From Bacteroidota bacterium (lineage in GTDB: Bacteria; Bacteroidota; Bacteroidia; Bacteroidales; M50B96): a stretch of DNA of 47,899 nucleotides. Position 1 is the stretch's first letter; each line of letters opens with the position of its first letter. A model generated the notes under the pieces. That model saw nothing but the letters and a program-made list of their open reading frames with translations, did no database searches and was not told where the DNA came from. Below are positions 1-47,899 of this stretch, one piece after another. Location: positions 1-47,899 of the forward strand of contig JANTGP010000004.1 in assembly GCA_024762835.1 (NCBI GenBank), read 5' to 3'. Both the position numbers and the translations under genes were made by a program.

Positions 1-170
1 TAATAGTATTAATGTTATTAATTATCAGAGAGATATCACTTGGTAATTAATTATTACTATAATAAAATTGTACGTAACATATTTATTTAATAAATATTGT
101 ATATTTACCCGTTCATTTATGAAATGAATATCTTAATAAGTAAAATTATATAAAAAGTAAAACTTATACT

Positions 171-3100
171 ATGCTACGAAGATTACTATTTTTTGTTTTT
201 GCAATTCTTACAGCAAGCGGGCTCCTTGCTCAATCAGGGTCTTTACAGGGTACGGTTCTCGATAAAGAAACCGGTGAACCAATTCCTTTTGCCAATGTAG
301 TGGTTGAATCAGGCGGGAGTCTGATTGGAGGAGGAATTACTGATTTTGACGGTAAGTACATTGTTAAACCTATACCTGCCGGTAAATATTCTGTAAAAGC
401 TTCTTATGTTGGTTATACAACAATGATACAAGAAGGAGTGGTTATTAATGCTGAGAAAATTACTTTCTTGAAATTAAAACTATCAGCAACTAGCGAAGCA
501 ATCCCTACTGTTGATATTGTTTCATACAAGGTGCCTCTTATAGAAAAAGACCAGACTCAAAGTGGTGAAACAATGACATCCGAACAAATTACTAAAATGC
601 CCGGACGTTCAGCCGCTTCGGTTGCTACAACTGTAGCAGGAGTTTATTCCGAAGGTGGTGAAATAGGGAGTATTCGTGGTGCCCGATCAAGTGGTAATGT
701 TACTTACGTTGATGGTGTTAAAATTATTGGTTCATCTGCACTTCCCCAATCAGCTATTGCTGAGGTCTCTGTTTTAACAGGTGGTTTACCTGCAAAGTTT
801 GGAGATGCAACAGGAGGTATTATAAATATTACAACCAAAGGTCCATCGAATTTTTACTTTGGAGGAATTGAAGCAGTTACTTCCAAAATGTTAGACCCAT
901 ACGATTATAACCTTATTGGCATGTCTGTTTCAGGGCCTCTTTTAACTAAAGTTAATCCTGATTATCCAGACAAAAAAGATGCTATTATGGGTTTCTTTTT
1001 ATCAGGCGAATTCCGGTATACAAAGGATAGTAATCCTTCAATTATTCCACTATACAAAGCTAAAGATGATGTTCGTGCCAGTATAATTGAAGACCCTTTG
1101 AGAGCTGTTAACGATGGATTTGGAACAAATGCAAATGCAGATTTCTTACATGCCGAAGATTTTGAGACTTATAACGTAAAAGAGGGTGATGATGATTACC
1201 GTTTAAATATTGCAGGTAAATTGGAATATAAACCATCAAAAAATTCAAGTATTGTTTTAGGAGGTTCTGCATTACACCAAAAAAGCAATAACTGGAGTTT
1301 CTCAAGTTCAATGTTTAATTCTGATAATTTCTCAGAATCATATTATACAAACTGGCGTTCATATCTACGTTATACACAAAAATTTTCTGACAATCCCGAT
1401 GATAAAAACCAGGTTATTAAAAATGCTTACTATTCAATACAATTCGACTACGAAACAACTTATGGTAAATCTTGGGATAAAGACCATAAGGATAATTTGT
1501 TTGAGTATGGTTATGTAGGAAAGTTTACCACTCATAAGATCTCATCTTATACTCCTTTCTTGGAGACAGATTCCGTAACAGGATTACAAGCTCACTTGCT
1601 AAATGGTTTTTTTGATACACTTGTTGAATATGAATATTCTGATGTTAATTATGAAGTTGCTAATTATACAAGAAGATATTATGACCTATTTGAGGGTAAT
1701 AATTTTTACTTCATGAATAATACATTAATTCAACAAGGAGGTGGAATGCTTAACGGTGAATCACCTGAATCTATTTATGGCTTATGGGCTAGTCCGGGAC
1801 AGTTAACTGCCGGATATAGCAATTTTAAAAATAATCAATTCAGAGTTTCTGCTGCCGGTTCTGCCGATATTAAAAATCATGCAGTCTCTATTGGATTTGA
1901 ATTTGAACAAAGGAGTTCAAGTAGTTATAGCGTTAGTCCACGTGGTTTATGGACGCTTGGACGGGGTCTGATGAATAAGCATATCGAACAAATTGATATT
2001 AGCAATCCGATTTTACATTACCTATTAGACGAAAATGGCGAAATTGTTTATGATGACTTTAATAATCCTGTATTTAATGATACAATTTCTTATAATAGAC
2101 TATATAGTGCAAGTGACCAGGCTTTATTCGATATAAAGTTCAGAGAGCATTTAGGTCTTCCCGTTGACGGACTTGAATGGGTTGATATAGATACGTACGA
2201 CCCTTCTGAGTTTAATATATCTTATTTTAGTGCCGATGAACTATTGAATAGTGGAAACTCTTATGTTGGTTTTCTTGGATATGATGTGCATGGAAACATC
2301 TTAAAAGAGAAACCTAGTTTGCAGGATTTCTTTTCGGCAGTTGATGAAAATGGACGGAATAGCAGATTACTTGCCCCATATGAGCCTACTTATGCAGCTG
2401 CTTATATTCAAGATAAATTTGCCTTTAAAGATTTGATTTTTAATGTAGGTCTTAGAGTTGACCGTTTTGATGCAAATCAGATGGTATTAAAAGATCCTTA
2501 TACATTATATGATGCTTACAAAGCCGGTGACGATGACGGAGGCAAAATTTTAAATACTACTCATCCTGATAATATTGGCGATGACTTTGTTGTATATGTT
2601 GATAATGCAGATAATCCATCTCAGATTTTAGGTTATAGAGATCAAAGTACGTGGTATAATGCTCAGGGAACTGAAATTGACGACCCAAGTACTATTTCTA
2701 CCGCAACAGGAATACAACCTTATCTTGTTAATCCTGGAATTGATATGGCATCACCTGATTATGAGGTTTCTCAGTCTTTTGAAGATTATAAACCGCAGAT
2801 TACTGTTATGCCACGTATCTCATTTTCTTTCCCGATTTCTGATGTTGCATTGTTTTTTGCACATTATGATGTTTTATCAACCAGACCGGGAGGTATTAAT
2901 ATTAGCCCTGTTGATTATCTATTCATGAATGTTAGAGCAACAAATAATAATGTACTGACAAATCCAAATCTGAAACCTGAGAAAACTATAGATTATGAAT
3001 TAGGATTTAAGCAAAAAATTGGAAATACTTCTGCTATTACTATGTCTTCATTTTATCGAGAGATGAGAGATATGCGGCAGGCTATTAATGTTATTGGGTC

Positions 3101-3839
3101 CTATCCTGTTTATCGTTACCTAACTTATGGAAATATTGACTTTGGAACTGTTAAAGGATTTAGTGTATCTTACGATATGAGACGTACAGGGAATGTTGCA
3201 ATTAGAGCAAGTTACACCTTGCAGTTTGCTAACGGAACAGGTTCAAGTGCCAACGAAGGGGTGAACCTGTTAAACTCAGGTCAGCCTAATCTAAGAACTA
3301 CAATTCCTTTATCGTTCGACCAACGCCATTCTATTATTACTAATATTGATTTTCGCTATTTTGACGGAAAGGCTTATAACGGACCAAAGTTATTTGGAAA
3401 AAAGATATTGGAGAACACCGGTGCTAACTTGATTATTCATGCAGGCTCAGGTTCACCTTACAGTAAAAGATCAATTGTTGGAGGTGTTCTTGAAGGTTCT
3501 ATTAACGGATCACGGAAACCATGGCGTACTACTCTCGATTTAACAATTGATAGAGATGTGATGATTACCTGGGGCGAAGGCGAAAGTAAGAAAAAAAGCA
3601 GGTTAAATATTAAATTAGAAATATTGAATCTCCTAAATACAAAAAACATACTTAATGTATATAGTCAAACCGGTAATCCCGACGATGACGGATATCTGTA
3701 TGCAGCAGCTAATCAAACTGCAATTGAATCTCAAATTGATGAAATGGCATACAGGAATTATTATATTATGTCTTTGCAACGTCCTTGGATGTATAGTCGA
3801 CCTAGAACAATCCGCTTGGGAGTAACATTAAGTTTTTAA
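171..3839 (+). CDS. TonB-dependent outer-membrane receptor with N-terminal carboxypeptidase-regulatory-like domain
   Basis: Signal peptide MLRRLLFFVFAILTASGLLAQ; GTVLDKETGEPIPFANVVV...GGGITDFDGKYIVKPIPAGKYSVKASYVGY; plug-like GSIRGARSSGNVTYVDGVKI...LPAKFGDATGGIINITTKG; C-terminal RTIRLGVTLSF ends in Phe. Confidence 0.93.
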   Translation: MLRRLLFFVFAILTASGLLAQSGSLQGTVLDKETGEPIPFANVVVESGGSLIGGGITDFDGKYIVKPIPAGKYSVKASYVGYTTMIQEGVVINAEKITFLKLKLSATSEAIPTVDIVSYKVPLIEKDQTQSGETMTSEQITKMPGRSAASVATTVAGVYSEGGEIGSIRGARSSGNVTYVDGVKIIGSSALPQSAIAEVSVLTGGLPAKFGDATGGIINITTKGPSNFYFGGIEAVTSKMLDPYDYNLIGMSVSGPLLTKVNPDYPDKKDAIMGFFLSGEFRYTKDSNPSIIPLYKAKDDVRASIIEDPLRAVNDGFGTNANADFLHAEDFETYNVKEGDDDYRLNIAGKLEYKPSKNSSIVLGGSALHQKSNNWSFSSSMFNSDNFSESYYTNWRSYLRYTQKFSDNPDDKNQVIKNAYYSIQFDYETTYGKSWDKDHKDNLFEYGYVGKFTTHKISSYTPFLETDSVTGLQAHLLNGFFDTLVEYEYSDVNYEVANYTRRYYDLFEGNNFYFMNNTLIQQGGGMLNGESPESIYGLWASPGQLTAGYSNFKNNQFRVSAAGSADIKNHAVSIGFEFEQRSSSSYSVSPRGLWTLGRGLMNKHIEQIDISNPILHYLLDENGEIVYDDFNNPVFNDTISYNRLYSASDQALFDIKFREHLGLPVDGLEWVDIDTYDPSEFNISYFSADELLNSGNSYVGFLGYDVHGNILKEKPSLQDFFSAVDENGRNSRLLAPYEPTYAAAYIQDKFAFKDLIFNVGLRVDRFDANQMVLKDPYTLYDAYKAGDDDGGKILNTTHPDNIGDDFVVYVDNADNPSQILGYRDQSTWYNAQGTEIDDPSTISTATGIQPYLVNPGIDMASPDYEVSQSFEDYKPQITVMPRISFSFPISDVALFFAHYDVLSTRPGGINISPVDYLFMNVRATNNNVLTNPNLKPEKTIDYELGFKQKIGNTSAITMSSFYREMRDMRQAINVIGSYPVYRYLTYGNIDFGTVKGFSVSYDMRRTGNVAIRASYTLQFANGTGSSANEGVNLLNSGQPNLRTTIPLSFDQRHSIITNIDFRYFDGKAYNGPKLFGKKILENTGANLIIHAGSGSPYSKRSIVGGVLEGSINGSRKPWRTTLDLTIDRDVMITWGEGESKKKSRLNIKLEILNLLNTKNILNVYSQTGNPDDDGYLYAAANQTAIESQIDEMAYRNYYIMSLQRPWMYSRPRTIRLGVTLSF

Positions 3840-3866
3840 TAACAGAAAAATAAACCATTATATAAG

Positions 3867-6800
3867 ATGAGAAAAATAGGATATACATTTGCGATTATTT
3901 TATGGCTGACTTCCGGTCATATCTTACATGCCGAAAAATATATTGGTAGTACAAATAATAATAGCGGATTTAAATCAGGTCAAGGAATATCTGCAGGATG
4001 TGTTCCTGCAACCGGTTCTACTGAATTAGATTTGAACAATGTTCGTGCTCTAATTCAAACAGGTGGCGATATGTGGTGGGATTTACAAGGTACAGCTCAG
4101 TACGAAATCCCTAAAGGCTCAGGTAAAACTGCACTTTTTGCCGGTTCAATCTGGATTGGCGGAACTGATGTTAATGGGCAGCTAAAACTTGCCGCGTTGA
4201 GATTCAGACAGGTAGGTACTGATTACTGGCCGGGTCCCTTAATTACTTCAGGACCTGACAGAGGAACAACTACATCGGAAGTTTGCTTACAGTATGACAG
4301 GCATTATACAATATTTCGTAATCAAGTGGCAAAATTCAGAGCATGGTATAATGCTGATGCCGAAACCAGAGCTGAAGATTATCCCGGTTACTCTATCCCC
4401 AGTGTTATATTGGATTGGCCTGCTCATGGCGATGTAGCTTCAGGTTATGATTATTATCTTGCACCTTTTTATGATGTTGACGGTGATGGATATTATGACC
4501 CTTATGCAGGTGATTATCCATTTTACGACCTTGACGGTGAGTTGCCTTGCGGAACATCAAGAGAAGAAAGAATTCCCCGCTTATTTGGAGACCAGACTTT
4601 ATGGTGGGTTTATAATGACAGAGGTAATGTTCATACTGAAACAAAAGGTGATGCCATTGGAATGGAGATAAGAGCTCAGGCTTTTGCATTTTCAACTAAT
4701 GATGAGTTAAATGATATGACATTTTATAACTATGCCCTTATCAACAGATCTACTTATACTTTAATTGAAACATACTTTGGTGTATGGACTGATGCTGATA
4801 TGGGATATGCTTTCGATGATTATGTGGGTTGCGATGTAAATAGAGGTTTAGGTTATTTGTATAATGGAACAGCTGTTGATGGTACAGGGCAAATCCAGGC
4901 ATATGGAGGACCAACCCCTCCTCCTCCTGCAGTTGGTGTCGACTTTTTTGAAGGACCTTATCAAGATCCTGACGGGATGGATAATCCTAGTAGTTGGAAT
5001 CCTGTTACAGGAGAACTTAACTGTGATGGAAATATATTAAATGGTAACATAAACGGATTAAACTTTGGAGATGGTATTGTTGACAATGAGCGATGGGGAA
5101 TGAGACGTTTCTTATACTTTAATAATGTTTCAGGTGTTTTAGGTGACCCTGGTGAAGCAATAGATTATTATAACTATTTGCGTGGAATTTGGAAAGATGG
5201 TACGAAAATGGTTTATGGCGGAACCGGACACTATCTTGATGGTGATGCTACTGATACTGAAACAGATTTCATGTTTCCTGGCGATACAGATCCATGCGGT
5301 TGGGGACAAGGTGGTCAGGTTATGAGCTTTAATTGGAGTGAAGAACAAGCTGATAATCCACCTAATGACAGACGATTTGTGCATTCTGCTGGTCCTTTTA
5401 CTTTAGAGCCCGGAGCTGTTAATGATATTACAACCGGAGTCGTTTGGGCACGTGCAACAGGCGGAGGTCCATATGAGTCTGTTGAAGAGGTAAGACTTGC
5501 TGATGATAAAGCACAATTGCTTTTTGATAATTGTTTTAAAGTTGTTAACGGACCAGATGCTCCTGATGCAAAATTTGTTGAACTTGACAAGGAAGTGGTT
5601 TTCCATATTTACAATACACCTGAATCTAATAACTATTTAGAGCAGTATGAGGAAAAAGACTTTTCTATTATTGATTTTGATACAGACGGGGATGGAACAG
5701 TTGATATTTTGGATAAGTTTTATCGTTTTGAAGGATATCAGGTATTTCAGTTTAAAGATGCATCGGTTTCAGTAGGGGATATTGGTAATATTAATCTTGT
5801 TCGTGAAGTTTTTCAATGTGATGTAAAGAATGATGTTGACCAACTCGTAAATTTTACATGGAGTGATAATTTGGGAGCAAATATACCCGAAGAAATGGTT
5901 GATGGTGCAAATGATGGTATTAAACATACATTTACAATAAAAGAAGATGCTTTTGCCACAAATGACAAAGCATTGGTAAACCATAAAAGGTATTATTTTG
6001 CTATACTTGCTTATGGTTATAATGAGTATTTAAAATATGATCAAAATACATCTACTAAGGGTCAAAAGAAACCTTATCTTGCAGGAAGAAAAGGTGCAAC
6101 AGGTCCTATAAAAGTTTATGAGGTTATTCCACATATCAGTTCTTCCAGTGATGGTGGAACGATTCTAAACTCAGAATATGGCGATGGTTTAGAGATAACT
6201 CAGGTCGAAGGTTTTGGTAGTGGTCCTAATATTATTAATATGACTAAAGAGTCAATAGATCAAATTATGTCGGGAGAACCATGGAGTGTTGACCGTAGAA
6301 CATATGAAAAAGGCTATGCTCCAATAAAAATTAAGGTAATTGATCCTCTAAATGTGCCTGAAGGAGATTTTGCTATTTGTTTTGATCCTGATTCTGCTGA
6401 TTATAACACAGGACAAATTTGGAACTATGAGGTTAAGAATGATAAGTGGTATATTTATCAAATAGGAGGTAATGATATTATTGATACTATTTATTCTGAT
6501 AAAGGTATAAAAGTTAGAAATGAACAGATTATCTCTGATCTTGGGCTTTCAGTAATTGTTGAGTTTCAGCAATTTCAAGATGAAAAATTAGAAACTACAG
6601 GCGAGGTTGATCCAACATTTGGAATATTAAGTTACAGTAGTGTGTTCTCTAATGTAAGCAATGCTTGGCTTAGTTTCTTGCCTGATGGCGATGATTTTAA
6701 TGCTATGAACTGGATTCGTTCAGGAACACAAAATGATGTTAATAACTCTGAATATAATGATTTAACAGTTTCATCAGGGGCTTATGATGAAGATGAAGCC

Positions 6801-8018
6801 TTTGAAGGTATACTTAATGGAACCTGGGCTCCTTATAAAATGGTAGCCGAAGGAGATAATGGATTGGCTTATACAAGTGGGCATGCCTTAATTACTTTCT
6901 CTAAATATCGTTTGGCAAGCGTGGATTTGGTTATTACAGCAGATAGGTCGAAATGGACACGTTCATGTGTGCTCGAAATGAGTGAGAATGATAGTTTGGA
7001 GAATGGTGATGCCGTTCCTGCTTTATTTGGCGAAGGTGATGCATATAAGTTTGATTTAAGAGATTCTTATTCAATAGATAAAGATGGAAATTATGCCTCA
7101 ACGGAAACTGGCAGTGATAACCCAAATGACCCGAATTATATTTCAGGTAAAGGTATGGGTTGGTTCCCGGGTTATGCTATTGATATAGAAACAGGGAAAA
7201 GACTTAATATAGTTTATGGCGAAGCATCAGCATTTCCGGGTGAGAATGGAAGAGATATGAAATGGAATCCTTCACCAAACGTATATTCAAACTTTGGTAT
7301 TCCTCTCTTTGGCGGGAAACATTATATTTATATTGTTGGTGATAACTTTATGCTTAAAGCAAATCATGTTGACACTTCTGTTTATATGCCAAGCTATGAT
7401 GCTTGTAAATATATGCGTACTTTGCTAACTAGCACCAGTATTCTTACGAGAAAGAAAGCCTATCAAAATTTTATGTGGACATCAATCCCAATATTAAATT
7501 TCAGCTATGAAGCTAAGGACTTTGAGAAGGATGTGTTATCTTTAAGCGATTTGACAATTAGTATTAGAATGGCGAATCCTCACAGAGCTGGATTTGGCAT
7601 ATATTCAGTAGAAAATCCTGTAAATGACGACTTCCCTAGATTTGAATTCGATACCAGAGATATTATGACAGTTAAGAATGACGAGGAAACTGGTAAAGAT
7701 GCTTTAGCTCTTATTAATATTGTTCCTAATCCTTATTATGGGTATTCTGAATATGAAAAGACACAGCTTGAAAATCTTGTTAAGATTACTAATCTTCCAA
7801 AGAAATGTACAATATCTATCTATAATGTTAGTGGTACCTTAGTAAGAAGATTTAAAAAGGATAGTGAACTAAGCTATCAGGAATGGGATTTGAAGAATCA
7901 ATATGGGATTTCTATTGCAAGCGGTGTTTATATTATACATGTGGATGCAGGTGTTTTAGGCGAACGAATCCTTAAATGGTTTGGAGCATTACGACCAATT
8001 GACCTTAATGCATTTTAG
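3867..8018 (+). CDS. Large secreted protein with T9SS-like C-terminal region
   Basis: 1383-aa ORF with signal peptide; SIWIGGTDVNGQLKLAALRFRQVGTDYWPGPL motif seen in Bacteroidota secreted proteins; C-terminal VPNPYYGYSEYE...ISIYNVSGTLVRRF...GISIASGVYIIHVDAG resembles a sorting domain. Confidence 0.85.
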   Translation: MRKIGYTFAIILWLTSGHILHAEKYIGSTNNNSGFKSGQGISAGCVPATGSTELDLNNVRALIQTGGDMWWDLQGTAQYEIPKGSGKTALFAGSIWIGGTDVNGQLKLAALRFRQVGTDYWPGPLITSGPDRGTTTSEVCLQYDRHYTIFRNQVAKFRAWYNADAETRAEDYPGYSIPSVILDWPAHGDVASGYDYYLAPFYDVDGDGYYDPYAGDYPFYDLDGELPCGTSREERIPRLFGDQTLWWVYNDRGNVHTETKGDAIGMEIRAQAFAFSTNDELNDMTFYNYALINRSTYTLIETYFGVWTDADMGYAFDDYVGCDVNRGLGYLYNGTAVDGTGQIQAYGGPTPPPPAVGVDFFEGPYQDPDGMDNPSSWNPVTGELNCDGNILNGNINGLNFGDGIVDNERWGMRRFLYFNNVSGVLGDPGEAIDYYNYLRGIWKDGTKMVYGGTGHYLDGDATDTETDFMFPGDTDPCGWGQGGQVMSFNWSEEQADNPPNDRRFVHSAGPFTLEPGAVNDITTGVVWARATGGGPYESVEEVRLADDKAQLLFDNCFKVVNGPDAPDAKFVELDKEVVFHIYNTPESNNYLEQYEEKDFSIIDFDTDGDGTVDILDKFYRFEGYQVFQFKDASVSVGDIGNINLVREVFQCDVKNDVDQLVNFTWSDNLGANIPEEMVDGANDGIKHTFTIKEDAFATNDKALVNHKRYYFAILAYGYNEYLKYDQNTSTKGQKKPYLAGRKGATGPIKVYEVIPHISSSSDGGTILNSEYGDGLEITQVEGFGSGPNIINMTKESIDQIMSGEPWSVDRRTYEKGYAPIKIKVIDPLNVPEGDFAICFDPDSADYNTGQIWNYEVKNDKWYIYQIGGNDIIDTIYSDKGIKVRNEQIISDLGLSVIVEFQQFQDEKLETTGEVDPTFGILSYSSVFSNVSNAWLSFLPDGDDFNAMNWIRSGTQNDVNNSEYNDLTVSSGAYDEDEAFEGILNGTWAPYKMVAEGDNGLAYTSGHALITFSKYRLASVDLVITADRSKWTRSCVLEMSENDSLENGDAVPALFGEGDAYKFDLRDSYSIDKDGNYASTETGSDNPNDPNYISGKGMGWFPGYAIDIETGKRLNIVYGEASAFPGENGRDMKWNPSPNVYSNFGIPLFGGKHYIYIVGDNFMLKANHVDTSVYMPSYDACKYMRTLLTSTSILTRKKAYQNFMWTSIPILNFSYEAKDFEKDVLSLSDLTISIRMANPHRAGFGIYSVENPVNDDFPRFEFDTRDIMTVKNDEETGKDALALINIVPNPYYGYSEYEKTQLENLVKITNLPKKCTISIYNVSGTLVRRFKKDSELSYQEWDLKNQYGISIASGVYIIHVDAGVLGERILKWFGALRPIDLNAF

Positions 8019-8058
8019 AAAAAGTAAATATTTGACAGATTATTATAATTGATATATT

Positions 8059-9126
8059 ATGAATAAATTATTAAAAAATACTCTAAGTATATTGTTAGTT
8101 TTGTTAGTAACATTACCGGTAAACATTTATGCCGGCAATAAGCAACGTGCAGGACAAGCAGGTGCAACTGAATTGCTGATTAACCCTTGGGCAAGAAGTT
8201 CAGGTTGGGGCGGTGCAAATACAGCAGGCACACATGGTTTAGAAGCTGTATTTACTAATGTAGCAGGTTTGGCTTTTACTCATAGTACCGACCTAATGTT
8301 TGTACATACTAATTGGCTGGGTGGATCAGATATTGGAATCAATGCATTTGGTTTTTCACAAAAAGTTGGAGAATCAGGTGTGCTTGCTCTTTCAGTGATG
8401 ACTATGGATTTTGGCGAGATACCTATAACTACTGTTGATTTACCTGAAGGTGGTATTGGAACCTTCCACCCTCAGTATACTAATATTTCGATTGCTTATG
8501 CAAAAGAATTCTCAAACTCAATTTTTGGAGGTGTTACAGTTAAAATAATTAATGAATCTATTTCTGACCTTACGGCAAGTGGTATTTGCTTTGATGCGGG
8601 TATTCAGTATGTTACAGGAGATGAGGAACAGCTTAAGTTTGGTATATCTATGAAAAATGTTGGACCTACCTTACTTTTTAAAGGTGATGGTCTTTCATTT
8701 AGAGGCATTGTTCCCGAAACAGAGGTCGACTTAACTGTTGAACAGAGATCACAAGATTTTGAACTACCTTCTTTAATTACAATTGGTGCCAGTTATGATT
8801 TTAATTTCTCTCAAGAAACAAGGTTGACTGCTGCAGGAAATTTTACATCTAATTCGTTTACTAAAGATCAATTCCATTTTGGACTTGAGTTTGCTTATCG
8901 AAATATCCTGTTCTTAAGAGGTGGATATGTACACGAAGAGGGTGATAAGATATTTGGTAATGATTATGACACAAGAGAGACAGCTTTCACAGGTCCTTCA
9001 TTTGGTTTTTCTTTACAAATACCAATTAATAAGGAAAATGGATCGACTATGTCATTAGATTATTCATATCGAGATACCGACCCTTTTAATGGAGTTCACA
9101 CCATTGGAGCAAAAATTAGTTTGTAA
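8059..9126 (+). CDS. PorV/PorQ-family (UPF0164-like) outer-membrane beta-barrel protein
   Basis: Signal peptide; AGATELLINPWARSSGWGGANTAGTHGLEAVFTNVAGLAF typical of PorV-like N-termini; beta-barrel-like C-terminus. Confidence 0.82.
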   Translation: MNKLLKNTLSILLVLLVTLPVNIYAGNKQRAGQAGATELLINPWARSSGWGGANTAGTHGLEAVFTNVAGLAFTHSTDLMFVHTNWLGGSDIGINAFGFSQKVGESGVLALSVMTMDFGEIPITTVDLPEGGIGTFHPQYTNISIAYAKEFSNSIFGGVTVKIINESISDLTASGICFDAGIQYVTGDEEQLKFGISMKNVGPTLLFKGDGLSFRGIVPETEVDLTVEQRSQDFELPSLITIGASYDFNFSQETRLTAAGNFTSNSFTKDQFHFGLEFAYRNILFLRGGYVHEEGDKIFGNDYDTRETAFTGPSFGFSLQIPINKENGSTMSLDYSYRDTDPFNGVHTIGAKISL

Positions 9127-9156
9127 TAAAATTTAATTTCATATATTAGAAATATA

Positions 9157-9185
9157 AAGAGTCCCGAATATTCGGGATTCTTTGT
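9157..9185 (+). terminator. Hairpin with T-run downstream of the PorV-like gene
   Basis: AAAGAGTCCCGAATATTCGGGATTCTTTG: self-complementary CCCGAATATTCGGG core followed by a short T-tract. Confidence 0.7.
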
Positions 9186-9211
9186 TGTTTATACACTTAA
9201 TAAAAAGAAAA

Positions 9212-9685
9212 ATGAGTAATATTTCATATATTACAGCCGAAGGCATGAAAAAACTGAAGGAAGAATTGGATTATCTTAAAAGAGTTCAACGTCCTTCTAT
9301 CTCAAAACAAATTGCAGAGGCAAGGGATAAAGGTGATTTGTCAGAAAATGCTGAATATGATGCAGCTAAGGAAGCACAAGGTCTTCTTGAAATGAGAATA
9401 TCAAAGATGGAAAATACCCTTGCTTTTTCCAGGCTGATTGATGAATCGAAAATTGATACGGAAACTGTACAGATATTAAATAAGGTTAAGTTAAAAAACC
9501 TGAATAATAATATGACAATGGAGTATATGATTGTTTCTGATAGCGAAGCCGATCTTAAATTAAAAAAACTGTCGGTGAATACTCCAATTGCAAAAGCTCT
9601 TTTAGGAAAAAGAGTTGGAGAAGTTGTTGAAGTAATAGTTCCCTCGGGCAAGCAGGTTTTTGAGATTATAGATATATCAATATAG
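9212..9685 (+). CDS. greA: Transcription elongation factor GreA
   Basis: ITAEGMKKLKEELDYLKRVQRPSISKQIAEARDKGDLSENAEYDAAKEAQ is the canonical GreA N-terminus; start set at MSNISY, internal to the track ORF 9182..9685. Confidence 0.95.
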   Translation: MSNISYITAEGMKKLKEELDYLKRVQRPSISKQIAEARDKGDLSENAEYDAAKEAQGLLEMRISKMENTLAFSRLIDESKIDTETVQILNKVKLKNLNNNMTMEYMIVSDSEADLKLKKLSVNTPIAKALLGKRVGEVVEVIVPSGKQVFEIIDISI

Positions 9686-9709
9686 AGTTTAATGTTAAAA
9701 TAAAGTAAT

Positions 9710-10105
9710 ATGGCAAGTATTTTTTCAAAGATTATCAGTGGAGAAATTTTTTCGTATAAGATAGCTGAAGATGATAATTTCTATGCCTTTCTTGATATTT
9801 TTCCAATTACAAAAGGACATACATTAGTTGTACCTAAAAGGGAGGTTGACTATATTTTTGACTTGGATGATGTGCTAATAGGTGAAATGAATATATTTGC
9901 AAAAAAGATTGCTAAAGCAATTGAAAAGGTTATTCCATGTAAACGCATCGGAGTAGCCGTTCTTGGGCTTGAAGTTCCTCATGCCCATATTCACTTAATA
10001 CCTATAACTACTGAGAAGGATATAGACTTTTCTAGGCCTAAGTTAAAATTAAGCGAGGAAGAGTTTATGACAATATCTCGGAAAATACGTGAGAATCTTA
10101 AGTAA
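9710..10105 (+). CDS. HIT family (histidine triad) protein
   Basis: IFSKIISGEIFSYKIAEDDNFYAFLDIFPITKGHTLVVPKR and histidine triad PHAHIHLIPI. Confidence 0.93.
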   Translation: MASIFSKIISGEIFSYKIAEDDNFYAFLDIFPITKGHTLVVPKREVDYIFDLDDVLIGEMNIFAKKIAKAIEKVIPCKRIGVAVLGLEVPHAHIHLIPITTEKDIDFSRPKLKLSEEEFMTISRKIRENLK

Positions 10106-10652
10106 TTCTATCCGGATTTTTCTTAATAAAATCACCCCAGTTTTTGTAGCTCTTTTTGTTAGAGCCAATATCTTTCTGAAAATAATGACAGACTGCAGCA
10201 GCTAGGCCATCAGTTGCATCCAAATCTTTGGGTAGTTCATCTATTTTTAAATATCTTAATAAGAAATCGGCCACTTGTTCCTTTGAGGCATTTCCGTTTC
10301 CTGTTATCGATTGCTTTATTTTTCTGGGTGCATATTCAAATATAGGCATCGATCGTGTAACTGCTGCTGATATTGCTGCACCTTGTGCTCTGCCAAGTTT
10401 TAACATCGACTGAACATTCTTACCGTAAAAGGGAGCTTCAATTGCTAATTCATCAGGAAGGTATTGTTCGATAAGTCCAATAGTTTTTTCAAATATTATC
10501 CTTAATTTATGATAGTGGTCATTATATTTCTTTAAATTTACAACACCTATTGCAATAATTTCGGGTTTAGGCTTTGTGGCTAAAATAATTCCATAGCCCA
10601 TAATGGAGGTTCCCGGGTCTATTCCTAAAATAATTTTTGGTGTTTTTTTCAA
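10098..10652 (-). CDS. ruvC: Crossover junction endodeoxyribonuclease RuvC
   Basis: ILGIDPGTSIMGYGII; LAIEAPFYGKNVQSMLKLGRAQGAAISAA; Y.PRKIKQSITGNGNASKEQV; DATDGLAAAVCH. Confidence 0.95.
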   Translation of the reverse strand: MKKTPKIILGIDPGTSIMGYGIILATKPKPEIIAIGVVNLKKYNDHYHKLRIIFEKTIGLIEQYLPDELAIEAPFYGKNVQSMLKLGRAQGAAISAAVTRSMPIFEYAPRKIKQSITGNGNASKEQVADFLLRYLKIDELPKDLDATDGLAAAVCHYFQKDIGSNKKSYKNWGDFIKKNPDRIT

Positions 10653-10712
10653 TTCAATATTCTTTTATTCAAAACTACAAAAAATACATAGTCTTGCAAA
10701 ACTGCCATTATT

Positions 10713-12551
10713 CTATGGATTTATTTCTTCATCAACAGAATCGCCTCTTATTGCCCGATATCTTTTTCTTGCTTCTACTATGTATATGGACCCCTCATAA
10801 TCGGTCATGAGTTTTTTATATAATTTCTCTGCTTCGTCAGGGTCATTCTTATTGTAATCATAAATGCTTGCAAGTTTAAATAGAGCATTGTCACCTAAAA
10901 CATCTGTTCCATAGTCGTTTATAACAATATTTAAATATTTAATTGCTTCATCATAGTTTTGATGTGAAAGGTAAATCTCTGCTTTTTTAAATAATACTTC
11001 ATCTGTTAGCGAGTGGTTTGGGAACATTGTCAATATTGAATCTAAAGTTAAAAAAGCCATTGAATCTTGTTTTCTGTATTCATACAATTCTGCCGAGGCA
11101 TAAAGCTTCATTGCAGTTTCAGAAGTGTCAAGACCTGTATTTTCAGTAATTAACATCGACAGGGCAAAAGCATCGTTTGCAATAAGTTTTGATGTGCTTG
11201 CTTTTAATACATCAAGTTGGGCCTGTGCCCATAAGAAGTCGCCGGAATAATAGGCTAATTTTGCTTTTCGTAGTTTTGCCTCATGCCCAATTATGCTTTC
11301 TTCGTTATCATTTTCTATTTGTGCATAAAGCAAAGCTGCTTCCCATATATTACCGTCAAACAAATCAATATCTGCAAGCTCAAGTTTACATAAATTAATA
11401 AAATCTTTTTTTAAAGCTTTTAGATTCATAAGCCTTTGTAGGTATTCTTTAGCCTTGTTTGTATTATCAAGATAAAAAGCAAGAATATGTGAATAGTCTT
11501 TTACAATGCCGGCTGTTTTAACATTTACTCCAAACTCATCAATTGTTTCGTCGTATAATTTTGCAATCTCCGACATGTGAGCTGCATCTGTTTTGTTTTG
11601 TATTATAAGTTTATTGTAAGATACTTTTAAATAAAGTTTTTTAGCATTAAAGAAATTATTATTCGACGAACCTTTTTTAATAATATATTTAAAAATATCA
11701 CCGGCAACATCTAAATCATTATTTGAAAATGCCAGCCTTCCTAGATTCATTAATCTGTTACCCTCCTCGTTATTTCTCTTATCTAATGCTTTAGCCTGAA
11801 AGAAAGCTTTTCTGAAATCTTTTTTCTGAACATATAGCCAGATTAATAACTCGTTATAAACAGAAAATTGTGGATTTTGCTGTATTTTACGTATTACACC
11901 CTCCTTTATTGATAGATAGATTTCATCATCAACGTCAATGTACATTGCAGCCTGTAATCGATTCTCAATATTTTTTAATTGAGATTCATTTTCCGATAAT
12001 AAATCAAGGTATTCGTTTAACATTTCAGAATACTCTCTTTCGACTAAATAAACATTAGCTAATTCATTGCGGAATAAAGAGTTGTTATTTAATAATTTCC
12101 TTCCTTTTAGAAGAGTTTGTTTTGCTAGTCCGTATTTTCGTTTTGCTCTAAATGAATTTGATAAACGAATAACCTGGTTTTTGTCTGCCGGAAGATGTTT
12201 AATCGCTTTTTGATATTGCTTATTGGCTTTTTCTGTATTTCCTTGCTGTTGATAATTATAACCAAGTTCAACTAAGAGAGATAAGTCCTTAGGTCTTTTT
12301 CTCATCTCTTTTTTTATTAATTTTTCCGCATTATCCAATTCTTTAAGCTGAATAAGACAGTTTAAATAAAAAGTAAAATAATTTCGTGATGAGCTTGAGT
12401 TCTCATAAAGTGATTTGTAAATTACAACTGCTTTATCATACTCTTTATTCTTATAATATTGATAGGCAAGTTTACTATCATTAAATTTAGGCTGAGCAAA
12501 TATTGATGTTGTTATAATTGCAAAAACTGTAATAAGAAATATTTTATTCAT
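10713..12551 (-). CDS. Tetratricopeptide-repeat protein, exported
   Basis: Signal peptide MNKIFLITVFAIITTSIFAQ; multiple TPR-like helical repeats (e.g. YQYYKNKEYDKAVVIYKSLY, YNYQQQGNTEKANKQYQKAI, ALFKLASIYDYNKNDPDEAEKLYKKL). Confidence 0.85.
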   Translation of the reverse strand: MNKIFLITVFAIITTSIFAQPKFNDSKLAYQYYKNKEYDKAVVIYKSLYENSSSSRNYFTFYLNCLIQLKELDNAEKLIKKEMRKRPKDLSLLVELGYNYQQQGNTEKANKQYQKAIKHLPADKNQVIRLSNSFRAKRKYGLAKQTLLKGRKLLNNNSLFRNELANVYLVEREYSEMLNEYLDLLSENESQLKNIENRLQAAMYIDVDDEIYLSIKEGVIRKIQQNPQFSVYNELLIWLYVQKKDFRKAFFQAKALDKRNNEEGNRLMNLGRLAFSNNDLDVAGDIFKYIIKKGSSNNNFFNAKKLYLKVSYNKLIIQNKTDAAHMSEIAKLYDETIDEFGVNVKTAGIVKDYSHILAFYLDNTNKAKEYLQRLMNLKALKKDFINLCKLELADIDLFDGNIWEAALLYAQIENDNEESIIGHEAKLRKAKLAYYSGDFLWAQAQLDVLKASTSKLIANDAFALSMLITENTGLDTSETAMKLYASAELYEYRKQDSMAFLTLDSILTMFPNHSLTDEVLFKKAEIYLSHQNYDEAIKYLNIVINDYGTDVLGDNALFKLASIYDYNKNDPDEAEKLYKKLMTDYEGSIYIVEARKRYRAIRGDSVDEEINP

Positions 12552-12609
12552 TTGTAATTCGTTTATCTGATTTTCAAATAGCTTGTCGTTAGTATATTTT
12601 AAATAAAAA

Positions 12610-12617
12610 CAAACTTA
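12610..12617 (-). promoter_or_regulatory. Candidate Bacteroidota -7 element for the TPR gene
   Basis: Minus strand reads TAAGTTTG, matching TAnnTTTG, about 60 nt upstream of the TPR gene start; the -33 element is weak. Confidence 0.45.
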
Positions 12618-12672
12618 TCTTAGAACGTTGCTCTGCTTAACAGAGTATAAAGAATCAGAAATTTTCATTAAT

Positions 12673-12716
12673 AATTCAAAAAAAGCCACTCTAAATAAGG
12701 TGGCTTTTTTTGAATT
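12673..12716 (-). terminator. Intrinsic terminator of the EF-G-like gene (bidirectional symmetry)
   Basis: AATTCAAAAAAAGCCAC...GTGGCTTTTTTTGAATT perfect inverted repeat with A/T tracts, just 3' of the minus-strand gene ending at 12737. Confidence 0.85.
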
Positions 12717-12736
12717 ATTTAAACTTGTATAATACT

Positions 12737-14896
12737 CTATTCTTCTTCTTCCTGCTGAGCTTCGTATTCTTTTAATAATTTTTCTTGAATATCACCCGGA
12801 ACTTGCTCATATTTTCCAAGTTTCATGGTGTAAGTTGCATGTCCACTGGTAATAGAACTAAGTGCTGTTGAATACTTATTCATCTCGGCTAAAGGAATTT
12901 TTGCCTTAATCTTTTCATATCCGCCTTCAGAGCTCATTCCTTCAATAATACCCCTTCTTCCTTGCAAGTCACTCATGACATCACCCATATAATCAGAAGG
13001 TACAAGAACTTCTACATCATAAACAGGTTCAAGAATTTTTGGTCCCGCATCTTTAAAAGCCATACGAAAAGCATTTCTTCCTGCCAGCTTAAATGAAATC
13101 TCATTTGAATCAACCGGGTGCATTTTACCATCATATACAGATACTCTAATGTCTCTTGCATAAGAACCGGTTAATGGACCTTCCTCAATCTTTTCCATAA
13201 TTCCTTTTAAGATTGCCGGTAAAAAACGAGCATCAATAGAACCACCCACAATACAGTTATAAAAAATTAACTTACCTCCCCAAGGTAATGTATGTTCATC
13301 TTTTCCTCTTACATTAACGGCTATTTCTTTACCATTAATTTTAAATTTGCTGGGGTCGGGACTTCCTTCAATATAAGGTTCAATTACCATATGTACTTCA
13401 CCAAATTGGCCAGCACCTCCAGATTGCTTTTTATGTCTGTAAGTGGCCTGTGCAGGCTTAGTAATAGTTTCTCTGTAAGGAATCTTAGGAGCAATAAATT
13501 CTGTTTCAATTTTATAAACATTGTCAAGAATCCATTTAACTATATTTAAATGGTATTCACCTTGGCCTGAAACAATAATTTGCTTAAGTTCTTTAGAGAA
13601 TTCAATTAATACAGTCGGATCTTGAAGGTTAATTTTATTTAGTCCTTCTGCTAATTTCTCTTCATCTCCCTCTGCTAATGGCTTAATAGCTGTGCGGAAT
13701 TTTGGTTCTGGAAATTCAATAGGATTAAAAACCCAGTCGTTGCCTGAGGCGTTTAATGTATTGTCTGTTTTTGTATTTTTTAATTTTACAGTTGAACCAA
13801 TATCACCGGCATACATTTTACTTACTTTTTCACGCTTTTTACCGGCTGATGAAAAAATTTGTGATAATCTTTCTTTTGTATTTGTATTGTAATTGACGAC
13901 GTCCATTCCTTCGGTAATTTCACCTGACATTACTTTGAAGTAATTAACTTCACCAATATGAGGTTCAATAGAAGTTTTAAATACAAAAATAGAAGCTATA
14001 CCTGATGGGTCAGGTTTAACTTCTTCATTATCGGCATTAACAGGAGCTTTTACGTCAGAAGCAGTAGGTGCAGTTGTAGCAAGAAAATCCAGTAAACGGT
14101 CTATTCCAATATTTGATTTTGCCGAAATACAAAATACGGGAAACATACCTCTTTGGATAAGACCTGCTGTAATTCCTTTAGATAATTCTTCGTCTGTTAA
14201 GTCTTCTTTTTCAAAAAATATTTCCATTAAAGCTTCATCACTCTCAGCTGCTTTTTCAACTAATTGAGCATGCAAATCTTCGGCTTTGTCTTTTTCATTA
14301 TCAGGAATGTCAGTAATTTCTGCAAGACCACCATCTTTTGAGTATTTGTACATTTTCATCTGTAAAACATCAATGATGGCATTAAAATCAGTACCGGCAT
14401 TTACAGGATACTGGGTAAGTATTACATTGCTTCCAAACCTTTCTTTCAAATTTTCAATAGATTTCTCAAAGTTTGAATTATCACTGTCTAAATGATTGAC
14501 AGCGAATAAAACTGCTTTGTTTAATCTTTTTGCATGTCGCCATTGAATTTCTGTACCAACCTCAACACCATTTTGAGAATTAACTACCATAACAGTCAAA
14601 TCACTTACTGCATATGAGGTAATTGAACCACCAACAAAATCATCCAAACCCGGATTGTCAAATAAATTCAACTTCGTGTCTTTCCACTCGGTATATAATA
14701 CTGTAGAGAAAATTGAATTCTCATTTTCATGCTCAATATCATTATAATCGGAAACAGTATTTTTACTTCCGACATCTCCTCGACGATCTATAATACCACC
14801 TTGGAACAGCATTGATTCGGATAAAGTAGTTTTACCTGAGCCTGAATTTCCAACAATTGTAATATTCTTCACTCGATTGCTTTCGTAAACTTTCAT
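12737..14896 (-). CDS. Elongation factor G paralog (EF-G2-like) with degenerate GTPase motifs
   Basis: Full EF-G architecture (GNSGSGKTTLSESML; domain IV/V ...FLPAILKGIMEKIEEGPLTGSYARDIRVSVYDGKMHPVDSNEISFKLAGRNAFRMAF); divergent G3 DNPGLDDF and G4 NHLD; start set at MKVYESNRVKN, not the track ORF start 14983. Confidence 0.9.
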   Translation of the reverse strand: MKVYESNRVKNITIVGNSGSGKTTLSESMLFQGGIIDRRGDVGSKNTVSDYNDIEHENENSIFSTVLYTEWKDTKLNLFDNPGLDDFVGGSITSYAVSDLTVMVVNSQNGVEVGTEIQWRHAKRLNKAVLFAVNHLDSDNSNFEKSIENLKERFGSNVILTQYPVNAGTDFNAIIDVLQMKMYKYSKDGGLAEITDIPDNEKDKAEDLHAQLVEKAAESDEALMEIFFEKEDLTDEELSKGITAGLIQRGMFPVFCISAKSNIGIDRLLDFLATTAPTASDVKAPVNADNEEVKPDPSGIASIFVFKTSIEPHIGEVNYFKVMSGEITEGMDVVNYNTNTKERLSQIFSSAGKKREKVSKMYAGDIGSTVKLKNTKTDNTLNASGNDWVFNPIEFPEPKFRTAIKPLAEGDEEKLAEGLNKINLQDPTVLIEFSKELKQIIVSGQGEYHLNIVKWILDNVYKIETEFIAPKIPYRETITKPAQATYRHKKQSGGAGQFGEVHMVIEPYIEGSPDPSKFKINGKEIAVNVRGKDEHTLPWGGKLIFYNCIVGGSIDARFLPAILKGIMEKIEEGPLTGSYARDIRVSVYDGKMHPVDSNEISFKLAGRNAFRMAFKDAGPKILEPVYDVEVLVPSDYMGDVMSDLQGRRGIIEGMSSEGGYEKIKAKIPLAEMNKYSTALSSITSGHATYTMKLGKYEQVPGDIQEKLLKEYEAQQEEEE

Positions 14897-14953
14897 TTTT
14901 TGGAATATATTAAATTTATAAATACTTAACTTATTAGAATCTAAAAAGGTGGT

Positions 14954-14984
14954 CAAAACTAATAAATATTTAATAACTGACAAA
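14954..14984 (-). promoter_or_regulatory. Bacteroidota-type promoter for the EF-G-like gene
   Basis: Minus strand reads TTTG (14984-14981), 19-nt spacer, TAGTTTTG (14961-14954), matching TTTG-N19-TAnnTTTG; predicted 5' UTR about 50 nt. Confidence 0.65.
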
Positions 14985-15011
14985 TATTTAGAATCACTTG
15001 CTGTAAATATA

Positions 15012-15079
15012 TGTAAACGCTGATTATCAGCGAGATGTCTTAATGTTTACAATACTGTATATATATATGTGTGACATCT
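15012..15079. repeat. Nested and interleaved inverted repeats in the EF-G-like / rpsL intergenic region
   Basis: TGTAAAC (15012-15018)/GTTTACA (15045-15051); CGCTGATTATCAGCG (15018-15032); AGATGTC (15033-15039)/GACATCT (15073-15079). Confidence 0.75.
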
Positions 15080-15083
15080 TATG

Positions 15084-15113
15084 AAAAAAAATCATCAAAA
15101 ACTGGTGATTTTG
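15084..15113 (-). terminator. Hairpin with T-tract on the minus strand in the divergent intergenic region
   Basis: Minus strand AAAATCACC-agttttt-GATGATTTTTTTT; 9-bp stem with one wobble, followed by Ts. Confidence 0.4.
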
Positions 15114-15294
15114 TCCAAATAAAAGGCAATAATTAATTCTATTTATAAGTATTTGTCCAGCTTAAGCTTAAAGTTTTTTTTAACAAGCGAAAAACTGTCT
15201 ATTGAAAGTGTGTATGTAATGTTCGGGTAATCAGTTGATTTATGATTTTTCTCATGAATAAAAGACTGATTAGAAAATTAATTGTCAGAAAATA

Positions 15295-15323
15295 TTGTTT
15301 TAAAAAAAAATCATTTATCTTTG
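15295..15323 (+). promoter_or_regulatory. Bacteroidota-type promoter of the ribosomal (str) operon
   Basis: TTG (15295-15297), 18-nt spacer, TATCTTTG (15316-15323), matching TAnnTTTG; 48 nt upstream of the rpsL ATG. Confidence 0.7.
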
Positions 15324-15371
15324 CACACCAATTTGTTAAAATGTTTTTATAAGTATTAAAAAAGTTAGAGA

Positions 15372-15752
15372 ATGCCTACAATTCAACAATTAGTACGGAA
15401 AGGTAGAAAGAAGTTAGTAGATAAAAGTAAAGCACCTGCTTTGGACTCTTGTCCACAAAGAAGGGGTGTTTGTTTGCGTGTTTACACAACTACTCCAAAA
15501 AAACCTAATTCTGCTATGCGCAAGGTAGCAAGAGTTAGACTGACCAGTGGGAAAGAAGTTAACGCTTATATTCCCGGAGAAGGTCATAACTTGCAAGAAC
15601 ACTCAATTGTAATGATTAGAGGAGGAAGAGTAAAAGACCTTCCAGGAGTTCGTTATCATATAATTCGCGGTGCCCTTGATACTTCAGGTGTTGAAGGTCG
15701 TACTCAGCGTCGATCAAAATATGGAACAAAGAGACCAAAGCAAAAGAAATAA
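15372..15752 (+). CDS. rpsL: 30S ribosomal protein S12
   Basis: [14 protein letters not shown]...[32 protein letters not shown]. Confidence 0.99.
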
Positions 15753-15777
15753 TAAATCGTTGAAGAATTAATATAAA

Positions 15778-16254
15778 ATGAGAAAGGCTAAACCAAAGAA
15801 ACGAATTACTTTGCCGGATCCTAAATTTCAGGATACCCTGGTAACACGATTTGTAAACGACATGATGATTGGAGGAAAGAAAAATCTTTCTTTTCAGATA
15901 TTTTACGATGCTTTGGATATCGTTGATCAAAGAATGAAAGATTCAGAATTATCATCTCTTGATGTATGGAAGAAAGCACTTGAAAATATTACTCCTGCTG
16001 TTGAAGTAAAAAGCCGTAGAGTTGGTGGAGCAACATTTCAGGTACCAACAGAAATTCGTCCATCACGTAAAATTTCTATAAGTATTAAAAGTATGATCCT
16101 GTTTGCCCGTAAGCGTAATGGTAAATCAATGGCTGATAAGTTGGCTTCTGAGATTATTGCTGCTTATAACGAAGAAGGTGGAGCATTTAAGAAAAAAGAA
16201 GATACTCATAGAATGGCGGAAGCCAATAAGGCATTTGCTCATTTTAGATTTTAA
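15778..16254 (+). CDS. rpsG: 30S ribosomal protein S7
   Basis: MRKAKPKKR...[27 protein letters not shown]. Confidence 0.98.
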
Positions 16255-16273
16255 TATTTAGTTTCACCACCCA

Positions 16274-18361
16274 ATGGCAGAGAATCTTAAAAATACTAGA
16301 AATATTGGCGTAATGGCTCATATTGATGCCGGTAAAACAACAACTACCGAAAGGATGTTGTATTATACCGGTAAAACCCACCGTATTGGTGAGGTTCATG
16401 ACGGTGCTGCCACTATGGATTGGATGGTTCAGGAACAAGAAAGAGGTATAACAATCACATCTGCAGCTACAACTACCTATTGGAAATATCGTAACGAAGA
16501 TATTAAAATTAATATTATTGATACTCCGGGACATGTGGATTTTACTGTTGAAGTTGAGAGATCTTTAAGGATACTTGATGGAGCAGTTGCAGTCTTTTGT
16601 GCTGTTGGTGGAGTTGAACCTCAATCGGAAACCGTTTGGCGACAAGCAGATAAGTATAAGGTTCCTCGTATTGCATTTATTAATAAAATGGATAGGGTTG
16701 GGGCTGATTTTTATGATGTCGTAAACCAAATTAAAACCAAATTGAATGCAACACCAATACCTTTGCAAATTCCTATAGGTGTTGAAGATAGTTTCACAGG
16801 TGTTGTAGACTTAATTGAAAATAAAGCCATTGTTTGGCACGATGATAAAGACTTAGGAACAAAGTACGAATACGAAGAAGTACCTGCAGATATGGTTGAG
16901 CAGGTTACAGAATGGAGAGAGAAATTAGTAGAGTCAATTGCAGAATATGATGATGATTTGTTGGAGAGGTTCTTTGATGATCCTGAATCTATTACTTTTG
17001 ACGATCTGGATGCTGTTATCCGTAAAGCTACAATTGATCAGGCAATCGTTCCTGTAATGTGTGGTTCAGCCTTTAAAAATAAAGGAATTCAACGTTTGCT
17101 TGATGCTATCGTGGCCTTTTTACCCAGTCCAATTGATATTGGAGGGGTTACAGGAATTCACCCACATACAAATAAAGAGATTCACAGAAATGCTGATGTC
17201 AAAGAACCTTTGTCTTGCCTTGCATTTAAAATTGCAACTGACCCATTTGTTGGAAGATTAGCATTTCTTCGCGTTTATTCCGGAGCAATTAATGCTGGTT
17301 CTCATGTTTTAAATGTAAGAACAAATAAAAAAGTTAGAATAACTCGCCTTTATCAAATGCATGCTAATAAGCAAAATCCCATGGATAGGATTGAAGCAGG
17401 AGATATTTGTGCTGCTGTTGGATTTAAAGACTTAAGGACAGGCGACTCTTTGTGTGATATTAAGAATCCTATATTATTAGAACCAATGACCTTCCCCAAT
17501 CCTGTTATTGGAGTCGCTATTGAGCCTAAGACACAATTAGATGTTGACAAATTGGGAATTGCTTTAAATAAGCTGTCAGAAGAAGATCCGACTTTTATTG
17601 TTAATACAGACCCTGATTCGGGACAAACAGTAATTCACGGAATGGGTGAGTTACACTTAGAGATATTAATAGATAGATTAAGAAGAGAATTTAATGTAGA
17701 GTGTAGTCAAGGACAACCTCAAGTTGCATATAGAGAGGCTATAACAACAAGTGTTGAACATCGCGAAGTATTTAAGAAGCAGTCAGGAGGGAGAGGAAAA
17801 TTTGCTAATATTATTGTTCGTGTCTCACCAGTTGACGAGGGCGAAAAAGGCCTTCAGTTTGTCAATGAGGTTAAAGGAGGAAATATTCCTAAAGAATTTA
17901 TACCCTCAGTAGAAAAAGGTTTCTTAAATGCAATGGCTAATGGTCCATTAGGCGGTTATCCAATGGATAGCTTAAAAGTTGTACTTCTTGATGGTTCTTA
18001 TCATCCGGTTGATTCAGATGCTCTTTCTTTTGAGATTGCAGGCCGTCAAGCTTTTAGACATGCCACTGCAAAAGCTAAACCTATTTTATTAGAGCCTATC
18101 ATGAATGCAGAGGTTGTTACACCCGAAGAGTACATGGGTTCGGTTATTAGCGATTTTAATAAAAGAAGAGGTCAGATTGAAGGAATGGAAGAAAAAGCCG
18201 GTTCGAGGATTGTGAAAGCAAAAGTTCCATTGGCAGAAAAATTCGGTTATGTAACTGTGTTAAGAACATTGACTTCCGGTAGAGCTACTTCGACAATGGA
18301 ATTTTCTCATTATGAAGAAGTTCCGGGAAATATTGCAGAAAAAGTATTAAGTAATAAATAA
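16274..18361 (+). CDS. fusA: Elongation factor G (canonical)
   Basis: [32 protein letters not shown] and full EF-G domains. Confidence 0.99.
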
Positions 18362-18393
18362 ATGATATAGTATAATTTAACTGTATTTATAAT

Positions 18394-18699
18394 ATGAACC
18401 AAAAAATTAGGATAAAACTTAAATCTTATGATCACAATTTAGTAGATAAGTCTGCTGAAAAGATCGTAAAAACAGTAAGAACAACAGGTGCCATTGTAAG
18501 TGGACCTATTCCATTACCAACTCATAAACGTATCTTTACTGTTTTGCGTTCACCATTTGTGAATAAGAAATCAAGAGAGCAATTTGAATTATCATCGTAT
18601 AAAAGGCTTTTGGATATTTATAGCTCAACAGCTAAAACCATTGATGCTTTAATGAAGCTTGAATTGCCTAGTGGAGTGGAAGTTGAAATTAAAGTATAA
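18394..18699 (+). CDS. rpsJ: 30S ribosomal protein S10
   Basis: [41 protein letters not shown]. Confidence 0.99.
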
Positions 18700-18720
18700 T
18701 AATTTTAAATAATAAAAACA

Positions 18721-19341
18721 ATGCCAGGATTAATAGGGAAAAAAATAGGTATGACATCTATTTTCAGTGCCGAGGGTAAAAACATACCATGCACTGTTAT
18801 TGAAGCAGGTCCTTGTTTGGTTACTCAAATAAAGACTAAAGAGAAAGACGGCTATGATGCAGTTCAGATTGCATTTGATGACAAAAAGGATAAGTCTAGT
18901 AACAAAGCAATGATTGGCCATTTTAACAAAGCCAATACTTCAGCTAAAAGAAAACTTGTTGAATTTCGTGGAAATTTTGAACATCTTAATTTAGGTGATG
19001 TGTTAAATGTTGGTGATGTTCTTAAAAATGACCGCTGGATTGATGTTACAGGTATTTCCAAAGGGAAAGGATTTCAAGGAGTTGTTAAGCGCTATGGATT
19101 TAAAGGTGTAGGTGATGCAACTCACGGACAGCACAATCGATTAAGAGCCCCTGGTTCTTTAGGAGCATCATCATATCCTTCGAGAGTATTTAAAGGTATG
19201 AGAATGGCTGGGCGTACAGGAACCGATAGAGTAAAAGTTATTAACATTAGTATTGTTAAGCTTATTCCTGAGAAGAATATATTAATTGTTAAAGGATCTG
19301 TTCCTGGAGCAAATGGTTCATATTTAATTATCAATAAGTAA
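18721..19341 (+). CDS. rplC: 50S ribosomal protein L3
   Basis: [34 protein letters not shown]. Confidence 0.98.
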
Positions 19342-19342
19342 T

Positions 19343-19972
19343 ATGGAATTATCAGTATATAATAAATCCGGTGAAGATACCGGACGTAAAGTTCAATTAA
19401 ACGAGAAAATCTATTCAGTTGAACCTAATGATCACGCAATTTATCTTGATGTTAAGCAGTATATGGCTAATAACCGCCAAGGTACTCATAAATCCAAGGA
19501 AAGAGGAGATATCAACGGAAGTACCAGAAAGGTGAAAAAGCAAAAAGGAACCGGTACTGCTCGTATGGGCAGTATTAAGTCTCCTGTACTGAGAGGTGGA
19601 GGTAGAGCTTTTGGTCCTCGTCCACGTGATTATAGTTTTAAACTAAATAAGAAAGTGAAAGTCTTAGCTCGTAAATCAGCCTTGACTTATAAAGCTTTAG
19701 ATAATAATATTATTGTTCTCGAAGACTTCTCTTTTGACAAGCCTAAGACTAAAGATTTTGTTGCTGTAAAAAATAATTTGAAAATAGCAGATAAAAAATC
19801 ACTTTTAGTTTTATCTGAACCAAATAATAATATATATTTGTCGACCAGGAATTTACAGAGCGATAAAGTTGTATTGGTTTCAGAATTAACAACTTATGAT
19901 ATTTTGAATGCTTCAGTATTGGTAGTTGCAGAAAGCTCAATTGATGTTTTAGAGAAGAATTTTAGTAATTAG
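19343..19972 (+). CDS. rplD: 50S ribosomal protein L4
   Basis: [56 protein letters not shown]. Confidence 0.97.
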
Positions 19973-19977
19973 GAGGT
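19971..19977 (+). promoter_or_regulatory. Strong Shine-Dalgarno sequence of rplW
   Basis: AGGAGGT, with 7 nt between AGGAGG and the rplW ATG; overlaps the rplD stop (TAGGAGG). Confidence 0.8.
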
Positions 19978-19983
19978 AAAAAA

Positions 19984-20274
19984 ATGGATATTATTATAAA
20001 ACCTATTGTATCGGAAAAGATGACAATACTTGGCGAAAAGCTGAATAGATATGGCTTTATTGTCAATAAAGGAGCAAATAAGATTCAAATAAAAAAAGCT
20101 GTTGAAGACTTATATAACGTTCAGGTTAGTTCTGTGAACACTATGAGATATGGCGGAAAAGCAAAATCCAGATTTACTAAAACAGGAGTTATCTCGGGTA
20201 GGACTGCAGCATATAAAAAAGCCATGATTACTTTGGCCGAAGGTGAACAAATTGATTTTTATAGCAATATATAA
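19984..20274 (+). CDS. rplW: 50S ribosomal protein L23
   Basis: [14 protein letters not shown]...[31 protein letters not shown]. Confidence 0.97.
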
Positions 20275-20279
20275 TAGTA

Positions 20280-21104
20280 ATGGCAGTAAGAAAATTAAAG
20301 CCCACAACACCAGGGCAAAGACATAAAATTGTAAGTGGTTTCTCTGACGTTACTACTTCAAAACCGGAAAAATCATTATTAGCACCTATCAAGAAATCAG
20401 GTGGACGTAATAATACCGGTAAAATGACAATGAGATATATGGGTGGTGGCCATAAGAGAAGATATAGAATTATTGACTTCATGCGCGAAAGACATGGCGT
20501 TATCGCTAAAGTTGCAAGTATAGAGTATGATCCAAACAGGACATCAAGAATTGCTTTGGTGATATATGCTGATGGAGAGAAAAGATACATTATCGCTCCA
20601 AATGGTCTTAAAGTAGGTCAGGAAATTGTTTCGGGTAAAGGTGTTGCACCTGAGGTTGGAAATACTCTTTATCTATCAGAAATTCCCTTAGGTACAGTAG
20701 TTCATAATATAGAACTTTATCCTGGTCAAGGTGCAATTTTTGCACGAAGTGCCGGATCGTATGCACAATTAATTTCTCGTGAAGGTAAATTTGCTTTATT
20801 AAAAATGCCATCAGGCGAAATTCGTAAGATTCTTATTTCATGTAAAGCTACTATTGGTGTTGTTTCAAATTCTGACCATCAACTTGAGAGATCAGGTAAA
20901 GCCGGAAGAACAAGATGGCTTGGTAGAAGACCTAGAGTAAGAGGTGTAGTTATGAACCCTGTTGATCACCCAATGGGTGGTGGTGAAGGAAGAGCCTCTG
21001 GAGGATTGCCTCGTTCAAGAAATGGTATTCCTGCAAAAGGATTTAGAACCAGAGATAAGAAGAAAGCTACAAATAAATATATTGTTGAAAGAAGAAAGAA
21101 ATAA
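20280..21104 (+). CDS. rplB: 50S ribosomal protein L2
   Basis: [14 protein letters not shown]...[28 protein letters not shown]. Confidence 0.99.
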
Positions 21105-21123
21105 CACAGATAATTAATTAGCT

Positions 21124-21393
21124 ATGAGTAGATCATTAAAGAAGGGACCATTCATTGATTATAAATTAGAGAAAAAGGTATTCGATATGAATGATTCCGG
21201 AAAAAAATCTGTTATTAAAACATGGGCACGTCGATCAATGATTTCACCGGACTTTGTTGGACATACGATAGCCGTACATAATGGAAATAAATTTATCCCG
21301 GTATATATAACTGAAAATATGGTTGGACACAAATTAGGTGAATTTTCTCCAACAAGAACATATAGAGGTCATTCGGGGGGTAAAAAAAGATAA
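21124..21393 (+). CDS. rpsS: 30S ribosomal protein S19
   Basis: [19 protein letters not shown]...[22 protein letters not shown]. Confidence 0.99.
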
Positions 21394-21443
21394 CATTAGG
21401 ATAAATCCTTAAATATTACAGCAATTATACAAAATAGAATATA

Positions 21444-21872
21444 ATGGGCGCAAGAAAAAGAATTAAAGCTGAGGAAGCCAAAGAAAAAAGGAAAAAGGAA
21501 TATTTTGCCTCTTTGCGTAATTGTCCTACCTCACCACGTAAAATGCGATTAGTAGCAGATTTAGTTAGAGGAATGGAAATAAACAAAGCTTTGAATATTT
21601 TGAAATATAGCAATAAAGAAGCTTCTGCCAGAGTGGAGAAATTACTTTTATCTGCCATTGCAAACTGGCAGGCTAAAAATGAAGGTACACGCCTTGAAGA
21701 TAGCGATCTTTATATAAGTGAAATTTTTGTTGATTCAGCACGTGTTTTAAAAAGACTAAGACCTGCTCCTCAAGGAAGAGCTCACAGAATTAGAAAAAGA
21801 TCAAATCATGTAACATTGTATGTTGATAACAGAGTGTCTAATAGCGTTGAAGTTGATAGCGATAACAAATAA
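21444..21872 (+). CDS. rplV: 50S ribosomal protein L22
   Basis: [24 protein letters not shown]...[24 protein letters not shown]. Confidence 0.98.
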
Positions 21873-21879
21873 ATTGTAA

Positions 21880-22581
21880 ATGGGACAAAAAGTTAATCCG
21901 ATAGGAAATAGGCTAGGAATCATTAAAGGATGGGATTCTAATTGGTATGGTGGAAAAAACTATGCAGATAAACTTGTTGAGGATGTTAAAATTCGCAAGT
22001 ATTTAAATGTTAGACTTTCAAAAGCTAGTATTTCTAGAATAATAATTGAAAGAACTCTTAAGTTAATTACAGTTACAATTCATACAGCCAGACCCGGTAT
22101 TATTATAGGTAAAGGTGGTCAAGAAGTTGATAAACTTAAAGAAGAATTAAAAAAGATTACAAAAAAGGAAGTTCAGATTAATATATTTGAAATTAAGAGA
22201 CCTGAATTAGATGCTATTGTTGTTGGGCAGAATATTGCACGCCAGCTAGAAGGACGTGTTGCTTATCGTCGGGCAATTAAAATGGCTATTGCTTCTACCA
22301 TGAGAATGGGTGCTGAAGGAATTAAGATTCAAATATCCGGACGTCTAAATGGTGCTGAAATGGCACGATCTGAAATGTATAAAGAAGGTCGTACACCATT
22401 ACACACTCTTAGAGCAGACATAGATTATTCATTATCCGAAGCTGATACTAAAGTAGGAAAAGTTGGAGTAAAAGTCTGGATATGTAAAGGTGAAGTTTAT
22501 GGTAAACGTGATTTGTCGCCAAATGTTGGTGTCAAAGATCATAAACATTCAGGCGGAGGTTATAAAAGAAACAGAAAATAA
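21880..22581 (+). CDS. rpsC: 30S ribosomal protein S3
   Basis: [27 protein letters not shown] domain [16 protein letters not shown]. Confidence 0.99.
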
Positions 22582-22629
22582 GATTTAGTGCTGGGAATAT
22601 AGTGCAAATTGTTAAAAATCTTTCATAAG

Positions 22630-23049
22630 ATGTTACAACCAAGAAAAACAAAATTTAGGAAACAACAAAAAGGTAGAATGAAGGGGAATGCCCAAAGAGG
22701 ACATCAACTTGCATTTGGCTCTTTTGGGATAAAAGCTTTACAGGAAACGTGGATTACAGGAAGGCAAATTGAAGCAGCTCGTCAGGCTGTAACACGTTAT
22801 ATGAAACGTGAAGGTCAGATTTGGATTAGAATTTTTCCGGATAAACCTATAACAAAAAAGCCTGCTGAAGTTAGAATGGGTAAAGGTAAAGGAGCCCCTG
22901 AAATGTTTGTTGCAAGAGTATCACCGGGTAGAATTCTTTTTGAAGCCGAAGGTGTACCATTAGAAATTGCAAAAGAAGCTTTGAGACTTGCAGCTCAGAA
23001 ATTACCGATTACAACTAAGTTTATTGTTAGAAACGACTATGTCGAATAA
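22630..23049 (+). CDS. rplP: 50S ribosomal protein L16
   Basis: [19 protein letters not shown]...[21 protein letters not shown]; start set at ATG 22630, internal to track ORF 22609..23049. Confidence 0.98.
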
Positions 23050-23062
23050 TCAATATTAAGAG

Positions 23063-23269
23063 ATGAAAAATAGTGAAATTGTTCAATTAACAGATAAGGA
23101 ACTTTTAGAAAGAGTTGAAGAAGAAAGAAATATTTTGGTTAAATTAAAAATTAATCATTCTGTTTCACCTTTAGAAAATCCTCATGGGATTAAATATTCA
23201 AGAAGAACTCTTGCAAGAATTTTAACAGAAGTTCATAAGAGAAAATTAACTAATAAATTGAACAGTTAA
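23063..23269 (+). CDS. rpmC: 50S ribosomal protein L29
   Basis: [29 protein letters not shown]...RTLARILTE; position between L16 and S17. Confidence 0.95.
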
Positions 23270-23280
23270 AAGATACCGTA

Positions 23281-23538
23281 ATGGAAAAGAGAAATTTGAG
23301 AAAAGAATTGGTAGGTGTTGTCATCGGCAACAAAATGGATAAGTCCATTGTCATTTCTGTAAAAAGAAAAGAGAGACATCCTATATATGGGAAATTTGTA
23401 AATAAGAGTTCAAAATTTCTTGCTCACGATGAAAATGACGATTGTAATATCGGTGATACAGTGAGAATAATGGAAACTCGTCCTTTAAGTAAAAACAAAC
23501 GATGGAGATTAGTTGAAGTCGTTGAAAGAGCTAAATAA
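23281..23538 (+). CDS. rpsQ: 30S ribosomal protein S17
   Basis: [34 protein letters not shown]. Confidence 0.97.
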
Positions 23539-23540
23539 AA

Positions 23541-23909
23541 ATGATACAGCAAGAAAGTAGATTGTCAGTTGCCGATAATAGTGGTGCAAAAGAAGTTCTC
23601 TGCATAAGAGTATTAGGAGGCACAGGTAAAAGATATGCCAGGATTGGTGATAAAATTGTTGTTACCGTTAAAAGTGCAATTCCATCTGGTGAGGTAAAGA
23701 AAGGAACAGTTACAAGAGCTGTTGTAGTACGCACAAAAAAAGAGATTAGAAGACAAGATGGTTCTTATATCCGTTTTGACGATAATGCTTGTGTGTTGCT
23801 TAATCAAGCCGATGAGATGAGAGGAACTCGTATTTTTGGTCCTGTTGCAAGAGAATTGCGTGAAAAGCAATATATGAAAATTGTTTCTTTAGCTCCAGAG
23901 GTCTTGTAA
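23541..23909 (+). CDS. rplN: 50S ribosomal protein L14
   Basis: [27 protein letters not shown]. Confidence 0.99.
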
Positions 23910-23926
23910 TAATAAAATAGAAAAAA

Positions 23927-24253
23927 ATGTATAAGAAATTACATATTAAAAAAGGCGATACTGTTATTGTAATTAGTGGTGAATACAAAGGACAGCAAGG
24001 TAAAGTTCTTGAAGTTATTCCAGAAAATCAACGTGCAATTGTTGAGGGAGTCAATATGGTATCAAAACATACAAAGCCAAATTCTGAAAATCCACAAGGT
24101 GGAATTATTAAGAAAGAAGCTGCAATTCATATCTCAAATATTCTTCCGGTCGATCCTTCTACAGGATCTGCTACTCGCGTCGGTCGAAAAATTGATGAGA
24201 AAACAAATAAATTAGTGCGTTACTCTAAAAAATCAGGGGAGGTGATCAAGTAA
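23927..24253 (+). CDS. rplX: 50S ribosomal protein L24
   Basis: [44 protein letters not shown]. Confidence 0.97.
24238..24247 (+). promoter_or_regulatory. Extended Shine-Dalgarno sequence of rplE embedded in rplX
   Basis: GGAGGTGATC complements the conserved 16S rRNA 3' end (GATCACCTCC); 10 nt from GGAGG to the rplE ATG; rplX/rplE overlap as TAATG. Confidence 0.75.
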
Positions 24254-24810
24254 TGGAATATACACCTAATCTTAAAACAAAGTACTACGAAGAAGTAGTG
24301 CCTGCTTTATTGAAAGAGTTTAATTACAAAAGTTCAATGCAAGTTCCAAAACTGGTAAAGATTGTTCTTAATCAGGGAGTTGGTAAAGCTATTGCTGATA
24401 AAAAACTCATTGATACATCACAAAAAGAGCTAACTTTGATATCCGGTCAAAAAGCTGTTCAAACTATATCTAAAAAGGATATATCTAATTTCAAGTTGAG
24501 AAAAAAAATGCCTATTGGTGTTAAAGTTACTTTACGAAGAAATAATATGTTTGAATTTTTAGAGCGTTTGATTTCTATTTCAATACCTCGTATCAGAGAC
24601 TTTCGTGGAATTAATTATAAATTCGACGGAAAAGGTAATTATACTCTTGGTATTAAGGAGCAAATTATATTTCCTGAAATAGAAATTGATAAGATTAATG
24701 AGATATTGGGATTGGACATAACTTTTGTTACTACTGCTAATACAGACGAAGAAGGTTATGCTCTATTAAGAGAATTTGGTTTACCATTTAAAAATATTAA
24801 AAAGAACTAG
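24253..24810 (+). CDS. rplE: 50S ribosomal protein L5
   Basis: [55 protein letters not shown]. Confidence 0.98.
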
Positions 24811-24813
24811 TTC

Positions 24814-25083
24814 ATGGCAAAAGAATCAATGAAAGCTCGAGAGGTTAAGCGTAAAAAGCTTATCGAAAAATATGCTGAAAAACGAGCTAAATTAAAAGCT
24901 GAGGGTGACTCTATTGGATTACAAAAATTACCCAAAAATTCTTCACCAATTCGTTACCATAATCGCTGTAAACTTACAGGTAGACCAAAAGGATACATGC
25001 GACAGTTTGGAATTAGTAGGATAACTTTTAGAGAAATGGCTTCTGCCGGTTTGATTCCCGGTGTTAAAAAAGCAAGTTGGTAA
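24814..25083 (+). CDS. rpsN: 30S ribosomal protein S14 (zinc-free type)
   Basis: [16 protein letters not shown]...[30 protein letters not shown]; 89 aa, no CxxC zinc site. Confidence 0.98.
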
Positions 25084-25105
25084 ATAATTATTAAGAAAAA
25101 GAAAA

Positions 25106-25501
25106 ATGACAGATCCAATTGCAGATTATCTGACACGTTTAAGAAATTCAATTTTAGCCAAGCATAGAATTGTAGAGATCCCTGCTTCAAATATGAAGAA
25201 GGAATTAACAAAAATTCTTTATGATAAAGGATATATTTTAAATTATAAGTTTATTGATGATGGCGTTCAGGGTTTAATTAAAATCGCTTTGAAATATCAT
25301 CCAAAAACTAAAGTGCCTGCTATTAAATCTTTAAAGAGAATTAGTAAGCCTGGACTAAGAAAATATGTTGATACTGATAATATACCAAGAGTTCTTAATG
25401 GCTTAGGTATTGCTGTTTTATCAACTTCTCATGGCGTAATTACCGACAAAGAAGCAAGAGTGCAAAATGTTGGCGGTGAAGTATTATGTTATATTTATTA
25501 A
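25106..25501 (+). CDS. rpsH: 30S ribosomal protein S8
   Basis: [46 protein letters not shown]. Confidence 0.98.
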
Positions 25502-25521
25502 TAATATAGAAAGGAAAAGTA

Positions 25522-26076
25522 ATGTCACGAATAGGAAATTTATCAATTGAATTGCCTGAGAAAGTTAGCCTTACGGTAGATAAAAGTAACACCGTTACTG
25601 TAAAAGGACCTTTAGGAGAACTAACACAGGATGTAAATCCGGATATCAAAATAGAACAGAAGGACGGAGTAATAAATGTTACCAGACCAACTGACGAAAT
25701 TCGACATAAAGCAATGCATGGATTGTATAGATCATTGATTAATAATATGGTCATTGGTGTTAGCAAAGGATATACGGTACAACAAGAATTAGTTGGTGTC
25801 GGTTATAAAGCTGAGGTTAAAGGTCAACAATTGGAGCTTGTACTAGGTTATTCACATCATATAATTATTGAATTACCAAAAGAAATTAAAGTTGAAGCTA
25901 AAACAGAAAGAAGGGGTAATCCAGTTGTTACATTAACAAGTATCGACAAGCAATTGATTGGACATGTTGCTGCAAAAATTCGTTCATTACGTCCACCTGA
26001 GCCTTATAGAGGAAAAGGAATTAAGTTTGTTGGGGAAGAATTAAGAAGAAAAGCAGGTAAAACTGCAGCTAAATAA
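25522..26076 (+). CDS. rplF: 50S ribosomal protein L6
   Basis: MSRIGNLSIELPEKVSLTVD...RSLRPPEPYRGKGIKFVGE. Confidence 0.98.
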   Translation: MSRIGNLSIELPEKVSLTVDKSNTVTVKGPLGELTQDVNPDIKIEQKDGVINVTRPTDEIRHKAMHGLYRSLINNMVIGVSKGYTVQQELVGVGYKAEVKGQQLELVLGYSHHIIIELPKEIKVEAKTERRGNPVVTLTSIDKQLIGHVAAKIRSLRPPEPYRGKGIKFVGEELRRKAGKTAAK

Positions 26077-26095
26077 TATTTAAAATATAGAAGTT

Positions 26096-26455
26096 ATGGC
26101 ATTGTCAAAACTTGATAGAAGAACAAGGATAAAAAGAAGAATCAAAAAGAAGCTTAAAACTAATGCTGATATGCCTAGGTTGTCTGTATTTAGAAGTAAT
26201 AAGCAGATTTCTGTTCAGATAATTGATGATTCTGTTGGTCGTACCTTAGTTTCAGCTTCGTCTTTAAATAAAGAAATTGCTGAAAAAAGCGATATAAACA
26301 AAGTTCAACAGGCTGAGCTGGTTGGAAAATTAATTGCTGAAAAAGCAATTAAAGAGAATATTAATAATGTAGTTTTCGACCGTAATGGATATTTATATCA
26401 CGGAAGAATTAAATCTTTGGCAGAAGCCGCTAGAAAAGCAGGTTTAAAATTTTAA
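26096..26455 (+). CDS. rplR: 50S ribosomal protein L18
   Basis: [18 protein letters not shown]...[28 protein letters not shown]. Confidence 0.97.
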
Positions 26456-26460
26456 TAAAT

Positions 26461-26979
26461 ATGGCTGATACAATAATAAATAAAGTTAGAACAACAGACA
26501 TCGAACTTAAGGATAGATTGGTAGGTATCAATCGTGTTACTAAAGTTACAAAAGGTGGTCGTACATTTAGTTTTTCTGCAGTTGTAGTTGTAGGTGACGA
26601 GAATGGCATAATTGGTTGGGGAAAAGGTAAAGCTAGTGAAGTAACTACTGCTATTGCCAAAGGTATTGAAACCGCTAAGAAAAACTTAATTAAAGTCCCT
26701 ATCTTAAACGGAACTATTCCTCATGAACAATTAGCTCATTATGGTGGTGCCAGAGTATTTATTAAGCCTGCATCTCAAGGTACAGGTGTAAAAGCCGGTG
26801 GTGCTATGCGTGCTGTTTTAGAGAGTGCAGGTGTAACTGATGTGTTGGCAAAATCTAAAGGTTCATCAAATGATCATAATTTGGTTAAAGCAACAATTAA
26901 GGCTTTGGTTGAATTAAGAGATGCAAATACTGTTGCTGACCATCGTGGAGTATCAATTGATAAAGTGTTTAATGGTTAA
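26461..26979 (+). CDS. rpsE: 30S ribosomal protein S5
   Basis: [44 protein letters not shown]. Confidence 0.98.
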
Positions 26980-27015
26980 TACCTATTATTGGGATTAACA
27001 ATATTTGGTAAAAAT

Positions 27016-27195
27016 ATGACAAAGCTAAAGATAAAACTCATAAAGAGTAAAATAGGAAGTACACAGAGACAAAAGAAAACAATTCAAGCTCTTGGTCTTA
27101 ATAAGATTGATTCTTCTGTTGAAGTTGAAGGTACAAAGCCAATCTTAGGAATGATTGCAAAAGTTAATCATCTTGTCTCAGTTGAGGAAATATAG
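27016..27195 (+). CDS. rpmD: 50S ribosomal protein L30
   Basis: MTKLKIKLIKSKIGSTQRQKKTIQALGLNKI; start set at ATG 27016 rather than TTG 26989. Confidence 0.93.
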   Translation: MTKLKIKLIKSKIGSTQRQKKTIQALGLNKIDSSVEVEGTKPILGMIAKVNHLVSVEEI

Positions 27196-27222
27196 TAATA
27201 ACCCGAATTAGATATACAAAAA

Positions 27223-27669
27223 ATGGATTTAAGTAATTTACAACCGGCAAAAGGTTCTACAAAAAACAAAAAGAGAATTGGTCGTGGACAAGGGTCTGGA
27301 CGTGGTGGAACTTCAACTCGCGGACATAAAGGTCAAAAATCACGTTCGGGATATTCTCGTAAGATAGGTTTTGAAGGTGGTCAGATGCCTATTCAAAGAG
27401 TAGTGCCTAAATTTGGATTTAAAAATATAAATCGAAAAGAGTATAAAGGTGTTAATATTGAATCACTTCAAATGCTTGCTGATAAAAAAGGCTTAACTGC
27501 TATTAATCTCAGCGACTTAATTGATGCAGGTCTTGTGTCTAAGAAAGATTTAGTGAAAATCTTGGGCAATGGTTCGTTAACAGCCAAATTGGAAGTATCA
27601 GCACATGCATTCTCAAAATCAGCAATAACTGCTATTGAAGCAGCTCAAGGGACCATTGTAAAATTATAA
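27223..27669 (+). CDS. rplO: 50S ribosomal protein L15
   Basis: LQPAKGSTKNKKRIGRGQGSGRGGTSTRGHKGQKSRSG. Confidence 0.98.
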   Translation: MDLSNLQPAKGSTKNKKRIGRGQGSGRGGTSTRGHKGQKSRSGYSRKIGFEGGQMPIQRVVPKFGFKNINRKEYKGVNIESLQMLADKKGLTAINLSDLIDAGLVSKKDLVKILGNGSLTAKLEVSAHAFSKSAITAIEAAQGTIVKL

Positions 27670-27673
27670 TTTC

Positions 27674-29011
27674 ATGAAAGGATTTATAGAAACCATAAAG
27701 AATATATATAAGATTGAAGATCTTCGAAGAAGACTTATTACTACTTTCGGTTTAATTTTGATTTATAGACTGGGATCTTACATTGTTATTCCCGGAGTTG
27801 ACCCGAATCAGTTAGCAAATCTTCAAAGCCAAGCTTCCGAAGGAATATTAGGTTTACTTAATATGTTTTCAGGAGGTGCATTTGGTAATGCTTCAATTTT
27901 TGCACTTGGTATTATGCCGTATATTACTGCATCTATTGTAGTTCAGTTATTAGGTATGGCTATTCCATACTTCCAACGTTTGCAGCGTGAGGGCGAAAGT
28001 GGTAGAAATAAAATAAACCAAATTACTCGTTATTTAACAGTTTTTATTCTAATCTTTCAAGCTCCGAGTTATATAACTAATTTACAAGTGCAATTACCAG
28101 CGTCAGCATTTGTTAGTAATGGTACATTCTTTTGGGTTTCATCTATCGTAATTCTTACCGCAGGTACAATGTTTATTATGTGGCTTGGTGAGCGTATAAC
28201 TGATAACGGTATCGGTAATGGTATTTCTATTATTATTATGATTGGTATTATTGCAAGATTGCCATTTGCTTTATTGGGTGAATTTAGTGCTCGTATTGAG
28301 CAAGCAGGAGGAGGCTTGGTAATGTTTCTTTTAGAAATTGTAATATTATTCCTTGTGTTTGTTGGAACTATTTTACTGGTACAAGGCACACGTCGAATTC
28401 CTGTTCAGTATGCAAAACGTATAGTTGGTAATAAGCAATATGGTGGTGTTCGTCAATATATTCCTTTAAAAGTTAATGCTGCAGGTGTAATGCCAATTAT
28501 CTTTGCTCAAGCTATTATGTTTATTCCTATGGCTTTTGCAAACTATGGAGGTGAATCAATGAGCGGTTTTGCCGCTGCTTTTTCCGATTTTACAGGTTTT
28601 TGGTATAACTTTACCTTTGGCCTTATGATTATAATATTCACTTATTTTTATACTGCTGTTACTGTTAATCCTAGCCAAATGGCTGAGGATATGAAAAGAA
28701 ATGGTGGATTTATTCCCGGTGTAAAACCCGGAAGAAAAACTGTTGAGTTTTTAGATACCGTAATGTCAAGAATTACATTACCTGGTTCTATTTTCTTGGC
28801 AATTGTTGCTATTTTACCGGCTTTTGCTATGATTGCTGGAGTAAATAATCAATTTGCTCAGTTTTTTGGTGGAACATCACTATTAATTTTGGTTGGTGTT
28901 GTGCTTGATACTTTACAGCAAATTGAAAGTCATTTATTGATGCGTCATTATGACGGATTGATGAAATCAGGAAGATTAAAAGGTAGAGCAGGCGGAAGCT
29001 CTTCTATCTAA
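27674..29011 (+). CDS. secY: Preprotein translocase subunit SecY
   Basis: Multi-TM protein; IYRLGSYIVIPGVDPNQL, FALGIMPYITASIVVQLL, NPSQMAEDMKRNGGFIPGVKPG. Confidence 0.98.
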   Translation: MKGFIETIKNIYKIEDLRRRLITTFGLILIYRLGSYIVIPGVDPNQLANLQSQASEGILGLLNMFSGGAFGNASIFALGIMPYITASIVVQLLGMAIPYFQRLQREGESGRNKINQITRYLTVFILIFQAPSYITNLQVQLPASAFVSNGTFFWVSSIVILTAGTMFIMWLGERITDNGIGNGISIIIMIGIIARLPFALLGEFSARIEQAGGGLVMFLLEIVILFLVFVGTILLVQGTRRIPVQYAKRIVGNKQYGGVRQYIPLKVNAAGVMPIIFAQAIMFIPMAFANYGGESMSGFAAAFSDFTGFWYNFTFGLMIIIFTYFYTAVTVNPSQMAEDMKRNGGFIPGVKPGRKTVEFLDTVMSRITLPGSIFLAIVAILPAFAMIAGVNNQFAQFFGGTSLLILVGVVLDTLQQIESHLLMRHYDGLMKSGRLKGRAGGSSSI

Positions 29012-29032
29012 TAGATATAATTACGTTCTTTG

Positions 29033-29812
29033 ATGATATTTTATAAAACAGCTGAGGAAATTGAATTACTTAGGCAAAGTAATCTATTGGTATCAAAAAC
29101 TCATGCAGCTATTGCACCTTATATTAAAGAAGGTGCGAAAACTATTGAATTAGATAAAATAGCTGAGGAGTTTATTCGAGACAATGGAGGAATTCCGGGT
29201 TTTCTTGATTACAATGGATTCCCTAATACTCTTTGTGTTTCAATTAACGATGCTGTAGTTCACGGAATACCTGATGATTATGAATTGCTTAATGGCGATG
29301 TCGTATCAATTGATTGTGGTGTTTTGATGAATGATTTTTATGGCGATTCTGCTTATACATTTCCTGTAGGTGAAATTAGTATAGAGAAAAAGAAATTGCT
29401 GGAAGTGACTAAAGAGTCATTATTTTTAGGAATTGAGCAGGCTGTAATTGGAAATAGAATAGGAGATATTGGATATGCAGTTCAAAATCATGCCGAGAAA
29501 AATGGATTCTCAGTTGTTAGAGAGTTAGTTGGACATGGTGTTGGACATAACTTGCATGAACAACCTGAAGTTCCTAATTATGGAAGACGTGGCAGAGGAG
29601 CAAAGATTAAAGAAGGATTGGTAATAGCAATTGAACCGATGATTAATTTGGGTAAAAAAGAAGTTGTTCAGGAAGAAGATGGATGGACAATAAAAACTAA
29701 AGATGGTTTACCATCAGCCCATTTTGAACATACAATGGCTATTACAAAAAATGGCGTGGATATTTTATCCGATTTTAGTTTGATTGAAGAAGTTTTAAAA
29801 AATATGAAATAA
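29033..29812 (+). CDS. map: Methionine aminopeptidase type I
   Basis: [58 protein letters not shown]; start set at ATG 29033 rather than TTG 29030. Confidence 0.97.
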
Positions 29813-29817
29813 ATTAT

Positions 29818-30036
29818 ATGGCTAAGCAACCATCAATTGAAAAAGACGGAGTAATATTAGAAGCATTGTCGAATGCAATGTTTCGCGTTGAGCTTGAGAA
29901 TGGGCATATCATTACTGCTCATATATCAGGAAAAATGAGAATGCATTATATTAAAATCTTAACCGGTGATAAAGTTAGATTAGAAATGTCACCTTATGAT
30001 TTAACAAAGGGAAGAATAACATTTAGATATAAATAA
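29818..30036 (+). CDS. infA: Translation initiation factor IF-1
   Basis: [65 protein letters not shown]. Confidence 0.98.
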
Positions 30037-30045
30037 AATAAAAAT

Positions 30046-30162
30046 ATGAAAACTCGAACATCTGTTAAAAAACGTACTGAAGATTGTAAGATCGTTAAGC
30101 GTAAAGGAAGAGTTTACGTGATAAATAAGAAGAACCCTAAGTTTAAACAACGTCAGGGATAG
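30046..30162 (+). CDS. rpmJ: 50S ribosomal protein L36 (zinc-free type), not in the supplied ORF track
   Basis: Own translation: [38 protein letters not shown]; lies between infA and rpsM. Confidence 0.95.
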
Positions 30163-30197
30163 TAAATAATTTATTAATAATATAGTCCTTTTAGAAT

Positions 30198-30575
30198 ATG
30201 GCTAGAATAGTTGGTGTTGATTTACCAAACAAAAAACGAGGTGAAGTAGGCTTAACCTACATCTATGGTATTGGACGAAGCTCTGCCAGAAAGATATTAA
30301 TTGAAGCCGGAATTGATTTTGATGTAAAAGTTGAGGAATGGACTGATGACCAGTTAAATGCTATCAGGACAATCATTAATGATAATCATAAAATTGAAGG
30401 TGAGTTGCGCTCTGATACGCAATTAAATATTAAGCGACTTATGGATATAGGTAGCTATAGAGGGATTCGCCATAGAATTGGCCTTCCCGTTAGAGGGCAA
30501 AGTACGAAGAACAATGCTCGTACAAGAAAAGGAAGAAAGAAAACTGTTGCTAATAAAAAGAAAGCTACTAAATAA
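30198..30575 (+). CDS. rpsM: 30S ribosomal protein S13
   Basis: [62 protein letters not shown]. Confidence 0.98.
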
Positions 30576-30586
30576 AATAGTGTAAT

Positions 30587-30979
30587 ATGGCTAAGAAAAA
30601 GACTACAACGGCAAAAAAGAGAGTTGTTATTGTTGAACCAATAGGCCAGGCACATATTAAAGCCTCGTTCAATAATATTAATATAACGCTGACAAATAAT
30701 AGTGGACAGGTAATTTCATGGTCAACTGCCGGCAAGATGGGATTTAGGGGGTCGAAAAAGAATACTCCTTATGCTGCACAAATGGCTGCTCAAGACTGTG
30801 CTAAGGTTGCTTATGATTTAGGTTTACGTAAAGTTAAAGTTTATGTAAAAGGACCTGGAACCGGTCGTGAGTCAGCAATGCGAACAATTCATAATTCAGG
30901 AATTGAAGTAACTGAAATTATAGATGTTACTCCTTTACCTCATAATGGTTGTAGACCTGCAAAACGCAGAAGAGTATAA
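30587..30979 (+). CDS. rpsK: 30S ribosomal protein S11
   Basis: [46 protein letters not shown]. Confidence 0.98.
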
Positions 30980-31027
30980 TTAATAATTTGTTATAAGGAT
31001 TCTCAAACTAGAATAAAACAACAGAGA

Positions 31028-31636
31028 ATGGCAAGATATATTGGACCTAAAAGTAAGATAGCAAGAAAATTCGGTGAACCAATTTTTGGTCCCGATAAAG
31101 TTTTTGAAAAAAAGAACTATCCACCGGGAATGCACGGTAATAGTAGAAGACGTAGGAAACCTTCGGAATATGGTATTCAGCTTAAAGAAAAGCAAAAGGC
31201 TAAATATACTTATGGTGTGCTCGAGAAGCAATTCCGTAATATGTTTAAAAAAGCGGAGAGAAGTAAGAGTGTTACAGGTGTAGAGTTATTGCAATTGTTA
31301 GAAGCAAGGCTTGATAATGTAGTGTTTCGTTTAGGTATTGCACCTACTCGTTCCGGTGCTCGTCAGTTAGTTTCTCATCGTCATATTACAGTCAATGGAA
31401 AGGTAGTGAATATACCTTCTTATTCAGTTAAACCAGGTGAAATTATTGGTGTACGTGAAAAATCAAAATCTCTCCAAATTATTACTGAATCTATTGCCTC
31501 TGGACGCCATACTTTGTATTCTTGGCTCGAATGGGATAGTGAAATTATGGGTGGTAAGTTCCTAAATAGACCTGAAAGAGATGAAATCCCTGAAAATATA
31601 AAGGAACAACTTATAGTAGAATTATATTCCAAATAA
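31028..31636 (+). CDS. rpsD: 30S ribosomal protein S4
   Basis: [56 protein letters not shown]. Confidence 0.98.
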
Positions 31637-31655
31637 TTAATATAATAAATTAACT

Positions 31656-32648
31656 ATGGCAATATTAGCATTTCAGAAACCTGATGAGGTGATAATGATT
31701 GAGTCTGATGATTACAAAGGAATCTTTGAATTCAGACCACTTGAACCCGGATATGGTATAACAATTGGAAATGCCCTAAGAAGAATATTATTATCTTCTT
31801 TGGAAGGATCTGCTATTACTACTATTAAGATTGAGGGTGTTGAACACGAATTCTCCACAATTAGTGGTGTTATGGAGGATGTAACAGAAATGGTTCTCAA
31901 TTTTAAGCAGGTTAGATTTATAAAAAAGACTGATGAATTTGACGAAGAGAAAATTGTTGTCAGTATCTCCGGACAAGAAACTTTTACAGCCGGTGACATT
32001 AATAGATTCCTTTCAGGTCATGCAGTTTTAAACCCTGATTTGGTTATTTGTAGAATGAACCCTGAGGTTAATCTTCAGATGACTCTTACAATTAACAAGG
32101 GTAGAGGTTATGTTACTTCTGAGGAAAATACTCCATTAGAAACTGAATTTGGTGTAGTACCTATTGACTCAATATTTACACCAATAAAGAATGTTAAATT
32201 CTCAGTAGAGAATTATCGAGTAGAACAAAAAACAGATTTCGAGAAATTAATTCTTGAAATTGAAACTGACGGCTCTGTTCATCCTAAAGAAGCTCTAAAA
32301 GAGGCTGCCAAAATTTTGATTCAGCATTTCATGCTTTTCTCTGACGAGAAAATAACATTAGATACTGATGAGAAAACTGAGAATGAAGAGTTTGATGAGG
32401 AAGTTTTACATATGCGTCAATTGCTTAAAACCAAACTTATTGACATGGACTTGTCTGTTCGTGCATTAAATTGCTTAAAAGCTGCTGATGTTGACAGCTT
32501 GGGAGATTTGGTTGTGTTTAATAAAAATGACCTTCTTAAGTTTAGGAATTTTGGTAAAAAGTCTTTGACCGAATTAGACGATCTATTGAACGGAATGAAT
32601 CTGAATTTTGGAATGGATATTTCAAAATATAAATTAGAAAAGGAATAA
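31656..32648 (+). CDS. rpoA: DNA-directed RNA polymerase subunit alpha
   Basis: [44 protein letters not shown]; alpha-[24 protein letters not shown]. Confidence 0.99.
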
Positions 32649-32697
32649 AACAAATATTGATTTAGACATTGATTTAAATCAAAAAGCAGTAAGATAA

Positions 32698-33354
32698 ATG
32701 AGACACAGAAAAAAAATAAACCATCTTAGTAGAAAGACAGCACATAGAAAAGCAATGTTGTCGAATATGGCTAACTCTCTTATTATGCATAAGAGAATTC
32801 AAACTACTGTTGCAAAAGCTAAAGCTTTACGTATTTTTGTAGAGCCTTTAATCACAAAATCAAAAACGGATACTACTCATTCCAGAAGAGTAGTTTTCAG
32901 TTACCTAAAAGACAAACATGCTGTTAGTGAGTTGTTTCGTGATGTTTCTGCGAAAGTTGCTGATCGTCCGGGTGGCTATACCCGTATTATTAAAACAGGT
33001 TACCGACTAGGTGATAATGCAGAAATGTGTATTATTGAATTAGTTGATTATAACGAGAATTTATTAGGTAAAAAGGTTGAAGAAAAAGCTAAAACTACTC
33101 GTCGTTCACGAAGAGGTGGTTCAAAGAAAAAATCAACAGAAACCCCGACAGAAAACTCAGTTGTAAAAGAGAACCTTGAGGAGAAGAAACAAAAAAGCAA
33201 TGATGCGGTTAAAGATGAAGCTGTTGTTGAGGAAAAAATTGTAGGAGAAAAGAAAACTGAAGAGCTAATAGCTGAAGAAGCAGAACCTGAAGATATAAAA
33301 TCAGAGGATAATAAAGCTGAAAAAGAAGATAATGATAGTTCTACCGAAAAGTAG
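32698..33354 (+). CDS. rplQ: 50S ribosomal protein L17 with acidic/Lys-rich C-terminal extension
   Basis: [29 protein letters not shown]...[28 protein letters not shown]-rich tail from about 33090. Confidence 0.97.
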
Positions 33355-33379
33355 AAACTATTAAATAAAAATATGTCCG

Positions 33380-34730
<1,351 letters not shown>

Positions 34731-34848
34731 TAATATTTTCACGAGCATATGTTCATAAAAGGATATTTTATTGTGGTTTAATAACTTTTTTTTTGTAATT
34801 TTAGAAAGTCAAAAAACATATAAGTATTAACTAAAAGATATTAGCAAA

Positions 34849-36153
34849 ATGGAACGCTTAAAAGAAAAATTACAAAGAAAAATTGAAGAATGGCGACCAA
34901 GGACTACAAAATTACTGAAAGAACATGGTAATGATGTAATTGATCAGGTTACTGTTGCTCAGGCTGTTGGCGGTATGAGAGGAATTAAAAGCTTGGTTAC
35001 GGATATTTCCTATCTCGACCCAAACGAAGGAATTAGGTATAGAGGATATACTTTGCCTGAAGTATTTAAATTATTACCAAAACCGAAAGGTGCAGAAATG
35101 CCATATGTAGAAGGATTATTTTATTTGCTTCTTACAGGAGATATTCCAAATCGAGATGAAGTGAATGATGTAATTGACGAGTTTAAAAAGCGTAGAATAT
35201 TACCAAGATATGTATATGAAGTAATAGACTCTTTTCCATGTTGTAGTCATCCAATGGCAATCTTTTCTGCTGCAATTATGGCAATGGAAAGAGAATCATT
35301 TTTTGCAAGGAAATATAAAGTTGGTTTAAGTAAAAACGAGTATTGGGATTCAACCTATGAAGATGCTTTGAATTTAATTGCCAAACTGCCTGAAATTGGA
35401 GCTTATATTTACAGAAAGAATTACAAGGATGGTAAACGTGTGCAATCAAACCCAAATCTTGATTTTGGAGCAAACTTTGCTCATATGATGGGGGTTGCAA
35501 AACCTTATGATGATGTATCGCGTTTGCATTTTATTATTCATAGCGATCACGAAAGTGGGAATGTTAGTGCTCATACAGGTCATTTGATTGCAAGTTCTTT
35601 GTCTGATATTTATTATAGTATTTCCGGAATGATTAACGGACTCGCCGGTCCTTTACACGGTTTAGCTAATCAAGAGGTGTTAAGATGGATTCAGGGCGTT
35701 CGCGATAAAATGGGTGATGTTGTTCCTTCCGAAGATGAAATGAAGCAATTTGTATGGGCGACATTAAACTCAGGACAGGTAATCCCCGGATATGGACATG
35801 CTGTATTGCGTAAAACAGACCCAAGGTATTATGTTCAAAGAGAATTTAGTCTTAAATATTTAAAGGATGATATTTTATTCAAGTATGTTGACCTATTATA
35901 TAAGGTAGTTCCACCAATATTAAAGGAGCATGGACGTGCTAAGAATCCTTGGCCAAATGTTGATGCTCAATCCGGAATTATTCAATGGTACTATGGTGTA
36001 ACTGAGTATGATTTCTATACAGTATTATTTGGTATTGGACGTGCTCTTGGAATATCTGCAAATATTATTTGGGATAGAGCTTTAGGTTATCCTCTTGAGA
36101 GACCAAAATCTATTACAACAGATATGCTTGAAAAGATGGTTCAGAAAAAATAA
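34849..36153 (+). CDS. gltA: Citrate synthase, eukaryotic/mitochondrial-like type
   Basis: RGYTLPEVFKLLPK; HPMAIFSAAIMAME; NVSAHTGHLIASSLSDIYYSISGMINGLAGPLHGLANQEVLRWI; GYGHAVLRKTDPRYYVQREFSLKYL. Confidence 0.95.
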   Translation: MERLKEKLQRKIEEWRPRTTKLLKEHGNDVIDQVTVAQAVGGMRGIKSLVTDISYLDPNEGIRYRGYTLPEVFKLLPKPKGAEMPYVEGLFYLLLTGDIPNRDEVNDVIDEFKKRRILPRYVYEVIDSFPCCSHPMAIFSAAIMAMERESFFARKYKVGLSKNEYWDSTYEDALNLIAKLPEIGAYIYRKNYKDGKRVQSNPNLDFGANFAHMMGVAKPYDDVSRLHFIIHSDHESGNVSAHTGHLIASSLSDIYYSISGMINGLAGPLHGLANQEVLRWIQGVRDKMGDVVPSEDEMKQFVWATLNSGQVIPGYGHAVLRKTDPRYYVQREFSLKYLKDDILFKYVDLLYKVVPPILKEHGRAKNPWPNVDAQSGIIQWYYGVTEYDFYTVLFGIGRALGISANIIWDRALGYPLERPKSITTDMLEKMVQKK

Positions 36154-36162
36154 ATTTCATCG

Positions 36163-36199
36163 AAAAAGGGGCTCTGTGTTTTACAGAGCCTTTTTTTTG
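36163..36199 (+). terminator. Intrinsic terminator of the citrate synthase gene
   Basis: AAAAAGGGGCTCTGTGTTTTACAGAGCCTTTTTTTTGC: GGCTCTGT/ACAGAGCC stem followed by T8. Confidence 0.93.
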
Positions 36200-36228
36200 C
36201 TTTAATAAGTTATAGCAATTGTATTTCA

Positions 36229-36278
36229 AACCCGATGCTTATCGGGTGAGCCTTATGTCATCCGATAGGCATCGGGTT
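36229..36278. repeat. Long inverted repeat whose arms are each self-complementary
   Basis: AACCCGATGCTTATCGG ... CCGATAGGCATCGGGTT (17-bp arms, one mismatch); arms fold as CCCGAT-gctt-ATCGGG and CCGAT-aggc-ATCGG. Confidence 0.85.
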
Positions 36279-36294
36279 CATTTACTAATCAGTA

Positions 36295-37554
36295 TTATAG
36301 TTTTAAGTCATTAAATTTATTTGTCCAATATTCAACATCTTTTTCAAACCTTGACTTATTTTCTTGTTTTACCGGTTCAACGGGTGGCGATTCTAGTTTA
36401 AGAGGGTCAATTGCAGTACCGTTTTTATAAACTCTGAAATCTAGGTGTGGTCCTGTTGCTAAACCTGATTGGCCGACATATCCAATTGTTTGTCCTTGCG
36501 AAACAGCTGTGCCTACTTTAATTCCTTTTGCAAATTTTGAGAAGTGCATATAGCTTGTTGTATAAACCGAGTTGTGTTTAACTTTTACATATCGTCCGCC
36601 ACCTCTTTTTTGATATCCTTTTTTTATTACAATTCCGTCACCAATTGAATGAACAGGCGTACCGGTTGGTGCAGCATAATCAACACCATGATGAGGTCTT
36701 CGTATCTTCAATACAGGGTGATAGCGGCTATTTGAAAATCTGCTGCTTATTCTTGAAAAGCGTAATGGTGCTTTAAGAAAAGCTTTCCGGAGACTGTTGC
36801 CATTTTCATCATAAAAACTTCGTAGGCTATCCTGTTCAAACTCAAATGCCCAGTAATCTTTATTGTAATGAGTAAAACAAGCAGCATGAATGACAAATTC
36901 ATTGAGAGATGTACTGTCAACATACTTTTCGTCATAAATAATTTTGAAAAGATCACCTTTTTGAATGCCGAAAAAATCAATTGCCCAAGCGTATATCTCT
37001 GATAAATCATTTGCAAGTAATGGATTAGCTCCGGCATCACTCATTGCATTCCACAATGATGATTTAATCGTGTCTGAAACATATTTTCTTATGGATTCAA
37101 TCTCTTTCGTATATTGCGACACACTTACTGAATCGTTGAATGAATAAACAATATAGTTAATTGGAGACTTTTCATATACAAAATATTCCAGATTATTGGA
37201 GCTGTCCGGTGAACAAAATGCAGTGTACTTATTTCCTGCATTTATTTTTCTTACATCAAAAGTTGATTTTGTGTTTTTAACAAGATTATCAATATCTGAA
37301 TAGTTTAGCTTAAAGCTTGTAAGAATTTCTGACAGATTTTGCCCTTTCTTTACTTTACCATTTTTAATAAGAAAAGAATCTGGATTGAGGCCAAACAATG
37401 TTTTTATTTCCTTTGTCTCTTTTGTTATTTCGCTTTCAGAAATAGCTGTTTTTTGCTTCTTTATAGAGCTAGTATCTGAAAAAAACATAATAAGCAATAG
37501 AATAATTGTTATTCCCAGAATTATTATTGTGTCAGTTATTTGTTTTGATTTCAT
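36295..37554 (-). CDS. M23 (LytM) family peptidase with HxD in place of HxH
   Basis: SRFSNSRYHPVLKIRRPHHGVDYAAPTGTPVHSIGDGIVIKKG...SYMHFSKFAKGIKVGTAVSQGQTIGYVGQSGLATGPHLDFRVYKNG. Confidence 0.92.
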   Translation of the reverse strand: MKSKQITDTIIILGITIILLLIMFFSDTSSIKKQKTAISESEITKETKEIKTLFGLNPDSFLIKNGKVKKGQNLSEILTSFKLNYSDIDNLVKNTKSTFDVRKINAGNKYTAFCSPDSSNNLEYFVYEKSPINYIVYSFNDSVSVSQYTKEIESIRKYVSDTIKSSLWNAMSDAGANPLLANDLSEIYAWAIDFFGIQKGDLFKIIYDEKYVDSTSLNEFVIHAACFTHYNKDYWAFEFEQDSLRSFYDENGNSLRKAFLKAPLRFSRISSRFSNSRYHPVLKIRRPHHGVDYAAPTGTPVHSIGDGIVIKKGYQKRGGGRYVKVKHNSVYTTSYMHFSKFAKGIKVGTAVSQGQTIGYVGQSGLATGPHLDFRVYKNGTAIDPLKLESPPVEPVKQENKSRFEKDVEYWTNKFNDLKL

Positions 37555-37566
37555 TTCTTATTTCAT

Positions 37567-38916
37567 TCAATTTGTATAAATAGCTTTTTCTACAATTACT
37601 TTTCTTTTCCACCTACCGGTAAAAAAATATACTAAAGATAAGGAAAATCCCACAACCCATCCTGCCGGAACACCCCACCAAATTCCTGTTTCACCAATTT
37701 TACCTGATAGCCACCACGAGAATGGAATCCTTACCAACCATAAAGCGATTAGTGTTATAAACATTGGAAAAAGTGAATCGCCTGCTCCTTTAAAAACACC
37801 ATTAAAAACGAACATAAAAGAAAATATTATATAGAAAGAACCAACTATTCTTAGATAGCTTTCCCCAATTTTGACAACATCCGTATTAGGAGAGAATACT
37901 GACATCAGTTCATGTCCAAAAAAAACAACAATAAGTGAGATAATTATGGAAAGAACCCCCGTCATGCGTAGTGTTGATATCATTCCTGCCCTAACTCTTT
38001 TAACTTCATTAGCTCCCATATTTTGACCTACAAAAACCGACAATGCAGCAGCAAAATTCATTGCAGGTAAAACCGCAAAAGAATCAATCCTTCCGGCTAC
38101 TGAATATGCAGCAATTGTTGTTGTACCATAATCATTAACAATTCTGAAAAGTGCTAACATTCCCAATGCAACTAAGGCTTGTTGTATACTTGAAGGAATA
38201 CCAATCTTAAGACTTTTAACGAAAATTGATTTATCGAATTTAAGTTTTAATACTGAAATATTTATCAGTTTATGATATTTGTTAAGGTAAAAAACGGCAC
38301 TTAAGAAAGCCCCTGTTTGGGCAATAACACTTGCAATAGCAACACCTTCAATACCCCAGTGAAAAACAACCACAAAAAGAAAATCAAGGATTATGTTTAC
38401 GATTGTCGATAAAATAAGAAAATATAATGGGGTCTTGGAGTCGCCCAAACCACGTAGGACAGCATTTGTCCCGTTAAACCCAAACATCCCAAGACTGCCG
38501 GCAATAAAGATGTTAAAATATGTCATTGCCTGAGGGATTACCTCATCAGGTAGTTTAATTAATTCAAAAATATCTCTTGAAAAAATAAGTCCAAAAGCCG
38601 AAACTAATATTGATGCAAAAAATAAAATAATATATAAAGTGTCGATACTTAATTTAACTTTCTCATAATCTTTTGCACCAAAATATTGCGAAATAACAAT
38701 AGTTGAACCCATTGCAATTCCTATAACAAGAGAGATTAGTAAAAAAATAAGAGGGAAAGATGCACCAACAGCACTTAATGCTTCATCTCCAAGATAATTA
38801 CCAACAATAATACTATCAACAATATTATAAAGCTGCTGAAAGACATTCCCAAGGAGCATGGGTATGGCAAATCGCCATATTAGCTTTCCTTCTTTTCCTG
38901 TAGTTAAATCTTTCAT
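37567..38916 (-). CDS. MATE family efflux transporter
   Basis: MKDLTTGKEGKLIWRFAIPMLLGNVFQQLYNIVDSIIVGNYLGDEALSAVGASFPLIFL; 12-TM-like hydrophobicity; FNGTNAVLRGLGDSKTPLYF. Confidence 0.95.
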   Translation of the reverse strand: MKDLTTGKEGKLIWRFAIPMLLGNVFQQLYNIVDSIIVGNYLGDEALSAVGASFPLIFLLISLVIGIAMGSTIVISQYFGAKDYEKVKLSIDTLYIILFFASILVSAFGLIFSRDIFELIKLPDEVIPQAMTYFNIFIAGSLGMFGFNGTNAVLRGLGDSKTPLYFLILSTIVNIILDFLFVVVFHWGIEGVAIASVIAQTGAFLSAVFYLNKYHKLINISVLKLKFDKSIFVKSLKIGIPSSIQQALVALGMLALFRIVNDYGTTTIAAYSVAGRIDSFAVLPAMNFAAALSVFVGQNMGANEVKRVRAGMISTLRMTGVLSIIISLIVVFFGHELMSVFSPNTDVVKIGESYLRIVGSFYIIFSFMFVFNGVFKGAGDSLFPMFITLIALWLVRIPFSWWLSGKIGETGIWWGVPAGWVVGFSLSLVYFFTGRWKRKVIVEKAIYTN

Positions 38917-38950
38917 TAAATAATCAAATAATAAAAGTAATAATACAAAT

Positions 38951-38962
38951 CAAATATATTTG
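38951..38962. promoter_or_regulatory. Palindromic CAAATATATTTG, candidate TAnnTTTG -7 element on both strands
   Basis: Minus strand TATATTTG lies 35-42 nt upstream of the MATE start; the plus strand reads the same; no clear -33 element. Confidence 0.3.
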
Positions 38963-39370
38963 ACAGTATAATCGCTTTTAAAAGAATTAGTAGTTCATTG
39001 TTAAATATCAGGCAGTTACAGTATCTGTTGGTTTAAGATACCTTTAAATTGCTAATGATATTTATTTAAACAAAGGTGTTCCTTTTATATTCAATAAACA
39101 AGCGTAATTTAAAAGAGTTTTTGATTAAATCTTAGATTAGCTATCCGATAATACTTTAGATTTAACATCTTCTGTCTTGCTATACAATAGAATATTTTTT
39201 TCTTTCAAAAATAATCTGTAACTTGTCAATGTTTTATAGAGTAATTCTTTATTAGCCATCTTTATTGCTAATTTCAGAAATAATCAAATGGATTAAAACA
39301 TTCTTAGTTACAAAAATAGCAGGGCTAAATAAAACTTAAATATCATACTTAAGCTTAGTTTGTAAGAGCT

Positions 39371-39388
39371 ATACATTTATAAATGTAT
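39371..39388. repeat. 18-bp perfect palindrome upstream of the DUF1800 gene
   Basis: ATACATTTATAAATGTAT equals its own reverse complement; about 62 bp before the ATG. Confidence 0.8.
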
Positions 39389-39449
39389 TTAAAAAAATGC
39401 TTGTTTCTCATAGCTTAACTTAAATTGTGAAAATCAATATTTAAACAAT

Positions 39450-41060
39450 ATGGCATCACTGAATTTACGGCAGGGAGTATTGGGCACACGGTTGGCCGCC
39501 CATTTGTTGCGACGTGGAACCTATAATTATTCCCCCGAAAGAATTTATGAATTTGCAACAAAAACAGCAGACGAAGCTGTAGATGAGTTATTCACTATCC
39601 CACCATTAATTCATCCTGAGGGTCCTATTAATTATGTTGATGGTGTGAGTCCCTGGCTTACGGTTGACCCTTATTCAAACAATCCGGGAAATAGTACGTA
39701 TCAACGTCGTTCCGTGCAATTGTGGATATACAATGAATTAATGCACGATCCATCAATAAGGCAAAAATTAACAATGTTCTTTCATGCTGTTTTTGTTACA
39801 GCAAGCGATACCGATTGGCGTTATTTTGATCATTGGCGATTATTGTTAATGTTCTCAACCGGAAATATTAAAACACTTGCTTATAAGATAACTCTTGATA
39901 GTAAGATGTTACGCTATCTTAATAATAATGCTAATTATAGAAATAGCCCTAATGAAAATTATGCTAGGGAGTTCATGGAGCTATTTACAATATTGAAAGG
40001 TGAGCAAATTCAGACTGGTAATTATACTAATTACTCTGAGTTAGATGTAGCACAGGCTGCAAGAGTATTATCGGGTTTTAGAGATTCAAACTTTGAAAAT
40101 AAAGATCCTGAAACCGGGTTAGCTACAGGTTATGCTAGCCATTGGTATCACAATGTTGGTAATAAAACTTTCGATTCTACTTTTCAGCATCAAACAATTA
40201 TTGCAGCTGTCGATGCTGATGATATGTATCGAGAGTTACAAGATTATATCGATATGATATTTAATCAGATTGAAACAGCTAAAGCATTTTGTAGACGTTT
40301 ATACAGATTCTTTGTTAGCGATAGAATAGACAGCGAAATAGAAAATGATATTATTACACCCTTAGCTAATCAATTGCAGGCAGATGAATATGAGATATCT
40401 GATGTATTAAAAACTCTACTTAAGAGTACTCATTTTTACGATGAAGATGATACTAATAGCGAAGATGAAATAATTGGGGGTAAAATTAAATCGCCTTTGG
40501 AGTTGTTTTTTGGTAGTGTCAATTTGTTTAATGCAAATCAAATGGGAGTGCTAAATGACAATCCGGATCTGTATTATAGTTTACCATATTATTTAATCTA
40601 TCGGTATCTTGAGCCAATGGGATTCCCTGACGAGGCTTTATCGGTTGAGGGTTATCCGGGCTTCTTTAAAGGACCGGATTATAGTAAGAACTGGATCAAT
40701 CAGTCTACTATTTCATACAGATATCGATTGGCTTATTCTTTAATTAATGGAAAAACAATTAAGTATAATTCGACCAAGCCATTTAAAATTGACATAGTTG
40801 AATTTGTTGAAGATAATTTTTCTAATATCGGTTATCCGGATTCTTTAGTCACGCAAATGCTAGAAGTTTCATTTGCCGTTATGCCCGATCAAGATAGGTT
40901 TGATTATTATAAAGGAAAGCTATTAGGATCATTAAGTGCTGAGAATTGGTATATGGAATGGTATAATTATACTCAAAATAATGATGATTCTGCAGTAAGA
41001 ATCGCTTTGAATAATTTATTTGATGCAATTTGCTCTTCACCGGAGTTCCAAACATTTTAA
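39450..41060 (+). CDS. DUF1800 family protein
   Basis: LGTRLAAHLLRRGTYNYSPERIYEFATKTADEAVDELF; LTMFFHAVFVTASD; NENYAREFMELFTIL; ARVLSGF; ETAKAFCRRLYRFFVSD. Confidence 0.9.
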   Translation: MASLNLRQGVLGTRLAAHLLRRGTYNYSPERIYEFATKTADEAVDELFTIPPLIHPEGPINYVDGVSPWLTVDPYSNNPGNSTYQRRSVQLWIYNELMHDPSIRQKLTMFFHAVFVTASDTDWRYFDHWRLLLMFSTGNIKTLAYKITLDSKMLRYLNNNANYRNSPNENYAREFMELFTILKGEQIQTGNYTNYSELDVAQAARVLSGFRDSNFENKDPETGLATGYASHWYHNVGNKTFDSTFQHQTIIAAVDADDMYRELQDYIDMIFNQIETAKAFCRRLYRFFVSDRIDSEIENDIITPLANQLQADEYEISDVLKTLLKSTHFYDEDDTNSEDEIIGGKIKSPLELFFGSVNLFNANQMGVLNDNPDLYYSLPYYLIYRYLEPMGFPDEALSVEGYPGFFKGPDYSKNWINQSTISYRYRLAYSLINGKTIKYNSTKPFKIDIVEFVEDNFSNIGYPDSLVTQMLEVSFAVMPDQDRFDYYKGKLLGSLSAENWYMEWYNYTQNNDDSAVRIALNNLFDAICSSPEFQTF

Positions 41061-41077
41061 ACTAGAAAATTAATATT

Positions 41078-43108
41078 ATGAATAGAAGAAACTTTATAAA
41101 AAGCACTCTTCCTTTAGGAATGTTACCTTTTGTTATAAATGGAATTTCTTTAAGATCGCTTGCGGCACCTTCGCCTCTAATTGTTGACCCTTGTGCCGTT
41201 ACAGATAGGTCAATGGTTATTATTTTTCTTAACGGAGGAAATGATATTGTTAATACAACAGTACCACTTAATCAATTGGCTTCTTATGCTTTACACAGAC
41301 CAAATATTCATCTTCCAGAGAGTTCTTTGATTGAATTAGACTCATCTCTCCCTCCTAATCAACAGCTTGGTTTGCATCCTCAGTTAACCGGCTTTAAATC
41401 TTTATACGATGATGGATTGATGTCTATTGTTCAGGGAGTATCTTATGAAGAGCCTAACCGTTCGCATTTTACATCATTGCAAAATTGGCTGACAGGTAGT
41501 GGAGGTCCCTTAGTAAATGAGGATACAGGATGGTTAGCAAGATTCCTCCAGCATAGATATCCGGCTTATAATGGTAACCCATTTATTGATGAACCCGACC
41601 CGATAGCTGTCCTTTTTGGAGATATGAATAATAGAGGATTCTATACAACTGAGCCTTATAAATGGGAATTAAATTTATCGGGACAAGACCCTGCAGGATT
41701 TTATTCTCTAGTGTCATCAATGAGTGGTGATCCGATACTTAACATTCCAATAACCGAGAATGGCGAGATGCTTACTCATATTGCCGAAATAGAGAATAGT
41801 GTAAATATTTATGCCCAAAGAATTTCCGAAACTTATTATGTTGGCAGTAACAGTACGGTTCTTTATCCTGATAATACTCTTGGAAACCAGCTGAAATCAA
41901 TTGCAAGAATGTTAAATGGAGGAAGCAGAACAAAGATATTTATGGCAACAATGGGAGGTTTTGATAATCACTCTTATGAGGTAAATTCCGGTGATTCAAC
42001 TATTGGTAATCATGCAAATAGACTCGAAGAACTGGGTGATGCGGTAAAGGCCTTTCAAGATGATCTGGAAAATTTAAACCTTGATTCAAATGTTACTACT
42101 GTTATTTTTTCTGAGTTTGGAAGAAAGATAATTCAGAATGCCAACTATGGCACCGACCATGGTACTCTCAGTTCAGTGTTTGTTATTGGAAAAGGAGTTG
42201 AAGGAGGAGTAGTTGGTACAAATCTCGACTTGGATGACCAGGACACACAAGGTGCTGCAAATCCTTTGGCCTTACAACACGATTATCGTCAAATCTTTGC
42301 TACGTTAATGCAAGACTGGTTTGGTGCTGATGACAGCTCTCTTGAAGACACATTTATTTCACCAAGCTTTTATTCTCAAAAATTACCATTGATAAATACT
42401 ACACATATAGTACCCGGCTCTTGTTATTATGTGCCTGTTATTCCTGTTGTATCAGCAAATATAAATGTAAAAGTTATGCTTGAAGGTTTTTATGTCGAGA
42501 GTCAAGCAAATATGCATACTAATTTGTTAACTTCGCTACTTATACCACTCTCAAACCCATACACGATTGCTCCTTTTAATTATCCCGGTACGGAAACAAT
42601 TACAACATATCCGGCAGGAACAGTTGACTGGGTATTGGTTGAGTTAAGGCCGGTATCTAATCTTAGCGAGATTGTTGCCCGCAAAGCAATGCTTATTCGT
42701 TACGATGGTATTATCATGGATGTTGACGGAAATCCGGGGATTAATTTCCAGAGCGTTCCTGATACAGAGTACCATATTGCAGTGTATCATAGAAACCATG
42801 TTGCAGTTATAAGTAGTGAGCCCATATTCTTAAATGCCTCAGGGCTTATCTATGATTTTACCCAAAGCGATGATAGAGCTTATGGAACAGAACAGTTAAA
42901 ACAGCTTGGTTCTGACTTTGTTATGATAGCAGCTGATGCTGATGGTAATCAGGTAATTAACAGTCTTGATTTTAACTTATATCAAGAAAATAAAGGATTA
43001 AACTCGGTATATAATAAAGCAGATTTTAATGCTGATGGAAATGTTGATGCTCAAGATTATAATCTTTGGTTAGAAAACAGAAGTAAATTAGGACAGCTTA
43101 AATATTAA
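41078..43108 (+). CDS. DUF1501 family protein with Tat-like signal and C-terminal dockerin-like Ca-binding repeats
   Basis: N-term MNRRNFIKSTLPLGMLPF; MVIIFLNGGNDIVNTTVP; MATMGGFDNHS; VIFSEFGRKIIQNANYGTDHGTLSSVFVIG; C-term DADGNQVINSLDFNLYQ...ADFNADGNVDAQDYNLWLEN. Confidence 0.9.
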   Translation: MNRRNFIKSTLPLGMLPFVINGISLRSLAAPSPLIVDPCAVTDRSMVIIFLNGGNDIVNTTVPLNQLASYALHRPNIHLPESSLIELDSSLPPNQQLGLHPQLTGFKSLYDDGLMSIVQGVSYEEPNRSHFTSLQNWLTGSGGPLVNEDTGWLARFLQHRYPAYNGNPFIDEPDPIAVLFGDMNNRGFYTTEPYKWELNLSGQDPAGFYSLVSSMSGDPILNIPITENGEMLTHIAEIENSVNIYAQRISETYYVGSNSTVLYPDNTLGNQLKSIARMLNGGSRTKIFMATMGGFDNHSYEVNSGDSTIGNHANRLEELGDAVKAFQDDLENLNLDSNVTTVIFSEFGRKIIQNANYGTDHGTLSSVFVIGKGVEGGVVGTNLDLDDQDTQGAANPLALQHDYRQIFATLMQDWFGADDSSLEDTFISPSFYSQKLPLINTTHIVPGSCYYVPVIPVVSANINVKVMLEGFYVESQANMHTNLLTSLLIPLSNPYTIAPFNYPGTETITTYPAGTVDWVLVELRPVSNLSEIVARKAMLIRYDGIIMDVDGNPGINFQSVPDTEYHIAVYHRNHVAVISSEPIFLNASGLIYDFTQSDDRAYGTEQLKQLGSDFVMIAADADGNQVINSLDFNLYQENKGLNSVYNKADFNADGNVDAQDYNLWLENRSKLGQLKY

Positions 43109-43112
43109 AATT

Positions 43113-46100
43113 ATGAAACGAATAATACTTGCCATATCCTTTTTCTTATTTACAGGCTCTGTATATTTATTGCATAGCCAGACATTAAATATTGCTTTAT
43201 CATTTGAAAAGGATTGTAATAGCGAAATCTTTTATGCAACTATTCAGTTGTATACCGACTCGGGTAGTACATTCCAAATCGGAACATCTTCAATTGCTCT
43301 GTCGTTTAACAAGGATGCGATTTCTTTCAATAATTATCAGGCATTGCATTTTAATGGTATAGATCAATGTGCTGGGATTGGGATTGAAGCCTGGGATATT
43401 CATAAAGTTGATACAGTTTCTTTTAATAATCAGTTTCATCTGGTCTTGTCATTGAGTGATACAAATTTTAGCTGCCCTACAATTTCTTATCTTGACACTA
43501 TTAATATTGGAATTATTAGTTTCAATATTTTACAACAAGGTGCTAACCCATCGATATATTTTGACACAAGTATGACTTGGTTTAATAGTGACATCCCTAA
43601 CGATGGCTCCGGACTTCTATCTATTGGGAGTTATTCACCTATTGATTCTATAGGGATTTTATTATGTGATTGTTCTGGCGAAGGAACTGCCTGCGATGAT
43701 AATAATGTATTAACTGTTAATGATGTTTATGATAGTTATTGTAATTGCTTTGGTGAATATCTTGATAGTGATAATGATGGAATTCTTGATGGTATTGACC
43801 CCTGTTCGGATGTTTTATATGAAGCCGAAAATGCTGATACTGCTCATGTTGAAATATGGAATTCGTATTATCAGCATACCGGAACCGGTTTTATAAATTT
43901 CGTACACAGTACAGGAGATTCTGTTCAGTTTAATATTTTCACTTCAGATACAGCTGATTATTCTTTGGGGTTTCGCTATTCCTTAGGCTATGGAAATAGA
44001 CCCTTGAGTTTGACAATTGATGGGATTGTTGTTGTTGCCAGTCTTGATTTTCCCTCAACAGGTAGCTGGTATAATTGGGATACTATTACATATTCTTATT
44101 TTTTCATACCGGGAAATCATTCTGTCTTAGTTACAACAATTGGTTCTGAAGGTCCTATGCTCGATCATCTTAAGTTATCGCATTGTACTTCTTGTTCATT
44201 ATCGGGAGACCCATGTGATGACGGCGATCCATGTACTATTAATGATGTATTTGATGCTAATTGTAATTGTGCAGGTATTTACCTTGATTCTGATAATGAT
44301 GGTGTGTGTGATAATTTTGATATTTGTGACGGGGGTGATGATTCTGTGGATTCAGACTCTGATGGAATACCGGATTATTGTGATGAATGTAACGATTTCT
44401 TAGTTGGTACTCCTTGCGACGATGGTAACCCTTGTACAATAAATGATACTTTAAACGCGAGTTGTAATTGCGAAGGTATTTTTCTTGAACCGGATACTGA
44501 CGGTGATGGTGTTTGCGACAGCCTTGATATTTGTAATGGGGGAGATGATAATGTTGATGAGGACATGGATGGTGTTCCTGATTATTGCGATACATGCAAC
44601 GATTTGCTTTTTGGTCAGCCATGTAGCGATGGCGATACCTGTACTATATTAGATGTTTACGATGCTGATTGTAATTGTGCAGGAATTGAGATTGATACAG
44701 ATGGCGATGGAGTTTGTGACATTATGGATATGTGTGAAGGTTCAAATGATAGTTTAGACGTGGATAATGATGGTATTCCTGATGACTGTGATGATTGTAA
44801 TAATGCCTTAACGGGCTCTGCATGTGATGACGACAATGAATGTACTATTAATGACTCTATAGACATAAACTGTGATTGTGTTGGAGAATTTATTGATTCT
44901 GATTCTGACGGGGTTTGTGATGCCTTTGACCAATGTTCCGGATCTCCCGATTTTGAAGATAATGATGGTGATGCTATCCCGAATAATTGCGATGATTGTT
45001 ATGATTTGGTTTATCAGGCTGAAGATGCTTACTACTCGTCAAGTGCAATCTTAGGAACCGGTGCAAATTCAACAGGCTCAGGATATGTACGATTTACAAA
45101 TAATCTGGATACTATAATCTTCAATCTTGTATCCGGCGATACCGGCTTGGTTACTATTACTATAAGATATGCCCAGGCTTATGAGGGAAAGACTGGAATG
45201 ATTAAGTTTGATGGACAAATTCTTTTCGAAGATTTTGCTTATCCAAAAGTTGATGATGAATGGGATGTATGGGATACTGTTCAGTTTAGCACTTATTTTA
45301 CTTCAGGAAATCACATATTGGAACTGATTAATAATGATCAGGACCCTTATGGTCCTCGCTTTGATTATGTCTCATTATGCTTGCCTGGCTTTAATCCTGA
45401 ACCACTTATTGCCAAAGGGAATAACCAATTTGAAGATGGTTTTGACAATTGGACTCTTTTGTATAATAATTGGGTGATTAGTGGATTTACTGAAATTTAT
45501 ATTGATACGACTAATGCTTTTTGCGGATGGAATGATGCATATGTAGCCAGCGTTGGTGCATATCAACAACTTATTACATCTTTAGATAATTTACTTATTG
45601 GCGACATAATGTGCTTGCATTTTTATACAGCTTCCGGAATGGCAAATGCATGGGTCGGACCTTCTTCATCAAATGTGTTTGATGGTGTTTATCATTTTGT
45701 AAATAGCACATGGGCACAGGGTGAATATGTTCACGATTCAATAGAGTTTGTTGTAACTGAACCTACGATGCAGGTGCGTTTTGACATCTTTCCAAATACA
45801 GAAATGTACTTTGATAATTTTTCATTTGATGGTTATGGCTGCGAACCTGAACCCGTTTTAGATATTTCTGAAATATCATGTTTTGGAGAAACTGATGCAT
45901 CTATCACAGCCAATTGTATTGGGGGTGCAAATCCGATAAGTTATTTGTGGAGTACCGGCGATACGCTTGAAACAATTAACAACTTAGCAGATGATATATA
46001 TTCTGTTACGGTTACTGATAAAAAGGGTATATCTAATTCTGTAGGATACCAGATTATTGAGCCTGATGCACTAAGTATTTTTGGTAATATTACTCATGAG

Positions 46101-47855
46101 TCGGATATTGGAAGTGGCGATGGAAGTATTGTCGTTTTACCCTCAGGAGGTAATGCACCATATTATTATTTATGGTCAACACTTGACACAATAAATGAAC
46201 TTAATGGTTTGACCGCAGGATATTATGAGCTTATCTTAACGGATATTCATGGCTGTGAACTTGATTCAACTTTCGAGATTAGTACTGTATCAACATTTTT
46301 TGATCCTAACTGGAATTTTCAGGTAACTGGTATCTCACATATTGTTTTAATTCAAACAACCGGACAAATCATTATTGATGGTATTCCTTTAGAGAATGGT
46401 GATTATATAGGAGCATTTTACGATTCGGCTGGTGTTTATGCTTGTGCCGGCTATATGATGTGGTTAAATACAGTTGGATATATTACTGTTTTTGGCGATG
46501 ATTCATATACGCCTGAGATTGAAGGATTCACTCAAGGCGACAAATTAAACTGGAAAGCCTGGCGTCATGCTGATAGCTCAATAGTAAATTTAACTGCATA
46601 CTATATTACCGACATGCCAAATATTCCTGACTCTGGTTATTTTGCAGCAAATGGTATATCCGGAATTTATTCTTTTGCAGAGGAATCGGCTCTTAGTACA
46701 CAGAGTATAATATTAAATACAGGTTGGGATATCTATTCTTCAAATCTTGATATTACTTTTCCTGATATTGCTCAGGTATTTGATGATGTATCAGGTAATT
46801 TGGTTATAGTAAAAAATACTAATGGAGATGTTTACTGGCCTGCCTTTGGGTTTAACAATATTGGAGATATGATAATTGGCGAAGGCTACTATGTTAACAT
46901 GTTACAAACTGATACTTTAATACTTTCGGGTTTAACAATTATTCCGGAGCAAGTTCAAATTAATATTACTGCAGGCTGGAGTCTAATTGCATATTTAAGA
47001 AATTCACCTGCATCTGTTGAAAGTATGTTTAGTTCTATTGTTTCCCAAATAGTTTTGGTAAAAGATGGACAGGGTAATGTTTATTGGCCTATTTTTATGG
47101 TAAATACAATTGGCGATATGATTCCGGGCAAGGGTTATTTAATAAATATGATGAGCTCGCAGCCTTTTACCTATCCGGCAAATTCATTTACAGGTAATAA
47201 AACAAGTGGCGAAAAGATTGCCCCAATATTCTACAATACTGTAAAATCAGGTAGTAGAAGTATGACTTTAGGTATTCCCTTAAGTGCATGGCCTTATAAA
47301 ATTGAAAAGGGAGATGAGGTTGGTATTTATAGCGAATCAGGTTTGTTAATTGCTTCGGGAGTCTTTACAGGAAACAATATGGCAATTACAATTTGGGGCG
47401 ATGATAAATATAACGATATTACTGATGGTTTGCATACCGGCGAAAAGTTTTCTTTAAGCTTGTGGCATTCAGCCAGTAATTTTGAAGAAGATATTTTTGT
47501 TGGTGATTTTCGTTCCGGCGATAATGTCTATTCAGATAATAAGATTACTATTATTGATAGATTAATAACTTCCGACCTTGCGGGGAATCATGCTATCTTA
47601 TTCCAGAACTCGCCAAATCCTTTTACCACTAAAACCACTTTTAGTTTTTACTTACCTTATGATACAAATATTGAATTATCAATAGTTAATTTGTTAGGTG
47701 AGAAGATTGATGTCGTTTTTTCAGGAAAGAAAAGTCAGGGTATACATAGTATAAGGTATAATGTTAATAATCTAGCTGCGGGTAGTTATTATTATCAGCT
47801 TGAAACATCATCATTTACAAATACAAAGAAAATGCTGATTATAAAGTCGAGGTAG
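43113..47855 (+). CDS. Giant modular T9SS-secreted surface protein (CBM6/35-like, TSP3/MopE-like, SprB-like repeats, type A sorting domain)
   Basis: Signal peptide; Cys/Asp-rich DSDNDGVCD-type repeats; two YEAEN/YQAED modules; SCFGETDASITANCIGGANPISYLWSTGDT SprB-like repeats; C-terminal NSPNPFTTKTTFSFYLP...IVNLLGEKI...AAGSYYYQLETSSFTNTKKMLIIKS. Confidence 0.92.
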   Translation: MKRIILAISFFLFTGSVYLLHSQTLNIALSFEKDCNSEIFYATIQLYTDSGSTFQIGTSSIALSFNKDAISFNNYQALHFNGIDQCAGIGIEAWDIHKVDTVSFNNQFHLVLSLSDTNFSCPTISYLDTINIGIISFNILQQGANPSIYFDTSMTWFNSDIPNDGSGLLSIGSYSPIDSIGILLCDCSGEGTACDDNNVLTVNDVYDSYCNCFGEYLDSDNDGILDGIDPCSDVLYEAENADTAHVEIWNSYYQHTGTGFINFVHSTGDSVQFNIFTSDTADYSLGFRYSLGYGNRPLSLTIDGIVVVASLDFPSTGSWYNWDTITYSYFFIPGNHSVLVTTIGSEGPMLDHLKLSHCTSCSLSGDPCDDGDPCTINDVFDANCNCAGIYLDSDNDGVCDNFDICDGGDDSVDSDSDGIPDYCDECNDFLVGTPCDDGNPCTINDTLNASCNCEGIFLEPDTDGDGVCDSLDICNGGDDNVDEDMDGVPDYCDTCNDLLFGQPCSDGDTCTILDVYDADCNCAGIEIDTDGDGVCDIMDMCEGSNDSLDVDNDGIPDDCDDCNNALTGSACDDDNECTINDSIDINCDCVGEFIDSDSDGVCDAFDQCSGSPDFEDNDGDAIPNNCDDCYDLVYQAEDAYYSSSAILGTGANSTGSGYVRFTNNLDTIIFNLVSGDTGLVTITIRYAQAYEGKTGMIKFDGQILFEDFAYPKVDDEWDVWDTVQFSTYFTSGNHILELINNDQDPYGPRFDYVSLCLPGFNPEPLIAKGNNQFEDGFDNWTLLYNNWVISGFTEIYIDTTNAFCGWNDAYVASVGAYQQLITSLDNLLIGDIMCLHFYTASGMANAWVGPSSSNVFDGVYHFVNSTWAQGEYVHDSIEFVVTEPTMQVRFDIFPNTEMYFDNFSFDGYGCEPEPVLDISEISCFGETDASITANCIGGANPISYLWSTGDTLETINNLADDIYSVTVTDKKGISNSVGYQIIEPDALSIFGNITHESDIGSGDGSIVVLPSGGNAPYYYLWSTLDTINELNGLTAGYYELILTDIHGCELDSTFEISTVSTFFDPNWNFQVTGISHIVLIQTTGQIIIDGIPLENGDYIGAFYDSAGVYACAGYMMWLNTVGYITVFGDDSYTPEIEGFTQGDKLNWKAWRHADSSIVNLTAYYITDMPNIPDSGYFAANGISGIYSFAEESALSTQSIILNTGWDIYSSNLDITFPDIAQVFDDVSGNLVIVKNTNGDVYWPAFGFNNIGDMIIGEGYYVNMLQTDTLILSGLTIIPEQVQINITAGWSLIAYLRNSPASVESMFSSIVSQIVLVKDGQGNVYWPIFMVNTIGDMIPGKGYLINMMSSQPFTYPANSFTGNKTSGEKIAPIFYNTVKSGSRSMTLGIPLSAWPYKIEKGDEVGIYSESGLLIASGVFTGNNMAITIWGDDKYNDITDGLHTGEKFSLSLWHSASNFEEDIFVGDFRSGDNVYSDNKITIIDRLITSDLAGNHAILFQNSPNPFTTKTTFSFYLPYDTNIELSIVNLLGEKIDVVFSGKKSQGIHSIRYNVNNLAAGSYYYQLETSSFTNTKKMLIIKSR
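43818..44186 (+). other. CBM6/CBM35-like module 1
   Basis: YEAENADTAHVE...GTGFINFVHSTGDSVQFNIF...YSLGFRYSLGYGNRPLSLTIDG...WDTITYSYFFIPGNHSVLVTT...LDHLKLSHC. Confidence 0.6.
44205..45011 (+). repeat. Four tandem Cys/Asp-rich TSP3/MopE-like repeats (66-69 aa each)
   Basis: Units start at 44205, 44406, 44613 and 44814 with G.PCDDGDPCTINDV.DANCNCAGI.LDSD.DGVCD..D.C.G..D..D.D.DGIPDYCD.C. Confidence 0.9.
45012..45380 (+). other. CBM6/CBM35-like module 2
   Basis: YQAEDAYYSSSAILGTGANSTGSGYVRFTNNLDTIIFNLVSGDTGLVTITIRYA...GNHILELINNDQDPYGPRFDYVSLC. Confidence 0.65.
45850..46290 (+). other. Two SprB-like repeats
   Basis: ISCFGETDASITANCIGGANPISYLWSTGDTLETINNLADDIYSVTVTDKKG and GDGSIVVLPSGGNAPYYYLWSTLDTINELNGLTAGYYELILTDIHGC. 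Confidence 0.7.
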
Positions 47856-47882
47856 GTTTTATTTGAAAAAATAAAAAAGACC

Positions 47883-47899
47883 TCTTGAATATCTCAAGA
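47883..47899 (+). terminator. Probable terminator hairpin truncated by the window edge
   Basis: TCTTGA-atatc-TCAAGA at the last bases, downstream of the giant gene. Confidence 0.4.

What the first reader, a model, noticed from the sequence alone, without database searches (positions are those of the whole stretch)
39450..47855. DUF1800 / DUF1501-dockerin / giant T9SS adhesin triad as a candidate uncharacterised surface system
Seen: three consecutive plus-strand genes with 17-bp and 4-bp gaps: DUF1800 without an obvious signal peptide, DUF1501 with a Tat-like RRNFIK signal and a C-terminal dockerin-like pair, and a 1580-aa Ca-binding/CBM/SprB-like protein with a type A sorting domain. Established: DUF1800 and DUF1501 are frequently adjacent, and their function is largely unknown. 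Inference: the pair may modify, process or anchor the giant Ca-rich surface protein, with DUF1501 (alkaline-phosphatase-like GTDHG/GGFDNH metal residues) as the enzymatic part.
Basis: partly seen in the sequence, partly recalled or inferred. Interest (0 to 1): 0.6.

Follow-up and report, generated by a model that had tools for sequence, protein, structure and literature searches.

The report
Twin-arginine enzyme pair with swapped anchor
Two adjacent genes of unknown function make an enzyme pair that most related bacteria seem to export through the Tat channel and then push to the cell surface with a second machine (T9SS), and here the enzyme has lost its usual T9SS tag and carries a docking-like tail instead, next to a giant surface protein that is not a regular partner.

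Summary
The three genes, their 17- and 4-bp gaps and their domains are real. The giant is not a regular partner: none of 72 relatives with readable downstream DNA has a >1000-aa gene closely behind DUF1501, and its N-terminal domain has no match in 297 Bacteroidota genomes. DUF1800-DUF1501 is the conserved unit (72/75). Of 80 A-type DUF1501 proteins (window included), 78 have a twin-arginine motif and 75 a T9SS type-A sorting domain (CTD); other T9SS cargo of this genome show the motif in 1 of 36. Reviews describe T9SS cargo as Sec-exported, so this family looks like Tat-then-T9SS cargo. A-type DUF1800 lacks a signal peptide in 82/84, which fits hitch-hiking. The window DUF1501 is an exception inside a CTD-bearing clade: its CTD is replaced by a ~215-aa C-terminal module, part dockerin-like, part unnamed, found in 42/297 genomes and terminal in 25/30 examined. 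DUF1501 has the alkaline-phosphatase/sulfatase fold; DUF1800 models as all-helical without PDB match, possibly related to PSD1. A second pair in this genome has a conserved third gene, a small T9SS-sorted F5/8-type-C protein. Export routes, binding and substrate are inferred, not shown.

The parts
39450..41060 (+). DUF1800 protein, 536 aa, no signal peptide; all-helical model; proposed partner subunit of DUF1501
   Evidence: Pfam PF08811 211 bits; A-type homologues lack a hydrophobic leader in 82/84; AF2 pLDDT 86.8, pTM 0.89, no PDB match
41078..41170 (+). Tat-like signal region MNRRNFIK... of DUF1501 (end approximate)
   Evidence: RRx[FLM] in 78/80 homologues with a hydrophobic stretch in 80/80; TatC in this genome at C145
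41198..42430 (+). DUF1501 catalytic domain, alkaline-phosphatase/sulfatase fold; conserved D56, S129, H130, D296, H298, H312, D360, H361
   Evidence: Pfam PF07394; invariant columns over 80 sequences; Foldseek to LtaS and sulfatases, prob 1.00
42461..43105 (+). C-terminal ~215-aa module in place of the usual T9SS type-A sorting domain: unnamed half (VDWVLVELR...HRNH) plus dockerin-like pair of Ca-binding loops
   Evidence: No TIGR04183 match in the window protein; homologous modules in 42/297 genomes, terminal in 25/30 examined; profile hits to PDB dockerins
43113..47855 (+). 1580-aa T9SS type-A sorted protein with CBM_6/CBM_35, SprB and Ca-binding repeats; co-directional neighbour, not a conserved partner
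   Evidence: Pfam, TIGR04183 29.6 bits; not recurrent next to the pair

Best explanation
Genes 1 and 2 encode a two-subunit envelope enzyme. DUF1501 is a metal-dependent hydrolase or transferase of the alkaline-phosphatase superfamily, exported folded by Tat; DUF1800, without a signal of its own, is carried along as its partner (hitch-hiker). In most Bacteroidota relatives the DUF1501 subunit carries a T9SS type-A sorting domain that would take the complex across the outer membrane. In this window that domain has been lost and replaced by a C-terminal dockerin-like module, which probably holds or sorts the enzyme at the surface another way, most likely by docking to a surface protein. The giant downstream is a T9SS-sorted, probably glycan-binding surface protein that is co-expressed and may be used with the pair, but is not a fixed component. 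Substrate is probably a surface or environmental glycan carrying phosphate or sulfate. Shown: gene order, motifs, domains, fold class of DUF1501, distribution. Inferred: co-export, surface location, docking, substrate.
For: Pair conserved, DUF1800 directly upstream in 72/75. RRx[FLM] in 78/80 and hydrophobic stretch in 80/80; TIGR04183 in 75/80; control 1/36 other T9SS cargo of this genome (Fisher p 4e-26, sequences not independent). No hydrophobic leader in 82/84 A-type DUF1800. TatC present in this genome. AP fold by Foldseek, prob 1.00, with invariant D56, S129, H130, D296, H298, H312, D360, H361. Window protein nested in a 12-row clade (100/100) of otherwise CTD-bearing members. Module related to dockerins and a cohesin domain over Pfam cut-off exists elsewhere in this genome. 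Glycan theme: B-type third gene has F5/8 type C; sulfatases or an FGE-type gene lie next to two relatives; chitin-synthase operons contain the pair (PMC5122149).
Against: No experiment. Twin-arginine motifs are read by pattern, not by a trained predictor; the NCBIfam Tat signal model matched only 1 of 80 at E 0.01. DUF1800 could stay in the cytoplasm. A third of relatives have an RR motif near the DUF1800 N-terminus without a hydrophobic stretch (31/84), which is unexplained. No cohesin was found in the giant, so the docking partner is unknown. Fold search TM-scores are low (0.2-0.5) and the module region of the model is poor. Loss of the CTD could also mean a periplasmic enzyme.
Confidence: 0.5

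Rival explanations
1. The window pair is periplasmic. Without a sorting domain DUF1501 stays in the periplasm after Tat export; the C-terminal module is only a Ca-binding spacer, and the giant is an unrelated neighbour.
For: No CTD in the window protein. Other DUF1501 subfamilies and some A-type members also lack one. The giant is not recurrent.
Against: The module sits at the extreme C-terminus of many large secreted-type proteins, an odd place for a mere spacer; the nearest relatives are CTD-bearing.
Confidence: 0.27
2. One reading: the giant is the substrate or scaffold of the DUF pair, and the CTD that DUF1501 lost is supplied in trans by gene 3.
For: 4-bp gap, same strand. The second, B-type pair of this genome also lacks a CTD on DUF1501 and is followed by a T9SS-sorted protein with a galactose-binding-like domain, conserved in three genomes. 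CTD-less DUF1501 loci have a surface-type third gene in 5 of 13 against 4 of 67 others (p 0.005; 3 of 11 and p 0.054 after collapsing the B family; grouped after seeing the data).
Against: The giant itself does not recur; no binding module for the dockerin-like tail was found in it; CTD proteins are abundant in this genome, 150 scored at the table's cap.
Confidence: 0.15
3. Chance operon-like neighbourhood: gene 3 is an independently transcribed T9SS adhesin that merely landed behind the pair.
For: No recurrence; T9SS genes are dense in this genome; neighbours of the pair vary widely between relatives.
Against: 4-bp gap and no terminator-like site at the junction, though the scan has no power.
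Confidence: 0.08

Closest known systems
DUF1800-DUF1501 pairs linked to bacterial chitin synthase (PMC5122149)
   Same: Same two families, adjacent, DUF1501 with a twin-arginine motif; function unknown
   Different: No T9SS sorting domain or dockerin-like tail described there; here no chitin synthase was looked for beyond the window
PSCyt1-PSCyt2 (DUF1549)-PSD1 (DUF1553) + DUF1501 pairs, planctomycete type, also found in the sampled Bacteroidota
   Same: A DUF1501 protein beside a large partner whose PSD1 domain is possibly related to DUF1800 (hhalign prob 80.7, E 1.3e-5; weaker with other alignments)
   Different: Those partners carry a cytochrome c-like domain and LamG or CBM domains; DUF1800 has none
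Alkaline phosphatase / sulfatase superfamily (LtaS, sulfatases, PbgA/YejM)
   Same: Fold match prob 1.00 and conserved Asp/His motifs
   Different: About 10% identity, low TM-scores, nucleophile uncertain (S129 in A-type, not conserved in planctomycete type)
T9SS type-A cargo (TIGR04183)
   Same: Most A-type DUF1501 proteins and the giant carry the sorting domain
   Different: Reviews give Sec as the inner-membrane route of T9SS cargo (PMC5445135, PMC9251779); these have a twin-arginine start. The window DUF1501 lacks the sorting domain
X-module-dockerin dyads of cellulosomes (e.g. PDB 2b59, 4u3s)
   Same: Profile hits over the dockerin part and C-terminal position
   Different: First ~150 aa match no named family; cohesin partner not identified

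Membership tests
DUF1800 (PF08811) | Full-length match to the Pfam profile over cut-off | tested here: met
   211 bits, profile 1-418/419
DUF1501 (PF07394) | Match to the Pfam profile over cut-off | tested here: met
   67 bits, profile 242-342/390 as best stretch
Alkaline phosphatase superfamily | AP-type fold | tested here: met
   Foldseek PDB, LtaS and sulfatases, prob 1.00, E 2.7e-6, TM 0.2-0.5
Alkaline phosphatase superfamily | Two-metal site with identified nucleophile | tested here: inconclusive
   Asp/His motifs invariant; S129 as nucleophile is a guess from position at a helix start
Tat substrate | Twin-arginine motif with hydrophobic stretch and TatC in the genome | tested here: met
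   NCBIfam Tat model matched only 1 of 80
Tat substrate | Export depends on TatC | not testable with these tools
   needs a mutant
T9SS type-A cargo (for window DUF1501) | C-terminal type-A sorting domain | tested here: not met
   No TIGR04183 match in the window protein while 75/80 of the set match
T9SS type-A cargo (for the giant) | C-terminal type-A sorting domain | tested here: met
   TIGR04183 29.6 bits, cut-off 23
Type I dockerin (PF00404) | Score over Pfam cut-off | tested here: not met
   18.3 bits against 22.9; family-wide profile hits PDB dockerins, best E among named dockerins 0.0024
PSD1 (DUF1553) homologue (for DUF1800) | Significant profile match | tested here: inconclusive
   prob 80.7, 31.0 and 3.7 with three alignment pairs
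Conserved DUF1800/DUF1501/giant triad | Giant recurs behind the pair in other genomes | tested here: not met
   0 of 72; N-terminal domain without match in 297 genomes

The most novel reading that the evidence does not exclude
The ~215-aa C-terminal module is an unrecognised surface-sorting or anchoring domain of Bacteroidota that can stand in for the T9SS type-A sorting domain: in this window it occupies the place where 11 close relatives have that domain, it lies at the extreme C-terminus of most proteins that bear it, and no type-A domain follows it in the 30 examined.
Probability: 0.2. Interest if true: 0.75.

Novelty: new variant of a known kind. Interest (0 to 1): 0.52.

Why it matters
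T9SS cargo are described as Sec-exported. A whole family with a twin-arginine start and a T9SS sorting domain would mean that already folded, perhaps two-subunit, enzymes pass both membranes by a Tat-then-T9SS route, testable with tatC and T9SS mutants. It also gives a first mechanistic frame for two widespread families of unknown function, and a natural swap (sorting domain against dockerin-like module) that can be tested directly.

Tried and rejected
Giant as conserved partner: 0 of 72, no N-terminal homologue in 297 genomes. DUF1800 as a known fold: no PDB match. DUF1800 equals PSD1: only one of three profile comparisons is strong. RNA elements: no Rfam match in the window. Promoter and terminator scans are uninformative, near shuffle level. 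Literature: no described Tat-dependent T9SS cargo in the searches made, open-access library only. Control for the twin-arginine motif inside the fetched loci was too small (14 ORFs) and was replaced by 36 cargo of this genome. DUF1501-TatC co-occurrence is uninformative, TatC being nearly universal (296/297).
Full report
Observation. Three co-directional genes lie at 39450-41060, 41078-43108 and 43113-47855 with 17- and 4-bp gaps. Pfam gives DUF1800, DUF1501 and, for the third, CBM_6/CBM_35, SprB and a T9SS tail; Dockerin_1 on DUF1501 is below its cut-off. The window ends at a contig end just after the third gene.

The genome. Three point three Mb, 317 contigs, two DUF1800-DUF1501 pairs. DUF1501 is rare in the order (7 of 80 genomes) but common in the phylum (137 of 297). 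T9SS type-A tails are abundant: 150 scored, the scoring limit, of 268 candidates. So a T9SS gene near any gene is unremarkable. TatC is present (C145).

The conserved unit is the pair. A scan of genome contigs gave the 80 best loci out of more than 577 confirmed, so counts describe the closest relatives only. DUF1800 lies directly upstream in 72 of 75 with enough sequence. Behind DUF1501, 72 loci have at least 1.2 kb: the next ORF is same-strand in 51 and within 150 bp in 30, none over 1000 aa. These neighbours vary: TonB-dependent receptors, sulfatases, an FGE-type protein, CHU_C and Por_Secre_tail proteins, choice-of-anchor V. Nine loci (L007, L041, L043, L045, L046, L060, L082, L098, L099) share an outer-membrane barrel plus a ~400-aa lipoprotein beside the pair, in differing orientation. 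The giant's N-terminal domain matched none of 297 genomes.

Two signals on one protein. A set of 80 A-type DUF1501 (window, two same-order relatives, 77 complete contig hits) was scanned: TIGR04183 in 75, window not among them. The regular expression RRx[FLM] in the first 60 residues is met by 78, and a hydrophobic stretch by 80. NCBIfam's own Tat model matched one, so the Tat reading rests on motif conservation, not on that model. As control, the longest ORFs of 40 regions holding T9SS tails of this genome were read: 36 had an N-terminus, one met the pattern and does not look like a Tat signal. Fisher p is 4e-26, but the homologues are not independent. Reviews state that T9SS cargo use Sec (PMC5445135; PMC9251779); no Tat-dependent T9SS cargo turned up in the searches of open-access papers.

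DUF1800 without a signal. Of 84 complete A-type DUF1800 ORFs, 82 have no hydrophobic stretch before the core; the two exceptions are weak. Start codons were taken mechanically. In 31 the leader holds an RR-like motif without a hydrophobic stretch, unexplained. Since the partner is exported, hitch-hiking, as known for Tat complexes (Rodrigue et al. 1999, cited in PMC9251779), is the simplest reading; a cytoplasmic DUF1800 is not excluded.

The window exception. In a tree of the catalytic part the window protein lies in a 12-row clade (support 100/100) whose other members show a type-A tail by their C-termini. The two same-order relatives L007 and L008 fall elsewhere, so the window pair probably has a separate history. 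The window protein instead ends in a ~215-aa module. Similar modules close other secreted proteins of this genome; three on C155 hold only the first half. With a profile of seven, 42 of 297 genomes match at 1e-6. Of the 30 loci returned, one of them the window itself, 25 have the module within 25 aa of the stop and none has a type-A tail after it by pattern. No NCBIfam model matches 26 modules; Pfam gives weak Dockerin_1 in five. Against PDB sequences the profile hits mostly cellulosomal dockerins, over the last ~55 residues, best E 7e-4 for a serine protease chain and 2.4e-3 for a named dockerin.

A docking partner? A cohesin over cut-off is present at C15 (35.2 bits), weaker ones at C102; both neighbourhoods hold T9SS-sorted proteins. 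None was found in the giant.

Structures. DUF1501: AF2 mean pLDDT 61.5, catalytic part better, module poor; Foldseek gives LtaS and sulfatases, prob 1.00, TM 0.2-0.5. Invariant D56, S129, H130, D296, H298, H312, D360, H361 suit such a site; the nucleophile is not settled, since D56 and S129 are not kept in the planctomycete type. DUF1800: pLDDT 86.8, pTM 0.89, all-helical, best PDB match E 0.58, prob 0.06. In the planctomycete-type loci sampled, partners carry PSCyt2 and PSD1. DUF1800 against PSD1 profiles gave probabilities 3.7, 80.7 and 31.0 for three alignment pairs; the higher ones came after I widened the alignments, so this is a lead.

The second pair. At C19 DUF1800 with a Sec-type signal and a DUF1501 without CTD are followed by a 245-aa F5/8-type-C protein with a T9SS tail. 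The same three genes stand together in G124 and G241; in three further genomes the domain sits in ~800-aa frames, whose neighbours were not read. Thus a DUF1501 without its own sorting domain is followed by a T9SS-sorted, sugar-binding-type protein in both loci of this genome. Across loci: 5 of 13 against 4 of 67 (p 0.005), or 3 of 11 (p 0.054) when the B family counts once.

Conclusion. Likely a Tat-exported AP-superfamily enzyme with a hitch-hiking DUF1800, usually delivered by T9SS, here with an exchanged C-terminus. The giant is a plausible local associate, not a component. Location, complex, docking and substrate all need experiments.

Noticed in passing
L112-independent: 42 genomes; window 42461-43105: Unnamed ~215-aa C-terminal module (KVxLEGxY, VDWVLVELR, HRNH, dockerin-like pair, often ending SxVP) on many large secreted-type proteins of Bacteroidota; no NCBIfam model.
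   Followed up: partly
L043 (Glaciecola amylolytica, CP034120.1), 7346-12694: A gammaproteobacterial chromosome carries the pair with a T9SS-type tail, the barrel and the lipoprotein; probably horizontal transfer. Whether it has a T9SS was not checked.
   Followed up: no
L007, L041, L043, L045, L046, L060, L082, L098, L099: Outer-membrane barrel (OMP_b-brl_2 in the one scanned) plus ~400-aa lipoprotein, the latter without Pfam domain, recur beside the pair.
   Followed up: partly
A-type DUF1800 leaders, e.g. L055, L066, L101: MDRRDFL-like twin-arginine motif without a hydrophobic stretch at the N-terminus of DUF1800 (31 of 84 by a loose pattern).
   Followed up: partly
L005:7506-11555 (G000 C19): B-type DUF1800-DUF1501-F5/8C-T9SS three-gene set, conserved in G124 (L021) and G241 (L022).
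   Followed up: yes
L170, L171 (G000 C15 and C102): Cohesin-type domains near T9SS-sorted proteins that also hold dockerin-like stretches.
   Followed up: partly
window:8059-9126: PorP/SprF-like protein behind a TonB plug protein (171-3839) and a 1383-aa protein without Pfam match.
   Followed up: no
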